Source of the DNA: Pontibacter sp. HSC-14F20
GTDB taxonomy: Bacteria > Bacteroidota > Bacteroidia > Cytophagales > Hymenobacteraceae
Direction of reading: 5' to 3'
DNA: 64,000 nucleotides
Assembly (NCBI RefSeq): GCF_019599265.1
Contig: NZ_JAHZTC010000006.1
Span: 124,001 to 188,000, forward strand
The stretch's first letter is position 1. Each line of letters begins with the position of its first letter. The notes beneath the pieces were generated by a model. That model did no database searches. It was not told the DNA's origin and saw nothing but the letters and a program-made list of their open reading frames with translations. The translations under genes were made by a program, and so were the position numbers. Positions 1 to 64,000 of this stretch are shown here, in pieces.

Positions 1-1272
1 AGAGTGCGACAGGAACATGAAGTGACGGACACCAATCAGATCGCCCTCCGGCGTTTCAATTACCGCAGGTTTCTTCTTGATAGCACCCACGGCCATAATA
101 GCTACTTGCGGCTGCATGATGATGGGTGTGCCCATCACGTTGCCAAATGAACCCACGTTCGACACGGTATAAGTACCGGCCGACAGGTCGTCTGGTGTCA
201 GTTTGTTGATGCGGCCACGGTTAGCCAGGTCATTCACCTTTTTGGTCAGACCGTTCAGGTTCAGCTGGTCGGCGTTCTTAATGTTTGGCACGATCAGGTT
301 ACCGCTTGGCAGGGCCACAGCCATACCTATGTTGATATCTTTGTGACGGATGATGTTGCCACCGTCCACGGACACGTTGATCATCGGGAAGTCTTTGATG
401 GCTTTGGCAATTGCATCGATGAAAATTGGCGTGAACGTCAGGTTCTCACCTTCGCGTCTCTTATAATCGTTTTTCCACTTGTTGCGCCAATTCACAATGT
501 TGGTCACATCGGCCTCCACGAAAGAAGTTACGTGCGGAGAAATGCGCTTGCTGTCCACCATGCGGTCGGCAATCATTTTGCGCATGCGGTCCATTTCGAT
601 GATCTCGACGTTTCCGCTGTAAGAAGCGGCTGGCTTAGAGGCGGCAGGAGCAGTCTGAGGCTGTGGCTGAGCAGCAGGTGCCGGAGCGGCCTGTGGTTGT
701 GGTGCAGCGACAGGAGCTTGTGGCTGAGCCTGTGGAGCAGCAGCTTGCTGCGGTGCGTTTTTGCGGCTCTCTACGTAAGTCAGGATGTCTTTTTTCGACA
801 CGCGACCTTCTTTGCCGGTGCCTGGTACATACTCCAGTTCCTGCATTGAGATACCTTCTTCGCGGGCAATGTTGAGCACGAGCGGCGAGTAGAAGCGGCC
901 TGAAGCCGGTTGGTCGAGTTTGGCTACGGTGCCACCAGAAGCGGCTGCAGGTTGAGCGGCTGCCTGAGGTGCAGGTGTGGCGGCAGGAGCTTCTGTAGCG
1001 GCCGGAGCAGCAGGAGCGGCGGTGTCTTCGCCGTTGGTAGAGATAATCGCGATCGGGGCGCCTACGGCTACCACGTCACCTTCCTGTACCAGTATCTCCT
1101 TCAGTACACCACCCTGAATGGCAGGTACTTCCGTGTCCACTTTGTCTGTAGCTACTTCCAGCACCGATTCGTCCTGCTCAATCGTGTCACCCACGCTTTT
1201 AAGCCATTTCAGAACGGTACCTTCCATGATACTCTCGCCCATTTTGGGCATAACCATTTCTACAAGTGCCAT
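1..1272 (-). CDS. 2-oxo acid dehydrogenase E2 (dihydrolipoyl acyltransferase), C-terminus cut by window edge
   Basis: E2 core subunit of a 2-oxo acid dehydrogenase complex, which passes an acyl group from lipoyl-lysine to CoA. Reading on the minus strand from the ATG at 1272 gives 424 codons with no stop before the window edge. An N-terminal lipoyl domain carries the lipoylation site at Lys44 (ATDKVD). Then come an Ala/Pro/Gln-rich linker, an E3-binding domain at about residues 126-163 (starting RFYSPLVLNIAREEG), a second Ala/Pro/Gln linker, and the acyltransferase domain from about residue 205. The sequence ends just before the expected DHRxxDG active-site motif, so probably fewer than 50 residues are missing. 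The N-terminal motif MPKMGESIMEGTV is more like the branched-chain or pyruvate type than the 2-oxoglutarate type; the exact substrate cannot be fixed. A matching promoter lies at 1370-1399. Confidence 0.92.
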   Translation of the reverse strand, partial: MALVEMVMPKMGESIMEGTVLKWLKSVGDTIEQDESVLEVATDKVDTEVPAIQGGVLKEILVQEGDVVAVGAPIAIISTNGEDTAAPAAPAATEAPAATPAPQAAAQPAAASGGTVAKLDQPASGRFYSPLVLNIAREEGISMQELEYVPGTGKEGRVSKKDILTYVESRKNAPQQAAAPQAQPQAPVAAPQPQAAPAPAAQPQPQTAPAASKPAASYSGNVEIIEMDRMRKMIADRMVDSKRISPHVTSFVEADVTNIVNWRNKWKNDYKRREGENLTFTPIFIDAIAKAIKDFPMINVSVDGGNIIRHKDINIGMAVALPSGNLIVPNIKNADQLNLNGLTKKVNDLANRGRINKLTPDDLSAGTYTVSNVGSFGNVMGTPIIMQPQVAIMAVGAIKKKPAVIETPEGDLIGVRHFMFLSHS

Positions 1273-1369
1273 ATTTTATTTATTCGTTGTTCTTTTAAGG
1301 GACAGTATTTGGAGGCGCAAGACATAGAAAAGCAAAGCCCTGCTATACCTGTCGACCCGAATTTGCAAA

Positions 1370-1399
1370 CAAAGTTAAGGATTTTAGCCTATTCCTCAA
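1370..1399 (-). promoter_or_regulatory. Bacteroidota sigma-A type promoter for the E2 gene
   Basis: Read on the minus strand this is TTG-N19-TAACTTTG, a full match to the Bacteroidota -33/-7 consensus (TTG...TAnnTTTG). Transcription would start near 1363, about 90 nt before the E2 start codon. It overlaps the last codons of the upstream cinA gene, so E2 can be transcribed independently of cinA. Confidence 0.6.
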
Positions 1400-2693
1400 C
1401 CGCTATATTCAAACTTTGGCGTACGAGGTTGAGCACAGCCAAGGCAGTATACTCAATATTGAGCTGTCGGTTTTTGTTATACTGCAAAAGTTTTGCCTTA
1501 GCACCTTGCTGGTCGGCATAGGCAATCCAGATGGTGCCGACCGGCTTTTCGGGAGTGCCACCGTCGGGTCCGGCGATGCCGCTGGTGGCTACGCCGATGT
1601 CTGTCTTCAGCTTCCGGCGTACGTTTTGGGCCATTTCCAGTACCGTGGCTTCACTCACCGCGCCATGCTCTTGCAGGGTTTCGGGTTTTACGCCCAGCAC
1701 ATTCGTTTTCGCACTGTTGTCGTAAGCCACCACGCTGCCCATAAAGTAAGCGGAACTGCCCGGTACACTCGTCAGGCGGTGTGCCAGATAGCCACCTGTG
1801 CAGCTTTCGGCAGTGGAAATAGTTAGGCCGCGTTCTTTCAACACTTTTCCCAAGGCTTCTTCCAGCGGCACTTCGCCGTGCGCAAAAATGTATTTAGGTA
1901 TAAGCGCGTTCAGTTTGGCTACTTCCGCTTCCAGTTCTTTCTCCAGCTGTTCGGCATGTTCGGCTATACCTGTCAGGCGCAGGCGCACGCCGCCCAGGTG
2001 GGGCAGGTAGGCCAGCCGGATATGCGGGGGCAAGCTCGTTTCCCAATCGTCCAGTTTTTCGGCTAGCATCGACTCTGCTATACCTACCGTCTGGATAACT
2101 TTGTGAATGATATGCGGGGTTTTGAAAAAGGCTTTGAGCTGCGGCAGCACAATATCGGTCATCATGCGCTTCATCTCAAACGGCACCCCCGGCATCGATA
2201 CGTATACCTTGCCCGCCTCCTCAAACCACATACCCGGGGCAGTACCCAGCACATTGCGCACAGGTTTGCACGAAGCCGGCAGAAAAGCCTGCTGCCGGTT
2301 CAGTTCTGTCAGTTCGTAGCCACGGCTTTTGAACAGCTCCGTCACATCGGCCAGCGATTGCTCATCAAGTTTAAGCTCGGTATGGAAGTAGTCGGCCAGC
2401 ACATTTTTGGTCATATCGTCTTTGGTAGGGCCAAGGCCACCGGTCATCAGGATGATGTCGGCGCGGGTTTTGGCATTGTCGAGCGCCTCCACAATGTGGC
2501 TTACCTCATCCGACACCGACGTGATTTGTTTCACCCGTATACCTATCCTGGCAAGTTCCGTCCCCATCCAGGCAGAGTTGGTGTCCACGATCTGCCCGTA
2601 AAGTATTTCGTCGCCTATCGTTATGATTTCTGCGTGTACCACTTTCATGTTAAATTTTTTGGTCTGATTTGTGTGTTGCAAAGGAAAACTCAT
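1389..2693 (-). CDS. cinA: CinA family protein (competence/damage-inducible, nicotinamide-nucleotide amidohydrolase)
   Basis: Two-domain CinA protein. The N-terminal half is a MoCF/MogA-like domain starting EIITIGDEILYGQ and containing TGGLGPTKDD. The C-terminal half is the CinA/PncC amidohydrolase domain, with ISTAESCTGG, GSVVAYDN and ATSGIAGPDGGTPEKPVGTIW. In other bacteria this family deamidates nicotinamide mononucleotide in pyridine nucleotide salvage. The open frame starts at 2693, but family members usually begin directly at M-K-x-E-I-I-T-I-G-D-E, so the real start is probably the ATG at 2648 (419 residues). The gene is divergent from the DUF4197 lipoprotein gene and lies upstream of the E2 gene on the same strand. 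Confidence 0.95.
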   Translation of the reverse strand: MSFPLQHTNQTKKFNMKVVHAEIITIGDEILYGQIVDTNSAWMGTELARIGIRVKQITSVSDEVSHIVEALDNAKTRADIILMTGGLGPTKDDMTKNVLADYFHTELKLDEQSLADVTELFKSRGYELTELNRQQAFLPASCKPVRNVLGTAPGMWFEEAGKVYVSMPGVPFEMKRMMTDIVLPQLKAFFKTPHIIHKVIQTVGIAESMLAEKLDDWETSLPPHIRLAYLPHLGGVRLRLTGIAEHAEQLEKELEAEVAKLNALIPKYIFAHGEVPLEEALGKVLKERGLTISTAESCTGGYLAHRLTSVPGSSAYFMGSVVAYDNSAKTNVLGVKPETLQEHGAVSEATVLEMAQNVRRKLKTDIGVATSGIAGPDGGTPEKPVGTIWIAYADQQGAKAKLLQYNKNRQLNIEYTALAVLNLVRQSLNIAVEE

Positions 2694-2795
2694 TCAAGTT
2701 AAAGATGTTCGGGCAATTTGAAGTACGACACGCATTATTTTCTGTAATTTAAGCCCCTCGTGCAGGTATAGCCTGACAAACAAAAGAAACAACCC

Positions 2796-3527
2796 ATGAA
2801 AAAATTACTCTACACCTCACTTCTCGCCCTTACCTTAGGTGCTTCTGCCTGTACGGTGGCCGACATTCAGCGGACTGTTGATGGCGTGATGGCCGGAACT
2901 GGTGGCGCTGCTGTTACCCGCGATGAAGTAGCTTCTGGCCTTAAACAAGCACTGGAAGTAGGCATTACCAAAGGCTCCAACCAGGCAGCCCAGACAGACG
3001 GATTTTATGGAAATTCGCTGATACGCATCCCGTTCCCACCGGATGTGCAGAAAGTGGAGAATACGCTGCGTCAGGTTGGCTTGGGCAAAGAGGTCGACCG
3101 CTTTGTGATGACGCTCAACCGTGGGGCCGAAGACGCTGCTAAGAGTGCTGTACCTATTTTCGTGAGTGCCATCAAGCAAATGACCATACAAGATGCCTGG
3201 AGCATCCTGAAAGGCGATAAAGATGCCGCTACACAATACCTCAAGCGCACCACTTCTTCGCAACTGCAGGCAGCTTTTATGCCTGTTATCCGTCAGTCGT
3301 TGGAGAAAACGAATGCTACCCGCTACTACACCGACCTCGTGACCAGGTATAACCAGATTCCGTTGGTGCAGAAAGTGAACCCGAACCTGGATGAGTACGC
3401 CACGCAAAAGGCGATGGACGGCTTGTTCCAGCTGGTTGCCCAGGAAGAGGCAAACATACGCGAGAACCCGATTGCACGCACCACAGAGTTGTTGCGCAGA
3501 GTGTTTTCGAAAGAAAATCAGTCATAG
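2796..3527 (+). CDS. DUF4197 family lipoprotein
   Basis: A 243-residue exported protein. The N-terminus (MKKLLYTSLLALTLGASAC) is a signal peptide ending in a lipobox with Cys19 as the likely lipidated residue, so it is probably anchored in the outer or inner membrane facing the periplasm. The mature part is mostly helical and matches the DUF4197 pattern, including AIKQMTIQDAWSILKGDKDAAT and the C-terminal YNQIPLVQKVNPNLDEYATQKAMDGLF segment (read as two pieces). No biochemical role is known for the family. It stands alone, followed by a strong hairpin terminator at 3551-3592. Confidence 0.85.
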   Translation: MKKLLYTSLLALTLGASACTVADIQRTVDGVMAGTGGAAVTRDEVASGLKQALEVGITKGSNQAAQTDGFYGNSLIRIPFPPDVQKVENTLRQVGLGKEVDRFVMTLNRGAEDAAKSAVPIFVSAIKQMTIQDAWSILKGDKDAATQYLKRTTSSQLQAAFMPVIRQSLEKTNATRYYTDLVTRYNQIPLVQKVNPNLDEYATQKAMDGLFQLVAQEEANIRENPIARTTELLRRVFSKENQS

Positions 3528-3550
3528 GCTATACCTGGTATACCACTTTA

Positions 3551-3592
3551 AAAAGCCCGCTGTATCGATTGGTACAGCGGGCTTTCTTTTTT
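3551..3592 (+). terminator. Rho-independent terminator after the DUF4197 gene
   Basis: A 13-bp perfect stem (3552-3564 with 3573-3585, AAAGCCCGCTGTA) with an 8-nt loop, followed by a T-rich run. It lies 24 bp after the stop codon of the lipoprotein gene. Confidence 0.85.
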
Positions 3593-3676
3593 GCAAAACA
3601 TTAAAACCGGATTGAAAGTACAATACACAAAATTTTAAGAGTGAGTTAGATACGCTTATTACGCCCCCTGTCACCT

Positions 3677-4957
3677 ATGGAAAACAAACGCTTCAAATAC
3701 AGTCCGATTACGAAAGAAAAAGACCTGGATGTGCTGATAGAGGAGATCGGAGACGCCCGGGTCGTGATGCTGGGAGAGGCATCGCATGGTACATCGGAGT
3801 ACTATACCTGGCGCACCGCTATCTCGAAGCGGTTGATCGAAGACAAAGGCTTTTGTTTTATAGCCGTGGAGGGCGACTGGCCGGAGTGCTACGCAGTAAA
3901 CCGCTTCGTGAAAGGCTACCAGAACTCGGGCCGCAAAATTGCCGAGGTGCTGGAGGTATACCGCCGCTGGCCTACCTGGATGTGGGCCAATTGGGAGGTA
4001 GCTGCGCTGGTAGAGTGGATTCGGGACTTCAACCACCTGCGGCAGGTACAGGCAAAGATAGGCTTCTACGGTTTGGATGTGTACAGTCTGTGGGAGTCAC
4101 TGGAGCAGGTACTCAAATACATGGAGCAGCGCGACGGTAAAGCTGCCGAAGCTGCCCGTGCCGCCGTACGCTGCTTCGAGCCCTTCCACCGAGACCCGCA
4201 AACCTACGCGCAAGCTACTGCCTTTGTGCCCACCGATTGTCAGGATGAAGTGGTACAGATGCTCGAGCAGGTTTCGCGCCGCCCCGTATACCCCGACGAC
4301 CCGGAACACGAATTCAGCACAACCCAAAATGCGCTGGTGGCGGTGAACGCCGAAAAATATTACCGCGCCATGATCAGGGGAGGGGCGGGCTCCTGGAACG
4401 TGCGCGACACGCACATGATGGAAACACTGGACCGATTACTCGATCTCCACGGCCCGAATGCCAAGGCGATTGTATGGGAGCACAACACCCACATAGGCGA
4501 CGCCAGGTATACCGATATGGCCGATGATGGCATGTTTAACATCGGGCAGCTGGCGCGCCAAGCCTACGGGCGTGAACAGGTGAAGCTGGTTGGCTTTGGC
4601 ACTTACCAGGGCAATGTAATTGCCAGCCGCTCCTGGGGGGCACCGATGCAGAAAATGGACGTGCCACCTGCCCGCGAGGGGAGTTGGGAGCACATGTTGC
4701 ACGAAATGAGCACCGAAGACAAAATTATTCTTTCCTCTGACTTAAAAGCTATACCTGAGCTTCAGAAACCCATCCCACACCGTGCGATTGGCGTGGTATA
4801 TGACCCCAAAATGGAACACTTCGGTAATTACGTGCCTACTGTTATACCTGAGCGCTACGACGCCTTCCTTTACTTCGACGAAACGGAGGGGGTACATCCA
4901 CTGCACATGAAAGTTCGTGGTGGCAGAGAGCCGGAGTTATACCCTTGGAATTATTAA
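3677..4957 (+). CDS. Erythromycin esterase-like protein
   Basis: A 426-residue protein of the erythromycin esterase family (EreA/EreB-like fold). Visible family motifs are GEASHGTSE (residues 33-41), FIAVEGDWPE (61-70) and the later VWEHNTHIGDARYTDM segment with a conserved Glu and His. It has no signal peptide, so it is expected in the cytoplasm. True Ere enzymes hydrolyse the macrolactone of 14-membered macrolides, but many chromosomal homologues in Bacteroidota have no proven drug substrate, so resistance should not be assumed. It is monocistronic, between a terminator and an 18-bp hairpin. Confidence 0.9.
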   Translation: MENKRFKYSPITKEKDLDVLIEEIGDARVVMLGEASHGTSEYYTWRTAISKRLIEDKGFCFIAVEGDWPECYAVNRFVKGYQNSGRKIAEVLEVYRRWPTWMWANWEVAALVEWIRDFNHLRQVQAKIGFYGLDVYSLWESLEQVLKYMEQRDGKAAEAARAAVRCFEPFHRDPQTYAQATAFVPTDCQDEVVQMLEQVSRRPVYPDDPEHEFSTTQNALVAVNAEKYYRAMIRGGAGSWNVRDTHMMETLDRLLDLHGPNAKAIVWEHNTHIGDARYTDMADDGMFNIGQLARQAYGREQVKLVGFGTYQGNVIASRSWGAPMQKMDVPPAREGSWEHMLHEMSTEDKIILSSDLKAIPELQKPIPHRAIGVVYDPKMEHFGNYVPTVIPERYDAFLYFDETEGVHPLHMKVRGGREPELYPWNY

Positions 4958-4982
4958 GTTCAGGAGTTAGAGTCAGAGCGTG

Positions 4983-5007
4983 CTATACCTTACTCATGCA
5001 GGTATAG
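4983..5007. repeat. Inverted pair of the CTATACCT/AGGTATAG word
   Basis: CTATACCT (4983-4990) and AGGTATAG (5000-5007) separated by 9 bp in the 3' region of the esterase gene. One of four inverted pairs of this word between genes in the window. Confidence 0.6.
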
Positions 5008-5030
5008 ATAGCACCTAATATATTACAATA

Positions 5031-5073
5031 GAAACGAGCAAGGACCGCCATCATAGCGGTCCTTGCTCGTTTC
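5031..5073. terminator. Hairpin between convergent genes (likely bidirectional terminator)
   Basis: A perfect 18-bp stem (5031-5048 with 5056-5073, GAAACGAGCAAGGACCGC) with a 7-nt loop, between the esterase gene (plus) and the antiporter gene (minus). There is no strong T-run on either side, so termination is inferred from stem strength and position. Confidence 0.7.
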
Positions 5074-5130
5074 TCTGCAAATTTAATATTCAAAGTCAGA
5101 TCTATCTAACGCCCAAACTCCTCTACTTAT

Positions 5131-6093
5131 CTACCCTCTCTGCACTAGGAACACAATGTAGGCGATGTAGATAGCTATGAAGAGAATACCATTCCAGCGG
5201 TCAATTGTGTTCTTTTTTCCGATAGGTATAGCGATGATCAACAGTGTGCTTGCAAAAATCATCATGACAATATCGGAGTTGCTCACCACGTTGAAGGGGA
5301 GTGGATTGATGAGCGCGCTTATACCTAATATCCAGAGGAGGTTGAAGATGTTAGAGCCTACAACGTTGCCTATTGCAATGTCAATGTTTCTGCGGTAAGC
5401 AGCCATGGCCGATGTAACCAGTTCTGGCAGTGAGGTTCCGATAGCGACAATTGTTAGACCAATAAAAGACTCACTTAAGCCAAATGACTGCGCGATGGTT
5501 ACAGCTCCGTCTACCACCCACTTCCCGCCCAAAAATAAGCCAGTGCCTCCCAGCACGATGTACAACACTGATTTCGGCATCGTCATTGTTGGTGCCACGT
5601 CGTCTTCTATCACTTCGTCTTTATTAGTTTTGGCAATGTTCCAGATGTAAGCCATAAACAGCACGAAGAAGAACAGCAGAACAGCCCCATCGATCCGGCT
5701 GATGTAGAGGGAAGTTTTATCACCAATAAGCACCGCATTGGCCAGAAAACCAACGAGCAGTGTGGCGATCAGCGAAAAAGGTATTTCGGTCAGGATAGTG
5801 TTGCGCTTAATCGGAAGCGGGCAGATGATGGCTGCTATACCTATGATCAGGAGTAGATTAGCCACATTGCTGCCAAATACATTGCCTATCGCCAGTTCCG
5901 ACTGCCCCTGTACACTCGACATGATGTTGATAATCAGCTCAGGCAGTGAAGTGCCGAATGAAACGATGGTCAGGCCGACCACCATATCCGAGATTTTGAA
6001 GCGCTTGGCAATGGAAGAGGCACCGGAGACTAACATGTCAGCCCCTTTTACCAAAAGTACGAAACCAAGTATGAATAGAATATATAGTAGCAT
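5131..6093 (-). CDS. Calcium/sodium antiporter, YrbG-like (CaCA family)
   Basis: A 320-residue inner-membrane exchanger with about ten hydrophobic helices. The internal duplication typical of the family is clear. Each half carries an alpha-repeat: VSFGTSLPELIINIMSS with GNVFGSNVANLLLIIG in the first half, and VAIGTSLPELVTSAMAA with GNVVGSNIFNLLWILG in the second. The acidic residues in the two GTSLPEL motifs are the predicted cation-binding positions. The family exchanges Ca2+ (or another cation) for Na+ or H+. It is convergent with the esterase gene and follows the YebC gene, whose terminator lies in between. Confidence 0.93.
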   Translation of the reverse strand: MLLYILFILGFVLLVKGADMLVSGASSIAKRFKISDMVVGLTIVSFGTSLPELIINIMSSVQGQSELAIGNVFGSNVANLLLIIGIAAIICPLPIKRNTILTEIPFSLIATLLVGFLANAVLIGDKTSLYISRIDGAVLLFFFVLFMAYIWNIAKTNKDEVIEDDVAPTMTMPKSVLYIVLGGTGLFLGGKWVVDGAVTIAQSFGLSESFIGLTIVAIGTSLPELVTSAMAAYRRNIDIAIGNVVGSNIFNLLWILGISALINPLPFNVVSNSDIVMMIFASTLLIIAIPIGKKNTIDRWNGILFIAIYIAYIVFLVQRG

Positions 6094-6112
6094 AGGGGGT
6101 AAGGGTGTGTCA

Positions 6113-6150
6113 CAAAAAGAAAGGCTGTCTATACAACGCCAGACAGCCTT
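6113..6150 (-). terminator. Terminator after the YebC gene
   Basis: Stem of 10 bp (6121-6130 with 6141-6150, AAGGCTGTCT) with a 10-nt loop. On the minus strand it is followed by a T-rich run (TTTCTTTTTG), as expected for termination of the gene ending at 6179. Confidence 0.75.
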
Positions 6151-6178
6151 CCACTATACTTTAAAGCGAAGCGAGGGG

Positions 6179-6886
6179 TTATGCCATGTTGTGGTAAACC
6201 GCCTGCACGTCGTCATCTTCTTCAATCTTCTCTACCAGAGTTTCTATCTCCTCAGCCTGCTCGTCTGTCAGTTCCGTACGCGTGTTCGGCACGCGCTGCA
6301 GCTCTGCACTGATCACGTTTAGTTCTTTCTCTTCCAGGGCTTTTTGCATCGCACCAAAGTCGGTAAAAGCTGTTTCCACGATGATCTCTCCTTCGTGTTC
6401 GTAGATGTCTTCTGCACCGGCGTCGATCAGTTCCAGTTCCAGTTCCTCAATGTCGAGACCCTCAGCGGCTATTTTGAAAATGCCTTTGCGGGTGAAGATA
6501 AAGTCCAGAGAGCCGGTTTTGCCTACAGCGCCGCCTGCACGCGAGAAGTATACACGCATGTTGGCAATGGTACGGTTGAGGTTGTCTGTAGCGGTCTCTA
6601 CAAGGATGGCGATGCCGTGCGGACCGTAGCCCTCATATACTACTTCTTCGTAGTCTTTTTCTTCCTTGGATGAGGCACGCTTGATGGCCGCTTCTACACG
6701 GTCTTTCGGCATGTTCACACCTTTGGCGTTATTGATAGCCGTACGTAGTCGGGAGTTGGTTTCCGGGTTAGGACCAGCTTCCTTCACTGCCATCACAATC
6801 TCTTTGCCGAGGCGCGTAAAGGCCTTCGACATCTTGTCCCAACGCTTAAACTTACGGGCTTTTCTAAATTCAAATGCTCTTCCCAT
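6179..6886 (-). CDS. YebC/PmpR (TACO1) family protein
   Basis: A 235-residue cytoplasmic protein of the YebC/TACO1 family. Family signatures are MGRAFEFRKARKFKRWDKM at the N-terminus, NPETNSRLRTAINNAKGVNMP, EGYGPHGIAILVETATDN and GSLDFIFTRKG. Members have been described as DNA-binding regulators, and more recently as translation factors that help ribosomes through difficult peptides; the sequence cannot decide between these. The length matches the family. The N-terminal M-G-R-A-F form is common in Bacteroidota. It is single, with a promoter-like element at 6913-6920 and a terminator at 6113-6150. Confidence 0.95.
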   Translation of the reverse strand: MGRAFEFRKARKFKRWDKMSKAFTRLGKEIVMAVKEAGPNPETNSRLRTAINNAKGVNMPKDRVEAAIKRASSKEEKDYEEVVYEGYGPHGIAILVETATDNLNRTIANMRVYFSRAGGAVGKTGSLDFIFTRKGIFKIAAEGLDIEELELELIDAGAEDIYEHEGEIIVETAFTDFGAMQKALEEKELNVISAELQRVPNTRTELTDEQAEEIETLVEKIEEDDDVQAVYHNMA

Positions 6887-6912
6887 GGTATCTGGTTAAG
6901 TATTATGTCCTA

Positions 6913-6920
6913 CAAATTTA
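6913..6920 (-). promoter_or_regulatory. -7 element upstream of the YebC gene
   Basis: Minus-strand TAAATTTG, a perfect TAnnTTTG match 27 bp upstream of the YebC start codon; no clear TTG lies at -33. A second perfect match, TAAGTTTG, sits further upstream at 7073-7080 and may be an alternative start. Confidence 0.45.
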
Positions 6921-7109
6921 GGCAGCTTAACTGTAATTTGGTAATATTTTCGTTAATCGTTATTCGTTAATTGTCGCTCGTATATTGCATTTAGGTTTTC
7001 GGGATAGAGGTACCGGAATGCTTTCAGATAGGCTCACACTTACTCGGGTAGGTATACCTGATAATTTGTGGCAAACTTAGCCGAACAAGGAACAATGGTT
7101 AACGAACGA

Positions 7110-7760
7110 TTACTGCCTTGCTGCTTTTGGCTGTTTGGTCTGCGCGTGGTAGTCGGTGATGTAGAGGTGTTGGTCGCAGAAACTGTATTCATGCGCAATG
7201 TTGGACCCCACAATAATCAGCCTGCCCTCCTTATTGGCCGCTACGTGCTCCTGGTACCAGCTCACACCTTCCTGATCCAGGTTAGTGGTAGGCTCGTCGA
7301 GCACCAACAGTTTCGTATCGGAGTAGATAGCCAGGCCTAGCTTCAGGCGCTGCTTCATACCTGACGAGAAATCCTTCACATACTTGTTGCGCGACTTCTG
7401 CAGACCCATGCGCTCTACTAGCTCATCGTGCGAAAGGTTGTGGCGTAATGGCTTGAAACGGGTATGGAAATTAATCATTTCCAAGAGCGTGAACTCCTCC
7501 ACCAGCTCCAGATACGGCGCTGTAAGTGATAGCTCACGATAAGCTCTGTCCGGCGCGACTGCCTTGCCATCGATCAGGTAAGTGATTTCTCCCTCCGAGT
7601 GCAGGTTGTGGCCGGCTATAACAGTAAGAAGAGTGGATTTACCGGACCCGTTATGCCCCAAAATAGCGTAAGAGGTGCCTGACTCTAAGGTATAGGTCAG
7701 GTTCCGGAAAATCCACTCGTAATTGTAGCGTTTACCTAAGTTGCTTAGGTTAATTTGCAT
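7110..7760 (-). CDS. ABC transporter ATP-binding protein
   Basis: A 216-residue ATPase subunit. It has Walker A (GHNGSGKST, residues 35-43), the ABC signature FSSGMKQR, Walker B (KLLVLDEPT) and a D-loop (NLDQEGV). The usual switch His is not obvious: the segment after Walker B reads RLIIVGSNIAHEYSFCD. No permease gene is next to it. It overlaps lpxA by 11 bp and is probably co-transcribed with lpxC/fabZ and lpxA, which suggests, but does not prove, a role in export or maturation of envelope material. Confidence 0.9.
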   Translation of the reverse strand: MQINLSNLGKRYNYEWIFRNLTYTLESGTSYAILGHNGSGKSTLLTVIAGHNLHSEGEITYLIDGKAVAPDRAYRELSLTAPYLELVEEFTLLEMINFHTRFKPLRHNLSHDELVERMGLQKSRNKYVKDFSSGMKQRLKLGLAIYSDTKLLVLDEPTTNLDQEGVSWYQEHVAANKEGRLIIVGSNIAHEYSFCDQHLYITDYHAQTKQPKAARQ

Positions 7761-8541
7761 CTTTAGAGAAATAGCTCTTTATGATCCCGCGACCGGAGTT
7801 ACGCACAAAATTGATGATTTCGTCACGCTCACGGCTGGGGGCCATGTCCAGTTCAATCTTATCCAGTGCTTCGGTGGTGTTGTTGCCACTCATAAACAGG
7901 ATGCGGTAGATCTGCTGCACCTCGTTGATTTGTTCGCTGTTGAAGCCTCTGCGGCGCAGACCAATGGAGTTGATGCCTGCATAAGTTAGCGGCTCACGTG
8001 CTGCCTTTACAAAAGGAGGCACATCTTTGCGCACCAGCGACCCACCCGAAATCATGGCATGCGCACCGATTTTCACGAATTGGTGTACAGCACTCGAACC
8101 TCCGATGATGGCATAGTCGCCCATCTCTACGTGGCCAGCCATCTGCACGGCGTTCACCACAATACAGTTATTGCCTACAATGCAGTCGTGTGCAATGTGG
8201 GCGTAGGACATGATCAGGCAGTTGCTGCCCACCACCGTTTTCATCTTGTCGATGGTACCGCGGCTGATGGTCACGCACTCTCTGATGACGGTATTGTCAC
8301 CGATGATGGCAGTTGTCTCTTCGCCGGCAAACTTCAGGTCCTGTGGTACAGAGGAGATAACGGCACCCGGGTATATCTTGCAGTTTTTGCCAATGCGGGC
8401 GCCTTCCATGATGGTCACGTTGGGACCGATCCAGGTGCCTTCTCCGATCTCTACATTTTTATAGATAGTCGAAAAGGGCTCTACAACCACGTTTTGGGCA
8501 ATTCTAGCCTCTGGATGAATATATGCTAACGGCTGATTCAT
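7750..8541 (-). CDS. lpxA: Acyl-ACP:UDP-N-acetylglucosamine O-acyltransferase
   Basis: First enzyme of lipid A synthesis, moving a 3-hydroxyacyl chain from ACP to UDP-GlcNAc in the cytoplasm. The 263-residue length fits. The N-terminal two thirds is a left-handed beta-helix of hexapeptide repeats (for example IGEGTWIGPNVTIMEGARIG), with the catalytic His in the segment SYAHIAHDCIVGNN, followed by the helical C-terminal domain (LRRRGFNSEQINEVQQIYR). It overlaps lpxC/fabZ by 4 bp (ATGA type) and the ABC gene by 11 bp, indicating translational coupling in one operon. Confidence 0.97.
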   Translation of the reverse strand: MNQPLAYIHPEARIAQNVVVEPFSTIYKNVEIGEGTWIGPNVTIMEGARIGKNCKIYPGAVISSVPQDLKFAGEETTAIIGDNTVIRECVTISRGTIDKMKTVVGSNCLIMSYAHIAHDCIVGNNCIVVNAVQMAGHVEMGDYAIIGGSSAVHQFVKIGAHAMISGGSLVRKDVPPFVKAAREPLTYAGINSIGLRRRGFNSEQINEVQQIYRILFMSGNNTTEALDKIELDMAPSRERDEIINFVRNSGRGIIKSYFSKDAN

Positions 8542-9932
8542 GCGTCTTTCTTTACTATACTTGCCGACATCTCTGCCTCCATTACCAGTTGGCCGCCTAC
8601 AAAGGCCTGACCAGACATTTTGGCAATACCCCGTTTCACAGGGGCAAGCAATTCACATTTAAATATTATGGTATCGCCCGGTATCACTTTGCGCTTAAAG
8701 CGGCAACGGTCTATACCTAGGAAATAAGTCCAGTAGTCTTCCGGATTCTCCACTGTGTTGAGCACCAGTATACCACCCGTCTGGGCCATCGCCTCGATCT
8801 GGATCACGCCTGGCAGCACCGGGTTGCCAGGGAAGTGCCCTTGGAAGAATGGCTCGTTCATGGTCACGTTCTTAACGCCCGTCACCGTGGTTTCGTCTAA
8901 GTGGATGATCTTATCTATCAGCAGAAAAGGGTAGCGGTGTGGCAAAGTAGCCGCGATCTGGTTGATGTCCATTACCGGTGGCTTCTTCGGGTCGTAGGTT
9001 GGTACAGTCTTGATAGAAGCTTCCTGTATCAGTTTTTTAACACGGCGCGCAAAAGCGATGTTGGCCGCGTGCCCTGGTCTTGCGGCCAATATCTGCCCTT
9101 TTATCGGACGGCCGATCAGGGCGAGGTCACCCATCAGGTCCAATAGTTTGTGGCGGGCCATCTCGTTTCTGAAGCGGAGTGCCGTGTTGTTCAGTATACC
9201 CTCTTCCTCAACTTTTACTTTCTTCTTGCCCAGCAGGTCAGCCAGGTATTCCAGCTCTCCTTCTTCTACTACACGGTCCACGATCACGATTGCATTGTCG
9301 AGGTCGCCACCTTTAATCAGGTTTTGCTTGTAGAGTGCTTCCAGTTCGTGCAGAAAACAGAACGTGCGGCAAGGCGCGATCTCTTCTTCAAACTGGTTCA
9401 TGTCTGTAATGGAGGCATGCTGGCTGCCAAGTACAGGCGAATTATAGTCCACCATCACCGTCAGGCGGTAGTCGTCAAGTGGCAGGGCGGCGATCTCTAC
9501 ACCACGGCTGTCATCTTTGTAACTTATACCTTCGGTTATTTCAAAGTAGTTGCGCAGCGCATTTTGCTCCTGCAGTCCTACTGAAAGGAGCGCTTTTATA
9601 AACTCGATAGAAGAGCCGTCCATGATCGGAGGTTCCGGACCGTCAAGTTCAATCAGCACATTATCGACCTGCAGGCCTACTAACGCGGCCAGCGTATGCT
9701 CCACCGTATTCACGCGCGCGCCATTCTGTTCGATGGTCGTGCCACGCGAAAGGTCCACTACATTGTCCACGTCCACATTCACGATCGGCTGGCCCTCCAG
9801 GTCGATGCGCTGAAACTTGTAGCCATGGTTTGCAGCGGCCGGCTTAAAGGTCATGTTTGATACAACGCCCGTATGCAATCCAATGCCCGATACGGTAACC
9901 GAACCCTTGATAGTGTGCTGTTTATAATTCAT
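8538..9932 (-). CDS. lpxC: Bifunctional LpxC/FabZ: UDP-3-O-acyl-GlcNAc deacetylase and 3-hydroxyacyl-ACP dehydratase
   Basis: A 464-residue fusion. Residues 1 to about 300 are LpxC, the zinc deacetylase that commits to lipid A: VNTVEHTLAALVGL holds one zinc His and RHKLLDLMGDLALIG holds the second His and the Asp. Residues from about 315 are FabZ, the dehydratase of fatty acid elongation, with QGHFPGNPVLPGVIQIEAMAQ (catalytic His and Glu). Fusion of these two genes is a known trait of Bacteroidota and close relatives. Both halves use 3-hydroxyacyl chemistry, which may balance lipid A against phospholipid synthesis. A strong promoter match lies at 10024-10054, and lpxA follows with a 4-bp overlap. 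Confidence 0.97.
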   Translation of the reverse strand: MNYKQHTIKGSVTVSGIGLHTGVVSNMTFKPAAANHGYKFQRIDLEGQPIVNVDVDNVVDLSRGTTIEQNGARVNTVEHTLAALVGLQVDNVLIELDGPEPPIMDGSSIEFIKALLSVGLQEQNALRNYFEITEGISYKDDSRGVEIAALPLDDYRLTVMVDYNSPVLGSQHASITDMNQFEEEIAPCRTFCFLHELEALYKQNLIKGGDLDNAIVIVDRVVEEGELEYLADLLGKKKVKVEEEGILNNTALRFRNEMARHKLLDLMGDLALIGRPIKGQILAARPGHAANIAFARRVKKLIQEASIKTVPTYDPKKPPVMDINQIAATLPHRYPFLLIDKIIHLDETTVTGVKNVTMNEPFFQGHFPGNPVLPGVIQIEAMAQTGGILVLNTVENPEDYWTYFLGIDRCRFKRKVIPGDTIIFKCELLAPVKRGIAKMSGQAFVGGQLVMEAEMSASIVKKDA

Positions 9933-10023
9933 TTAATGTTTCGTTGTTAACTTATAGCGATACTTTCGCGGCTGTAGCGCACAGAGTATGAGCGGAGTTA
10001 CAGCGGATGGAGTATTGCGAGTG

Positions 10024-10054
10024 CAAACTTAAGATTTTATACACTGCCTGCCAA
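10024..10054 (-). promoter_or_regulatory. Promoter of the lpxC/fabZ-lpxA-ABC operon
   Basis: On the minus strand this reads TTG-N20-TAAGTTTG, a full match to the Bacteroidota consensus, lying between lpxD and lpxC/fabZ. The predicted start near 10017 leaves a leader of about 85 nt. Confidence 0.6.
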
Positions 10055-10092
10055 TTTTAATTGATGGCACGGTATGGCAGAGACCTGAAATC

Positions 10093-11115
10093 TTAATTCT
10101 TCTCTCTTAGATCGTCTAAAACACGCTGTAATTCCGGCAGTTTGCGGAAAACGGTAATGGCTTTGAGGTTTTGCTTGTAGTCGAAGGCGGGGGAGCCCTG
10201 TATGACGGTGCCCGACTCTTTCACGGATTTGGAAACACCGGATTGCGCACCGATAGTAGTTTTGTCGGCAATACTGATATGGCCTACTATACCTACCTGC
10301 CCTGCGATCACACAGTTGTTGCCTATCTTGGTTGAGCCGGATATACCTGTTTGTGAAGCGATAACAGTGTGCTGACCCACTTCTACATTATGGGCTACCT
10401 GCACGAGGTTATCGATCTTGGTGCCTTTGCGGATGATGGTAGAACCCATGGTAGCACAGTCGATGGTAGTATTGGCACCGATGTTCACGTCATCTTCCAG
10501 CACTACATTGCCAATCTGCGGTACGTTTTTGTAAGTGCCGTCAGGCTGTGGAGCAAAGCCAAAGCCATCGCTGCCCAGCACCACGCCGGCATGCAGGGTA
10601 CAGTTAGCGCCCACGACGGTATTAGCGTATAGCTTCACGCCCGCGAAAATGGTAGTGTTATCGCCGATGGTCACATTGTCTCCGATGTATACCTGTGGGT
10701 AGATGCGCACATTAACACCAATTTTGCAGTTGTTGCCGATGTAAGAGAAGGCACCGCGGTAATGGCCTTCGCCTATTTCGCTGCCAGCACCTATAAAACA
10801 AGGCTCCTCCACACCAACCTTAGCGGCTAGCACGGCCTGTTGGTAATAGGCCAGCAAAGTTGAGAAACTGGAATAAGGGTCAGAAACGCGAATTAGAGAG
10901 GCGGATACAGGCTTTTTCAGCTCCAGTTTATCCGACACGATCACCGCACTTGCTCCGGTTGTATAAAGAAATGGTTCATATTTTAGATTAGACAAAAATG
11001 CGAGTGCCCCGGTTTGGGCCTCTTCAATTTTGGCTAATGTGCTGACCTTTACTGTACTGTCTCCTTCAACTTCTCCCTTCAAAAGGTCCGCAATCTGTTG
11101 AATAGTGAATTCCAT
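10093..11115 (-). CDS. lpxD: UDP-3-O-(3-hydroxyacyl)glucosamine N-acyltransferase
   Basis: Third enzyme of the lipid A pathway, adding the N-linked hydroxyacyl chain. The protein is 340 residues. The N-terminal uridine-binding domain begins MEFTIQQIADLLKGEVEGD and includes the LAFLSNLKYEPFLYTTGASAVIVS segment (in two parts). It is followed by a long hexapeptide-repeat beta-helix (IGDNVTIGDNTTIFAGVKLY) and a C-terminal helix. LpxD-type motifs include the catalytic His region QVAHNVEVGQHTVIASQTG and GSDGFGFAPQPDG. It is next to, but separately promoted from, lpxC/fabZ, and downstream of the HD-domain gene, a gene order common in Bacteroidota. Confidence 0.97.
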   Translation of the reverse strand: MEFTIQQIADLLKGEVEGDSTVKVSTLAKIEEAQTGALAFLSNLKYEPFLYTTGASAVIVSDKLELKKPVSASLIRVSDPYSSFSTLLAYYQQAVLAAKVGVEEPCFIGAGSEIGEGHYRGAFSYIGNNCKIGVNVRIYPQVYIGDNVTIGDNTTIFAGVKLYANTVVGANCTLHAGVVLGSDGFGFAPQPDGTYKNVPQIGNVVLEDDVNIGANTTIDCATMGSTIIRKGTKIDNLVQVAHNVEVGQHTVIASQTGISGSTKIGNNCVIAGQVGIVGHISIADKTTIGAQSGVSKSVKESGTVIQGSPAFDYKQNLKAITVFRKLPELQRVLDDLREKN

Positions 11116-11162
11116 CTTGTAAAATTAGAGCAAAAAATAAAATGTGCTACCCATTGGGGGCG

Positions 11163-11170
11163 CAAACTTA
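11163..11170 (-). promoter_or_regulatory. -7 element upstream of lpxD
   Basis: Minus-strand TAAGTTTG, a perfect TAnnTTTG match 48 bp upstream of the lpxD start codon. The -33 region is not a clear TTG. Confidence 0.4.
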
Positions 11171-11255
11171 ACAAAAAGTTTACGCTGTGCCGCCATATTC
11201 TGCTGCAGATTAAGGAGAGCACAAGCAAATCCCGTGCAAATCCTATAATCAGTTT

Positions 11256-12488
11256 CTATAAAGCGGCCACTTCTTTCGGGTAGCAAACAAAGTATTTCTC
11301 CACTTTGTTGCTCAGCGCCTGTATGTTTGGCAGGTCCGAGGCATCTGCCACGTTCACCACATAGCCGGTTTTGGTGAGCACGTCAATCGACTGTCCCTCG
11401 GACATGTAAGCACTGTTGCTGATGCGGCCCGAGATCATCAGGTACTTCACGTCGTCCGGGTGCACCTGAAAACGGTCCGTTACAAGTTCGCTTATACCTA
11501 GCATCATGTCCTCATCAATCGGTTTGCTCGAGATGTATACCTTGAACAGTTTGCGGTTCAAAATGCTTTTGGATAGATAGGAGATAACAGGGTCTGGGTG
11601 TGCAGCCCATTCTTTTATGCCGCTCCACACGTCGTGGTCGTCCAGCGAAACAAAGCGCTCCAGGATGCTGCCGTCCCTTTGGAAGTCTTCGAGGGTGAGG
11701 TTGGAGGACAGAAAGAACTTGAGGCAGGGACTGGCCGGTACGTCTATACCTTGCTGCAGGAGCTCGCGGGCACGCTGCACGGTGCGCAACACCATGTGCT
11801 CGGCGCTGATCACGGTTTTGTGCAGGTATACCTGCCAGTACATTAGGCGGCGGCTCACCAGGAAGTTCTCAATGCTATAAATCGCCTTTTCTTCCAGAAC
11901 CAGCTTGTCATTAGCCACGTCCAGCATTTTGATCAATCGGTCGGCACCTATCTTTCCCTCGTATACACCAGTATAGAAGCTGTCGCGGTTCAGGTAGTCG
12001 AGACGGTCCACGTCGAGCTGACTCGAAACCAGCTGATGAAAGAAGCGACGCTCGTAGGTATCTGTGAAAATTTTGATAGCGAGGCTCAATCTGCCGCCAA
12101 ACTCTTCGTTAAGCAAATGCATGATGTGTAGCGAGAGGTGCTCGTGGTGCACTTCCTGGAAAATGGCCGTCTCCAGCGCATGCGAAAAAGGACCGTGGCC
12201 CACGTCGTGCAGGAGAATGGCGATCAGCGAAGCCTCAAACTCGGCGTCGGATATTTCGTTGTTCTTGCCACGCAGCGTGTTCAGGGCCAGGTTCATGAGG
12301 TGCATGGCCCCCAAAGCGTGGTGAAAACGGGTATGCAGAGCGCCCGGGTATACCATCTCAGTCAGTCCCAGTTGCTTGATCCGGCGCAGCCGCTGGAAGT
12401 AAGGATGGTCGATGATGTCGAACAGTAATTCAGACGGCACCGTGATGAAACCGTATACAGGGTCGTTTAATATTTTTTTCTTATTCAC
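11256..12488 (-). CDS. HD-domain phosphohydrolase (SAMHD1/dGTPase-like)
   Basis: A 410-residue soluble protein of the HD superfamily. The metal ligands are visible as HTRFHHALGAMHLMN (first His) and LLHDVGHGPFSHALE (the HD pair), followed by a conserved Asp in SSQLDVDRLDYLNRDSFYTG. This layout is that of the SAMHD1/dNTP triphosphohydrolase group, whose members remove triphosphate from dNTPs, but the real substrate of this clade in Bacteroidota is not established. The gene is upstream of lpxD on the same strand and divergent from porX. Confidence 0.88.
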   Translation of the reverse strand: MNKKKILNDPVYGFITVPSELLFDIIDHPYFQRLRRIKQLGLTEMVYPGALHTRFHHALGAMHLMNLALNTLRGKNNEISDAEFEASLIAILLHDVGHGPFSHALETAIFQEVHHEHLSLHIMHLLNEEFGGRLSLAIKIFTDTYERRFFHQLVSSQLDVDRLDYLNRDSFYTGVYEGKIGADRLIKMLDVANDKLVLEEKAIYSIENFLVSRRLMYWQVYLHKTVISAEHMVLRTVQRARELLQQGIDVPASPCLKFFLSSNLTLEDFQRDGSILERFVSLDDHDVWSGIKEWAAHPDPVISYLSKSILNRKLFKVYISSKPIDEDMMLGISELVTDRFQVHPDDVKYLMISGRISNSAYMSEGQSIDVLTKTGYVVNVADASDLPNIQALSNKVEKYFVCYPKEVAAL

Positions 12489-12621
12489 AAAAACCGAGGT
12501 TTTTAATTGTTAAATTGCTAATCGTTAATCGGTTGCTCGAACTGGAGACAGACTAACCCTATGCATGAACCACCATCTGTACACTTATGTTTACGTTCAG
12601 GTGATCGGTAACTTTCAGGAT

Positions 12622-12647
12622 CAGGTATAGTAAACAAATTATACCTG
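12622..12647. repeat. Inverted repeat CAGGTATA-N10-TATACCTG upstream of porX
   Basis: An 8-bp perfect inverted repeat in the 228-bp divergent region between the HD gene and porX, with its right end 69 bp before the porX start codon. It is built from the over-represented AGGTATAG word, so it could be a regulator site, a small hairpin in the porX leader, or simply two copies of a genome-wide word. Confidence 0.5.
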
Positions 12648-12716
12648 TTTTGGTCTTACTGCTTTGTAACCGATTAAAACCAAGCCATTTATAAATAGCG
12701 CGCAACAAATAAAACT

Positions 12717-14279
12717 ATGCAAAGATATACGATTTTATGGGCCGATGACGAAATCGACCTACTCAAGCCACACATTCTTTTCCTGGAAGACAGGGGTTAC
12801 GACATTACGCCCGTCAACAGCGGGACCGACGCCATTGAGAAAGTGCAGGAGCAAGCCTACGACGTAGTATTCCTCGACGAAAACATGCCCGGCATAAGCG
12901 GTTTAGAGACGCTTAACGAGATCAAGACCATCCGCCCGGCCATGCCTGTGATCATGATCACAAAGAGCGAGGAGGAGCACATTATGGAGGAGGCGATCGG
13001 TTCCAAAATCTCCGATTACCTGATCAAACCGCTCAACCCGAACCAGATTTTACTTTCCGTGAAAAAGACGCTGGAAAACAAGCGTTTGGTGTCAGAGAAA
13101 ACCAACATGAGCTACCAGCGCGACTTCCGTCAGTTGGGTATGGCCTTTGGCGAGCGCCTGAGTCCGGGCGAGTGGGCTGATATCTACAAAAAACTGGTAT
13201 ACTGGGAGCTGGAGATCGACGAAACCGAGAATAAAAGTATGGCCGACGTGATCAACATGCAGAAGGACGAGGCCAACTCCAACTTCGCCAAGTTCATCAT
13301 GGACAATTATGAGGACTGGATCAACAAGGAGTCGGACGATGCGCCGCTGATGTCGCACCAGCTGTTCCGGGAGCGGGTATTCCCAATGATGAAGGAATCG
13401 GACAAGCCGGTCTATTTCGTCCTGATTGACAACCTGCGTTACGACCAGTGGAAAGTGCTCGAGCCGCTTATTTCCGAATACTTCACAGTGGACACAGAAG
13501 AGATGTTTTATTCCATTCTGCCAACTACCACTGCCTATGCCCGTAACGCGATCTTCTCAGGTATGATGCCGACGGAGATCATGAAAAAGTACCCGAATCT
13601 GTGGGTGAGCGATGATGAGGAAGAGGGTAAAAACCTGAACGAGCCTGATTTTCTGGAGATACAGTTGCAGCAAAACCGCATAAACGAGAAGCACAGCTAC
13701 CATAAAATTACTAACCCGGCTGCCGGCAAGGACTTGAACAGCAAGTTCAACAACCTCGATAACAACAAGCTGAACGTGATCGTGTATAACTTCGTGGATA
13801 TGCTCTCGCATGCCCGCACGGATAGCAACATGGTGCGCGAACTGGCACCGGATGAGTCGGCGTACCGCTCTATCACGCGCTCATGGTTCATCCACTCGCC
13901 GTTGTTCGAGATGCTGAAAATGATTGCTGACCGCAAAGCCCGCATGATCATCACAACAGACCACGGCACGATCCGGGTGAAGCGTCCGTTCAAGATCATC
14001 GGCGACCGTCAGACGAACACCAACCTCAGGTATAAGCACGGTAAAAACCTCGGCTATACCGACAAAGATGTGTTCACGGTGCGCAAGCCGGAGCGATTTT
14101 TCTTGCCAAAGGCCAACGTTTCCACTACGTTTGTATTTGCGATAGAGGATTACTTCTTCGCATACCCAAATAACTATAACTACTACGTGAACTACTACAA
14201 AGATACCTTCCAGCACGGAGGTGTGTCGCTGGAAGAGTGCATTATACCTTTTATTACGCTGACGCCTAAGAATGCATAA
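12717..14279 (+). CDS. porX: PorX: response regulator with PglZ domain (T9SS regulator)
   Basis: A 520-residue two-domain protein. Residues 1 to about 120 form a CheY-like receiver: ILWADDEIDLL gives the acidic pocket, VVFLDENMPG the phospho-acceptor Asp, and ITKSEEE and LIKPLNP the conserved Thr and Lys. The rest is a PglZ/alkaline-phosphatase-superfamily domain with FVLIDNLRYDQWK, TTAYARNAIFSGMMP and MIITTDHGTIRVK. In Porphyromonas and Flavobacterium, PorX works with the histidine kinase PorY to control type IX secretion genes. No porY is visible here, as is usual, since the two are unlinked. The gene starts an operon, and tsaE overlaps it by 8 bp. Confidence 0.95.
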   Translation: MQRYTILWADDEIDLLKPHILFLEDRGYDITPVNSGTDAIEKVQEQAYDVVFLDENMPGISGLETLNEIKTIRPAMPVIMITKSEEEHIMEEAIGSKISDYLIKPLNPNQILLSVKKTLENKRLVSEKTNMSYQRDFRQLGMAFGERLSPGEWADIYKKLVYWELEIDETENKSMADVINMQKDEANSNFAKFIMDNYEDWINKESDDAPLMSHQLFRERVFPMMKESDKPVYFVLIDNLRYDQWKVLEPLISEYFTVDTEEMFYSILPTTTAYARNAIFSGMMPTEIMKKYPNLWVSDDEEEGKNLNEPDFLEIQLQQNRINEKHSYHKITNPAAGKDLNSKFNNLDNNKLNVIVYNFVDMLSHARTDSNMVRELAPDESAYRSITRSWFIHSPLFEMLKMIADRKARMIITTDHGTIRVKRPFKIIGDRQTNTNLRYKHGKNLGYTDKDVFTVRKPERFFLPKANVSTTFVFAIEDYFFAYPNNYNYYVNYYKDTFQHGGVSLEECIIPFITLTPKNA

Positions 14280-14718
14280 CACAGGAGTTGAGAAGAGAAG
14301 CATCAAGATGTCGTCGTTGGCTGACCTGCCGGCGGCGGCTTCTGTGCTTTTGGAGGAGGCTAGTGAGGAGCCAATTATTTTGTTTGAAGGCCCGATGGGA
14401 GCCGGCAAAACAACGCTTATAAAAGAGCTCTGCCGCCAGATGGGTGTGCAGGAGAACGTTAGTAGCCCAACCTTTGCCCTGGTGAACGAGTACGAAACGG
14501 CTAAAGGGAACCTAATCTATCATTTTGACTTTTATAGAATTAATGAGGAGCGTGAGGCACTTGGCATCGGTGCACTGGAGTATTTCAACTCCGGCCATAC
14601 CTGCCTGATCGAGTGGCCATCCATGATCCCCAACCTGTTGCCCGAGCATTACCTGTTGGTAAAGCTGCAGCCCGCCGCTGAAGGCGAGGAGCGCACGATG
14701 ACCATAAACCGCGTATGA
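14272..14718 (+). CDS. tsaE: tRNA threonylcarbamoyladenosine biosynthesis ATPase TsaE
   Basis: A 148-residue P-loop ATPase needed for t6A37 modification of tRNAs reading ANN codons, working with TsaB, TsaC and TsaD. It has Walker A EGPMGAGKTTLIK, then the family motif SSPTFALVNEY, the HFDFYRI segment and LIEWPSMIPNLLP. The first ATG overlaps porX by 8 bp; an in-frame ATG at 14308 (MSSLADLPAAAS) is an alternative start. The stop codon overlaps the ald start (ATGA), so translation of porX, tsaE and ald is likely coupled. Confidence 0.95.
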   Translation: MHNTGVEKRSIKMSSLADLPAAASVLLEEASEEPIILFEGPMGAGKTTLIKELCRQMGVQENVSSPTFALVNEYETAKGNLIYHFDFYRINEEREALGIGALEYFNSGHTCLIEWPSMIPNLLPEHYLLVKLQPAAEGEERTMTINRV

Positions 14719-15947
14719 GCATGACGGAGAGATTCGCCGTTGAATTAGGAAAACTGGCGGCCAGTCAGGCCCTTTACCCAAAGGAGTCGATGCTGGCTGT
14801 GGAGGAACGATACAAAAGCCTGTTTATCGGGCTGCCGAAGGAATCATCGTTTCAGGAAAACCGCATTGGCCTTACTCCGGACGCCGTAAAACAGTTAACC
14901 GACCAGGGACACGAAATCTGGGTAGAAACCGGAGCCGGCGGTCCGTCCAAGTACTCCGACAACGACTATTCCGAAGCAGGCGCCCGCATTGTTTACTCGT
15001 GTAAAGAGATATACGAAGCCGGCATCATCCTGAAGATAGCACCGCCCACTTACGACGAAATCGAGTACCTGCGTCCGGGGCAAACACTGATTTCCGCCCT
15101 GCATTTTGGCAACCTGACTTCTGACTACATCAATGCCCTTCTCCGCAAGAAAATAAACGCCATTTCCTTTGAGCTGATCCGCGACAAGTCGGAGTCGAAG
15201 CCGGTAGTGCGCGCTATGAGTGAGATTGCTGGCAGTTCGTCCATGCTGATCGCGGCAGAATATTTGAGTAGCAGCAACGACGGGAAAGGTGTTATTCTGG
15301 GAGGTATAACTGGTGTGGCTCCATCCAAAGTAGTGATTATGGGCGCTGGTACTGTGGCCGAATATGCAGCCCGCGCCGCCCTGGGCCTGGGTGCCGAAGT
15401 GAAGGTGTTTGATAACCACATCTACAAGCTGCGCCGTCTGAAGCATAACATCAGTCAACCAATTTTTACCTCTACGCTGGACAAGACTATCCTGCACCAC
15501 GAGCTTAAAAACGCGGATGTCGTGATTGGCGCGCTGGTGGCGGAAGAGGGACGTATGGCATGTATGGTCGAGGAGGAGGTAGTGGCTCAGATGAATCCGG
15601 GTTCTATCATCATCGACGTTTGCATCGACCAGGGAGGCTGCTTCGAAACTTCTGAACTGACCTCACATAGCCGCCCGATCTTCCGCAAATACGACATCAT
15701 CCATTATTGCGTACCGAACATCGCCTCACGTGTACCACGCACCGCCTCTACGGCGTTGAGTAATATCTTCACACCAATCTTTACCGAAATCTCTAAGTTC
15801 GGAGGCATCAACGAGGTGCTGTTTATGAATGAGCACTACCGCAGCGGTGTGTATATCTACAAAGGTAGTTTGACAAATTCGCAGATCGCTAAGAAGTTTG
15901 GGATGCGGTATAAGGAGCTTGGGTTGATGATTGCTGTGAGGAATTAA
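14715..15947 (+). CDS. ald: Alanine dehydrogenase
   Basis: NAD-dependent oxidoreductase of the AlaDH/PNT family (L-alanine to pyruvate plus ammonia). The 410 residues include an N-terminal extension of about 35 residues relative to classical AlaDH, before FIGLPKESSFQENRIGLTP. The NAD-binding glycine motif is VVIMGAGTVAEYAARAALGLG (in two parts), and the C-terminal part contains SIIIDVCIDQGGCFETS and PNIASRVPRTAS. The length excludes full transhydrogenase, and no PntB gene follows. It is the last gene of the porX-tsaE-ald operon and is followed by a terminator. Confidence 0.92.
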   Translation: MSMTERFAVELGKLAASQALYPKESMLAVEERYKSLFIGLPKESSFQENRIGLTPDAVKQLTDQGHEIWVETGAGGPSKYSDNDYSEAGARIVYSCKEIYEAGIILKIAPPTYDEIEYLRPGQTLISALHFGNLTSDYINALLRKKINAISFELIRDKSESKPVVRAMSEIAGSSSMLIAAEYLSSSNDGKGVILGGITGVAPSKVVIMGAGTVAEYAARAALGLGAEVKVFDNHIYKLRRLKHNISQPIFTSTLDKTILHHELKNADVVIGALVAEEGRMACMVEEEVVAQMNPGSIIIDVCIDQGGCFETSELTSHSRPIFRKYDIIHYCVPNIASRVPRTASTALSNIFTPIFTEISKFGGINEVLFMNEHYRSGVYIYKGSLTNSQIAKKFGMRYKELGLMIAVRN

Positions 15948-15968
15948 AGGTATAGCTTATAAAAACAG

Positions 15969-16005
15969 AACAGGTCCCGTCTAGGTATAGGCGGGACCTG
16001 TTTTA
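15969..16005 (+). terminator. Terminator of the porX-tsaE-ald operon
   Basis: An 11-bp stem (AACAGGTCCCG, 15969-15979, with 15992-16002) followed by TT and a T-rich stretch. The loop contains a copy of AGGTATAG. Confidence 0.8.
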
Positions 16006-16043
16006 CTTTGTAGTGCCTGCTGTTGCAGGTATAGCGACCTGTG

Positions 16044-16093
16044 TTGCTTTGTAGCTTCGCCTGTGCGGCGGGCACCTACTTTTTTTCTTGATG
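16044..16093 (+). repeat. Dispersed palindromic repeat, copy 1 (truncated)
   Basis: The stretch TTGCTTTGT..CTTCGCCTGTGCGGCG..CACCTACTTTTTTTCTTGATG matches, in opposite orientation, the repeat at 63199-63265. It contains a small hairpin (CTTCGCC-TGTGC-GGCGGGC). Similarity stops at TGATG, 3 bp before the IS target duplication, and the second arm seen in copy 2 is absent on both sides of the IS. Confidence 0.6.
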
Positions 16094-16155
16094 GGGCCCC
16101 TACCCACTACTGTTCGAAACCTTGTCAAGTTCGTATTATGTAACGGGCATACATG

Positions 16156-16163
16156 AAAGGAGG
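16156..16163 (+). promoter_or_regulatory. Canonical Shine-Dalgarno of the IS transposase
   Basis: AAAGGAGG ends 5 nt before the transposase ATG. Host genes in this window almost all lack such a site, as is normal for Bacteroidota, so this sequence stands out. Confidence 0.7.
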
Positions 16164-16168
16164 CTGAT

Positions 16169-17317
16169 ATGAAGGCGAAGGATTTACTGGCATTTATCCC
16201 TGACCAGGACCTTTCTCAGCTGGCGGCCCGGACGCGGGTGGACCACCAGGTCAAGAAGCTCAGCGGGCGGGTGATGTTCCAACTGCTGCTGCTCTCGCTG
16301 TTGGAGGGGGGCCGGGCGAGCCTTCGGGTGATGGAGGAGCTCTACTGCTCTATGCAGTTCCGGACCCTGGCCGATGTGGGGCAGGGGCAGACCACACGCC
16401 ACAACTCCATCCGGGACCGGATCGTGACCATGCGGCCCGACTTCTTCCGGGCCATCTTCGAGCTGCTCTTCAAGCGCTTCAACCGCCTGCTGGGCGAGCA
16501 GCATGCGCTCGTGCGCTACGACTCCACCCTGATCGCCGTCTCGGCCCGGCTGGTGGCCTGGAGCATGCGCACACGCTCGGGCAGCAAGCAGAGCTGCCAG
16601 CTCAAGTGCACCCTGGCCATGAAAGGCAGCCTGCCCTGCCAGGTGCGCGTGTTCACCAACCGCCAGGCCCTGAGCGAGGACTGCGCCCTGCCTGAGACGA
16701 TCCTCTCGGAGGAGATCTCCCGCTCGGGCATCGTCGTCTTCGAGCGGGGCGTGCAGTCGCGCAAAGCCCTCAAGGAGCTCGACGAGCGGGGCCGCCTCTT
16801 TGTCACGCGCTGCAAGGTGGGCTCCCACTGCATCGAGCAGGAGCTGCTGGCCGTGGGGCAGCGGCCCGGGGGGACGACCCTCACCGTGCTGAGCGATGCC
16901 TGGGTGAGCTTCCGGGAAAAGCCCGGAAGCTACCTCGAAAAGCCCCTGCGCCTGGTCAAGGCCACCCTGGAATCGGGGGAGCAGATCTGGTTTGTCACCA
17001 ACATCGCCTGGCTGGATGCCTACCAGGTAGCGGCTATCTACAGGGAGCGCTGGCAGATCGAGGTGCTCATCAAGTTCTTAAAACAGCACCTGCAGCTCGA
17101 GCACCTGGTCACCCGCAACGAGAACGGCATTCAGGTCATGCGCTACATGACCCTGATCGTGGCCCTGCTGCTCATCGTCTACCGCAAGCTCAACAAGCTC
17201 GACAGCGACCGTCGCGCCAAACTGCGCTTTGCACAGGAGCTGGACGTGGAGGTGGTGAGGCAAATCGTGCTGCTCTGCGGGGGAGACCCCGCTAAAATGG
17301 AGAAATTCGTCACCTGA
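16169..17317 (+). CDS. IS4-family DDE transposase (second catalytic Asp replaced by Glu)
   Basis: A 382-residue transposase. The first catalytic Asp is D118 in VRYDSTLI. The C-terminal signature Y-(2)-R-(3)-E-(6)-K is complete: Y291, R294, E298 and K305 in YRERWQIEVLIKFLK. At the second acidic position, where family members normally read FDRG, this copy reads FERG (E192), encoded GAG. That is a conservative change but could lower or abolish strand transfer. Start choice: the ATG at 16169 is preceded by a strong Shine-Dalgarno. A long opposite-strand open frame over its 5' half is a shadow caused by high GC. Confidence 0.93.
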   Translation: MKAKDLLAFIPDQDLSQLAARTRVDHQVKKLSGRVMFQLLLLSLLEGGRASLRVMEELYCSMQFRTLADVGQGQTTRHNSIRDRIVTMRPDFFRAIFELLFKRFNRLLGEQHALVRYDSTLIAVSARLVAWSMRTRSGSKQSCQLKCTLAMKGSLPCQVRVFTNRQALSEDCALPETILSEEISRSGIVVFERGVQSRKALKELDERGRLFVTRCKVGSHCIEQELLAVGQRPGGTTLTVLSDAWVSFREKPGSYLEKPLRLVKATLESGEQIWFVTNIAWLDAYQVAAIYRERWQIEVLIKFLKQHLQLEHLVTRNENGIQVMRYMTLIVALLLIVYRKLNKLDSDRRAKLRFAQELDVEVVRQIVLLCGGDPAKMEKFVT

Positions 17318-17346
17318 ACACGTTTCGAACAGTAGTGGCCCCTACC

Positions 17347-17586
17347 CCCACTCGCTGAACGCTCTTGACAGGGGGACCCCTTCACCCCCAACAGTGGAGT
17401 GTCAAAAGGTGCACCTGGCTGAGCTATACCTTCGTAGCTAGTGTGCAAGTTACTCTTGCTATACCTGCCGACGGTAGTTTACTAAAACGCTTATACCTCT
17501 GAGATGGTAGCTACAGAAATTCCCCCTCCTGTCTTGAGGGTAGAGGACCTCTACAAAAGGAGGGGGCTAGGGGAGGTGAAAATTCC
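17347..17586. repeat. Intergenic stretch with C-rich/G-rich palindromic debris
   Basis: 240 bp without a gene. At 17521-17575 runs of CCCCCTCCT and AGGAGGGGG form an imperfect palindrome of a type often scattered between genes in Bacteroidota; related pieces appear at 62750-62885. Two CTATACCT words lie at about 17424 and 17459. Nothing here looks coding. Confidence 0.5.
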
Positions 17587-18903
17587 TTACCTCACTAATG
17601 CCTTATCAACTCGCAGTGGCGTATCCTCTCCGGAAACGATGCCCTGTGCGGCAAGCGCAATGGCGCGGATCATGCTGGTGAAATGGGGCATATCCAACAG
17701 TTCGAACTCATCCTTCACAGTGTGGTAAGTCTTGTCCTGATCGATTTGCACCGATGAAATGGTATGCGCCGGCACACCTAGGCGGGCCAGGGTGGCATTG
17801 TCGGAACGGTAGAACAGATTTTGCTCCGGGTATGGGTCGGGGTGGATGCTGTAAGTGGTGCCTTCGAGGCGCTTCTGCATCATTTTGCCTAAATCAGATT
17901 TTTCGTAACCAGTCAGGTAAGCACTGTTCGGGCCGAATTTAGACGGTTTGCCTACCATTTCGATATTGAACATGGCCACAATCTGGTCAGGGTTGAGTTG
18001 CTCGGAAAAGTAGCGGGAACCATGTCCGCCGATCTCTTCGGCAGTGAAAGCGGCGAAGATCAGGGTGCGCTCGGGTTGTGGCTGCTCTTTGTAGTAGCGG
18101 GCCAGCATCATCATGGCTGTGGTACCGGATGCATCATCGTCGGCGCCGTTGGCAATGCTGTCGCCGTCAATGGTCTTATGAAAGCCGATATGGTCGTAGT
18201 GACCGGAAAAAACCACAAATTCGTTTTTGCGCTTGCCCTCGATCATACCCACTACATTAGAGAGCGACAGTTTTTCGACTTTGTTGGCAAACTTCACTTC
18301 GTACTTCTTGGGGACTGCCTGATCGGTGAGCACGTATACCTTGCTGGCGCCGGTACCTATCTCTTTCTTCACCCCGCCTCTCGCAAAATAACCTTGGTAG
18401 TTGGCAAAAGCTTCGGCATGACTAGGGTGAACAAGCACGATCGCGTCCTGCTCTTCTGCATTTGCTTTTCCGAAAGCAGCTCTGAAATTCTCACCTTCCG
18501 GAATGGTGATGATGTTGACCTTGTTTTTATGTTTCCAGTTAAAGGCTTCCTGCGCCGTGTTGACAAACAGGTGCTCCGGTGCAATTTTCTTTTTACCCAA
18601 TGTTACTTCTGTCTGGTTGGGCGTGAGGCGGTGCATATAAAAAGTTTGCCGGTAGGAAGGCGACTGACTGGAACTATTGCCATTGAGTGGCACAAGCCCG
18701 GCTGTGTGGAATTCGGACTCAATAAAATCAGCGGCTTTTTCTATACCTGTCGAGAAGACGGCGCGGCCCTGCATGTCGTCGTGGCTGAGGGTCTGCAGCA
18801 TGCGCGTAGCCTCTTGTTGGTTGATGACAGAGAGATCCTGCGCCGAGAGCGAAGCACCGAGCAAGAGAGAGAAGGCAGTAGCAAATAGCTTTTGGCGTGT
18901 CAT
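17587..18903 (-). CDS. Secreted M28 family zinc aminopeptidase
   Basis: A 438-residue exported metallopeptidase. It has a signal peptide (MTRQKLFATAFSLLLGASLSAQ). The M28 two-zinc site is visible in SGHYDHIGFH (His), NGADDDASGTTAMM (bridging Asp), FAAFTAEEIGGHGS (catalytic Glu and zinc Glu) and a later Asp/His near the C-terminus (AHTISSVQIDQDKTYH). The middle part, about residues 110-200, would hold a PA-like insertion. There is no T9SS sorting domain, so it is likely periplasmic or loosely attached. It is divergent from the AI-2E family gene and downstream of the IS. Confidence 0.92.
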   Translation of the reverse strand: MTRQKLFATAFSLLLGASLSAQDLSVINQQEATRMLQTLSHDDMQGRAVFSTGIEKAADFIESEFHTAGLVPLNGNSSSQSPSYRQTFYMHRLTPNQTEVTLGKKKIAPEHLFVNTAQEAFNWKHKNKVNIITIPEGENFRAAFGKANAEEQDAIVLVHPSHAEAFANYQGYFARGGVKKEIGTGASKVYVLTDQAVPKKYEVKFANKVEKLSLSNVVGMIEGKRKNEFVVFSGHYDHIGFHKTIDGDSIANGADDDASGTTAMMMLARYYKEQPQPERTLIFAAFTAEEIGGHGSRYFSEQLNPDQIVAMFNIEMVGKPSKFGPNSAYLTGYEKSDLGKMMQKRLEGTTYSIHPDPYPEQNLFYRSDNATLARLGVPAHTISSVQIDQDKTYHTVKDEFELLDMPHFTSMIRAIALAAQGIVSGEDTPLRVDKALVR

Positions 18904-19013
18904 AGGTATAGCGATGTATACGATTAGGATTTTGATGTTTTTTTGGAAATATTGTCAGGATAATTGCTGCTACGCCGCGCATCGACGCAAACAGCAACCC
19001 AATATAGCGAAAT

Positions 19014-20117
19014 ATGGAAAAGAGCTCCAAAGTAAACTGGCTAAAGTTACTACAATACATGTTGTTGGTGTCGGCTTTGCTCTATTTCGGACGCACACTC
19101 TTTGTTCCGCTAAGCTTTTCGCTCCTCATCAGCTTTATTCTATATCCTGTGGTGAAGTGGCTGGAAGACCGTAGCTGGAGCCGCTGGAGCGCAATATTAC
19201 TGTGTCTCCTGACGATGCTGTTGGTAATGGGCGCATTGAGCTGGCTGCTGGTCCGGCAAATGATCAGTTTCGGGCAGGAGTGGCCTATGTTGCAGGAAAA
19301 ACTGCTACAGGCCTGGCAGCAGTTTGAGCTATACCTGGAGCACCAGTTTGGTGTAAACGATGTGCAGCGCAGCAACTGGATGGAAGGGCTTGTAAAAGAT
19401 GCGACCTCCACTGTGCTGAATGTGGTGCGGGGCGTGCTGTATGCTTCTGTGACCACGGTCGTACTTTTCCTGCTGATCCCTCTCTATGCGGCGCTTATTT
19501 TGTATAACCGCGAACAGTTGGCGGCAGCGCTTTTCTCGATGTTTCCGCAGGCAGAGCACGGCAAGATCCGGAGCATTCTGCACGAAACCATCACGACCTA
19601 TTACAATTTTATCAAAGGGATGATCATTGTGTATGCAGTGGTGGGCCTGCTGAACAGTGTCGGGCTGCTGCTGCTAGGTATACCGCATGCTGTTTTCTTT
19701 GGTATTGTGGCCTCTATCCTCACATTTATACCTTATGTGGGCATCTCCATTGGCGCAATTTTACCCATGGCCGTGGCCTGGATCACTTACGATTCGGTGT
19801 GGTACCCGATTGGGGTGATTATAGTATTTACTGTGGTGCAGTACCTGGAGGCGAACCTGATTTTTCCACTGGCCGTGAGCTTCCGGTTGCAGGTGAACAT
19901 GCTCTTTACCTTGCTGGCCATTGTGGCGGGAGGCATTCTGTGGGGAGCATCCGGCATGATTCTGTTTGTTCCCTTCGTCGCCATTCTCAAACTTATCGCC
20001 GACAAGCACGAGGAGCTGCGGCCGGTGTCGCTGCTGCTGGGGACAGGTATAGCGCCTGCCACGCCCGAACCGAAACCAAAAATTAAGATCGGTCGTTTTC
20101 GCCGCGGTCAGGATTAG
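19014..20117 (+). CDS. AI-2E family transporter (TqsA/PerM-like permease)
   Basis: A 367-residue inner-membrane protein with about eight hydrophobic helices. It has the family arrangement: N-terminal helices (LLVSALLYFGRTLFVPLSFS), a soluble middle with amphipathic segments, and the conserved C-terminal half with FIPYVGISIGAILPM, QYLEANLIFPLAVSF and ILWGASGMILFVPFVAILK. Named after TqsA, the family includes Na+(Li+)/H+ antiporters and permeases of unknown cargo, so autoinducer transport should not be assumed. Its last 35 bp overlap the 3' end of the acetyltransferase gene on the other strand. Confidence 0.9.
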   Translation: MEKSSKVNWLKLLQYMLLVSALLYFGRTLFVPLSFSLLISFILYPVVKWLEDRSWSRWSAILLCLLTMLLVMGALSWLLVRQMISFGQEWPMLQEKLLQAWQQFELYLEHQFGVNDVQRSNWMEGLVKDATSTVLNVVRGVLYASVTTVVLFLLIPLYAALILYNREQLAAALFSMFPQAEHGKIRSILHETITTYYNFIKGMIIVYAVVGLLNSVGLLLLGIPHAVFFGIVASILTFIPYVGISIGAILPMAVAWITYDSVWYPIGVIIVFTVVQYLEANLIFPLAVSFRLQVNMLFTLLAIVAGGILWGASGMILFVPFVAILKLIADKHEELRPVSLLLGTGIAPATPEPKPKIKIGRFRRGQD

Positions 20118-20679
20118 TTTCTTTCTCCAGCCACTCCCGTTTCAGTAAACTGTATACCTCCAGGTCGATAAAACGGCCTTGCAGCCATTCGCCGGCGCGT
20201 TCTATACCTTCCAGTTTGAAGCCCAGCCGCTGCGGAATGTGGCTGCTTTTGCTGTTTCCCACGCCCACTTTTATCTGGATGCGGTTCATGCCCATTTGCT
20301 CAAAAGCCTGTGCTATTAAGGCGCTGCAACTCCGGATCATGATGCCCTTCTTTTGGAATTCCTCGCCCAGCCAATAACCGATCTCCAGCTTACAGTTCAC
20401 CCGGTCAATGGTTTTGTACCCAATGATGCCGGCCACTTCGTCCTGAAACCGGATGATGTATACCTGATCCTGGAAGTTGCCGGGAGCAGTGACGCTTCGC
20501 AGGAAAAGGGTGGTGTCGCTTGCAGAGAAACTATTGTCAATAAACGGCAGCCACTCCCGCAGGTATAGCCGGCCCTTATCAATCAGTTGGTAGAGGGCCG
20601 GGGCATCGCTCACCTGGGCTTCGTACAGGCTTATACCTGAGGCTACGATCAGGGGGTGTGTTGCTGGGGCAGATCTCAT
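20083..20679 (-). CDS. GNAT family N-acetyltransferase (RimJ/RimL-like)
   Basis: A 198-residue acetyl-CoA-dependent acetyltransferase of the ribosomal-protein-serine acetyltransferase type. Motifs are VAGIIGYKTIDRVNCKLEIGYWL (in two parts), the CoA-binding EEFQKKGIMIRSCSALIAQAF region, and the C-terminal RIQIKVGVGNSKSSHIPQRLGF and LEGIERAGEWLQGRFIDLEVYSLLKREW. Note that the usual Gly-rich loop Q-x-x-G-x-G/A is only partly kept (FQKKGIMIRS). The substrate is unknown. It overlaps the AI-2E family gene tail to tail by 35 bp. Confidence 0.9.
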   Translation of the reverse strand: MRSAPATHPLIVASGISLYEAQVSDAPALYQLIDKGRLYLREWLPFIDNSFSASDTTLFLRSVTAPGNFQDQVYIIRFQDEVAGIIGYKTIDRVNCKLEIGYWLGEEFQKKGIMIRSCSALIAQAFEQMGMNRIQIKVGVGNSKSSHIPQRLGFKLEGIERAGEWLQGRFIDLEVYSLLKREWLEKETNPDRGENDRS

Positions 20680-20780
20680 GGTATGGCGGGTTAGTACTGC
20701 AAAAATTCAAAAAGAGAAATTCTAAACATAAGTTCCAATATATCAGTTAAATAGCTTATGCTGGGCACTGTCGCTCTATT

Positions 20781-21407
20781 ATGAACGCATATATTGTAGA
20801 CAAGATTATGAAAAATACGCTACTGTTTCTGCTTTTTTTAGGCATCACTTTTACAGCCTCAGCACAAGAGACTAATATTGATCTGGGTGCAAGGATAGGG
20901 TTTAATGTTTCCAACATCAGCAGCGATCCTAGTTTGCTGGAGGAATCATCTGAACTGGGAACGGAGTTTGGGGTCTTCGCCCGTATCGGGAATCGCTTTT
21001 ATGTGCAGCCTGGTGTCGACTTTGTGAATAATAAAGTAAATATGCAGCGCAAAGTGCAGCCACGCGCTGGCGAAAGTGATGATGTGCGTTTCCGCTATTT
21101 CCGGGCGCCGGTGCTGTTGGGTTGGGAAAGTGACTATAAGAACCGGAGAGGCGGCTCTACCCCGTTCCGGGTGATGGTGGGCCCTTCTTTTGCCTACAAC
21201 ATCGGGGTGAGCGACAATAACCTGGACGTGCGACGCCGTGATGTACGCAATGCCCAGTTTGCGCTGCACGGTGGTGTGGGGATCACATTTCTTCGCTTCG
21301 TCGAGCTGGACCTGATGTATAATCACGGACTCACTACTGTGTTCAATGATAGCGGTTCCGATGGTAAGTTCAGAAATTTCTCGCTAACCGTGGGCTTTAG
21401 TATCTAG
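20781..21407 (+). CDS. Outer-membrane beta-barrel protein (PorT-like porin family)
   Basis: A 208-residue predicted outer-membrane protein. After a signal peptide (MKNTLLFLLFLGITFTASAQ), the sequence alternates polar and hydrophobic residues in short strands, such as IDLGARIGFNVSNI, FGVFARIGNRFYVQPGVDFV and VELDLMYNHGLTTVF. It ends in an aromatic/hydrophobic strand (FSLTVGFSI), typical of an eight-stranded barrel recognised by the BAM complex. The ATG at 20808, directly before the signal peptide, is the more likely start, leaving 199 residues. It is the general PorT/OMP_b-brl_2 type and not necessarily the T9SS protein PorT itself. Confidence 0.82.
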   Translation: MNAYIVDKIMKNTLLFLLFLGITFTASAQETNIDLGARIGFNVSNISSDPSLLEESSELGTEFGVFARIGNRFYVQPGVDFVNNKVNMQRKVQPRAGESDDVRFRYFRAPVLLGWESDYKNRRGGSTPFRVMVGPSFAYNIGVSDNNLDVRRRDVRNAQFALHGGVGITFLRFVELDLMYNHGLTTVFNDSGSDGKFRNFSLTVGFSI

Positions 21408-21429
21408 AAGCTTACGTACAAGATTCCCT

Positions 21430-21486
21430 AAAAACTCAAAAGCCTGAAGGAGCTGCTACTGTCTCTTTCAGGCTTTTGGGTTTTTA
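21430..21486. terminator. Bidirectional terminator between convergent genes
   Basis: A 19-bp stem with one G-T style mismatch (21430-21448 with 21467-21485, AAAAACTCAAAAGCCTGAA) and an 18-nt loop; T-runs are supplied by the stem ends on both strands. It lies between the barrel-protein gene and the NYN gene. Confidence 0.8.
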
Positions 21487-21501
21487 GGTATAGCCGATTG
21501 C

Positions 21502-22326
21502 TTAGTTACGTTCGCTGCGTTCTTCTCTAACCGGTGCGGCCTCTTTTACTTTGGCGGGTTTGCGCCTTTTCTCCGGGCTTCGGCGCTTCACATATACCGC
21601 CGACGAACCTTTGTCATCTTCTTTGCGGATCGTAAACAAGTCTTTGTGCGCTTTGATGAGTTGAATCAACTGGCTATACCCGAAAGTGCGCGGGTCAAAG
21701 GCCGGGTCCAGGGTGCGCAGGCTTGTGCCTATACCTCCCAAATGTGCCCAACCGTCTTCGCCTACAGCCATTGTAAAAGCCTCTTTCAGCATCGGAACGG
21801 GGTTTGGACGGGCGCTCTCCTGTCCGTTAGGTGCGGTTTTGTCTGCCGCAGCTATCTGTTTATCGTCGATGTCGTCGGTCAGGTTTTCTGTGTAGATAAA
21901 GATATTACAGGCGTTCACAAAAGGCTTGGGTGTTTTGCGCTGCCCGATTCCCATCACAAAGATCCCAGCCTCTCGGATGCGGGTTGCCAGTCGGGTATAA
22001 TCGCTGTCCGACGACACAATGCAGAAGCCATCCACCAGGTGACTGTGCAGCAAGTCCATGGCGTCGATGATCATGGCACTGTCGGTAGCGTTTTTGCCCA
22101 CAGTATAGCGGAACTGCTGGATGGGCTGTATCGCGTGGTTGTTCAGGCATTCTTTCCAGCCGTTCATTTGTGGAGTGGTCCAGTCGCCGTAAATGCGGCG
22201 GATGGTAGTTTGTCCGTATTTGCCTGCTTCGGCCAGTATTTTGACGATAAGGGTCGGTTGCGCGTTGTCGCCATCTATTAGCATGGCCATGCGCTGTTGT
22301 TTTTTCTCGTTGAAGGGTTTGCTCAT
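21502..22326 (-). CDS. NYN-domain ribonuclease-like protein with OST-HTH/LOTUS domain
   Basis: A 274-residue cytoplasmic protein. Residues 12 to about 155 are a NYN (PIN-like, LabA/DUF88) domain with the acidic metal site in AMLIDGDNAQ, TDSAMIIDAMDLLHS and CIVSSDSDYTRLATRIREAG (final Asp cluster). Residues about 190-245 are an OST-HTH/LOTUS-type winged helix (VPMLKEAFTMAV..WAHLGGIGTSLRTLDPAFDPRTFG), followed by a basic tail rich in Lys and Arg that could bind RNA. The architecture predicts a single-stranded RNA nuclease guided or recruited by its LOTUS domain. The function in bacteria is unknown. It is monocistronic. Confidence 0.88.
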   Translation of the reverse strand: MSKPFNEKKQQRMAMLIDGDNAQPTLIVKILAEAGKYGQTTIRRIYGDWTTPQMNGWKECLNNHAIQPIQQFRYTVGKNATDSAMIIDAMDLLHSHLVDGFCIVSSDSDYTRLATRIREAGIFVMGIGQRKTPKPFVNACNIFIYTENLTDDIDDKQIAAADKTAPNGQESARPNPVPMLKEAFTMAVGEDGWAHLGGIGTSLRTLDPAFDPRTFGYSQLIQLIKAHKDLFTIRKEDDKGSSAVYVKRRSPEKRRKPAKVKEAAPVREERSERN

Positions 22327-22581
22327 AAAATGATTTGCGCCGGGTTTTGTTGCCCTATACGCGCTGAATTTGTTTTGTTATACTTCTGAAATGAAGATGG
22401 GTTGTTAGAAGGTAGGGAATTCCCTATATAAGAGGAGATTGAGTATATTGTGATGTAATTTAAGGATTTTAAATTTAGAAAGGATGGATAGGGGAGATTA
22501 GTTTAGCCTGAGGTATGCCACTCACGCTGAGTTCATCTATAATAGAGCCTAAATTGTTACCATACTAGAAGAGAGAAACCA

Positions 22582-23619
22582 ATGCACAGACTAATTCTAC
22601 TTTTGCTGACAGCCACCGCATTCTCTTGCACCAAAAAAATAAGTAGCCCAGATCAATTGGTGTTCCACAGGATGGCGTATGTATACAGCCTTAAACCTCC
22701 CATAGCAAAAGAGATTTGGCTAAGCTTCGATGAAAAGCAGTATGATGTTCCGCTAATTTACTATACCGATTCCTCCTCCTTTATAGCCAACCCCACTAAT
22801 AAGTTCTTGAAAATTTACAACCCAACACAAGTTTTCCAGAACAGCGATTTGAAGGTATACAAAACTGCAACCCGTCTCGATAGTATTCCCTTTCATATGG
22901 CCGTGAATTTTACATTTGGCGATTCTAGCGGGTACGATAATTATGCGCCCTTTATGCATTGCAGCAGCTTGGAGGAAACAGGGAAGGTCGTGAAGGACGT
23001 GGCTACAACAGAGGTATGGGTAACGATGGTAGTGCATGAATACTTTCATGGGTTTCAGTTCCAGCACAAAAATTATCTCCAATATTTTGCGGATAGCATA
23101 GCTACATTCCAGAAACATAAACTTAAAGAATTGTACAACGATCATACCTGGTTCAAACAAGGTATAGACAGAGAAAACGACCTGTTACTAAAAGCTTTAG
23201 AGGCTGACGATCGAGAAGAAACCAGAAGGTTAATTGCAACTTTCTTTGAAGAGCGAGAAAAACGAAGAAATGAAACTTCTCAGAAACTCAATCTTGCTAT
23301 TGCAGCGTATGAAAAGACGTACGAGACGCTAGAGGGTACGGCAAGGTATGTAGAACAGAAGCTCTACGAAAAGTTTTCTCATAAGCATCCCGACGCTACA
23401 TTACAAAAGTCAGACTCAGCTTATCATGCTTACAACTCTTTCAAAGTCTATAAGTTGGAGAAGGATGAATGGCTATACCTGACGCCAAAGTCTGGAGTGT
23501 ATTTTTATGCTACGGGCTTTAACATGACAAGGCTTTTCGATAAGCTGAATGTACGCTATAAGGACAGGCTTTTTAAAGAAAACCATCTGTCATTAGAAGA
23601 TATACTTAGGACAATTTAG
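22582..23619 (+). CDS. Putative lipoprotein metallopeptidase with HExxH motif
   Basis: I do not recognise a named family. It is 345 residues. The N-terminus MHRLILLLLTATAFSC is a lipoprotein signal with Cys16. A VVHEYFHGFQFQ segment gives a zincin motif H152-E153-x-x-H156 in a hydrophobic helix, and E251 in EGTARYVE about 95 residues later could be the third zinc ligand, as in gluzincins. Between them lies a highly charged helical stretch (about 176-245). The gene is AT-richer than its neighbours and is preceded by a 255-bp AT-rich spacer, so it may have been acquired. Peptidase activity is inference from the motif alone. Confidence 0.6.
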   Translation: MHRLILLLLTATAFSCTKKISSPDQLVFHRMAYVYSLKPPIAKEIWLSFDEKQYDVPLIYYTDSSSFIANPTNKFLKIYNPTQVFQNSDLKVYKTATRLDSIPFHMAVNFTFGDSSGYDNYAPFMHCSSLEETGKVVKDVATTEVWVTMVVHEYFHGFQFQHKNYLQYFADSIATFQKHKLKELYNDHTWFKQGIDRENDLLLKALEADDREETRRLIATFFEEREKRRNETSQKLNLAIAAYEKTYETLEGTARYVEQKLYEKFSHKHPDATLQKSDSAYHAYNSFKVYKLEKDEWLYLTPKSGVYFYATGFNMTRLFDKLNVRYKDRLFKENHLSLEDILRTI

Positions 23620-23671
23620 AGGTACCAACAGCTTCAGCTAAAACTCAATCCTTCAAAACCATGTACTTCCC

Positions 23672-24667
23672 ATGAATAAATTATTCTCCATTCTAACCCT
23701 CCTTCTCACCGTGACACATTTTTCAGCACAGGCGCAGGTGTTTAAAAGTGAAGAACCCCTGGCCCATACCTATTCAATTGTAGCCCGCGACGCGAAGACC
23801 GGCGAGATGGCCGTTGGCGTGCAAAGCCACTGGTTTTCGGTGGGCACCGCTGTGCCCTGGGTAGAGGCTGGCGTGGGCGTGGTGGCAACGCAGTCTTTTA
23901 CGAATAAGTCTTTTGGCTTGCGTGGACTTGCTTTGCTGAAAGAAGGGAAGTTGCCGCAAGAGGCGCTGGATATTTTGCTTTCCGATGACGAAGGCCGCGA
24001 AGTGCGGCAGGTATCTATACTGGATGCGCAGGGCCGCGTGGCGACCCATACAGGCAAGCAGTGCATCCGCTATGCTGGTCACATTACAGGCACAAATTTC
24101 TCGGTGCAGGCCAACATGATGCTCACCGACAAGGTATGGCCGGCCATGGCGAAGGCTTTCGAGACGAGTGCAGGAAAGCCGCTGGCCGAGCGGGTATTGC
24201 TTGCCATGCAGGCAGCTGAGCGGGAGGGAGGCGATATTCGCGGTAAGCAGTCGGCGGCGCTGGTCGTGGTGCGTGGCAAAGCTACTGGTCAGCCCTGGGA
24301 CGATAAAACCATCGACTTGCGGGTGGATGACCACGAGAAACCACTGGACGAACTGGCGCGACTCCTCAAGGTATACCGCGCCTACGAGCACATGAACAAC
24401 GGCGACCTGGCTGTGGAAAAAGGACAGATGGAAAAAGCCATGCAGGAATATGGCAAAGCCGAAGCTATGTTCCCGGACAACCTCGAAATGAAGTACTGGC
24501 ATGCCATTGGGCTAGCCAACAACGGCGACATCAGCGGGGCCACCAAAATCCTGAGAGAGGTATACAAAAAAGATAAAAACTGGAAAGAGCTGACAGAACG
24601 CTTACCGGAAGTCGGCTTGCTCACCCTGAGCCCGCAGGATTTGCAGAAGGTGTTGCAGGTGAAGTAG
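23672..24667 (+). CDS. Secreted DUF1028 protein (Ntn-hydrolase-like)
   Basis: A 331-residue exported protein. It has a signal peptide (MNKLFSILTLLLTVTHFSAQAQ), then a DUF1028 domain at about residues 30-225: HTYSIVARDAKTGEMAVGVQSHW, GVGVVATQSFTNKSFG, and a later VQANMMLTDKVWPAMAKAFE segment. DUF1028 has an Ntn-hydrolase fold but no firmly established substrate. The C-terminal 100 residues (LLKVYRAYEHMNNGDLAVEKG and following) look like TPR-type helical repeats. It is followed 103 bp later by a carboxypeptidase Q-like gene on the same strand, which fits joint use of peptides or amides outside the cytoplasm. Confidence 0.88.
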   Translation: MNKLFSILTLLLTVTHFSAQAQVFKSEEPLAHTYSIVARDAKTGEMAVGVQSHWFSVGTAVPWVEAGVGVVATQSFTNKSFGLRGLALLKEGKLPQEALDILLSDDEGREVRQVSILDAQGRVATHTGKQCIRYAGHITGTNFSVQANMMLTDKVWPAMAKAFETSAGKPLAERVLLAMQAAEREGGDIRGKQSAALVVVRGKATGQPWDDKTIDLRVDDHEKPLDELARLLKVYRAYEHMNNGDLAVEKGQMEKAMQEYGKAEAMFPDNLEMKYWHAIGLANNGDISGATKILREVYKKDKNWKELTERLPEVGLLTLSPQDLQKVLQVK

Positions 24668-24770
24668 GTATAGCCGGAATTATAGCGAATGTTGTTTATA
24701 CTTCGAAATGATTTCCTAACTTAAAGCCACAAACAAATCTACTCTTAACTTTTCAATCATTATTCACCTG

Positions 24771-26201
24771 ATGATGTTACTTAAACACAAACTACGCGCC
24801 TTTGTGGCGGGGGCTGCTATGCTGGCCGCTATACCTGCCATGGCGCAGCAGAACACCTACAAGTCCGATTCCACTGTTATCCGCAAGTTTTATGACGAGG
24901 CCCTCACCAGTTACGAGAGCTATGAAAACCTGCGTTATCTCACCAAAAACATCGGTGCCCGCCTGAGTGGTTCGCCGCAGGCCGCTGCCGCCGTGGAGTG
25001 GAGCCGCCAGGTGATGGAGAAGATGGGCCTCGACCGTGTATACCTGCAGGAGGTGATGGTACCGCACTGGGTACGTGGCGATAAAGAAATTGGCCGCATC
25101 CTGAGCGGACGTAATGGCAGCCAGGAGGTGAATATTCTGGCGCTGGGCAGCTCGGTGGGCACCGGCACGCAAGGCCTGAGTGCGCAGGTAATTGAGGTGC
25201 AAAACTTCGAGGAGCTCGAGAAACTGGGCAAGAAGAAAGTGAAAGGCAAGATCGTGTTCTTCAACCGTCCATTCGACAATAAGCATGTGCATACCATGGC
25301 AGCCTATAGCGGTGCTGTAGACCAGCGTGGCGGAGGTCCGGTAGCAGCCGCTAAACTCGGTGCAGTGGCTGTGCTCGTGCGCTCCATGGCCAACGACATC
25401 CAGGATGTGGCCCACACCGGCAACACACGCTACGCCGACGATGTGGAGAAAATACCAGCCGCTGCCATCAGTACTAAGGGTGCAGATGAATTAAGTGCCA
25501 TGTTGAAAAACGATCCAGAGCTGAAATTCTACTTGCGCATGACCTGCGAAACCCGTCCGGATGTGCTTTCTTATAATGTGATCGGTGAGATAAAAGGCTC
25601 TGAGAAACCAGAAGAAATTGTGGTAGTCGGCGGTCACCTCGACTCCTGGGACGTAGGCGAAGGGGCCCATGACGACGGCACCGGCTGTGTGCAGTCCATC
25701 GAGGTGCTACGCCTGCTTAAAGCGCAAGGAATACGTCCCAAGCGCACCATCCGTGCCGTGATGTTCATGAACGAAGAAAACGGTCTGCGTGGCGGTCGTA
25801 AGTACGCTGAGGAAGCCAAAGCGAAAGGCGAAAAACACATAGCGGCCATCGAGTCGGATGCAGGCGGCTTTACACCACGCGGTTTTGGTTTTGATGCCCA
25901 CGACGAGCAGTATGCTAGAATACTCTCCTGGAAAGATTTGCTGGCTCCCTACGGTCTACACGAACTTAACCGTGGCGGCGGCGGTGCCGACATCGGTCCC
26001 CTGAAAGGCCAGAACAATGTCGTACTAATCGGTCTGCGCCCTGACTCGCAACGCTACTTCGACTATCACCATACCGAAATCGATACCTTCGAAACCGTAA
26101 GCCGCCGCGAAATGCAGCTGGGCTCCGCAGGTATGGCCGCCCTAGTATACCTGATTTCAGAGCATGGCCTCCATGGAGGCAGCGCCAAGGCGGGCAAGTA
26201 G
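24771..26201 (+). CDS. Secreted M28 peptidase, carboxypeptidase Q-like, with PA domain
   Basis: A 476-residue exported zinc peptidase. The signal peptide spans about 1-25 (AGAAMLAAIPAMAQQ). The N-terminal part starts the peptidase fold (YLTKNIGARLSGSPQA). A PA domain lies at about residues 120-260 (KGKIVFFNRPF). The two-zinc catalytic site follows: VVGGHLDSWDVGEGAHDDGTG (His and Asp, in two parts) and VMFMNEENGLRGGRKYAEE (catalytic Glu and ligand). The sequence resembles plasma glutamate carboxypeptidase/CPQ. There is no T9SS sorting domain. It is convergent with queA, with a shared terminator at 26219-26262. Confidence 0.92.
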   Translation: MMLLKHKLRAFVAGAAMLAAIPAMAQQNTYKSDSTVIRKFYDEALTSYESYENLRYLTKNIGARLSGSPQAAAAVEWSRQVMEKMGLDRVYLQEVMVPHWVRGDKEIGRILSGRNGSQEVNILALGSSVGTGTQGLSAQVIEVQNFEELEKLGKKKVKGKIVFFNRPFDNKHVHTMAAYSGAVDQRGGGPVAAAKLGAVAVLVRSMANDIQDVAHTGNTRYADDVEKIPAAAISTKGADELSAMLKNDPELKFYLRMTCETRPDVLSYNVIGEIKGSEKPEEIVVVGGHLDSWDVGEGAHDDGTGCVQSIEVLRLLKAQGIRPKRTIRAVMFMNEENGLRGGRKYAEEAKAKGEKHIAAIESDAGGFTPRGFGFDAHDEQYARILSWKDLLAPYGLHELNRGGGGADIGPLKGQNNVVLIGLRPDSQRYFDYHHTEIDTFETVSRREMQLGSAGMAALVYLISEHGLHGGSAKAGK

Positions 26202-26218
26202 TCAGATCAAAGAAAAAT

Positions 26219-26262
26219 AAAAGGCCGGTTCTACACCTACGTAGAACCGGCCTTTTATTTTT
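26219..26262. terminator. Bidirectional terminator between the carboxypeptidase gene and queA
   Basis: A perfect 14-bp stem (26221-26234 with 26241-26254, AAGGCCGGTTCTAC) with a 6-nt loop, flanked by T-rich runs on both strands. Confidence 0.88.
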
Positions 26263-26281
26263 ACCTGCGCTCACAGCGTTT

Positions 26282-27496
26282 CTACGGTAGCAAAAGCGAG
26301 CTATCGCCGTAGCTTAGGAAGCGGTAATCATTGTCCAGCGCATGGCGGTATACCTGTTTCCAGTCCTCGCCGATAAGGGCAGCGACCAGCAACAAGAGTG
26401 TACTCTCGGGCTGGTGGAAGTTGGTGACAAGTCCGTTGCATACCTGAAAGGTATAGCCTGGCGCGATGATGATCTGCGTGCTGGCATGCAGATGCTCCGT
26501 GTGGTGCCGCTCCATGTAGTCGAGCAAAGTCTGCAGCGCTTCCACAGCGGCAGGAGGCGTGCTGGTTTCGTAAGGCAGCCACTGTGTGACATGCAGTTCC
26601 TCGGGTATTAAGTCTGGCTGCTGCAATAGCAAAGTGCCCAGCCAATACAAGCTTTCCAGGCTGCGCATCGAAGTCGTGCCGACAGGTATCAGCGGCTTGC
26701 CTAAATGCCTGAGTAACTGCGCTACCACCTGCTTTGAAACCATCAACTGCTCGGCGTGCATCTGGTGGGCCTCCATGGTGTCGGCCTTTACCGGTTTAAA
26801 TGTGCCAGCGCCCACGTGCAGGGTCAGGTAAGTGCTTTCTATCCCTTTAACTTGCAGTTGCTCCATTACATTGCCGGTAAAGTGCAGTCCGGCAGTAGGG
26901 GCAGCCACTGCACCTTCGTTGCGGGCATAAATGGTCTGGTAGCGGATACGGTCCTCAGGGGTAAGTCCGCGGTTGAGGTAAGGGGGCAGGGGCAAGCGGC
27001 CACAGCGTTCCAGCACTTCGGCAAAGGTCAGTTCAGCAGGCGTCCATGTGAAGCGGATCAGAAAGTGCCCTTCCTGCTGTGCATCGCGCTCGGCTGTTAC
27101 CACGCCCCCTTCAAAAAATAGCTTCAGCGGGCCTTCCTTCCAACGCTTATTGTTGCCAACCAAACATTTCCACGTGCAACTGCGGGTTTGCTGCATGGCC
27201 AGTTGCACTTCGCGGTGCGGTTTTACGGGCTCCAGGCAGAAAATCTCTATCGCGCCACCGGTTGGTTTGCTAAAAATCAACCTCGCCTGCACCACTTTGG
27301 TGTTGTTAAACACCAGCAGACTGCCCGCTGGTAACAGTTCCGGCAAGTCCTTAAAGGTATGGTCGGCAATACGTTGTTGCTTGTAACAGAGCAGCTTGGA
27401 ATGGTCGCGCTCAGGCAGCGGAAATTTGGCAATACGCTCATCCGGCAGCTCGTACACAAAATCCTTGATAGCCAGATTTTTCGGGTTGGTATGCAT
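26282..27496 (-). CDS. queA: S-adenosylmethionine:tRNA ribosyltransferase-isomerase
   Basis: Cytoplasmic enzyme that transfers the ribosyl moiety of SAM to preQ1 in tRNA to form epoxyqueuosine. The 404 residues are somewhat longer than the typical 350 or so. Clear motifs are DFVYELPDERIAKFPLPERDHSKLL near the N-terminus (in two parts), LVFNNTKVVQARL, APTAGLHFT, LHVGAGTFKPVKAD, GTTSMRSLE and the C-terminal TNFHQPESTLLLLVAALIG (in two parts). A -7 element (TACCTTTG) lies at 27564-27571 on the minus strand. No other queuosine gene is in the window. Confidence 0.97.
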   Translation of the reverse strand: MHTNPKNLAIKDFVYELPDERIAKFPLPERDHSKLLCYKQQRIADHTFKDLPELLPAGSLLVFNNTKVVQARLIFSKPTGGAIEIFCLEPVKPHREVQLAMQQTRSCTWKCLVGNNKRWKEGPLKLFFEGGVVTAERDAQQEGHFLIRFTWTPAELTFAEVLERCGRLPLPPYLNRGLTPEDRIRYQTIYARNEGAVAAPTAGLHFTGNVMEQLQVKGIESTYLTLHVGAGTFKPVKADTMEAHQMHAEQLMVSKQVVAQLLRHLGKPLIPVGTTSMRSLESLYWLGTLLLQQPDLIPEELHVTQWLPYETSTPPAAVEALQTLLDYMERHHTEHLHASTQIIIAPGYTFQVCNGLVTNFHQPESTLLLLVAALIGEDWKQVYRHALDNDYRFLSYGDSSLLLP

Positions 27497-27563
27497 TTTG
27501 AGTTTGAAATTAAGGGTCGCGAAACGTTAGTCTCTTGATTTTATGCTCGCAACTCATGAAGGG

Positions 27564-27571
27564 CAAAGGTA
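27564..27571 (-). promoter_or_regulatory. -7 element upstream of queA
   Basis: Minus-strand TACCTTTG, a perfect TAnnTTTG match about 68 bp upstream of the queA start codon; no convincing TTG at -33. Confidence 0.4.
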
Positions 27572-27715
27572 CTCAATCCGTTAAAAAATTACGCTGGTTC
27601 TGAGCAGATACCTTGTTTGTGTGCAGCGGGTATAAGAGCTGGATCAAGATCGGTATCCAGTGGTATGGCCGGCCTTAGGGAAGAGTAGATGTAGCGGGTT
27701 TTTGGAGGAAAGAGC

Positions 27716-28117
27716 TTACTGAACCGAAGTTTCTTCCAAATCATCCAGCTCCAGTTCCAGCGCCTTTACCGATATCTGAATCTCACGCAGCGCCAGTGCC
27801 AGCGAGATCATCAGAAGCAAGAGACTGAGGCCGAAGGTATACTTGCCTACTGTGCTATACCCTGCAAAGAGGATAAACATACAGAAAACGCAGCCAAACA
27901 TACTGGCAATCCCAAAGCCTTGCATGTTGCGGATAAGGACCAAGCGAATACGCAGGTTCTCCATCTGGCTGTACACTAATCGGCTCTGTGTGGAGGCATA
28001 GCGGTTTTTCAGGCTTCGTATCAAATTGGCTAGCGCCATAAAGCGGTTGGTATAAGCCAGCAACAGCAGCGAGATAGCCGGAAACAGCAGGGCAGGGGTA
28101 GTAAGGGTTATTTCCAT
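27716..28117 (-). CDS. DUF2721 family membrane protein
   Basis: A 133-residue inner-membrane protein with three predicted helices: LLFPAISLLLLAY at the N-terminus, then GIASMFGCVFCMFILFAGY and FGLSLLLLMISLALAL. The N-terminal TPALLFPAISLLLLAYTNRF and RNMQGFGIASMFGCV segments fit DUF2721, a family without known function. The C-terminal tail is acidic. It lies 20 bp downstream of the next gene on the same strand, so the two probably form an operon. Confidence 0.8.
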   Translation of the reverse strand: MEITLTTPALLFPAISLLLLAYTNRFMALANLIRSLKNRYASTQSRLVYSQMENLRIRLVLIRNMQGFGIASMFGCVFCMFILFAGYSTVGKYTFGLSLLLLMISLALALREIQISVKALELELDDLEETSVQ

Positions 28118-28137
28118 TGACCCGATGAGGCGCGAAA

Positions 28138-28674
28138 TTACTGAATGCTTTTCAGGAAGTCCTCATCGAGCGGCTCGTCCTCGTCAGGTTGAGGGGCATC
28201 AAAGTCGATTTCCTGCAACGCTTCCAGCCCTTCCAGTATCAGGTCATCCAGCTCCTCTTTTGAAGCGGCATCCAGGGTCTGTTCAAACAGGGCCAGCAGG
28301 TGCTCTCGCTGCTCGTTGACAAAAATTTCGTGGTACAGATTGTCAAACAACCCGATCTTCTTTTGGATGATCTTGTCGATTTCACGCGTATTTTTGGCCT
28401 TGACTGCTTCCAGCAATAAACCAAGCACATCCTTGGCTCCTTCATTGTCGGCCAGGCGAGCATAGGCTTTAATCAGTGCGATAGCAATCCCTAGCCGCAG
28501 GCGCTCAAACCGAAAGCCCACTTCCTCTGATATTTTATCCCCTTTACCGAGGCGGGACTGCCTCAGGGCCTGTTCCAACTGCTGATATACGGCAGTAGAA
28601 GGGCTCTCAAAAACCTGGGGAGTTTCTGGTGCAAAGGCAGTCTGGAGTAATAGCTCAAAGCTCTTGGCGCTCAT
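28138..28674 (-). CDS. Conserved-looking helical protein of unknown function
   Basis: I do not recognise this 178-residue protein. It has no signal peptide or membrane segment. It is almost entirely predicted helix, with heptad-like Leu spacing (for example LYHEIFVNEQREHLLALFEQ and LLLEAVKAKNTREIDKIIQ). The last 40 residues are very acidic (DFDAPQPDEDEPLDEDF). It is followed after 20 bp by the DUF2721 gene, and a perfect -7 element sits 29 bp upstream of its start, so it looks like a real first gene of a two-gene operon. Confidence 0.65.
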   Translation of the reverse strand: MSAKSFELLLQTAFAPETPQVFESPSTAVYQQLEQALRQSRLGKGDKISEEVGFRFERLRLGIAIALIKAYARLADNEGAKDVLGLLLEAVKAKNTREIDKIIQKKIGLFDNLYHEIFVNEQREHLLALFEQTLDAASKEELDDLILEGLEALQEIDFDAPQPDEDEPLDEDFLKSIQ

Positions 28675-28702
28675 ATCAAATCTAGCTTAAGTGAGAGATG
28701 TA

Positions 28703-28710
28703 CAAAGGTA
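28703..28710 (-). promoter_or_regulatory. -7 element of the two-gene operon
   Basis: Minus-strand TACCTTTG, a perfect TAnnTTTG match 29 bp before the start codon at 28674; a TTC lies about 21 bp further upstream in the -33 position. Confidence 0.45.
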
Positions 28711-29236
28711 ATGTTTTGTGGTAGGTTTTACGAAGCAGCGATATTATAATTTAAGCAAAATATGTTAACATTTAAATAAGAAAATTGCAATTTATGATTT
28801 GTACCTTTTAAATATTTAGGAATTGCTATTTAGTATTGTTTTAAAAAATTTATTTTTGCTTTATTTACAAGTTGAAAGTTCTGGCAATTTATTAAGTTGC
28901 TGAATCCGAATTGAAAAGCCCGTTTTTACTTAACAGTTATTGATAAAAATTGTACTAATTTCATGCTGGTTTATACAGTATTTGTAAAGTTTAGCCAAGT
29001 GGAAAATAGTAATATAAAATTAAGTGTCCAAAACCAGTGAACTATAACCCTGTACATCATATGAAAACACCATCGTTAACGCTAACCACTACTATATGAA
29101 GATAAACTCTACTTCCTCTTTTTCTCTTACTGGCAATTAACTGAGATGCTACAGGCTGTAGCTTCCTGTTAGACTTGTGCTTCAGCTTTCCTTACAAGCT
29201 GGTCAGAAATTCTATTTGTACTTCATTTATTATTAT
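28711..29236 (+). promoter_or_regulatory. AT-rich upstream region of the giant adhesin gene
   Basis: About 530 bp without a credible gene, strongly AT-rich with many A- and T-runs, in contrast to the GC-richer genes on both sides. It must hold the adhesin promoter, but no full TTG/TAnnTTTG pair was found; TTTGTACCTTTTAA at about 28798 and TTGTAAAGTTTAG at about 28985 are the nearest. The A/T tracts suggest curvature or binding of a nucleoid protein. Confidence 0.4.
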
Positions 29237-32200
29237 ATGAACAAACTTCTACAGTTTATTCTAGTAGCTGTCCTATATATCTGTGGCAGCATGTCAACAT
29301 TTGCCCAAGAGCGGGATATAAAGTGGGTTCAAACAGTAGGTGGAACCTCCCATGACCATGGCCGCGCTATTCAGATTGACGGAGCCGGCAATGTGTATAC
29401 GCTGGGGCATTTTTCCGCGCCATCTGCCCTGTTTGGTTCTGCATCACTTACTACGACAAGCATTGGTACCTATTTAACCAAGTATAGCAGCACGGGAGCC
29501 TTTTTGTGGGCCCGGAAAATATCCGATACCAACATAACAGACGAGGGGAGCCTGAAAACAGACGCCGCCGGGAACAGCTATGTAGTCACTTCCTTTACGG
29601 GCTCCGCTACCTTAGGTAGCTCCCTGACAAGCAGCGGCTCCAGCGACGTTGTTATTGTCAAGTATAACACAAGCGGTACAGTGCAGTGGGCTACCAAAGC
29701 CGGTGGTGCTGGTGCCGACAAGGGCACAGGTATAACAGTAGATGCATCCGGTAATAGCTACATAACAGGCAGCTTCTCAGGCACTGGTAATTTTGGCATT
29801 ACCAGTCTTGTGAGCTCTGGCAATACTGATGGCTTTGTGGCGATGCTCAACCCAAGCGGTGTCTTTGTTTGGGCACAGAAGCTAGGCGGTGCTGCTGCCG
29901 ACGAAGGCAGGGGCATTGCTATAGACGCCAACGGCGAGGTGTATGTGGCGGGCAACTTCAACGGAAACTTCACATTTGGCATCACAACGCTTACGCACGG
30001 CGGTAATCAGGACATTTTTCTGGCAGCCTATACCAGCGGCGGTATTCCAAAATGGGCCGGAAGAGCCGGCAGTAATAACAGAGACCGTGTAAATGGTTTA
30101 GGTATTGATGCAGCGGGCAACCTGTACCTGGGAGGTCACTTTAATGGAGCCCCAACTTTCGGTACAGGCATCAGCATTCCAAATAGTGGAAGTCAGGACA
30201 TCTTTCTGGCCAAATACAACAGCAGCGGCACCGCTCTATGGGCCACCAAAGCAGGAGGGGGTGGTACAGAGGAACTGCACGATCTGCATGTTGATAAGGA
30301 CGGACATCTGTACCTGACGGGCAGCTACTCGGGAAACAATATTTCCATTGGCGGACCCCTTCCAAACTCAGTTGGGGCACTCGACATATTTGCAGCGCAG
30401 TATAGCAGTGATGGCAACCCGGTATGGGGCATCGGTGCGGGCAGCGCTCTGGACGACCGTGGCTTTGGCATTACCTCCGATGCGGCCCGAAATATGTACG
30501 TAACAGGCTATTTCCAGGGCAATACAACCAACTTCGGTGGCATCGTCATACCGAATAAAGGAGGAGAAGAGACGTTTATTTCCCAACTTATTCCACTTCT
30601 GAGAACAACCAGCGTGACAGCTGGTGCTTACTGCCCCGGCCAAGCGATCACCGTAAGCTATGCTACTTCCAGGTCCCTGGGCAATGGGTATAGAGCAGAA
30701 CTGTCGGATGCCAGCGGCAGCTTCGCAAATCCTACCGCTATCGGTTCGATCAGTAACAACACAGGATCCATCACAGCCACTATACCTGCTGACACGCCAG
30801 CCGGTAACAGGTACAGAATCCGCGTGTTCTCAGTGGGCGCCCGCAGAGCGGGCGCTGACAACGGCACCGACATCATCATTAACGCCAGGCCAGCATTGCC
30901 TGAGCTCACGGCCAGTAGCCCGAGTGTGGGAGGCACGCTTTACCTTTCTGCTACGGAAATACCTGGCGCCACCTACTCATGGACAGGCCCTAACGGATTT
31001 ACTTCCAGCCTGAGAGAGCCAACCCGCGCGAACATGCGCACCACAGATGCCGGCACTTATCGCCTGACTGTTACCACAAACGGCTGTACCAGTACAGCTA
31101 CTATTGCAGTTGTGATCTCTACTGTTCCGACTTTTGATGTGGATCTTCGCGGCAACCCCAATGGGGATTGGACATCACCACCAACGAGCAGGAATGGTAG
31201 TGTGTGTGCAGATAATAACTGTATTCAGTTTAATGTGATACTGGATGCCAGGGCCGGACAGATCGTGGTGACAGTTGATGGTGGATCTGGTGGGATGGAT
31301 TATACGATAAATTGCGGCCCCAAGGTGAGGGTGGGTGATGAAGTCTGTGCTCCCAATTCAGGTATCTTTACGATCACTTTCTGTAAGCCAGGTAACAATG
31401 CGAACAGCTATACGATTAAGTCTATTGCCGCCTTTGTGCCCCAATCTGATGTGTCTCTCACTTCAGGTTGCTCAGACATCCTGAGAGCGCCTGAGACTTT
31501 TAATGAAGAAAGCATTGTATGGGAAGATCTGACAGGGAACGGAGCCTATCTAAAATACCTGAGTTTCCCGAATGGTAAAAAAGAGGCGGTAGTGACAGGC
31601 GATGATAACGCCCCAGCTTATGTGGACTACCGTGCCAGGGGTACTGCTTATCAGAGCTCGTGCTCAGATAATCTTTACTATGATGATATCCGCGTCTTTT
31701 TCTACCCTAAGCCTGTCGTCACGGTTGCCCCGACACCGGCCATTATTTGTCCCGGAGGAGGTGGGGTGGTGCTGCGTGGCAACGTAACAGGCGGTAACCA
31801 GGATGCTGGTTTTACCTACCGCTGGACAAATGCCGCCGGCACACAAGTAGGAACAGGTATCAACTACACGGCTACTGCTGTCGGCACGTACAAATTTTCG
31901 GTGATTCCGAACAACGCGCAAAACTGCGAAGAGTTCTCGTCCACCATCGATGTGGTAAGTAATCTCACTGCCAACGCTGGCCCTGACCAACTGGTATGTG
32001 CGGGCAGCACGGTGCAACTGGCAGGTACGGTGACGGCCGCTACCGGAGGCCGCTGGGTAGGCGGGGCTGGAACCTTCTCGAGCAGAACCAACCTGAATGC
32101 AACTTATTCCCCAACAACTGCCGAGTTAAATGCAGGTTCGGTAACACTTACCTTAGAGTCGACCGGAAACGGGAACTGTGGTCCGGTATATGACGAAGTG

Positions 32201-35200
32201 GTGATTTCCTTCTATAAGATGGAAATGGAACTGACAGGGACACCTGTTATATGTAACGGTACGCTGGGTACGATCACGGCCATCGTAACAGGCGCACAAG
32301 GTCCCCTGAACTATGTTTGGAGCTCCGGCGAAACCACTGCTTCCATAGCGAACAAAGCAGCCGGCACTTATTCAGTGACGGTAACGGATGCCAAAGGGTG
32401 TTCTATCCTGAAAGACTTCACGATTACACAGGTGACAGGTCCGTCTGACTTTACGGCCACACCAACCAATACTACTTGCGGTAATGCCAATGGGCAGATC
32501 ATTGTCAATAATGTGACAGGCGGAACGGCCAACTATACCTACAGCAAGGACGGAACGAACTTCCAGACGAGCAATACCTTTACAGGACTTGCAGTGGGCA
32601 ACCACACCATTACGGTGCGCGATGCCAACGGCTGTACAGTTGCCAAATCCTTCACGCTGACCAATACCCCTGGACCAACTGCAGTTGCGGCCACGTCAAA
32701 TCCTGCCAGTTGCCGCAACAACGACGGCTCGATCACAGCAGGTGAAGTAACGGGTGGCACAGGAACCAAAACCTACTCCATCAACGGTGCCAATTTCCAG
32801 GCAGGTACTACCTTCACGGGCCTCACCTCCGGCGACTATATCCTGACGGCAAAGGATGCCAATGGCTGTACCGTAACCACTTCGGTAACAGTGACGCAGG
32901 CTTCCATCACCAACTTTACAGCTACACCAGCTTCCTCTACCTGCGGCAATCCGAACGGTACTGTAACGATCTCCGGTGTAGTAGGAGGTGTAGGCGAATT
33001 GGAGTACAGTAAGAATGGCCAAACCTACCAGTCATCTAATGTCCTTACTGGCTTTGCCGCCGGCACACACACGGTGTGGGTAAGAGATTCGAAAGGCTGT
33101 GTGTTCAGCAAGTCAGTAACTGTAAGCAACATACCTGGACCGACGAACTTCACAGCAACGCCAACAGCCTCTACCTGCGGCAACGCCAATGGCCAGATTA
33201 TTGTGAGCAATGTTGTCTCTACCGGAAACAGAACCTTTACTTACTCTATTAATGGTGGCGATTATCAGTCAACTGGCACCTTTACTGGTTTGGCCGCCAA
33301 CACCTATACTATAGCGGTGCGTGATGCCAACGGCTGTACTTTCTCTAAGTCTGTGACGGTGACGAACGTGGCTGGCCCAACAGCGGTAGCGGCTACTTCC
33401 ACCTCCGCCAGCTGCCGCAACAACGACGGTACCATTACAGCAGGCGCTGTAACAGGCGGCACAGGCACGCAGGAGTACTCCATCAACGGTACTACGTTCC
33501 AGGCAGGCACTACTTTTACAGGCCTGGCTTCCGGAAACTATACCTTAACGGCCCGTGATACCAATGGCTGTACTGTAACTACTTCAGTACGAGTAGAGCA
33601 GGTGATGCCAACAGACTTCACGCTCACGCCGACTGCAGGCACTTGCGGCAACCCGAATGGTAGCGTACTGGTGAGCAATATTGTGGGCGGTGTGTCACCT
33701 TATAAGTATAGCAGAAACGGCACTACGTTTCAGGATGATGCGACGCTGACTGGCTTTGCAGCGGGAACCTATACCATCACGGTGCAGGATGCGCGTGGCT
33801 GTACTTTCTCCAAGCAAATCGCCATCACCAACGTACCAGGTCCATCTGATTTTGCTTTCACAGCAGCATCCTCTACCTGCAGTGGCACAAACGGTAGCAT
33901 CACGGTAGGAACTGTAACCGGTGGAACGGGCACCAAGACATATGCCATCAACGGCGGCAGCTTCCAGAACTCAAATGTCTTTTCCGGTTTGCGTGCTAAT
34001 AAGTATAGCATCACGGTAAAAGACGCTAACGGCTGTACGTTCTCAAAAGAAGTAACAGTAGGCGATGTGGCAGGCCCTGGCAACTTTGCTGCCACTGTGG
34101 CTAATACTACCTGCGGTGCTGCAAATGGCCAGATCACGGTAACGGGCGTGACCGGCGGAGCGGGTACCTATACCTACAGCCGCGACGGTGTGAACTTCCA
34201 GAACTCAGCTGTTTTCTCTGGCCTGGCTATAGGCACCCATACCATCACCGTTAGAGACGAAAACAACTGCCGTTTCTCCAGAACCTTCACACTCACCAAC
34301 GTGGCCGGTCCAACGGCGGTAACGGCTACTGCACAGGCTGCCAGCTGCCGCAACAACGACGGTACTATTACGGTAGGATCCGTGACAGGCGGTACCGGCA
34401 CCATGACTTACTCCATCAACGGCACTACTTTCCAGGCTGGTAAGGTGTTTAGCGGACTTGCTGCAGGACCTTACACCGTAACAGCGAAGGATGCCAATGG
34501 CTGTACCGTGACCCTCTCGGTGACGGTGGGTACGGACGTGCCGACAGACTTTGCCTTCACCACTAATCCATCTACCTGCGGCAACAGCAACGGTACGATC
34601 ACGGTGGGTACGGTAACAGGCGGCACTAGTCCATACCAGTATAGCAAGGACGGTCAGAACTTCAGCAATAATGCTACTCTTACTGGCTTCTCCTCTACTA
34701 CCCACACGATTTGGGTGCGTGACAACAAAGGCTGTGTGGTGTCGCGCCAGGTAGCGGTTAGTAACGAAGCAGGTCCTACTGACCTGGTGGCGACTGCAAC
34801 GTCATCGAGCTGCGGCAATCCGAATGGGGCACTGACGGTAACAGGTGTAACCGGTGGAAAAGAAGGTTATACCTATAGTATAGACGGCACTAACTTCCAG
34901 GCTTCGGCTACTTTCACGGCACTGGCTGCCAGAACATATAACGTAACCGTGAAAGACGCCAATGGCTGTACTTATACAGAAGCAGTGGTAGTATCGGATG
35001 TGGCGGGCCCGTCTGACTTTACGCCAGCGGTAACAGCTACCTCTTGCGGCCGCAACAACGGCAGCATCCGGGTAACGGCTGTTGTGGGCGGAACGTCAGG
35101 CTATACCTACAGCATCAATGGCGGCGTCTTCCAGACATCAAACACCTTCGGGTCGCTGGGAGCGGGTACTTACAACATCACCGTGAAGGATGCGAAGGGT

Positions 35201-38200
35201 TGTACTTTCGCGAAAGATGTGGTGGTAGAAGACGTAGCCGGACCAACAGATTTTGTGCTGACAGCGAATACCGCTACTTGCGGTGGAAGCAATGGCTCCA
35301 TCGTAGTAGGTGCTGTAACGGGTGGTACTTCCGGCTATACCTACAGCAAGGACGGGGTGAACTTTCAGGCCTCTGCTACTTTCGGAGCTTTGGCAGAAGG
35401 CACGTACACCATCACCGTAAAAGACAAAAACGGCTGTACTGTTGCGAAACAGATAGCTGTTACCAACATTGCCGGCCCTACGGATTTCACGGCCACGCTG
35501 AAAGCAACCACCTGCGGCGCGGCGAACGGTGAAATCACAGTGACTGGCGTGACGGGCAACACCACAAGCTATACCTATAGCAAAGACGGTGTGAACTTCC
35601 AAACATCGGCTACTTTCACAGGTTTGGCAGCAGGTGCCCACAGCATTACGGTAAAAGATGCTAATGGCTGTACGTTTGCTAAGTCATTTACGCTGACCAA
35701 CGTTGCCGGTCCTACAGCAGTGGCTGCTACTTCAGCTGCGGCCAGCTGCGCCAATAACGATGGTTCCATCACGGCCGGTGCAGTTACAGGTGGTACGGCT
35801 CCTTATACCTACTCAATTAACGGTACGATCTTCCAGAGCGAAACGGCTTTCACCGGCCTGGCTTCTGGTAACTATACCTTGACGGCGAAAGATGCTAACG
35901 GCTGTATTGTGACTAGAGCAGTTACGATCAACAAGAACATCCCAACCACATTTGCCACTACCTCGGTATCGTCTACCTGCGGAAGCAACAACGGTACGAT
36001 TACAGTAGGAGCGGTAACAGGCGGTTTCACTCCTTATACTTATAGCAAGGACGGCACTACCTTCCAGACGGGCACTACCCTCACAGGCTTTGTAGCCGGC
36101 ACGCATACTATCACGGTGAAGGATGCGAAAGGCTGTATCATCGCGCGTCAGGTAACAGTGAGCGATGTGGCCGGACCATCTAACCTGACTGCCTCTACCA
36201 ACTCATCGACTTGCGGTAACCCGAACGGTCAGCTGACGGTGACGAATGTAAGCGGTGGCGTAGAGCCTTATGCTTACAGCATCAACGGTGGCACTTTCCA
36301 GACTTCGACTACATTTACTGGCCTGGCGGAAGGCACCTACAGCATCTCGGTGCGTGATGCCAGCGGCTGTACCTTTGCCAAAGATGTGGTAGTAAGTAAC
36401 ATTGCCGGTCCAAACTTTACGGCAACAGCCCAGGCCTCTACCTGCGGCGCCAGCAACGGACGCATCAGTGTGAGCGAGGTAAACGGCGGTACGACCCCTT
36501 ATACCTACAGCATCAACGGCACGACTTTCCAGAGTGGCACAAGCTTTACAAATCTGTTGGCTGGTACTTACACGATTGCAGTGAAAGATGCCAACGGCTG
36601 TACAGCTACCCGCGAGGTGGAAGTGACCGACATCGCCGGTCCATCAGACCTGGCGCTTGCTTCGAAAGCCTCTACCTGTGGCAGCGCGAACGGCTCTGTT
36701 TCTGTGAACAATGTGGCGGGCGGCACGGCTCCTTATACTTATAGTATAGACGGCACCAACTTCCAGGCTACAGCTTCTTTCGGAACCGTGCTGGCGGGCA
36801 CTTATACCATCACGGTAAAAGACGCCAACGGCTGTACGTTCAGCAAAGCGATTGTAGTAGAAGATATCGCCGGACCAACTGACCTGACTGCCACAACCAA
36901 AGCGACTACCTGTGGCACCAGCAACGGTGAGATTACAGTAACAGGTGTGACAGGCGGAACTTCAGGATACACCTATAGCAAGGACGGGGTGAACTTCCAG
37001 GCTGAAACAACCCTGACAGGTTTTGCAGCGGGCACGCACACCATCACAGTGAAAGATGCCAATGGCTGTACTTTCACCAAGTCAGTTACGGTAGCCAATA
37101 TCAGCGGTCCAACGGCAGTGGCAGCTTCGACTGCGCCAGCCAGCTGTAACGACAACGACGGCTTGATCACCGCTGGAACGGTAACGGGTGGCACAGCTCC
37201 TTATACCTACAGCATCAACGGCACAAACTTCCAGAGCACAACAGCCTTTACAGGACTAGCTTCCGGAAGCTATACCTTGACAGCGAAAGACGCCAATGGC
37301 TGTATCGTGACACGCAGAGTGACGGTAGGCGAGAACGTGCCAACTAACGTTGCTCACACGACAGTGCCATCTACCTGCGGTCGCAGTGACGGTAGCATCA
37401 CAGTGGGCACGGTTACGGGTGGTACGGGTACCTATACCTATAGCATCAACAACGGCAGCTTCCAATCAGGCACCACTTTCACCGGACTGGCAGCAGGTGC
37501 TCACCGTATTACAGTACGCGACGCGAAAGGCTGTACATTCACCAAGTCGGTTACGCTGGAGAACGTGGCAGGTCCACAGTTCACAGCCTCGACCAAAGCC
37601 ACTACCTGCGGTGCCAGCAACGGCAACATTTTGGTGGGAGCAGTAACTGGCGGCGTGGCTCCTTATACCTACAGCATCAATGGTACGACTTTCCAGAGCA
37701 CGACTACTTTTGCCAATGTAATTGCAGGGGAGTACGCGGTTTCAGTGAAAGACGCCAATGGCTGTATCGGTACGGTAACAGTAGAAGTACAGGACATCGC
37801 CGGACCATCTGACTTCACACTGGCTGGCGCTTCTTCTACTTGCGGTAACAGCAACGCGAGCATCAGCGTCAGCAATGTGGTAGGCGGCACGGCTCCTTAT
37901 ACCTATAGCAAGAATGGTACTAACTTCCAGACTTCAGCCAACTTTGGTTCGCTGGCAGCAGGAGAGTACACCATCACCGTGAAAGACGCCAACGGTTGCT
38001 TGGTTGCCAAGACCATCGAAGTAACTGACATCCCTGGACCAAGCGAACTGACACTGGCCAGCACGGCCTCTACCTGCGGCAGTGCCAACGGTGTGGTAAT
38101 CGTGAATGGCGTGACCGGTGGAACAGCTCCTTATACCTACTCGATCAACGGTACCACTTATCAGGCCGGAACTCGCTTTGAGTCGGTGTTGGCAGGGAAG

Positions 38201-41200
38201 TATACCGTGACGGTAAAAGATGCCAATGGCTGTACCTTGAGCAGAGAAATCACCGTGAATGATATTGCTGGTCCTTCTGATCTGGTAGCCACTGCCAAAG
38301 CTTCTACCTGCGGCGCGGCAAACGGCGAACTGACCATCACAGGCACAACGGGCGGAACGGCTCCTTACCAGTACAGCAAAGACGGTGTGAACTTCCAGTC
38401 TGAACTGACGCTCACCGGATTTGGAGCGGGTTCGCACACCATCACCGTGCGCGACGCTAACGGCTGTACTTTCGAGAAAGCTTTTAACGTAATTAACACT
38501 GGCGGACCAACAGCAGTGGCGGCAACGTCAGGAGCGGCAAGCTGCGCCGATAACGATGGCTCGATCACAGCCGGCACAGTTATTGGTGGCACAGCTCCTT
38601 ATACCTATAGCATCAACGGTACGACTTTCCAAAGCACAACAGCCTTTACAGGACTGGCTTCTGGAGAGTATACCTTAACGGTGAAAGATGCCAACGGATG
38701 TACAGTAACCAGAACAGTTACTGTAACCAAAAACATCCCAACGACTTTTGCCTCCACCACCACTGCCACTACCTGCGGTAGCAACAACGGCACGATCACA
38801 GTGGGTGAAGTAACTGGTGGGTTCGCTCCTTATACCTATAGCAAGGATGGCACAACTTTCCAGACTTCGGCTACGCTGACTGGTTTTGTGGCCGGAACGC
38901 ATACCATCACGGTGAAGGATGCCAAAGGCTGTACCTACGCTGCACAGGTACAGGTAAGCGACATAGCGGGTCCATCTGGACTGGCTATCGCACCAAAAGC
39001 AAGTACCTGCGGTGATGCAAACGCTTCATTCGCCATCAATGGCGTGACCGGCGGCACGGCTCCTTATACCTACAGCATCGACGGCACGAACTTCCAGAGC
39101 GCAACTACTTTTGCCTCGCTGGCTGCCGGCGCCTACCAGGTGACGGTGAAGGATGCCAACGGCTGTACCTATACGCAGGCGGTAACGCTGGAGAACATCC
39201 CGGGTCCGTCTGACTTTGTAGCTTCTGCCCAGTCTTCGAGCTGCGGACGTGCGAACGGAACTGTAACAGTGGGTGACGTAACAGAAGGCACAGCGCCTTA
39301 TACCTACAGCAAAGACGGCGTGAACTTCCAGGAATCGGCTACCCTGACCGGACTACTGGCAGGCGAGCGCACGATTACGGTGAAAGATGCCAATGGCTGT
39401 ACAATTGCTAAAGTCTTGACAATAGAAGATGTGCCTGGTCCAAGCGATATGATCCTGGCTAGCACAGCCTCTACCTGCGGCAGCGCTAACGGCACGATCA
39501 ACGTGACAGGTGTAACTGGTGTGGCAGGTGGTTATACCTACAGCATCGACGGTACTAACTTCCAGCAAGGCACTGCTTTCGAAGGTGTGCTGGCCGGCAA
39601 ACATACCGTGACCGTGAAGGATGCCAACGGCTGTACCTTCAGTAAAGAGATCGTGGTAGACAACATTGCTGGTCCTACTGACCTGACTGTTTCTGCTAAG
39701 GCATCTACTTGCGGCGCAGCAAACGGCGAACTGACAGTGACGAACGTTTCAGGTGGAACGGGAGCTTATTCTTACTCCATCGATGGTACGACCTTCCAGA
39801 CAGGAGCTACCTTCACAGGTCTTCTTGCCGGAAGCCATACCATCACGGTAAAAGACGCCAACGGATGTACATTTGCCAAAACCTTCACGGTGTCTGACAT
39901 AGCAGGACCTTCTGCATTAGCGGCGAGTGCACAAGCTGCAACCTGCGCTGACAACGACGGCCGCATCTCAGCGGGCACGGTGACAGGTGGTACGGCTCCT
40001 TATACCTACAGCCTGAATGGCGGTGCTTTCCAGTCCGGAACAGCCTTCACGGCATTGGCTTCAGGCGAGTATACCCTGACGGTGCGCGACGCCAAAGGCT
40101 GCGAAACGACAACTACGGTAAAAGTCGAGAAAGACGGTCCGGGTAGCTTTGTTGCCTCAACCAATAGCTCAACCTGCGGCAGTGACAATGGCAGCATCCG
40201 AATTACCTCAATAGACGGTGGTGTGGCTCCTTATACCTACAGCTTGAACGGTGGCGCTTTCCAAAGCGCAGCCAGTTTCTCAGGTCTGATGGCAGGAGCT
40301 TACACCATCACAGTAAAAGACGCCAACAACTGTAAACACACTGAGACGATCACGATCAGCGATGTGGCTGGTCCTTCTGACCTGACTGCTTCAGCCCAGA
40401 ACACCACTTGCGGCAATAGCAACGGACAGATCAGTGTCAGCAACGTGGCAGGCGGAACTGCCCCTTATACCTACAGCATCAACAGTTCCAACTTCCAGAC
40501 ATCAGCCAGCTTCACAGCTTTGGCTGCTGGCGAGTACCTGGTAACGGTGAAAGATGCGAATGGCTGTACTTTCGCGAAAGCGGTTGCTGTAACAAACACT
40601 GATGGTCCGGAAGGATTTGCCACCACAACCAAAGCATCCACTTGCGGTGCCAGCAACGGCAGCGTGACGATTGGTGCAGTAACCGGAGGGCGCGCTCCTT
40701 ATACCTACAGCAAAGATGGATCTGACTTCCAGAATTCGGCTGAGCTGACAGGTATGGCGGCAGGCAACCACACGGTTTACATCAAAGACGCCAACGGCTG
40801 TACTTTCAGCAAAGCGGTGGTGATCGAGAACATTGCTGGTCCGACTGAGTTTGCGCTGAGGGCCTCTACAGCAACCTGCGGCGAAGCCAACGGTAGCATC
40901 ACGGCAAGCGGCGTGAAGGGCGGAACAGCTCCTTATACCTACAGCTTGAACGGCGGAGCTTTCCAAAGCGAAGTGGCATTTGTTTCGGTAGCAGCTGGTG
41001 AGCACACCATCACAGTTAAAGACGCCAATGGCTGCACAATCGAGAAGAAAGTAGTGGTAAGCAACGTAGCTGGTCCTTCCGATCTGACTGCAAACACAAC
41101 CGCTACTTCCTGCGACGCCAATGACGGAGCGATCAATGTAAGCCAGGTAACTGGCGGTGTAGCGCCTTATACCTACTCCATCAACGGCACGACTTTCCAG

Positions 41201-42736
41201 GCTTCAGCAGCTTTTGCATCGCTGGCTCCGGGTGAGTACGAGGTGAGGGTGAAGGATGCCAATGGCTGCAGTGCAGTAACAACTGTGACAGTTGGCCAGA
41301 AAGGTCCGAAAGAAGCGACGCTAACAGCAAACAAAGCAGCCTGCGGCGAAACGAACGGTTCGATCACAGTAACGGAAGTAGACGGTGGCACGGCCCCTTA
41401 TACCTACAGCCTGAACGGTGGTAGCTTCCAGACTTCAGCCACTTTCGCTAACCTGGCGGCAGGTGCTTATACCATCACCATCAAAGACGCCGAAGGCTGT
41501 GCCATCACGGTAGAGCAAACGGTAACGTCTAGTGGCGGTGTAGAAAGCTTCACGGCGACTGGAACCGATGCCAGCTGCGGGGAACGCAACGGCCGCATTG
41601 CCATCAGCGAGATTGTGGGTGGAGCAGCGCCTTATACCTACAGCATCGACAAAATCAACTTTGTGTCTGAGCCAAACTTTACTGGCTTGGCCGAAGGTGA
41701 GTACCAAGTAACGGTGAAAGACGCCAGCGGCTGCATCCTGATCGAGACGGTAACATTGCAAAACAGCCCGATGCTGACCGATGCGAAATTCACGGTTTCT
41801 GCTGCCACTTGTGGCGAAAAAGCCGGTGAGGTTGTCGTGACGGAAGTAACCGGTGGCACAGCTCCTTATACCTACTCACTCGACGGTACTAACTTCTCTG
41901 CTTCAGCCACACTGGCGAACGTAGCAGCCGGAAGCTATACCCTGATCGTGAAAGATGCCAAAGGTTGTACCTTCTCAGTTCCGGTAACAGTAGTTAGTCT
42001 CTCCAGCAAAATAGCGCAGGTTAGCCATATCAGCTGCTTCGGCGACAAGAACGGTACGATCCTGATCGAGGCAACCGGAGGCGATGCGAGCACTGAATAC
42101 AGCATCGACAACGGCAAGACCTTCCAGAAAACACCGGAGTTCACGGGACTGGCCAAAGGTACTTACCAGGTGGTAACACGCTTCTCTTCTACCTGCACCA
42201 TTACGCTGGGTGCTGTGGAGATTACAGAACCGGCTGCCCTGCAGGTAGAGATGACTGTGAATGATGGTATGCCGGGTAAACCTAACTCAGGCAGCGCCAA
42301 AGTGAGCACGATCAGCGGCGGTACGGCACCATACGTCTACTCATTAAACGGAGCAGAGTTTGTAAACGAGTCGGAGTTCCTGAACCTGCGCGGTGGTAAG
42401 CACTTCCTGAAAGTACGCGATGCCAACGGCTGTATCACAGAAGTCGAGTTTGATGTAACAAGCCTCGGCGAACTGGATATCCCGAACGGTTTCACACCGA
42501 ACGGCGACGGCATCAACGACACCTGGGTGATCCGCAATCTGCCGGAAACTTACCCTAACTGCCGCGTAACGGTTTACAACCGCTGGGGTAGCCCGGTTTT
42601 CGAATCGAAAGGATATGGCAAAGAGTGGGACGGTTCGAACAAGGGCAAACGACTGCCAGATGGTACCTACTACGCCATCATCGAGTTCGGTGACGATACG
42701 CCGGCTGTCAAGACATCAGTGACCATCATGCGTTAA
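29237..42736 (+). CDS. Giant SprB-like adhesin with type B T9SS sorting domain
   Basis: About 4,499 residues from the ATG at 29237; the frame is open from 29177, but MNKLLQFILVAVLYICGSMSTFAQ is a clean signal peptide. Order: beta-propeller-type (SBBP) repeats at about residues 30-455, with motifs like DASGNSYITGSFSG; Ig-like segments; a Cys-containing module at about 632-823; PKD-like segments to about 990; 44 SprB-type repeats of about 77 residues (about 996-4412); and a C-terminal gliding-motility-associated domain (IPNGFTPNGDGINDTWVI, 4413-4499), the type B T9SS signal. Most repeats carry two Cys (STCGxxNG and DANGC), a likely disulfide. In Flavobacterium, SprB is the cell-surface adhesin of gliding, and its export needs SprF, matched by the next gene. 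Gliding itself is not proven here. Confidence 0.93.
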   Translation: MNKLLQFILVAVLYICGSMSTFAQERDIKWVQTVGGTSHDHGRAIQIDGAGNVYTLGHFSAPSALFGSASLTTTSIGTYLTKYSSTGAFLWARKISDTNITDEGSLKTDAAGNSYVVTSFTGSATLGSSLTSSGSSDVVIVKYNTSGTVQWATKAGGAGADKGTGITVDASGNSYITGSFSGTGNFGITSLVSSGNTDGFVAMLNPSGVFVWAQKLGGAAADEGRGIAIDANGEVYVAGNFNGNFTFGITTLTHGGNQDIFLAAYTSGGIPKWAGRAGSNNRDRVNGLGIDAAGNLYLGGHFNGAPTFGTGISIPNSGSQDIFLAKYNSSGTALWATKAGGGGTEELHDLHVDKDGHLYLTGSYSGNNISIGGPLPNSVGALDIFAAQYSSDGNPVWGIGAGSALDDRGFGITSDAARNMYVTGYFQGNTTNFGGIVIPNKGGEETFISQLIPLLRTTSVTAGAYCPGQAITVSYATSRSLGNGYRAELSDASGSFANPTAIGSISNNTGSITATIPADTPAGNRYRIRVFSVGARRAGADNGTDIIINARPALPELTASSPSVGGTLYLSATEIPGATYSWTGPNGFTSSLREPTRANMRTTDAGTYRLTVTTNGCTSTATIAVVISTVPTFDVDLRGNPNGDWTSPPTSRNGSVCADNNCIQFNVILDARAGQIVVTVDGGSGGMDYTINCGPKVRVGDEVCAPNSGIFTITFCKPGNNANSYTIKSIAAFVPQSDVSLTSGCSDILRAPETFNEESIVWEDLTGNGAYLKYLSFPNGKKEAVVTGDDNAPAYVDYRARGTAYQSSCSDNLYYDDIRVFFYPKPVVTVAPTPAIICPGGGGVVLRGNVTGGNQDAGFTYRWTNAAGTQVGTGINYTATAVGTYKFSVIPNNAQNCEEFSSTIDVVSNLTANAGPDQLVCAGSTVQLAGTVTAATGGRWVGGAGTFSSRTNLNATYSPTTAELNAGSVTLTLESTGNGNCGPVYDEVVISFYKMEMELTGTPVICNGTLGTITAIVTGAQGPLNYVWSSGETTASIANKAAGTYSVTVTDAKGCSILKDFTITQVTGPSDFTATPTNTTCGNANGQIIVNNVTGGTANYTYSKDGTNFQTSNTFTGLAVGNHTITVRDANGCTVAKSFTLTNTPGPTAVAATSNPASCRNNDGSITAGEVTGGTGTKTYSINGANFQAGTTFTGLTSGDYILTAKDANGCTVTTSVTVTQASITNFTATPASSTCGNPNGTVTISGVVGGVGELEYSKNGQTYQSSNVLTGFAAGTHTVWVRDSKGCVFSKSVTVSNIPGPTNFTATPTASTCGNANGQIIVSNVVSTGNRTFTYSINGGDYQSTGTFTGLAANTYTIAVRDANGCTFSKSVTVTNVAGPTAVAATSTSASCRNNDGTITAGAVTGGTGTQEYSINGTTFQAGTTFTGLASGNYTLTARDTNGCTVTTSVRVEQVMPTDFTLTPTAGTCGNPNGSVLVSNIVGGVSPYKYSRNGTTFQDDATLTGFAAGTYTITVQDARGCTFSKQIAITNVPGPSDFAFTAASSTCSGTNGSITVGTVTGGTGTKTYAINGGSFQNSNVFSGLRANKYSITVKDANGCTFSKEVTVGDVAGPGNFAATVANTTCGAANGQITVTGVTGGAGTYTYSRDGVNFQNSAVFSGLAIGTHTITVRDENNCRFSRTFTLTNVAGPTAVTATAQAASCRNNDGTITVGSVTGGTGTMTYSINGTTFQAGKVFSGLAAGPYTVTAKDANGCTVTLSVTVGTDVPTDFAFTTNPSTCGNSNGTITVGTVTGGTSPYQYSKDGQNFSNNATLTGFSSTTHTIWVRDNKGCVVSRQVAVSNEAGPTDLVATATSSSCGNPNGALTVTGVTGGKEGYTYSIDGTNFQASATFTALAARTYNVTVKDANGCTYTEAVVVSDVAGPSDFTPAVTATSCGRNNGSIRVTAVVGGTSGYTYSINGGVFQTSNTFGSLGAGTYNITVKDAKGCTFAKDVVVEDVAGPTDFVLTANTATCGGSNGSIVVGAVTGGTSGYTYSKDGVNFQASATFGALAEGTYTITVKDKNGCTVAKQIAVTNIAGPTDFTATLKATTCGAANGEITVTGVTGNTTSYTYSKDGVNFQTSATFTGLAAGAHSITVKDANGCTFAKSFTLTNVAGPTAVAATSAAASCANNDGSITAGAVTGGTAPYTYSINGTIFQSETAFTGLASGNYTLTAKDANGCIVTRAVTINKNIPTTFATTSVSSTCGSNNGTITVGAVTGGFTPYTYSKDGTTFQTGTTLTGFVAGTHTITVKDAKGCIIARQVTVSDVAGPSNLTASTNSSTCGNPNGQLTVTNVSGGVEPYAYSINGGTFQTSTTFTGLAEGTYSISVRDASGCTFAKDVVVSNIAGPNFTATAQASTCGASNGRISVSEVNGGTTPYTYSINGTTFQSGTSFTNLLAGTYTIAVKDANGCTATREVEVTDIAGPSDLALASKASTCGSANGSVSVNNVAGGTAPYTYSIDGTNFQATASFGTVLAGTYTITVKDANGCTFSKAIVVEDIAGPTDLTATTKATTCGTSNGEITVTGVTGGTSGYTYSKDGVNFQAETTLTGFAAGTHTITVKDANGCTFTKSVTVANISGPTAVAASTAPASCNDNDGLITAGTVTGGTAPYTYSINGTNFQSTTAFTGLASGSYTLTAKDANGCIVTRRVTVGENVPTNVAHTTVPSTCGRSDGSITVGTVTGGTGTYTYSINNGSFQSGTTFTGLAAGAHRITVRDAKGCTFTKSVTLENVAGPQFTASTKATTCGASNGNILVGAVTGGVAPYTYSINGTTFQSTTTFANVIAGEYAVSVKDANGCIGTVTVEVQDIAGPSDFTLAGASSTCGNSNASISVSNVVGGTAPYTYSKNGTNFQTSANFGSLAAGEYTITVKDANGCLVAKTIEVTDIPGPSELTLASTASTCGSANGVVIVNGVTGGTAPYTYSINGTTYQAGTRFESVLAGKYTVTVKDANGCTLSREITVNDIAGPSDLVATAKASTCGAANGELTITGTTGGTAPYQYSKDGVNFQSELTLTGFGAGSHTITVRDANGCTFEKAFNVINTGGPTAVAATSGAASCADNDGSITAGTVIGGTAPYTYSINGTTFQSTTAFTGLASGEYTLTVKDANGCTVTRTVTVTKNIPTTFASTTTATTCGSNNGTITVGEVTGGFAPYTYSKDGTTFQTSATLTGFVAGTHTITVKDAKGCTYAAQVQVSDIAGPSGLAIAPKASTCGDANASFAINGVTGGTAPYTYSIDGTNFQSATTFASLAAGAYQVTVKDANGCTYTQAVTLENIPGPSDFVASAQSSSCGRANGTVTVGDVTEGTAPYTYSKDGVNFQESATLTGLLAGERTITVKDANGCTIAKVLTIEDVPGPSDMILASTASTCGSANGTINVTGVTGVAGGYTYSIDGTNFQQGTAFEGVLAGKHTVTVKDANGCTFSKEIVVDNIAGPTDLTVSAKASTCGAANGELTVTNVSGGTGAYSYSIDGTTFQTGATFTGLLAGSHTITVKDANGCTFAKTFTVSDIAGPSALAASAQAATCADNDGRISAGTVTGGTAPYTYSLNGGAFQSGTAFTALASGEYTLTVRDAKGCETTTTVKVEKDGPGSFVASTNSSTCGSDNGSIRITSIDGGVAPYTYSLNGGAFQSAASFSGLMAGAYTITVKDANNCKHTETITISDVAGPSDLTASAQNTTCGNSNGQISVSNVAGGTAPYTYSINSSNFQTSASFTALAAGEYLVTVKDANGCTFAKAVAVTNTDGPEGFATTTKASTCGASNGSVTIGAVTGGRAPYTYSKDGSDFQNSAELTGMAAGNHTVYIKDANGCTFSKAVVIENIAGPTEFALRASTATCGEANGSITASGVKGGTAPYTYSLNGGAFQSEVAFVSVAAGEHTITVKDANGCTIEKKVVVSNVAGPSDLTANTTATSCDANDGAINVSQVTGGVAPYTYSINGTTFQASAAFASLAPGEYEVRVKDANGCSAVTTVTVGQKGPKEATLTANKAACGETNGSITVTEVDGGTAPYTYSLNGGSFQTSATFANLAAGAYTITIKDAEGCAITVEQTVTSSGGVESFTATGTDASCGERNGRIAISEIVGGAAPYTYSIDKINFVSEPNFTGLAEGEYQVTVKDASGCILIETVTLQNSPMLTDAKFTVSAATCGEKAGEVVVTEVTGGTAPYTYSLDGTNFSASATLANVAAGSYTLIVKDAKGCTFSVPVTVVSLSSKIAQVSHISCFGDKNGTILIEATGGDASTEYSIDNGKTFQKTPEFTGLAKGTYQVVTRFSSTCTITLGAVEITEPAALQVEMTVNDGMPGKPNSGSAKVSTISGGTAPYVYSLNGAEFVNESEFLNLRGGKHFLKVRDANGCITEVEFDVTSLGELDIPNGFTPNGDGINDTWVIRNLPETYPNCRVTVYNRWGSPVFESKGYGKEWDGSNKGKRLPDGTYYAIIEFGDDTPAVKTSVTIMR
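32222..42472 (+). repeat. 44 tandem SprB-type repeats inside the adhesin gene
   Basis: Repeats of about 231-234 bp run in frame with the adhesin. Common core: GPSDF...STCGxxNG...VTGGTAPYTYSxNGTxFQ...FTGLxAGxYTITVKDANGCT. The first and last two copies are the most diverged. DNA identity is high in the PYTYS segment, where CCTTATACCTACAGC recurs many times, which suggests ongoing exchange between copies. Confidence 0.92.
34307..41302 (+). repeat. Higher-order array: five blocks of six SprB repeats
   Basis: A distinctive repeat type (GPTAVAATS..ASC..NDGSITAG) recurs at 34307, 35708, 37106, 38504 and 39905, and the next block boundary is at 41303. The spacings are 1401, 1398, 1398, 1401 and 1398 bp. 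The five other positions of the block also match in register; for example the AANGE-type repeat is always the last of the block. This indicates duplication in units of six. Confidence 0.85.
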
Positions 42737-42763
42737 GTTTCGCCATTTTAGAAAGAGACCGTT

Positions 42764-43717
42764 ATGAAAAATAAGATATTAATTCTCTGCTTCCTGCTGA
42801 TCGCCTTCACCGCATCGGCTCAGCAGAAAGCTCTTTACTCACAGTACATGACCAATTACTTCATTCTCAACCCGGCAGTAGCTGGGTTTGAGAAGGATGT
42901 AAACATCAAAATGGGCTATCGCAATCAATGGGTTGGCTTTGAGGGAGCTCCCAAAACCTTTTATCTGAGTGGGGAAGGAGCTTTATTCAACAAGCACCTG
43001 AAGCGCAGTCGCAAGGCGCAGGGCTTCCATGGGGCAGGCGGTATGGTCTATACCGACCAGACAGGCCCAACCACCCGTACCGGTGCGCTGGCTTCCTACG
43101 CTTACCATGTGCCCTTGAACCGCAAGATATTCCTGTCGTCGGGCTTTTCTGCCGGTTTCCAGCAGTTCCGCTTCGACCCGGCCAAGGTGCGTCTGGCAGA
43201 CGGCTCCAACGAGCATGACCCCGTGACCAACCACGGCCGTGTAGACGCTTTTATGCCCGACCTGACACTCGGTACTTTCATGCACTCAGAAGACTTTTAC
43301 TTCGGGATTTCCCTGTTTCAGGTGCTTGGCAACAAGATAAATGAAGTGGATGGGGGAGAAGAAGTGAGTCGCCTATCGCGCCACTTGTTTGTGTCGGGTG
43401 GGTACAACTATGATGTGCACGACAAGGTTCGCCTGATGCCTTCAGCTTTGCTCAAGTATGTGCAGGGGGCTCCAATTCAGGCTGATTTTAACGTGAAAGC
43501 TGCCTACCATATGAGCAAGCGCCGCCAGAAGTCAGTGTACGACGATCAGGTATGGGGAGGCATCTCTTACCGTACCCAGGATGCCATTGTAGGCCTGGTT
43601 GGAGTGCAGTTTCAGGAGCAGTTCCAGCTGAGCTATACCTACGACATCACGGTGTCGCCTGTGCGCCACCATAGTGCAGGTTCACATGAAATCGTATTAG
43701 GTTATCGCTTCAAGTAA
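42764..43717 (+). CDS. PorP/SprF family T9SS outer-membrane protein
   Basis: A 317-residue protein. It has a signal peptide (MKNKILILCFLLIAFTASA), then QQKALYSQYMTNYFILNPAVAGFEKDVNIKMGYRNQWVGFEGAPKTFYLS (read in parts), the hallmark N-terminus of PorP/SprF proteins, beta-rich throughout with a C-terminal strand EIVLGYRFK. In Flavobacterium johnsoniae SprF is needed to get SprB to the surface, and PorP/SprF-like partners typically sit directly after genes for type B sorting-domain cargo. It starts 27 bp after the adhesin stop codon and is surely co-transcribed, so it is the probable dedicated partner of that adhesin. Confidence 0.95.
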   Translation: MKNKILILCFLLIAFTASAQQKALYSQYMTNYFILNPAVAGFEKDVNIKMGYRNQWVGFEGAPKTFYLSGEGALFNKHLKRSRKAQGFHGAGGMVYTDQTGPTTRTGALASYAYHVPLNRKIFLSSGFSAGFQQFRFDPAKVRLADGSNEHDPVTNHGRVDAFMPDLTLGTFMHSEDFYFGISLFQVLGNKINEVDGGEEVSRLSRHLFVSGGYNYDVHDKVRLMPSALLKYVQGAPIQADFNVKAAYHMSKRRQKSVYDDQVWGGISYRTQDAIVGLVGVQFQEQFQLSYTYDITVSPVRHHSAGSHEIVLGYRFK

Positions 43718-43740
43718 AACTCAAGTCCATCGTTCACAAA

Positions 43741-43780
43741 CTAGAAAGGCCAGCGCATATGCGCTGGCCTTTCTAGTTTA
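43741..43780 (+). terminator. Terminator of the adhesin-SprF operon
   Basis: A perfect 36-bp palindrome (43741-43776, CTAGAAAGGCCAGCGCAT and its complement) centred on ATGC-rich bases, followed by TTTA. It lies 23 bp after the SprF-like stop codon. Confidence 0.85.
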
Positions 43781-43830
43781 ATACTCTCAGTAGTTCTATG
43801 ATATCTGAATCAGATGTTTTCTATTAAATT

Positions 43831-43869
43831 CTATACCTGCAATCTGTACACCTTGTGCGCCAGGTATAG
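43831..43869. repeat. Inverted pair of the CTATACCT/AGGTATAG word
   Basis: CTATACCT (43831-43838) and AGGTATAG (43862-43869), 23 bp apart, in the gap between the SprF-like gene and the convergent M14 gene. Confidence 0.55.
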
Positions 43870-43884
43870 GAATCAATTAGCTGG

Positions 43885-46467
43885 TTAGTGAGCAGCTTCC
43901 TCAGCACGGGCGGAGCCTCCGCTGATGATCTGGCCGAAGAAGATGCTATTGAGGAACAACTTGTTGGTGCCGAACCAGAAGGCGCGAAAGTTCGGGTTGT
44001 CCGTCATGCCAATTACTTTGCCACCACCCAAAGCCGATACTGCAATAGCGGCCGTATTGCCCAACTGCTTCAGGTTTGGCTTCGAAATGTAGCCGCTCAG
44101 CAGCGGATTGGCTGTATACACCACTGGGTTAGCATAAGGGCTCTTGCTTGGCTCCATGAACAAGCGATTGTCACGGAAGACGGGCAATTTGCTGTTGTAG
44201 TAGCCATAGCCCAGCGGATGGGTCAGGTCGAGGTTGGCTTCAAAAATGGCACCGCCTATCACCTGCGCACCGGTCGTGTTGCTCATGCTGGCGTATGGCA
44301 GGCGGGCAGTATCAGCAGACTCACCTTGTTTGAAGTTGAAATTGCCGATCTTGTTATTGGCTAGCCAGCGGGTGGCATTGCCCATACCTACCAGCGTGCC
44401 GCCCTGCTGCACCCAGGTACGCAGCCTCGTTTTCCCGATTTCCGAAATGGTGCCATAAGAGCCATCGGCCATCACGATCACATTGTAGCGGCTCAGGTCA
44501 ATGCGGTTCACAGACTCAGCATTCACCAGGCTGGTATTGATATCGAAGCGGTGGTCGAGCAGGTGCCAGGCCTCGCCGGCATCGTTGCTGTTCACGCCGT
44601 CTCCGATCAACATCGCCACCTTAGGCTGCTGCAAGGTATAGATGCCCGGACTTCCGAGGTTGATGCCCTCCGTAAATCCGGTGTTCATGGCGTGCACCGT
44701 GATGCCGTTGTCTTTTGCGATCTGCGTCATCAATTCGTGAATACGCTCTGTACTCAGCGGCTGGCCCATTACAGGTATAAGGATAGTACCGTAGTCGAAC
44801 TGCTTGCCTTCGGCGGTAAACTTATTAGTGGTCACTCTGGCCTGCAAACCATGATTAAAGAGTGTGTTGAGGGCTTTTGGAGCGTAGTAACCGTGCCACT
44901 CAAAAGCGTAGGCATAGGCGCTGTTACCACCCACTACCTGACCTGTAGGGAAGTCAACGGAGGCGAGTTTGTGGCCTAGCATATTGCTTTTAAATTGTCG
45001 GGAGGTCAGGTTCGCGTGCTCCAGGTTGAAGGCAAGCGGCAGCGTCCAGGCGGATACGTCGTAGAACAAGCTGTCCTGGAACGAAGTGCGGCGTTCAAAC
45101 ATACCTTCGATCAGCTTATACTGCGGCTGGTTAGTAGGCACGATGTAGCTATTCTCAGGCGTGTAGGTCACGTTATTGACCGTGAATTTTTCCTTCGGAC
45201 GGTAGATGTCAATCTGGTGCTGGTGGATGATCTCAGCCAGGTGATAAGCACGGGACGGATCTTTTTCGGCACTGAACACATAGCCGCCGAACGGTGCCTT
45301 AGCGGACTCTTTCAAGGCATCACGGTAAAAGTCACGCTGATGGGTGAGCAGCTCTTCGCGCATGTTCTGCACCGCTTCTAAAGTCGAAAGGGTAGTCGTG
45401 AACTGGTTGCGGATGGTGAAAGGAAAAGAGAGTACACCGTTCACGCTCTCCTGCGCATGGCCTCTGGAGCTCGCCTGCTCAAACAGAATACCGATGGCAC
45501 CATTCACATCCGGGTAAGTAGAGCCTTTGCCGTAGTAAAAGTCATCGAAACTCTCTTCTGTATAATAGAAAGAACCAATCTTGTCAAGGGCCTTGGCATG
45601 GAAGCCGGCAATCTTTTTGGTCAGGTCGTAGTTTTTTGCAGGCGTGAGCGGGTGATTGCGGCTGGGTATACCTGGTTGAAAAAAGAAAGTGGAGTTGGTG
45701 CCCATCTCATGATGGTCGGTCAGCACGTTCGGCTTCCACTCATGGAACTTCACCAGCCTACCTCTTGACTCCGGGTGCTGAAGCGGCAACCAGTCGCGGT
45801 TCAGGTCAAACCAGTAGTGGTTGGTGCGGCCACGTGGCCAGGCCTCGGCAAACTCCTCGCTGTTCGGGTCAGTCACCAGGTTTTTACCACGGTGCGTATT
45901 CACCCAGCTGGCAAAGCGGTTCAGGCCGTCCGGGTTAATAGAAGGGTCGATCAGAATAACGGTTTCGCTGAGCAGCTTATCGATTTCAGGTCCCTGCGCA
46001 GCGGCCAGGTGGTACACAGCCAGCAAAGAAGCATTGCTGCCACTTGGTTCGTTGCCGTGTACGCTGTAACCCATCCACACCACGCCCGGCATGTTCTTGA
46101 TGTCGAGTTTACCGGATGCATTTGGGTCAGTCAGCTGACGATGCTGCTCCTTGATGCGTTGGATGTTTTTGTGGTTCTCGGGGGAGGTGATGGTGAGCAG
46201 GTATAGCGGGCGGTTTTCGTGGGTACGTGCATACTCTTCTATGGTGATACGGTCGGAAAGCTGCGCCATCTGCCGCATGTACATCGTCAGTTGGTCGTGA
46301 CTCACATGCCATTCGCCTACGTTGTAGCCCAGGATGTCTCTGGGGGTAGGAAACTCTTTGTTGTAGGTCACATCCTGTGGGAGGTAGTAGGAGAGGTCTG
46401 TCTGCGCCATTGTCCACTGGCTCAGAAAGACCAGTGTCGCCGTGGCGAGCGCGTAGATTTTTTTCAT
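43885..46467 (-). CDS. Secreted M14 family zinc carboxypeptidase (copy 1)
   Basis: An 860-residue exported metallopeptidase. The signal peptide ends near MAQ (residues 20-22). The M14 zinc site is in WMGYSVHGNEPSGSNAS (H137 and E140), with LIDPSINPDGLNRFASW and the Arg motif DLNRDWLPLQHPESRG further on. The third zinc ligand is probably in NVLTDHHEMGTNS, and the catalytic Glu in GILFEQASSRG. The C-terminal 400 residues hold a class I glutamine amidotransferase-like fold (VAMLIGDGVNSNDAGEAWHLLDH, in two parts). It is long for the family but typical of this Bacteroidota subgroup. There is no T9SS domain. It is paralogous to 57352-59910. Confidence 0.93.
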   Translation of the reverse strand: MKKIYALATATLVFLSQWTMAQTDLSYYLPQDVTYNKEFPTPRDILGYNVGEWHVSHDQLTMYMRQMAQLSDRITIEEYARTHENRPLYLLTITSPENHKNIQRIKEQHRQLTDPNASGKLDIKNMPGVVWMGYSVHGNEPSGSNASLLAVYHLAAAQGPEIDKLLSETVILIDPSINPDGLNRFASWVNTHRGKNLVTDPNSEEFAEAWPRGRTNHYWFDLNRDWLPLQHPESRGRLVKFHEWKPNVLTDHHEMGTNSTFFFQPGIPSRNHPLTPAKNYDLTKKIAGFHAKALDKIGSFYYTEESFDDFYYGKGSTYPDVNGAIGILFEQASSRGHAQESVNGVLSFPFTIRNQFTTTLSTLEAVQNMREELLTHQRDFYRDALKESAKAPFGGYVFSAEKDPSRAYHLAEIIHQHQIDIYRPKEKFTVNNVTYTPENSYIVPTNQPQYKLIEGMFERRTSFQDSLFYDVSAWTLPLAFNLEHANLTSRQFKSNMLGHKLASVDFPTGQVVGGNSAYAYAFEWHGYYAPKALNTLFNHGLQARVTTNKFTAEGKQFDYGTILIPVMGQPLSTERIHELMTQIAKDNGITVHAMNTGFTEGINLGSPGIYTLQQPKVAMLIGDGVNSNDAGEAWHLLDHRFDINTSLVNAESVNRIDLSRYNVIVMADGSYGTISEIGKTRLRTWVQQGGTLVGMGNATRWLANNKIGNFNFKQGESADTARLPYASMSNTTGAQVIGGAIFEANLDLTHPLGYGYYNSKLPVFRDNRLFMEPSKSPYANPVVYTANPLLSGYISKPNLKQLGNTAAIAVSALGGGKVIGMTDNPNFRAFWFGTNKLFLNSIFFGQIISGGSARAEEAAH

Positions 46468-46544
46468 GGGTACGGTTGTTTTAAGGGTGATCGTGATAGT
46501 AGGTTAGCTATGCAATTTCCCCTTTTGGCTCGCCTTTTCCAAAA

Positions 46545-46578
46545 ATAAAAGCCCTGCCGTTTAGAGCAGGGCTTTTAT
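46545..46578. terminator. Terminator downstream of the PepSY gene
   Basis: An 11-bp stem (AAAAGCCCTGC with GCAGGGCTTTT, about 46547-46576) with an 8-nt loop and a T-rich run on the minus strand. It separates the PepSY gene from the M14 gene downstream on the same strand. Confidence 0.75.
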
Positions 46579-46604
46579 TACAAACTATTGAGGATTAAGG
46601 CAGG

Positions 46605-47435
46605 CTAACCATTGACAGATCGTCTGTGTTCATGCGATACCGACGATTTGTTGCGACGTGCGCCACTGCTCACAAAATAGAGTGCAAAGCCTGAAAATAT
46701 GGTTACAATGCCGGCGATAGAAAACACCCGCAGCAGCAGATTCCCGAAGTTGTCGCGACCCTGATAATCCATGGTGTGCAGCATCCAGAGGAAGTCGAAT
46801 ATGCGCCATTTGTTGTTCCGGAATTTGGTAACCACGCCTTGCTCAGCAGCCACATACACGGTGGTTTGAGTAGGGTGCTCCATGGTGATAGCCCAGGCTG
46901 GCAGAGCACTGCCACGGTACTCATGGTGGCCGTTCATATTCTCCTGCGTGATGTACTCTACTTTGGCTACCGCGACTGAATCCACGAAGCTCTGGCGGGC
47001 GAGTTCTGTGGATTCCTGTTCATTAAGGGCAGGGCGCAGTTCGCCTGTTGCCGCGACAGCAAGTTGCATACGTGCCGGCACCTGCTCATGTCCTGTCCCA
47101 TAGGATGTTTGGTCGTTTGCTGTATGATAGGCGATCTGGTAATGCGGCGTCCCTAGGATATCGATCAGCTTGAGTGACGTAATAGAGGATGTGCCGGGCA
47201 ATTGTGCCATCACCTCAGCCGGCGAAACCAGTTCCTCCCCACTCCCTAAAGTCATACTGACAGATTTGCGTTGATGGTCACCATGAATCTCGTCCAGGTC
47301 ACTGAAGCTAAAATAGATGCCGCCGATGGTCCACATCACAAACTGTATACCTGTAATCAGGCCCAGATAGCGATGTGTTTTACGGATGCGGAGATGGGTC
47401 TTTCTTTTCATAAAATGTTTTGTACCAGCTATCAA
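46605..47435 (-). CDS. PepSY-domain inner-membrane protein
   Basis: A 276-residue membrane protein. An N-terminal helix (HRYLGLITGIQFVMWTIGGIYFSF) and a C-terminal helix (VFSIAGIVTIFSGFALYFVSSG) flank a periplasmic part with two PepSY-like segments: SPAEVMAQLPGTSSITSLKL and the ALNEQESTELARQSF..VAVAKVEYITQ region. His residues in the helices (KTHRYLG, WMLHTMDYQG) resemble those of PepSY-TM proteins linked to iron or heme reduction. The ATG at 47411 (MKRKTHLRIRKTH) is an alternative, probably better, start. The precise function is unknown; it has no partner gene nearby. Confidence 0.82.
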   Translation of the reverse strand: MIAGTKHFMKRKTHLRIRKTHRYLGLITGIQFVMWTIGGIYFSFSDLDEIHGDHQRKSVSMTLGSGEELVSPAEVMAQLPGTSSITSLKLIDILGTPHYQIAYHTANDQTSYGTGHEQVPARMQLAVAATGELRPALNEQESTELARQSFVDSVAVAKVEYITQENMNGHHEYRGSALPAWAITMEHPTQTTVYVAAEQGVVTKFRNNKWRIFDFLWMLHTMDYQGRDNFGNLLLRVFSIAGIVTIFSGFALYFVSSGARRNKSSVSHEHRRSVNG

Positions 47436-48121
47436 TATACAGTATAGAGGAGTTCCTCACAAATGTAATCTGCATCGGAAAGAAACTGACTCAAGAGTTA
47501 GTGCAGGTTTTTATGAGTGAATTAACCATACGAATCACAAGGGTATCCTCGCAAAAAGCAGTGCAATTTTATACTTAAGCTAAACTATATATAAGTATTC
47601 GTATTAAGGCTTGTTTGAGTAGAAAAGGCCTGTAATACTTATTCTCTTCAAATTCATAAATTAACAATAGGTGCACGTTGATGCAATTTTTTAGATTATT
47701 ATTTTAATTTTTTGATTTTTATTTAGTTAGATTTATTATTATTATACCTTAAGTATGAAACTTTTATATTTAATGAAGGTATCTTAAGCTGATTACCTAC
47801 CCTAAATAGTAAAGCCTGTGAGTAATTTAGCCGAAAGTCTGTCAGGGCCAATCCTGTTTAATACAATTGGTCTATACGAGTCAGCGTTATCTGGCTCATC
47901 AGTGCCCTGCATTCCCCCACCAAAGTGATAATGCCCGGCTATCTGCGCCTTCTGGGCCAGCAAGAGCCTCATTTTATACCAGGTAACTCTATCGAAAGAG
48001 CCCTGCACCTCCCTCCGAAGCTCCCTTCGAGTCTTCGCATGATCCCTATTGCCTTCTGTAGCAGAAAACAAGCACCGAAACCCTAATAGCGTGCTCTTCG
48101 CTCACCTTAACCTTTGAGTAT
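47436..48121. other. 686-bp intergenic region before the large T9SS cargo gene
   Basis: The part from about 47440 to 47800 is very AT-rich, with T- and A-runs and TATA-like strings, a candidate regulatory region. From about 47810 to 48100 the base composition is more balanced, and an 89-codon open frame exists on the minus strand (47802-48071) without any recognisable domain, signal peptide or ribosome-binding context. It could be a leader of the cargo mRNA or a decayed gene. No tRNA or clear hairpin terminator was seen. Confidence 0.4.
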
Positions 48122-51100
48122 ATGAGAAAGAACTTTACACGATTGATTAGTAGTGTTACCCGAACCAAAAGCTTTGCAATCGCCCTCACCAGCCTGATGA
48201 TTCTGGCTGGTTCTGTGTATTTAATGGCGGCTGTGGGTGTAACAGTCACAGGAGGAGGAACATTTCCTATTTCTGCTGATTTAGCAGCGAATGCCACTCT
48301 TACAACTCCAAGTTATACACCTATAGGTGCCATCACCATTAGAGAAGAGTCTGTTAATGACTTTGCATCCAGTGGTAATATAGTGCTGAGAGCACCTGCA
48401 GGCTGGCGGTTTAGGAGTACTGGCGTCACACGAACTGCAGGGTTATTCGATGACAATGGAACTACTAATATAACTTTAGGGGCTGCAGCTTATAGCTCAG
48501 ATGGCTCAACAATTACTTTTTCATTAACAGTTAATAATACAAATAAGAGAGATGAAATAGTTATCTCCGGCGTTCAGGTTCAAGCCTTAGATGGTACCAG
48601 CATACCTGCTACTGGAAGTATCAGAGTTGAAGTATCTGGGGGTGCATTAGTTTCAGGACTGCCTACTACTTTGTCTCAATCTATATCTCAAGCTCCTGGT
48701 GCAGTAAAACAACTTGCATTCATCACGCAGCCATCTGATGAGCTACTAGGAGAATCCATAACTCCTGCAGTGCAAGTTCAGGCTAGAGACCAGTTTAGTA
48801 ACATAGTACCAAATCCTTCTATCTCCCTGGCGCTTGGATCCAACCCTGGAAGTGGTTCATTAATAGCAGGCACTTCTTCTACTTCAAATGGCGTGGTTAC
48901 TTTCTCGGGTTATAGCATCAATAGAGTCGGTATAGGGTATACACTTTCCGCCTCTAGTACAGGGGCCTCCAGTGTTATTAGCAACGCCTTTACCGTTAAC
49001 AACAGGAAACCTACTATCAGTACCGTAAGCGGTTGTTTGTCAGTTGGCGACCCTGCAACTACGATCACTATTACCGGTACAAACTTTGTGACTGGGGCCA
49101 CTATGTTAGTCAATGGTCAATCAAGACCAGCAACTTTTACGAATTCAACTACTCTTACCACTTCCATAAGCGCTGCTGAATTAGCCTCTGCAGGAAATTT
49201 GTCTATTGTAGTCAAAAATCCGGCACCTGCTCAAGACAATGGCGAGTCAGAGGCTTTTAGCAAACCTGTGAACGCCTTGCAGTCTGCAGGCACTATTTCA
49301 GGTGTGTCAGAAATTTGTCCGGGAGAATCTAATGTTGAACTTTCTGTGCCTACAAACAGTGATGTTACATCTTACCAATGGACCGTTGTGTCAGGTGGTG
49401 CAACTATTGTTTCTGGAGGCAATACCAGGACTGCACGCCTGAACTTTGGTAATACTGCCGGTCCTGTGCAAGTATCAGTAGTAGCTTTCAACACTTGTGG
49501 TAAACCAGGCCCTGCCACAACCCGCACCATCACGATCAAGCCAACGCCTGTTGTAACGGTGTCTGCGCAGAATGATGATACTGCTGTATGCCAAGGTGAA
49601 TCTGTTGTTTTATCAGCTGCTGGGGCAAACTCTTACGTTTGGTCTGGTACAGGTATAGCTGCTGGCACAACAGGTAACACACTTACTGTTACACCTACAG
49701 TCACTACTACCTATACCGTAATAGGAACCACAGATGATTGTCCCTCTGCGCCAAGGACTATCACCATCAATGTAACCCCAGCACTGACACAGGGAGTTAT
49801 TTCAGGTGTAAACGAATACTGCCACAATGCTTCGGCAACCGCTATAACAGCTTCCATAACAGGAGGAGGTAGTGCTACCAAGTCTTATAAATGGGAAAGA
49901 AGCACTACAGGTGCCAACGGTCTTTGGACTGAGGTGGGAACATCAGCGAATTTTACTCCATTAACTACCGCAACTGGTACTTCGTGGTATAGAAGAACGG
50001 TAAGTGCAGGAGAGTGCTCTGTAACTTCTGCTGCGTTTCCAGTATTGGTTAAATCGAACCCAACCATTACGGTGGAGGCGAGTGAGAACGCGATCTGCCA
50101 GGGAGAAACTGTTGAACTGACAGCAGAAGGCGCTGATAGCTACATCTGGTCTGGTACAGGCATGCCTGCTGGCGCCACAAGTGATAAAGTTACAGTTACA
50201 CCAACTGTCACAACCACATACACCGTAGTAGGTGTGATCGATGGCTGCCAGTCAACGCCGCAAACTGTTACGATTACTGTCACGCCAACCCTTACCCAAG
50301 GAGCCATTACTGGTGTAACGCAATACTGCCAGACTGTAGGTGGTTTTGGTACTGCTCTGAGCAGTACAGTAGGCGGTGGCGTAGCAGCTAAATCGTACCT
50401 GTGGGAGCAAAGTCCGAATGGCACCAGCGATTGGGAACCGGCCGAAAATACGAACAATGGAGCCTCCTATACTCCTTCTATCTCAGAAGCAGGCACTATG
50501 TATTACCGGAGAGCGGTTGAGTCAGGTAGTTGTGTTTCAATTGGGGAACCGGTTGCTGTGACAGTCACCCCATCCATAACAAACACCATCACATCAGCAA
50601 ACCAGGTAGTTTGCTCTGGCGAAACGATTAGCCAAATTACCGGAACCGTTTTGGGAGGAAGTCCGGATGAGGTGAGTTACCAGTGGGAGCAGAGTGCTAA
50701 TGGCACCAGCGGTTGGGGAGATGCACCAGGTGCTAGTAAGGACCTCAACTATACACCGGAAGAAGAAGTTGTAAACACTTCCAAAACCACCTATTACAGA
50801 CGCAAAGTTGTTTCCGGAAACTGTACCAGCTTTAGCGAGCCGGTAAGTATCAGAATCGTGGCAATGCCGATAGCTGAAATTTTGGATGGGGCCAACGATT
50901 ACTTCTGCCCGCCTGCCTCCGCTACCTTAACTGCCCGCACTGGTACAGGCTATCGCTATACCTGGTACAAAGTTGTGCAAGGAGGCGATGATGAACATGT
51001 TGGCACTGATCAGAATACCTATACTACTAACGTTGAAGGCTACTACTATGTGGTTGTTAAGGGGGAGAATGATTGTACAACTACTTCTTCAGTAACCCAA

Positions 51101-54100
51101 GTACAGTCAACCATCCTGAATACCAATATTATATCTGGTGCCCAAACGATATGCTATAATGCTATTCCCACAACTCTGGAGGGGCAAACGTCAACCTCTG
51201 ACCTTGGAACAGTGACTTATCAATGGAGGGTGAGTAGTAATGGAACAAGCTTCTCTAATATAACTGGTGCAACCGATAAAGACTTCACATTTACATCAAG
51301 CCTTACAGGTGACAAATGGTATCGTAGGGTTGCCAGAGTTGGATCAGGCTGTTCTATAACAAGTGAGCCTGTAAAAGTGACAGTGAAACCTTTACTTCGT
51401 GTTACGAACCTAGCAAGTGCAAGCTCGGCTCTCTGTACTGGTACAGCTTTTACATTTAGTCCAGAAGGAAGTGAAGGCAGTAAATCGTTTACTTGGACAC
51501 GTGCTGAGGTTGTTGGTATCAGCAATGATGCTGCTAGTGGCACAGGTGGTATTAACGAAACACTCGTTAATACCACAGCAGCAGCCGTCAACGTAACTTA
51601 TATGTATACTACTAGCGATGACGAGGGATGTAGTGGGCCTGTACAAAATCTAGTAGTGCGTGTCAATCCAACGCCTACATTAAGCAGTCTATTGGCACCT
51701 CCTGCTATCTGTGGTGGCGCTGAATTTGATTATACTGCTAGAAGCGCAACTTCTAATACAACTTTCAGTTGGGTACGGAAGCCTGTAGCAGGTATAACAA
51801 CAACAGCAGATGCTAGTGGTTCAGGAGCTAGGGTAGAACATATATTAACTAACACTACCCCTAACCCGATTGATGTTACCTATACCTATACCTTAACTGC
51901 TAACGGTTGCTCCAATACACAGAACGTAGTGGTGAGAGTAAATCCAAGACCTCATTTAAACACCACTTTAACGCCTGCAGCTATCTGTAGCGGCGCAACG
52001 TTTAGTTATGAACCTGACAGCGACACAGAGGAAGAAACTTATACATGGACCCGTACTGCTCCTGCAAGCATCTCAGGTGGGGCTACAAGTGGTACGGGGA
52101 GTATCAGCCAAGTCTTAACCAACGCATCAGCGAATCCGGTTAATGTTACCTATCAGTTCATTACAAGCGCTAATAGCTGTGCAGGTACTCCTCAGGATGT
52201 AGTGGTAACGGTTAACCCAAGCCCTAAACTGAGTTCACTGCTTACAGCTAATGTATGCAGCGGCAACACCTTCAGCTATGAGCCTGCGAGTGCAACAGAG
52301 GGGTCTACTTTCTCTTGGTCCAGGTCAGCATCGGGTGGTAATGCGGCTTCCAGTGGAACTGGCAACATCAGTGAAGTACTCACCAATACGACTACAGCGC
52401 CGATCACAGTAACTTACGAAATTACAGCACGGGCAAACGGCTGTAATGGTGAGCCGCAGAACCTTGTGGTGACGGTACACCCAAGACCTGTGCTGAACAA
52501 TATTCCGACCTCAGCTTCAGTTTGTAGTGGCAGTGTATTTAGCTATACACCCCAAAGCCTTACACCGAATGCTAGCTTCACATGGACCAGAGCCGCAGTG
52601 AATGGCATCAGTAACGCAGCAGTGACTAGCCCTAGGGCCGGCTCCATCAGCGAAACACTGGTTAACACAACCACTGATCCAATTGATGTGACTTATGTTT
52701 ACACCACAACTGCGAATAATTGTGCTGGAAGTGAGCAGAATGTAGTGATAACCGTAAATCCAAGACCGGTTTTAAGCAGCACGCTTACGGCTGACCCTGT
52801 CTGCAGTGGTACACCGTTTAGCTATACCCCTCAAAGTGCAACTATTGGAGCCACTTTTTCTTGGACCAGGGCGGCCGTGGCAAATATTAGTAATACCGCG
52901 GTAACTACTGCTGTTGCGGGTGATATCAACGAGACCTTGATCAACACTGGCACTGCACCAGTAACTGTTACTTACAAGTATACTACTACTTATGCGTCTA
53001 ATGGCAGTTCATGTTCCGGTACTGAGCAGGATGTGAAAGTAGTTGTGAACCCTTCACCAAAGCTGAGCAGTACATTGACGCCAACAGCAGTCTGTAGTAG
53101 CTCAACCTTTAGCTATACCCCAACAAGTGCTACAACAGGTGCTACCTATACCTGGACCAGAGCAGCAGTTGCAGGTATAAGCAACACAGCTGTGACTGAT
53201 GGTACGGGTGCTGTGAGCGAAACGCTTGTAAATACTACTGCTAACACAATTAATGTAACGTACGTCTATATCATAACAGCGAACGGTTGTACAGGAACTC
53301 CCCAGAACGTAACCGTAAGGGTGAATCCTAAACCAGACGCAACCTTTAGTGGTGTCACAGACGGTCAGATTGTGTACTCAGATGGAGGGACTATCTCACT
53401 TACGCCAACAGTAGCGGGAGGTAATTTTTCCATTGTATCACCATCAGGTACGAATGGTATGACTTCAGGTGGCGTTTTGACTCCTTGTACTGCACTAGTT
53501 TCAGAAACTGAAAAGGAAATCACTATCCGTTATACCTTAGCACAAACTTCCAATAGTGTTGCATGTAATGCTTTTGAAGAGAAGAAAGTTATCCTGAAGC
53601 GCTCTAAGTATGTTGTAGTAATTGAAGCCGTTCCTTTCCCAACGTGTAGAGGCCAAAACACAACCTATAGAGCAGTTGTGTATAAGGATCCAGTGTCTGT
53701 TACTTATCCATATCTAGTAAATGGTGATGGACAACCAGTAGACGGGCAAGGAAATTTACTAGGTGCTAAAACATATCCTATACCTAACCCAGCTTATCCT
53801 TTCCCGGCGAATGCACCTCAAATTTTGAAAGATAACGCATACCGCTACTACCAGCCAATAGTAAATGGAGGTGTAAGAGTTAACGACGATGCAAATGCAA
53901 GCAACTTCACTTACCGATGGACGAAGAACTTCGACAACTTCCCATTTGGCGATAAAGTGGAAGTCGGAAACGCTGGCCTTTCATCTGAAGACTACTATGC
54001 GGTTTCTATAACCGCTGGTCCTACGAATAGTTGTATTAGTCCCATCACAAATGGCGGTTTGTGGTCAAACAGAACCTACACAGCAGCACCGATCAATTAT

Positions 54101-56383
54101 GTGGTTGATTTGGTCACAGATAAGACCACAATTTGCCAAGATGGGGAAATAACCATGTCTGCCAACCTGGATGCAGCTTTTGCTTTCTGGAAAGATATTG
54201 AACTGACCCTGTATTGGATGGTGCAACGGCCTGGGATAACAGCTCCAATTCAACTGGGCTCAACAACATATACGACAGGCAATACTGTAACTTTTAATTC
54301 AACCGGTCCTACCGGAGGCTTCCGTGATGGGGATTTGGTTTTCGTAGAATTCAGCTCAGTGATAGATAGACAAAACGATGTGAATAGTAAATGCTCCAGA
54401 GGCTTTACAACAAATCAGGTTGCTCTCACAGTAGTTGGCACACAGACCATGACTGGCGGAGGAGCCTACTGTGCAGGCGGTGGGGGCGTACCTGTTGGCC
54501 TTGCCAGTTCACAAAGAAATGTGTTCTACCAACTGAAACGCGATGGTGCCAATGTCGGCACCCCGATGGCAGGTACAGGAAACGCATTGAATTTTGCTAA
54601 CCAAACGGTGGCAGGTGCTTACACGGTAGAAGCGCAGGCAGCTTCGGGTGAAACTGCCTGTTTGACCTACGGCCCGGTAAATGTAAATGTAACACCGCTG
54701 CCTGTAGTGCAAACACTGACAACAGAGAATGATGGTGAATTCTGTGCAGGAGGTATTGGTGTGCCGATTACCTTGTCTAATTCTCAAACGGGTGTCAAAT
54801 ATCAACTAGTGAGAACTGTTAATGGTACAACTACTAATGTAGGACTGGAAGTGCTGGGCTCCGATGGACAGCCAATACCATTTGGCAACCAAACAGAAGC
54901 AGGTGTTTACTCTGTAGAGGCAACAACATTGCCTGCCACAGGTACCATAGCAGCCTGTCCGCAGACGATGGGGAGCGTGATAGTTACAGTGAACCAGTTA
55001 CCAACGGTTACAGTGAACAGTCCAACGATTTGCGAAGGTTCTACTGCTACAATTACTGCTGAGCCAGCAGGCGGAACAGGCCCGTATACCTATACCTGGT
55101 CAGTGCCTGCCGGATTTACAAACCCTGGTAATGTGGCTAGTTTCTCTACTACTGTGCCAGGTACTTATACCGTAAGTATAGGAGACAGTAAATCTTGCGC
55201 CAGTAGTGCGGCTGCTACCAGCACTGTGATCGTGAATGAACTTCCAACAGTAACAGTAAACAGTCCGACGGTATGTGCTGGTACAGCTGCCACAGTAACT
55301 GCGACACCAGCCGATGGTGTAGGACCATATAGCTATACCTGGACAGTACCAGCCGGAGCCACTAATCCTGGTAATGTAGCCAGCTTCCCAACTTCAGTCG
55401 CAGGTCAATACAGTGTGCGTATACAGGATAGCCAGTCCTGCTCTAGCAGCGAAGTCGCAACAAGTACTGTTACTATTAACCCAGTACTCCCGGTTACTGC
55501 TAGGATCCTGATATTCGATGAAACTGGTACCCAGATTGAGGATGAATCCAAAATGGAGTTCGGGATGAAATATACCTTTGAGGTCGAGTCGAATATGATT
55601 GATCTTAATGGTGTAGATATTTCCTCTATCAAGTGGTGGATGGGTGATGGTACAACTGAAGGTTGGGTGATGGTGGAACAAGGTGTCACCCAATTTACCA
55701 TGAAAGAACCAATGGGAGCCTTGAGGGTGTCAATAAAATGTGATATACCTGCCTTGCCGGGTACCTGTTTCGCACTAGATGCAAGTAACATATTCTCCAT
55801 CTTTACTGATCCAATCGTCCCACTCCCAGTAGAACTCCTCTACTTCAACGCCACCAAACGCGGCAACGACGTCGTGTTAGACTGGGCGACCGCTTCAGAG
55901 CTCGATAACAAAGGCTTCGAGGTGCAGGTGTCGAGTGATGCGAAGAATTTCAGAGCGCTGGGCTTTGTGGAGTCGAAGGTGAATACGACCAGCTTGAAGC
56001 AACTCTATACCTTCGTGGACAAAGAGAATGGCAAGCAGGGCGTTCGTTACTACCGACTGAAGCAGGTGGACCTGGATGGTAAGTTTGAGATCTTCAATGT
56101 CAAGGCGGTGCACTTCGATGAAGTGTCGGTGAACAAGGTGAAGGCTTATCCGAACCCATTCCATTCAGAAGTGGAGCTGAGCATTGATGCGGAGCTGGAC
56201 GGTGAACTTCAAATTACGGTAACCACGGCCACAGGCCAGCAATTGCTGCAACGATCCGTGCAAGTGGTGAAGGGAACCAACATCGAGAAGCTCACGCTCG
56301 ATCCGAACCTGCCGCGCGGGGTGTACATCATCTCCACCCGTATGGGCGATTTCAACAGTCATTTCAAGTTACTCAAACAATAG
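48122..56383 (+). CDS. Large secreted protein with PKD-like repeats and type A T9SS sorting domain
   Basis: A 2,753-residue cell-surface or secreted protein. A signal-anchor-like segment spans about residues 16-38 (SFAIALTSLMILAGSVYLMAA). The N-terminal 350 residues are beta-rich, with an invasin/IPT-like part (NRKPTISTVSGCLSVGDPATTITITGTNF, in two parts). Ig/PKD-like units follow to about 1090. Seven PKD-like repeats of about 92 residues span about 1093-1737, pattern P.LSS.L...CSG..FSYTP.SAT....SWTRAAV..ISN....G.I.ETL.NTT..P..VTY.YT..ANGC.G..QNV.V.VNP. Further Ig-like modules run to about 2560. The C-terminus has LPVELLYFNATKRGNDVVLDW and a type A sorting domain from about 2673 (KAYPNPFHSEVELSI). 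Role inferred: adhesion or matrix. No catalytic domain is recognised. Confidence 0.92.
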   Translation: MRKNFTRLISSVTRTKSFAIALTSLMILAGSVYLMAAVGVTVTGGGTFPISADLAANATLTTPSYTPIGAITIREESVNDFASSGNIVLRAPAGWRFRSTGVTRTAGLFDDNGTTNITLGAAAYSSDGSTITFSLTVNNTNKRDEIVISGVQVQALDGTSIPATGSIRVEVSGGALVSGLPTTLSQSISQAPGAVKQLAFITQPSDELLGESITPAVQVQARDQFSNIVPNPSISLALGSNPGSGSLIAGTSSTSNGVVTFSGYSINRVGIGYTLSASSTGASSVISNAFTVNNRKPTISTVSGCLSVGDPATTITITGTNFVTGATMLVNGQSRPATFTNSTTLTTSISAAELASAGNLSIVVKNPAPAQDNGESEAFSKPVNALQSAGTISGVSEICPGESNVELSVPTNSDVTSYQWTVVSGGATIVSGGNTRTARLNFGNTAGPVQVSVVAFNTCGKPGPATTRTITIKPTPVVTVSAQNDDTAVCQGESVVLSAAGANSYVWSGTGIAAGTTGNTLTVTPTVTTTYTVIGTTDDCPSAPRTITINVTPALTQGVISGVNEYCHNASATAITASITGGGSATKSYKWERSTTGANGLWTEVGTSANFTPLTTATGTSWYRRTVSAGECSVTSAAFPVLVKSNPTITVEASENAICQGETVELTAEGADSYIWSGTGMPAGATSDKVTVTPTVTTTYTVVGVIDGCQSTPQTVTITVTPTLTQGAITGVTQYCQTVGGFGTALSSTVGGGVAAKSYLWEQSPNGTSDWEPAENTNNGASYTPSISEAGTMYYRRAVESGSCVSIGEPVAVTVTPSITNTITSANQVVCSGETISQITGTVLGGSPDEVSYQWEQSANGTSGWGDAPGASKDLNYTPEEEVVNTSKTTYYRRKVVSGNCTSFSEPVSIRIVAMPIAEILDGANDYFCPPASATLTARTGTGYRYTWYKVVQGGDDEHVGTDQNTYTTNVEGYYYVVVKGENDCTTTSSVTQVQSTILNTNIISGAQTICYNAIPTTLEGQTSTSDLGTVTYQWRVSSNGTSFSNITGATDKDFTFTSSLTGDKWYRRVARVGSGCSITSEPVKVTVKPLLRVTNLASASSALCTGTAFTFSPEGSEGSKSFTWTRAEVVGISNDAASGTGGINETLVNTTAAAVNVTYMYTTSDDEGCSGPVQNLVVRVNPTPTLSSLLAPPAICGGAEFDYTARSATSNTTFSWVRKPVAGITTTADASGSGARVEHILTNTTPNPIDVTYTYTLTANGCSNTQNVVVRVNPRPHLNTTLTPAAICSGATFSYEPDSDTEEETYTWTRTAPASISGGATSGTGSISQVLTNASANPVNVTYQFITSANSCAGTPQDVVVTVNPSPKLSSLLTANVCSGNTFSYEPASATEGSTFSWSRSASGGNAASSGTGNISEVLTNTTTAPITVTYEITARANGCNGEPQNLVVTVHPRPVLNNIPTSASVCSGSVFSYTPQSLTPNASFTWTRAAVNGISNAAVTSPRAGSISETLVNTTTDPIDVTYVYTTTANNCAGSEQNVVITVNPRPVLSSTLTADPVCSGTPFSYTPQSATIGATFSWTRAAVANISNTAVTTAVAGDINETLINTGTAPVTVTYKYTTTYASNGSSCSGTEQDVKVVVNPSPKLSSTLTPTAVCSSSTFSYTPTSATTGATYTWTRAAVAGISNTAVTDGTGAVSETLVNTTANTINVTYVYIITANGCTGTPQNVTVRVNPKPDATFSGVTDGQIVYSDGGTISLTPTVAGGNFSIVSPSGTNGMTSGGVLTPCTALVSETEKEITIRYTLAQTSNSVACNAFEEKKVILKRSKYVVVIEAVPFPTCRGQNTTYRAVVYKDPVSVTYPYLVNGDGQPVDGQGNLLGAKTYPIPNPAYPFPANAPQILKDNAYRYYQPIVNGGVRVNDDANASNFTYRWTKNFDNFPFGDKVEVGNAGLSSEDYYAVSITAGPTNSCISPITNGGLWSNRTYTAAPINYVVDLVTDKTTICQDGEITMSANLDAAFAFWKDIELTLYWMVQRPGITAPIQLGSTTYTTGNTVTFNSTGPTGGFRDGDLVFVEFSSVIDRQNDVNSKCSRGFTTNQVALTVVGTQTMTGGGAYCAGGGGVPVGLASSQRNVFYQLKRDGANVGTPMAGTGNALNFANQTVAGAYTVEAQAASGETACLTYGPVNVNVTPLPVVQTLTTENDGEFCAGGIGVPITLSNSQTGVKYQLVRTVNGTTTNVGLEVLGSDGQPIPFGNQTEAGVYSVEATTLPATGTIAACPQTMGSVIVTVNQLPTVTVNSPTICEGSTATITAEPAGGTGPYTYTWSVPAGFTNPGNVASFSTTVPGTYTVSIGDSKSCASSAAATSTVIVNELPTVTVNSPTVCAGTAATVTATPADGVGPYSYTWTVPAGATNPGNVASFPTSVAGQYSVRIQDSQSCSSSEVATSTVTINPVLPVTARILIFDETGTQIEDESKMEFGMKYTFEVESNMIDLNGVDISSIKWWMGDGTTEGWVMVEQGVTQFTMKEPMGALRVSIKCDIPALPGTCFALDASNIFSIFTDPIVPLPVELLYFNATKRGNDVVLDWATASELDNKGFEVQVSSDAKNFRALGFVESKVNTTSLKQLYTFVDKENGKQGVRYYRLKQVDLDGKFEIFNVKAVHFDEVSVNKVKAYPNPFHSEVELSIDAELDGELQITVTTATGQQLLQRSVQVVKGTNIEKLTLDPNLPRGVYIISTRMGDFNSHFKLLKQ
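51398..53335 (+). repeat. Seven PKD-like repeats within the cargo gene
   Basis: Seven in-frame copies of about 270-290 bp, each beginning near an L-S-S-x-L or L-N-x-x-L stretch with a CSG motif and ending at V-N-P. They are diverged at DNA level, unlike the adhesin repeats, so this is an older array. Confidence 0.8.
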
Positions 56384-56402
56384 ACTATTAGGGTTTAATA
56401 AG

Positions 56403-56440
56403 AAAACCCCGGGTATTTTACCCGGGGCTTTTATTTTTTA
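56403..56440. terminator. Bidirectional terminator between convergent genes
   Basis: A GC-rich stem CCCCGGGTA/TACCCGGGG with a 3-nt loop, T-run on both strands, between the cargo gene and the TIGR02117 gene. Confidence 0.85.
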
Positions 56441-56448
56441 TACCTGAC

Positions 56449-57159
56449 TCATTCCCGCACCTGCCGCATTACTACAAATGAAAAAGGAGCCCAGAGAGCA
56501 GCCCGATGACCCATGGCTTTGAGCCCGCCGTTTACCCAACTGTTGCAGGTCTTGAAGAGGTGGAACTTACCATGGGCTTTATAAAAATTGTCGCGGGTAT
56601 GGTAGCCTTTGTCTTCTATTAATAGAAACTCACCGGTGGGCTGCTGTTGGAAGGTGTCGAGAATGTACTGCACCAGGGCCTGGTACTGCGCTTTGGTAAT
56701 GATGACGGGCTGTTGGTATTTATTCTGCCGGAGCGGTTGGGCAATGTATTCTACGTGCATGGCGGTGCGGGTGGGCCATAAGAGCGAGGTAATGGCGGTG
56801 GTGAGAGTGAGATCTTTCCACTCGGGCGTTTCCATGTAAAACTGCCGGTCGCCCCAGCCGAAACCCACGTGAGTAAAGGTGCTGTCGGCGCCGGCGTAGT
56901 CCTGCAGGTATAGCTTATCGCGCCAGTCGATGATATCGGTTTTGACGGGCAGCACCAGGTCTGTGTGCACGCCGTTATCGGTCACAAAGATCTCTATACA
57001 TTCTGTGGCCTGTGCGTAGCTACTATTGACAGCTATAGCGCCGAGTGTCAGTCCGGCCAGTATGTAGAGCACGGTCATCAGGGCCAGTCCTGCCAGAAAT
57101 GCCAGGAAACCTTTGCCGGTTTTTCGCCAAAACAGATACATAGCAATAGGTACGCACAT
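56449..57159 (-). CDS. TIGR02117/DUF2459 family protein
   Basis: A 236-residue protein. An N-terminal membrane helix (FLAFLAGLALMTVLYILAGLTLGAIA, in two parts) is followed by a periplasmic domain with the family motifs IEIFVTDNGVHTDLVLPV, FTHVGFGWGDRQFYMETPEW and a Cys-containing CNSWVNGGLKAMG near the C-terminus. The His in NGVHTD and the Cys in TCNSW make an NlpC/P60-like cysteine hydrolase plausible, but the function of this family is not established. Length matches. It is divergent from the second M14 gene. Confidence 0.88.
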   Translation of the reverse strand: MCVPIAMYLFWRKTGKGFLAFLAGLALMTVLYILAGLTLGAIAVNSSYAQATECIEIFVTDNGVHTDLVLPVKTDIIDWRDKLYLQDYAGADSTFTHVGFGWGDRQFYMETPEWKDLTLTTAITSLLWPTRTAMHVEYIAQPLRQNKYQQPVIITKAQYQALVQYILDTFQQQPTGEFLLIEDKGYHTRDNFYKAHGKFHLFKTCNSWVNGGLKAMGHRAALWAPFSFVVMRQVRE

Positions 57160-57351
57160 AAAAATTTGAATGTCAGGTATAGAAATTAAACCGAAGGCTG
57201 CCTGCTAAAATTCCACGCTGATTCTTCCGCTTTTTTTCTTGGCAAGGTATAGCCAAGCTTTAAAGGTATAAAATTGTCAGATTCAGCTTTTTTGCGCAGA
57301 TTGTACCTTTATTTCCATACCCTTAACACACCCTCTTTAAAGAGCTAAATC

Positions 57352-59910
57352 ATGCAAAACACATTGAAGCGATTGCTCGCTTTTGCCTTCGTGTTGCTGA
57401 GTTTGCAGCCTGCCCTGGCACAACAACAGGCCTTGCAAACACCAGAGCAGTTTTTGGGCTATACCTTGGGCAAAGAATTTACAACGCATGCCCGCATCAC
57501 CGATTACGTAAGCTACCTGGCACAGCAGGCCCCAAACCGAATCCGGGTGCAGGAGTACGGCAAAACCTACGAAGGCAGACCCTTGTTGCTGGCTTATGTA
57601 GCCAGTGACGAAAACCTGCCGCGCCTCGAGCAGATCCGCGAAAACAACCTGCGCCAGGCAGGTATAGCCAACGGACAGGTACAGGGCAAGCAGCCGGCTA
57701 TTCTCTGGATGAGCTACAACATCCACGGCAACGAGTCGGTGAGCAGTGAGGCGGTGCTGCAGGTGCTTTACGATCTGGTAGACCCAAACAACCAGCAGAC
57801 CAAAAAGTGGCTGGAGAACACAGTCGTGATCTTGGATCCATGCGTAAATCCGGACGGACGGGAGCGCTACGTGCAGTGGTATAAGCAAACGCAAAACCGT
57901 GGTGGCAATGCTTCGCCTTATGCCTGGGAGCATTACGAGCCCTGGCCGGGGGGCAGACCAAACCACTATTATTTTGACCTGAACCGCGACTGGGCCTGGC
58001 AGACACAGATTGAGTCGAAGCAGCGTATGGCGCAGTATAACCAATGGCTGCCACAGGTGCACGCCGACTTCCACGAAATGGGACCGGAGTCGCCTTACTA
58101 CTTTTCACCGGCCGCCAAGCCGCTGCACGAAAGCATCACGCCCTGGCAGCGCGATTTTCAGTACACCATCGGCGACTACAACCGCAAGTATTTTGACCAG
58201 AACAACTGGCTTTACTTCACCCGCGAAAACTTCGACCTGTTCTACCCAAGCTACGGCGATACCTGGCCTACCTTTAACGGTGCCATCGGGATGACTTACG
58301 AGCAGGGTGGTTCCGGTCGCGCCGGTCTGGCTTACAAGAAGCAGGACGGCGATACACTCACGCTGACGGACCGCATCGCCCACCACCACATCGCCAGTCT
58401 GGCTACGCTGCAGGCTACAGCCGAGAAAGCTGATCAACTCACACAGGAGTTTCGCAAATACTACGACAACAACCTGAAGAAGCCAGCAGGCGATTACAAG
58501 ACGTTCGTGTTTCGGGCCGACGACCGCAGCGCCGGCAACCTCAAAGCCCTGACTGACTACCTTGACCAGCAGCAGATCCAGTATGGCTATGCAGGCAAGA
58601 GCAGCTCAAGCAAAGGCTTTAACTACGCCACCGGCAAAGAAGAAAGCGTACGGGTGAATCAGAATGACCTGGTGGTGAGCATGTACCAGCCTAAATCGAC
58701 ACTTGTAAAAGTGCTGTTTGAGCCAAACTCTAACCTTGAAGATTCGCTCACCTACGACATCACTTCCTGGGCTATGCCTTATGCCTTCGGCTTGCAGGCT
58801 TATGCTTTGAAAAACCATCTGGAGCCTGGCAGCCAGAAACCAGCTAAAACTGCTACTGCTATCAAGGTGGAACGGCCATTTGCTTACCTGGCCCGCTGGA
58901 ATAGTTTGCAGGATGTGAAATTTCTGACCGAGCTGATGGCGCAAAAAGTAAAGGTTCGCATGTCGGAGAAGCCTTTCGAGATGGAGAATCGGCAATACGA
59001 GGCAGGCACCCTGATCATTACTCGCACCGGAAACGAAGGAATGGGCGATAAGCTGGATGCTGTGGTACGCACAACTGCCGAAAAGCATGGCGTGCCGCTA
59101 CAAGCTTCCACGACGGGATTTGTAAGCAGCGGTGCAGACTTCGGTTCGGGCAGTGTGCGTTTCCTCAAAATGCCGAAGGTGGCCGTGATGTCAGGTGAGG
59201 GTGTGTCGCCATACGCTTTCGGGGAGATCTGGCACTACTTTGAGCAGCAGATCGGTTACCCGGTTACGGTGCTTGGTACAGGGTACTTCGGCAATGTGCC
59301 ACTACACGAGTTCGATGTGCTGATATTGCCGGCCGGTTCTTATGGCCGCGTGCTGAACGAGCAGGCGCTGGAGCAGGTGAAAAACTGGGTGCGCGGTGGT
59401 GGCAAACTGATCGCGATGGAGAGTGCCGCAGGTTTCCTGGCTGGTAAGAAAGACTTTAATCTGCAGAAGAAGGCCGGTGACGAAACTGTTGAAAAGGAGA
59501 AAGCCAAAGAAACGAAAGAAGACCCTTACAAGCTGCTGCGTGCCTACGGCGACCGCGAGCGTGATGCGATTTCAGACGATGTTCAGGGCAGCGTGTTCCG
59601 CGTGAATCTCGATAAAACTCATCCGCTTGCTTTCGGTTACGGCGATACTTACTACGCTTTGGTGCGCACCTCTGACACTTTTAGCTTCATGAAAGAAGGC
59701 TGGAACGTGGGCGTGCTCAAGAAAGATAACTATGCCACTGGCTTTGTGGGCGCTAAAGCAAAAGAGCGACTCAAAGACGCCCTGATTCTGGGCACTCAGC
59801 CAATGGGCAGGGGACAAGTGGTGTACCTGGCCGACAACCCGCTGTTCCGCGGTTTCTGGCACAACGGTAAATTACTGTTTGGGAATGCCGTTTTCCTGGT
59901 AGGGCAGTAG
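57352..59910 (+). CDS. Secreted M14 family zinc carboxypeptidase (copy 2)
   Basis: An 852-residue paralogue of 43885-46467. The signal peptide ends near LALAQ (residue 24). The zinc site is in WMSYNIHGNESVSSEAV (H125 and E128), then ILDPCVNPDGRERYVQWY, the Arg motif YFDLNRDWAWQTQIESKQR, VHADFHEMGPESPYYFSP (probable third ligand) and GAIGMTYEQGGSGRAG (probable catalytic Glu). The C-terminal half contains a GATase1-like region (VAVMSGEGVSPYAFGEIWHYF, in two parts, and VLILPAGSYGRVL). There is no T9SS domain. The predicted location is the periplasm or outer membrane, for digestion of external peptides. Confidence 0.93.
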   Translation: MQNTLKRLLAFAFVLLSLQPALAQQQALQTPEQFLGYTLGKEFTTHARITDYVSYLAQQAPNRIRVQEYGKTYEGRPLLLAYVASDENLPRLEQIRENNLRQAGIANGQVQGKQPAILWMSYNIHGNESVSSEAVLQVLYDLVDPNNQQTKKWLENTVVILDPCVNPDGRERYVQWYKQTQNRGGNASPYAWEHYEPWPGGRPNHYYFDLNRDWAWQTQIESKQRMAQYNQWLPQVHADFHEMGPESPYYFSPAAKPLHESITPWQRDFQYTIGDYNRKYFDQNNWLYFTRENFDLFYPSYGDTWPTFNGAIGMTYEQGGSGRAGLAYKKQDGDTLTLTDRIAHHHIASLATLQATAEKADQLTQEFRKYYDNNLKKPAGDYKTFVFRADDRSAGNLKALTDYLDQQQIQYGYAGKSSSSKGFNYATGKEESVRVNQNDLVVSMYQPKSTLVKVLFEPNSNLEDSLTYDITSWAMPYAFGLQAYALKNHLEPGSQKPAKTATAIKVERPFAYLARWNSLQDVKFLTELMAQKVKVRMSEKPFEMENRQYEAGTLIITRTGNEGMGDKLDAVVRTTAEKHGVPLQASTTGFVSSGADFGSGSVRFLKMPKVAVMSGEGVSPYAFGEIWHYFEQQIGYPVTVLGTGYFGNVPLHEFDVLILPAGSYGRVLNEQALEQVKNWVRGGGKLIAMESAAGFLAGKKDFNLQKKAGDETVEKEKAKETKEDPYKLLRAYGDRERDAISDDVQGSVFRVNLDKTHPLAFGYGDTYYALVRTSDTFSFMKEGWNVGVLKKDNYATGFVGAKAKERLKDALILGTQPMGRGQVVYLADNPLFRGFWHNGKLLFGNAVFLVGQ

Positions 59911-59965
59911 CCTGGCTATTCCATCGACTAAAACATGCTCTAAAGTATCGTATTATATAGCAACT

Positions 59966-60005
59966 GCAAGGGCCTGGCTACCGAAGTCAGGCCCTTGCTT
60001 TTTAT
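59966..60005 (+). terminator. Terminator after the second M14 gene
   Basis: An 11-bp stem GCAAGGGCCTG/CAGGCCCTTGC with an 11-nt loop followed by TTTTTA; 56 bp after the stop codon. Confidence 0.85.
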
Positions 60006-60083
60006 CGCTAAGCCTAACCTGTATACGTGTTTAATTTGTACCTTCACGTATACCTATCATCCTACTATCTAAATCTGAGAACT

Positions 60084-60608
60084 ATGGAAAGAGTCATCAC
60101 TGCGCCCAATCCAGCTGAATACGACGAGTTTTTCAACAGCTACATCGGCCATGCCGAAACCGACGACCTGCTGTCTGCCCTGGCTGCAAGCGAAGAGTAT
60201 ATTGTCAACCTTATGCTCTCACTCAAAGAGCAACAGCTGAGCTACCGTTACCAGCCTGGCAAATGGACTATCAAGCAAATGCTGGTGCACATGGCTGATA
60301 CAGAGCGCATTTTCGCCTACCGCGCCCTTTGCTTCGCCCGCTACGATAAAACTGAATTGCCTGGTTTTGATGAGAATGCCTATGCAGAGCAAAGCAAAGC
60401 AGATGCAAGACCGATCACGTCCATACTGGCCGAGTATGCGGCCGTCCGCCAGGCCACCATCGAGCTGTTTAAAGGTTTTAATGACGAAATGCTGGGCCAT
60501 ACAGGTATAGCCAGCGGCCGGAGCGTGTCTGTCAGAGCACTGGGCTTTGCAATCCTGGGCCACGAGATCCACCACCTCAACATCATCCGGGAGCGCTATC
60601 TGGTTTAG
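60084..60608 (+). CDS. DinB family protein (putative metal-dependent thiol transferase)
   Basis: A 174-residue four-helix-bundle protein of the DinB/YfiT superfamily. The three metal-binding His positions fit MLVHMADTERIFAYRAL (first His) and AILGHEIHHLNIIRERYLV (the HxxxH pair). GKWTIKQMLVHMAD is the typical core. The open frame extends upstream to 60027, but the ATG at 60084 (MERVITAPNPAEYDEF) is the natural start, because the extra 19 residues are low in family character. DinB relatives include thiol-dependent S-transferases, but no substrate can be named here. Confidence 0.88.
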   Translation: MERVITAPNPAEYDEFFNSYIGHAETDDLLSALAASEEYIVNLMLSLKEQQLSYRYQPGKWTIKQMLVHMADTERIFAYRALCFARYDKTELPGFDENAYAEQSKADARPITSILAEYAAVRQATIELFKGFNDEMLGHTGIASGRSVSVRALGFAILGHEIHHLNIIRERYLV

Positions 60609-60630
60609 CACAGGCCGGTAATTTTGTGAG

Positions 60631-60666
60631 AGGTATAGCAATCACAAATTCCTACATACTATACCT
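60631..60666. repeat. Inverted pair of the AGGTATAG/CTATACCT word
   Basis: AGGTATAG (60631-60638) and CTATACCT (60659-60666), 20 bp apart, in the 100-bp gap between the DinB-family gene and the symporter gene. Confidence 0.6.
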
Positions 60667-60708
60667 GAGGTAAGCGGTTTCTGTTGGTTTTCAGCTATAT
60701 TTATAGCT

Positions 60709-62148
60709 ATGACTTTAACCAGAAGAAACATCGGCTTGCTGTTGGCTCCCTTGCTGGCAGTGATGATGTGGTGGCTAACAGATGGGCTTGAACCTCAGGC
60801 GCGCAAGGTAGCGGCCATCATGGTTTTCTGCCTGGTCTTCTGGATGACGGAGGTGATTCCGCTCTCCATGACAGCCTTTCTGGGAGTGATTATGGCGATA
60901 CTTACAGGTATAGCCGATGTCAATACGGCTTTCCAAAACCTTGGTCACCCGATTATCCTGCTCTTTATCGGGAGTTTCCTGCTGGCCCGCTCCATGACCC
61001 GCCACGGCCTCGACAAACGATTGGCACTTTTCATCTTGTCGCGGCCGATCTTTCAAAAGAGTCTGTTCAGTATGTTTCTGGGTTTTTCGCTGGTATCGTA
61101 TTTGTTGTCGATGTGGGTAAGTAATTCTGTGACGGTTGCCATGCTGCTGCCGCTTACGATTGGTGTGTTGCAGTTAATTCAGGATCCTTCGGAAAACAAA
61201 AGCGCTGGGCCTTTTTTTCTGTTAGGTATAGCGTACAGTGCTTCTATCGGAGGCGTTAGTACCATTATTGGTTCACCTCCTAACCTGATTGGGGTGAATT
61301 ACCTGGCCAAGGAAGGCTTCAGCATTGATTTCCTGCAATGGATGATAATGGCTATGCCTATTTCGCTTTGCATCTATGCCGCAATGTTAGTGTACGTGCG
61401 CTGGTACTTCAAAAAGTTTAGCTTCAGTCCTACAGGTATAAGGGCATATGTTGAAACACAAGGTCGTGAGCAAGCTCCCATTTCAAAAGGTGAACAGATA
61501 ACGATGGGTGTGTTTATGCTGGCGGTGGTGCTGTGGTTGAGTCCGGGCGTATTTAACCTATTGGGCATGGAAGCGGCTTATACCTTTATGAGCACCTATT
61601 TTGCCGAGAGCACAGTGGCTGTATTGGCTGCGCTACTCCTGTTCCTGATTCCGCCCGGACAAGAGAATGGAGGAGAGGGCACGCTCACCGCTGCTGACCT
61701 GGTACGGATTGACTGGGATACGATCCTTCTGTTTGGAGGAGGTATGGCGCTGGGGCAATTGGTGGTCAGTTCTGGCCTTGCGGATGTAATCGGATCTAGT
61801 ATCACTTCTTTCGTGAATCCAGGGCAGTTGCTCATACTGGTGTTTGTGCTGGTCGCTGGCGTAGTCATGCTGACAGAAGTGAGTTCGAACACTGCCATTG
61901 CGATCACGTTTGTGCCGATCATCATCGGAATTCTTAGTCAGTTGCAATTGCCAGCGCTATACCCTGTACTGGGCGTGGTGGTAGCCTGCAGCATGGCCTT
62001 TATGCTGCCTGTAGCAACACCTCCCAATGCCATTGTTTACGGCAGTAGGCAGGTGCCCATTGGTACCATGGTGCGTACAGGTATGATCCTGAATGTGGTA
62101 AGTTCTGTTATCATTACAGCCTGGGTCGTTTTTTACATGTCCCGCTAA
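60709..62148 (+). CDS. DASS family sodium/anion symporter (SLC13-like)
   Basis: A 479-residue inner-membrane transporter of the divalent anion:Na+ symporter family. It has the family signature SNTAIAITFVPIIIG near the C-terminus and an SNSVTVAMLLPL motif in the first half, the two Na+/substrate SNT-type motifs of the inverted repeat (SNS in the first half is a common variant). About eleven helices are predicted. The VPMLPVATPPNAIVYG-like end segment (FMLPVATPPNAIVYGS) is also typical. Substrates in the family are dicarboxylates, citrate, sulfate or phosphate; which one cannot be read from the sequence. Confidence 0.92.
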   Translation: MTLTRRNIGLLLAPLLAVMMWWLTDGLEPQARKVAAIMVFCLVFWMTEVIPLSMTAFLGVIMAILTGIADVNTAFQNLGHPIILLFIGSFLLARSMTRHGLDKRLALFILSRPIFQKSLFSMFLGFSLVSYLLSMWVSNSVTVAMLLPLTIGVLQLIQDPSENKSAGPFFLLGIAYSASIGGVSTIIGSPPNLIGVNYLAKEGFSIDFLQWMIMAMPISLCIYAAMLVYVRWYFKKFSFSPTGIRAYVETQGREQAPISKGEQITMGVFMLAVVLWLSPGVFNLLGMEAAYTFMSTYFAESTVAVLAALLLFLIPPGQENGGEGTLTAADLVRIDWDTILLFGGGMALGQLVVSSGLADVIGSSITSFVNPGQLLILVFVLVAGVVMLTEVSSNTAIAITFVPIIIGILSQLQLPALYPVLGVVVACSMAFMLPVATPPNAIVYGSRQVPIGTMVRTGMILNVVSSVIITAWVVFYMSR

Positions 62149-62184
62149 TTTTATACCTTTTAATTTGCACTCAAATAACTACTT

Positions 62185-62367
62185 ATGCCTAACCAACGAT
62201 TATTTAGAATTTTGCTCGCCGTCGCCTGTTTTGTATTTGCAGGTGTAAAAGGCTGGCAGATCATGCAGGGAGAATACGAGTGGATGGATATCTTTTTCCT
62301 GGTCGCTTTTCTGGGCTTCGGAATCATGTATGTGGTGCTGCTGAACAGGAACAAACCACAGGAGTAG
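62185..62367 (+). CDS. Small membrane protein of unknown function
   Basis: A 60-residue protein with two hydrophobic helices (FRILLAVACFVFAGVKGWQ and MDIFFLVAFLGFGIMYVVLL) joined by an acidic turn, and a charged C-terminus. The codon pattern is similar to its neighbours, and it is 36 bp downstream of the symporter gene on the same strand, which supports a real gene, possibly co-transcribed. No family was recognised. Confidence 0.6.
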   Translation: MPNQRLFRILLAVACFVFAGVKGWQIMQGEYEWMDIFFLVAFLGFGIMYVVLLNRNKPQE

Positions 62368-62389
62368 GAGAGGGTTTTAAAGAGAAAAA

Positions 62390-62434
62390 CCTGAAAGTTA
62401 AAAAACATCTAGGTAGATATTTCCAACTTTCAGG
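62390..62434. terminator. Possible terminator after the small membrane protein gene
   Basis: CCTGAAAGTT (62390-62399) and AACTTTCAGG (62425-62434) form a 10-bp stem around a 25-nt loop that itself can fold (ATCT-AGGT-AGAT); a moderately T-rich stretch follows. Confidence 0.45.
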
Positions 62435-62947
62435 CTTTCAACTTTTAGCCAAAGGTACTCATTATACGCCCCTGTTTTTGCCAGGGTTACAATTGCTCCT
62501 GAAAAGTGAAATAATTTTTCGAGTAGCTCCTCAGGCGAGTTTTTACCAAAAAGGAAATTGCAGTGTTTTCTGGTATCTCGAATGGTGTCGATGGAAAGAG
62601 GATCGATAACAATAACACTTTTTTTATCTTCGACTTCATCAAAGGTTCTTATAACCCAGTGAAGTATGAAGTGGCATTATTGTTTTTAGGTATAGCTTTC
62701 TAGCATCTGCAGATTGATTTGCTAAACTACATACCCCTGCGAATTATCTCCCTTAGCCCCTCATTTTTTAGAAGGGGCCTACCTTAAAACAGGAGCGGAC
62801 TTTGTGCTATTGTCAGTTCTTTAGGTATAGGCTTTGTATCTGCGGTTTTTTAATCACGATTGACATCCCCCTGCCCCCTTTGAAGCTAATCTTATAGGGA
62901 AAAACCTCGGTTATTTTGTTGGCTCTCAAAGAGCTTATACCCTTCGA
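62435..62947. other. Intergenic region with repeat debris, no gene seen
   Basis: About 510 bp with no convincing coding region. It holds an imperfect C-rich/G-rich hairpin around 62750-62780 (GCCCCTC..GAAGGGGC), a related CCCCCTGCCCCCTTT piece near 62867-62881, and two AGGTATAG words at about 62689 and 62823. Confidence 0.5.
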
Positions 62948-63193
62948 TCATATAATGCAGTCTGACCAGTGCTCCCCTAAGAGCTTTACCCCCGGCAGGG
63001 GTTGCTTCTTTGTTTTCTGAAAGCCTGCCAGCTTGCCCAGCGCCACCACGGCCTCTTCCAGTGTCTGGACCGGCCTTTGCACCTTGGCCTGTAGCACCTT
63101 CACCTCCAGCGGCTCAATATGCGCCTCTGCCGGCGTCTGTGGCTGGTTGCGCGCCAGGTAGGTGAGGTGCAGCACCCGCCAGCCCGCGATGCT
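62948..63193 (-). pseudogene. Remnant of an IS4/Tn5-like transposase (C-terminal fragment)
   Basis: Minus-strand reading gives about 80 codons ending TGA at 62948. The frame starts YSIAGWRVLHLTYLARNQP and continues with a TLEEAVVALGKLAGFQKTK segment and PLPGVKLL. This matches the usual C-terminal end of IS4/Tn5-type transposases (IAxWR..., EAVxxIAxLGGF...PG...LW), but everything upstream is missing and the final Trp-containing part is replaced by unrelated residues. The 5' break coincides with the palindromic repeat at 63199-63265. It is not related in sequence to the intact IS at 16.1 kb. Confidence 0.65.
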
Positions 63194-63198
63194 GTATT

Positions 63199-63265
63199 TT
63201 GCTTACTTTTTTCATCAGGGAAAAAAGTGAGTGTTCGCCGCACAGGCGAAGCAATGAAACAAAGC
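63199..63265 (-). repeat. Dispersed palindromic repeat, copy 2
   Basis: Contains two hairpins: CTTACTTTTTT-CATCAGGG-AAAAAAGTGAG (one mismatch) and TTCGCC-GCACA-GGCGAA. On the minus strand it reads like copy 1 at 16044-16093 and extends further, providing the second arm that copy 1 lacks. It directly borders the transposase remnant. Confidence 0.6.
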
Positions 63266-63369
63266 AGATTGCTATACCTGTGATGCAGTTACAACAAAGC
63301 TAAGTTAGCTATGTCTATACCTAGGCAAAAGGCAAAATCTACAGTAGCTATACCTACACAAACCTCAAC

Positions 63370-64000
63370 CTAAGCCGGATCCACATCCGCAACTACCCGG
63401 ACCCCCTTAAAATCAGGTAACAGGTATAACTGCTGAATTACTTTGGAAATAGCCTGTTTGGCGGCACGTAGGTTTACATTCTCACGAGGGAGCTTCACGT
63501 GGATCTCATTGAGGAAAAGATTTCTGATCTTGAAAATGTACGGCACTTCCGGTCCTAATACCAACTGTGCACCTAGCTGATCAGTCAGATCCTTCGCGAG
63601 CACAATGGCGGCATTTTCTGATACCTTCTCATCAACGTGCTTAACCGTAATGCGGATCATGCGGGCGAAAGGAGGGTAGCCGAAACGCATGCGCTCTTCG
63701 ATCTCGTGCTCGTACAGAGAAGTATAATCGTTGCTGTGCACCTTGCGGAAAATCGGCTGCAGCGGGTCGCGGGTTTGGATCAGTACCGTGCCCGGCTTGC
63801 CTTTGCGACCGGCACGACCGCTGACCTGCACAAACAGCTGATAGGCCCGCTCGTGTGCCCGAAAATCAGGGAAGTGGATGATGCTGTCGGCGTTGAGTAT
63901 ACCTACAAGGCTCACATTCTCGAAGTCCAGGCCCTTGGTTACCATCTGGGTACCGATCAGCACATTGGTTTTGCCGCTCTCGAAGTCAGTGATGATCTGC
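63370..64000 (-). CDS. priA: Primosomal protein N' (replication restart helicase PriA), C-terminal part
   Basis: The C-terminal 210 residues of the DEAH-type superfamily 2 helicase PriA, which reloads the replisome at stalled forks. The frame is open to the right window edge. It begins within helicase motif V/VI: VLIGTQMVTKGLDFENVSLVG, ADSIIHFPDFRAHERAYQLF (in two parts) and QVSGRAGRKGKPG, followed by QTRDPLQPIF and the C-terminal domain (EERMRFGYPPFARMIRITVKH). The zinc-binding Cys cluster lies outside the window. The stop is at 63370. Confidence 0.95.
   Translation of the reverse strand, partial: QIITDFESGKTNVLIGTQMVTKGLDFENVSLVGILNADSIIHFPDFRAHERAYQLFVQVSGRAGRKGKPGTVLIQTRDPLQPIFRKVHSNDYTSLYEHEIEERMRFGYPPFARMIRITVKHVDEKVSENAAIVLAKDLTDQLGAQLVLGPEVPYIFKIRNLFLNEIHVKLPRENVNLRAAKQAISKVIQQLYLLPDFKGVRVVADVDPA

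Follow-up and report, generated by a model that had tools for sequence, protein, structure and literature searches.

A higher-order repeat of six SprB repeat types in a giant Pontibacter adhesin, and array lengths that shift mostly by whole blocks between species

Introduction

In the A-band of titin, a protein of eukaryotic muscle, Ig and FnIII domains form super-repeats that are associated with the thick filament. The portions of the report drawn on here propose that titin grew by duplication of super-repeats, and they describe domains at like positions as resembling each other and bearing position-specific conserved residues (PMC10665226). In bacteria, the Periscope Proteins form stalks of highly similar tandem repeats; according to the sections consulted, stalk length varies between strains by single repeats, and recombination has been proposed as the cause (PMC8201768, PMC9704523). 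For the gliding SprB/SprF pair, the excerpted text of one report states that twin cysteines in the C-tail of SprF are needed for normal gliding (PMC12635249). Among the matches listed in our searches of the open-access literature, we saw none that described super-repeats for SprB-type adhesins.

Here we describe a giant adhesin of Pontibacter sp. HSC-14F20 that resembles each of these systems in part. Similar to titin, it consists of Ig-type repeats of repeats in which like positions are similar and carry position-specific conserved residues. In contrast to titin, as far as the cited excerpts go (PMC10665226), species differ in its length by whole blocks and no periodic partner is known. With the Periscope Proteins it would share a stalk of tandem folded domains; a length set by repeat number and recombination as the proposed cause are common to both. 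However, its repeats share about 50% protein identity, a step comprises six of them rather than one highly similar repeat, and the differences were seen between species (compared with the consulted parts of PMC8201768 and PMC9704523). Its SprB repeats, its T9SS type B C-terminal domain and an adjoining PorP/SprF-family gene are all found in Flavobacterium SprB/SprF as outlined in the available sections of three reports (PMC12635249, PMC9143113, PMC9870892). Unlike the gliding pair described in the first of these, the partner encoded here lacks the C-tail twin cysteines, and a cysteine check found Cys9 as its sole cysteine.

Results

The window, i.e. the whole stretch of 64,000 nucleotides that was analyzed, contains the following features of the adhesin and its neighbor.

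29177..42736, + strand: open reading frame of the giant T9SS type B adhesin, 4519 amino acids (open reading frame listing, translation and domain matches)
29312..30598, + strand: N-terminal SBBP beta-propeller region (PF06739, E 5.7e-12; borders approximate)
30599..32212, + strand: Ig-like/linker region, which supplies most of the orthologue probe
32213..32437, + strand: divergent leader repeat (unit 1), placed by HMM anchors with a 75-residue step
32438..34306, + strand: repeats R01-R08, with markers R02 (32672) and R05 (33374), at a spacing of 3 and then 4
34307..35707, + strand: six-repeat block 1, R09-R14, 1401 bp
35708..37105, + strand: six-repeat block 2, R15-R20, 1398 bp
37106..38503, + strand: six-repeat block 3, R21-R26, 1398 bp; R23 pairs with R18 at lag 5
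38504..39904, + strand: six-repeat block 4, R27-R32, 1401 bp; AlphaFold2 mean pLDDT 92.9
39905..41071, + strand: five-repeat block, R33-R37, 1167 bp, in place of a fifth 1398-bp block
41072..41302, + strand: R38, marker-like, TSCDANDGAINVSQ, 77 amino acids, with ANDG; under the marker threshold in this genome
41303..42004, + strand: R39-R41, the final canonical repeats, followed by more degenerate units
42476..42730, + strand: CHU_C / T9SS type B C-terminal sorting domain, residues 4434-4518 (PF13585, E 3.9e-26; TIGR04131, E 4.6e-17)
42764..43717, + strand: gene for the PorP/SprF-family outer-membrane partner, 27 bp downstream of the adhesin (PF11751, E 1.6e-77; TIGR03519, E 1e-82)

Judged by its sequence, the protein is an SprB-repeat adhesin of the T9SS type B kind with a PorP/SprF partner, all three of these features having been found. 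The SprB repeats (PF13573) scored 607.6 bits over 23 stretches, the C-terminal domain scored 61.9 bits with TIGR04131 (cut-off 35) and 91.4 bits with CHU_C (cut-off 27), and the neighbor scored 277.9 bits with TIGR03519. A match to NF047494 at residues 184-450 of the adhesin (E 3.5e-36) lies under that family's cut-off. We take the ATG at 29237, which is followed by the signal-peptide-like MNKLLQFILVAVL, to be the likely real start.

There are 41 canonical repeats of 77-79 amino acids each, from R01 (starting at 32438) to R41, and an HMM scan that includes the degenerate end units gives 44, the number put forward in an earlier sequence-only reading. Marker repeats (GPTAVAATS..NDGSITAG type, 77 amino acids) start at 32672, 33374, 34307, 35708, 37106, 38504 and 39905, and the spacing of 3 and 4 repeats that had been reported ahead of the six-repeat blocks is borne out by R02 and R05. 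That reading had also counted five steps of six repeats. Four exist, measuring 1401, 1398, 1398 and 1401 bp; the fifth, of 1398 bp, does not, as 1167 bp, or five repeats, separate 39905 from the next marker-like repeat (R38, at 41072), and the supposed step, stopping at 41302, falls on R39, a non-marker. The counterpart of R38 exceeds the marker threshold in some relatives.

Mean protein identity between repeats is about 0.49. At lag 6, over all repeats, it reaches 0.569 for protein and 0.608 for nucleotides versus the expected 0.492 and 0.563, an excess (z=7.2 for both) that none of 20,000 permutations attained. Lag 12 is also raised (z=3.7 for protein, 4.3 for nucleotides), and neighbors (lag 1) show no excess (z -0.7 and -0.4). 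From R09 to R38, 26 of the 30 repeats are nearer to one six positions away than to a neighbor, so the outcome that the earlier reading had named as its refutation did not occur. Mere recurrence of the marker was rejected as the source of this signal, as lag 6 remains highest after removal of the marker repeats (nucleotide identity 0.618 versus 0.571-0.600 at lags 1-5 and 7-12). As for the claim of an in-register match at the other five positions, it is true of the one preceding the marker (protein identity 0.64-0.74) and of the fifth (0.59-0.72), apart from the last block (0.47 and 0.53, respectively). It holds partially for the second position, and the match is weak at the third and fourth (0.49-0.58); the pairing of R18 with R23 is a register slip. 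The array thus forms a super-repeat, or higher-order repeat, in which six types of Ig-like SprB repeat follow each other in fixed order.

The orthologue probe matched 30 of the 50 genus genomes, this one included (E <= 5.3e-113, 48-100% identity), and of 37 genus genomes, the 7 whose matches were weak (best E 6.3e-30 to 9.1e-14) were not counted as orthologues. One genome represented each species, and all length comparisons are therefore between species. Six-spaced markers occur in 30/30 Pontibacter arrays and in 7/7 arrays obtained from two other genera, a set that does not include G080 with its 186-residue frame. Over these 37 arrays, 129 of 179 marker spacings equal six, with unit-1 marker calls in G054, G059, G063 and G095 excluded from both the tally and the class labels. 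Before counting, degenerate units at either end of an array were trimmed, with a separate end limit for G033. A recent, local origin of the six-block was rejected, since orthologues of three genera carry it, and the suggestion that it arose later than the 3-and-4 region is unsupported for the same reason. Several relatives are six-spaced from their first marker, so the 3-and-4 region itself looks local and derived. Six is not obligatory, given that a clade of five (G002, G014, G028, G036 and G041) has a mixed 6 and 5 spacing and that 3-unit blocks are present in G040 and G024.

Aligned protein identity exceeded 0.70 in 70 of 435 array pairs. Their repeat counts differed by 0 (23 pairs), 1 (12), 5 (3), 6 (19), 11 (4), 12 (6), 18 (2) or 24 (1); differences of 2-4 or 7-10 were absent from these 70 close pairs, which are not mutually independent. 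Gap lengths were confined to 1, 5, 6, 11, 12, 18 and 24 at four gap settings (65-78 close pairs), and gap lengths such as 4 and 10 do appear in distant pairs. Over all 435 pairs, 358 count differences equal 0, 1 or 5 mod 6. Outside the aberrant five-member clade, which was excluded from the tree change counts and the exact-tract substrate shares, each of the 25 arrays has a repeat count of 0 or 5 mod 6. The tree of these arrays was built from their last 15 units because a tree of the non-repeat parts conflicts with array similarity. It requires 14 changes, of which 8-9 are multiples of six and the remainder +-1 mod 6, with no change of 2, 3 or 4 (mod 6). From species to species, copy number shifts mostly by whole blocks; exceptions of +-1 occur, and some arrays contain 3- or 5-unit blocks. 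The predicted steps of about 466 residues are apparent in the stop-to-stop frames of close relatives, 2901 and 2901 versus 3367, 3368 and 3374 amino acids.

Five short/long pairs were compared unit by unit; two were clean or nearly so, one mostly, and two were muddled (G049/G033 and G046/G005). G026 and G011 differ by exactly six repeats: units 1-7 of G026 correspond to 1-7 of G011, and units 8-29 then correspond to 14-35. The switch point sits at a repeat linker, with a linker match of about 14 bp at the junction. G031 versus G003 is almost as clean; between G036 and G014 the difference is 6 plus 5 units. The G026/G011 junction, together with near-identical tracts that link like positions in several relatives, agrees with the unequal recombination proposed earlier; this event, the best resolved, is best read as a loss. 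Of the proposed growth in 1.4-kb steps, the step size stands, lengths shifting mostly by six repeats, and simple ongoing growth in this genome is not supported. Its blocks are about 63% identical at the nucleotide level, no internal exact match of at least 30 bp was found within its array, and its silent sites are close to saturated (identity 0.438 at lag 6 versus 0.383-0.445 at other lags). Since non-repeat ends and arrays yield different trees, exchange between species may also carry ready-made lengths.

Exact self-matches of at least 30 bp in the 30 arrays lie at multiples of 6 in 60 of 159 cases and at multiples of 3 in 101; a further count gives 24 of 159 at lags 11 and 22, and just 3 at lag 1. 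In G021, a single-contig genome, a 606-bp tract is identical at lag 12. In-phase exact tracts (lags 6, 12 and 18) make up 0.19 (at least 12 bp) to 0.48 (at least 30 bp) of those at lags 1-18 in the 25 arrays. With tracts of at least 30 bp as the only substrate, 9 whole-block changes of 14 would not be unusual (P=0.17); the 15-bp share gives P=0.0011.

Identity at 4-fold silent sites is 0.442 at lag 6 and 0.437 at lag 12 versus 0.408-0.425 at lags 1-5, 7-11 and 13, and random pairs give 0.384; at silent sites the blocks have diverged almost to saturation. For 603 of 774 repeats (474 of 645 once the marker class is removed), the closest match in another genus belongs to the same class, in a test that leans on labels derived from marker positions and covers units in six-repeat marker intervals. 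Distinction is weak for classes 2 and 3 (70 and 79 correct of 129 across genera). Class differences, uncorrected for column variability, peak in columns 1-13 and 66-78; for classes 0 and 5 they are also large in columns 14-26. In class 0, 126 of 129 units have a length of 77 residues, the missing residue being at the linker. Some silent similarity is left within classes (0.493 in class 4, 0.458 in class 0), which suggests that exchange, too, keeps class members alike.

Discussion

In our view, the stalk is probably lengthened and shortened chiefly in six-blocks, through in-register recombination coupled with selection on repeat order. Recombination filtered by selection is favored because class-specific residues persist across genera while silent sites are near saturation; the selection step rests on statistics. 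The T9SS would export the adhesin, and the PorP/SprF protein of the adjacent gene would hold it at the surface. Recombination would make new lengths, favored where like positions pair, and lineages would retain arrays whose six classes stay ordered, each block lengthening the stalk by a quantum of about 466 residues. The reason for such retention would be that the residues specific to a class sit mostly at the ends of the repeat, where they probably fit certain neighbors.

Recombination register might suffice by itself, like repeats six apart being the sites of exchange or gene conversion with no selection on order. Counted per pair of units, exact tracts of at least 30 bp occur at lag 6 with 11 times the mean density found at lags 1, 2, 4, 5, 7, 8, 10 and 11 (25 arrays), and tract lags track local block size: 3 in G040 (5/9) and G024 (6/7), and 11 and 22 in G036 (18/22). 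The existence of 3- and 5-repeat blocks also suggests a step that follows homology rather than a fixed six, and 72 of 94 tracts in labelled units fall near the marker, in classes 5, 0 or 1. Yet substrates of 12-20 bp, a size similar to that of the linker match at the G026 junction, are spread over all lags, with 19-30% at 6, 12 or 18, and the 25-array tree still lacks changes of 2, 3 or 4 (mod 6); class residues are kept across genera although silent sites have almost saturated. We therefore regard register without selection as unlikely, if the strongest of the alternatives.

It is improbable that six repeats represent a fixed structural pitch, one turn or binding period whose geometry only multiples preserve. 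The conservation of six classes across genera and the shortened class 0 linker would fit such a pitch, as would the regularity, with period seven, of five giant SprB-repeat proteins from another family. However, 3- and 5-repeat blocks occur, and the G036/G014 difference of 6 plus 5 units speaks against it. One block (block 4) was modelled by AlphaFold2 as six all-beta domains, and its pTM of 0.52 leaves relative domain orientation uncertain. Foldseek matched this model best to GhpA, the grappling hook protein of Aureispira (9flw, 9flp and others; best E 5.4e-20), with TM-scores of 0.34-0.48 by query length and rmsd of 8-11. The likeness to GhpA, seen via a predicted model of one block at 16-20% identity, would be one of tandem-domain fold, and a sequence search against solved structures gave no match.

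Chance, segmentation or assembly artefact can be dismissed as highly improbable: the window's genome (97 contigs) and most relatives are multi-contig and draft repeats can be mis-assembled, but the permutation test (z=7.2) and the alignment-free count differences reject it, the periodicity recurs in 37 arrays including single-contig G021 and G036, and the array here has no exact repeat of at least 30 bp to confuse assembly.

Returning to recombination with selection on order, the main heritable unit of length would be a set of six distinct repeats, the order of which has been maintained in three genera despite nearly saturated silent sites. Register and selection on repeat order, normally confounded, thus become separable and testable in an environmental genus. 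In Periscope Proteins, by the portions of that literature consulted, the varying unit is a single, highly similar repeat. A more tentative and rather doubtful proposal is that the block with its ordered six classes goes beyond a recombination relic and serves as a functional module, its classes fitting their neighbors and perhaps a periodic partner or neighboring fibre, so that giant T9SS adhesins would be built and resized in fixed quanta (six here, seven in the L140 group) in the manner of titin-like molecular rulers.

A second group of giant SprB-repeat proteins, including one encoded beside an SprF with gliding-type cysteines, has a period of seven, which hints at a wider rule for such proteins. 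The sample from the wider phylum comprised 16 regions hand-picked for giant frames, 12 of whose arrays had at least 10 consecutive units; L139, L149, L150 and L151 fell short and were excluded from the lag test. Period seven was found in five proteins, L140 and four relatives, and the partner protein of L140 bears the twin cysteines Cys310 and Cys312.

Six-repeat period of the adhesin array

The repeats belong to a giant gene that is followed closely by a putative partner:

29177-42736: giant adhesin ORF, 4519 aa, characterised by domain searches
42764-43717: PorP/SprF-family gene, 27 bp 3' of the adhesin ORF

From the N-terminus the adhesin has SBBP beta-propeller repeats, Ig-like linker regions, an SprB repeat array and, at the C-terminus, a T9SS type B domain; it belongs to the SprB-repeat, T9SS type B class. 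An HMM found 44 repeats with degenerate ends included, the total also reached by the sequence-only reading, and with a conserved cysteine as the cutting point the array gave 41 canonical repeats (R01-R41) of 77-79 aa. The marker repeat (GPTAVAATS...NDGSITAG) is present as R02, R05, R09, R15, R21, R27 and R33, at spacings of 3, 4, 6, 6, 6 and 6. Four of the five six-repeat steps claimed earlier are thus present (1401, 1398, 1398 and 1401 bp); however, the fifth, of 1398 bp, is absent, and R38, the next marker-like repeat, lies five repeats and 1167 bp after R33.

Mean identity between repeats six apart was above 20,000 shuffled orders (z=7.2, protein and DNA alike). In this shuffle test lag 12 was raised too and lag 1 was not. 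The sequence-only reading had named closer similarity between neighbours than between repeats six apart as evidence against its proposal; instead, 26 of the 30 repeats from R09 to R38 are closer to a repeat six away than to either neighbour. It had also placed all five other block positions in register. This applies well to positions five and six and partially to position two, but only weakly to three and four; the marker itself matches strongly, and R23 pairs with R18, five repeats earlier.

Conservation of the block in related genomes

The Ig-like region of the adhesin was used as a probe against 50 genomes of the genus. It matched in 37, of which 30, the source genome included, were strong; in Pontibacter sp. 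FD36 the region matched at 80% identity. All 29 other strong-match loci were fetched, and every one held a long frame ending in a sorting domain. A search of 150 genomes of the family gave matches in eight genomes from two other genera, and seven of these arrays were fetched. Marker spacings across the 37 arrays were 6 (129 times), 3 (20), 5 (14), 9 (9), 4 (6) and 10 (1), with six successive spacings of six in each of two orthologues (G054 and G059); the frames of two others (G063 and G067) end at the edge of the fetched region. The earlier proposal that the six-repeat block arose after the 3 and 4 spacing does not survive this comparison, since six-spaced markers occur in 30/30 Pontibacter arrays and 7/7 arrays from the other genera. 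Based on these observations, the block seems older than the divergence of these genera, and in the window's array the start with spacings of 3 and 4 is more likely local.

Differences in array length

Repeats were counted after end trimming, in one genome per species; relatives are mostly in several contigs, and gap lengths and trees came from custom scripts. One clade of five (G002, G014, G028, G036 and G041) has mixed 6/5 marker spacing, and among its members the counts are 34 (twice), 45, 38 and 22. The other 25 of the 30 Pontibacter arrays all have counts of 0 or 5 modulo 6: 42 (six arrays), 41 (six), 35 (five), 29 (three), 53, 47, 36, 24 and 17. Example frame lengths are 2901, 2901, 3367, 3368 and 3374 aa. 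Among the 435 pairs, 358 differences are 0, 1 or 5 modulo 6 and 77 are 2, 3 or 4. For the 70 pairs with aligned identity >0.70, which share history and so are not independent, the differences were 0 (23), 1 (12), 5 (3), 6 (19), 11 (4), 12 (6), 18 (2) and 24 (1). Differences of 1, 5 and 11 are consistent with the presence, in some arrays of the window's own group, of a single additional unit (unit 11). A greedy choice of 15 disjoint pairs gave 6 equal, 5 differing by a multiple of six and 4 by a multiple ±1.

When the counts of the 30 arrays were placed on a tree built from their last 15 units, it needed 18 changes, with a mean of 7.8 being multiples of six; without the clade of five it needed 14, with 8-9 multiples of six and the rest ±1 modulo 6. 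These event counts are approximate, since parts have probably been exchanged between species, judging from the sequences. The window's adhesin is itself a mosaic: its N-terminal Ig-like part (29312-32428) is nearest to G040 (81%) and its array (32438-42004) to G042 (0.92), and trees from the ends and from the array conflict. Across species, register counted from the C-terminal end holds through the last 17 units (mean identity 0.60-0.68), whereas from the N-terminal end it weakens past unit 3 (0.51-0.58). This places most change at a distance from the membrane anchor.

Of the length changes, the one between G026 (29 units) and G011 (35) is clearest. Units 1-7 correspond (0.89-0.97 nt identity), and units 8-29 of G026 correspond to units 14-35 of G011 (0.79-0.92); the switch lies at an inter-repeat linker, where both share a stretch of about 14 bp by eye. 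Because in G011 the block missing from G026 did not arise as a recent duplicate of another (best internal pair 0.77), loss of six repeats in G026 is the simpler reading. A second six-unit difference, G031 against G003, is clean save at unit 3, where a unit of like class gives a marginally better match. In the same unit-by-unit comparison G023 against G004 was mostly clean, and G049/G033 and G046/G005 were muddled. The proposed growth in 1.4-kb steps is therefore borne out as to step size in many changes, but others are ±1 modulo 6 and the best-resolved event is simpler as a loss.

Possible roles of homology register and selection on repeat order

Homology register may set the step, with exact tracts pairing like positions. 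The 30 arrays contain 159 exact self-matches of at least 30 bp, 60 at multiples of six and 101 at multiples of three; lags 11 and 22 account for 24, and lag 1 for just 3. Tracts follow local spacing: in arrays with 3-unit starts they are mostly at lag 3 (5/9 in G040, 6/7 in G024), and in G036, from the clade of five, 18 of 22 are at lags 11 and 22. Lag 11 has the top mean identity among lags 1-13 in four of that clade's five arrays. When block positions are labelled as classes 0-5, class 0 being the marker, classes 5, 0 and 1 hold 72 of the 94 tracts in labelled units; 65 further tracts are in unlabelled units. In the G021 orthologue, whose genome is a single contig, units 8-10 and 20-22 share an identical stretch of 606 bp (lag 12), most simply explained by recent gene conversion between like positions.

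Selection on repeat order may in turn keep those arrays that have their classes in sequence. Fourfold silent-site identity is 0.442 at lag 6 and 0.437 at lag 12, against 0.408-0.425 at lags 1-5, 7-11 and 13 (random pairs, 0.384; per class, 0.407-0.493), which indicates that the copies of the block are old, though some exchange persists. Even so, 603 of 774 repeats find their nearest match from another genus in their own class, as do 474 of 645 when the marker class, with its partly predetermined label, is set aside. Class-specific residues, uncontrolled for column variability, are strongest toward the repeat ends and linkers (columns 1-13 and 66-78, plus 14-26 in classes 0 and 5); the marker is one residue short at the linker in 126/129. 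Short identical stretches (12-20 bp), sufficient for the G026 junction, occur at all lags, with 19-30% at 6, 12 and 18. Against these shares, 9 whole-block changes out of 14 are unlikely (P 0.00025-0.0083), but the 30-bp share (0.48) makes them unremarkable (P 0.17). On the evidence for both, we favour homology register and selection on order acting together, the selection step being one that we infer.

Comparison with other systems

A search for PF13573 across 198 genomes of the phylum gave a match at E 1e-9 or better in 38. Of the 16 giant-frame regions chosen by hand and fetched, 12 carried arrays of at least ten units in succession. Five of these arrays (L136, L137, L138, L140 and L141) peak at lag 7 (z 3.9-11.5), a higher-order period of seven repeats; they all belong to one other family, f7, and count as one evolutionary case because they align mutually at 28-43% identity across >2200 aa. 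In L140 the best partner is exactly seven away for 26/40 units. L144 peaks at lags 3 (z 5.8) and 6 (z 4.0), and L147 has a weak lag-6 peak (z 2.9). The lag test gave no lag of at least 4 above z 2.4 in L142, L143, L145, L146 or L148; lags 1-2 are raised in L142 and L146.

L140 (8-11929) has a type B domain and an adjoining PorP/SprF protein with the twin C-tail cysteines that PMC12635249 describes for gliding SprF. The window's SprF-like protein was checked and lacks them. For this reason we do not claim membership in the gliding system, and with such a partner the adhesin may be static rather than gliding. Further along the window lies a second giant ORF (48122-56383, 2753 aa), which contains Ig_7 repeats and seven stretches of PKD_5; its T9SS sorting tail scores weakly (Por_Secre_tail, 21.9 bits, under the 27-bit cut-off).

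Super-repeats in SprB-type adhesins were described in none of the open-access literature matches listed, subscription papers being mostly outside that search. Titin super-repeats (PMC10665226) work in a similar way to this array. Periscope Proteins likewise set stalk length through repeat number; however, PMC8201768 and PMC9704523 characterise them by high repeat identity, which the window's adhesin lacks.

Each of the 41 canonical repeats has two cysteines at fixed positions in the alignment, and the pairs are invariant across a 12-block alignment, which suggests that each domain would hold one disulfide. AlphaFold2 was run on block 4 with an alignment of 11 further blocks, taken from the window and L068, and predicted six all-beta domains (mean pLDDT 92.9) whose relative orientation is uncertain (pTM 0.52). 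A solved-structure search by sequence alone gave no match. Among solved structures, the block model matched best to fragments of the Aureispira grappling hook protein, GhpA, at 16-20% identity (best E 5.4e-20).
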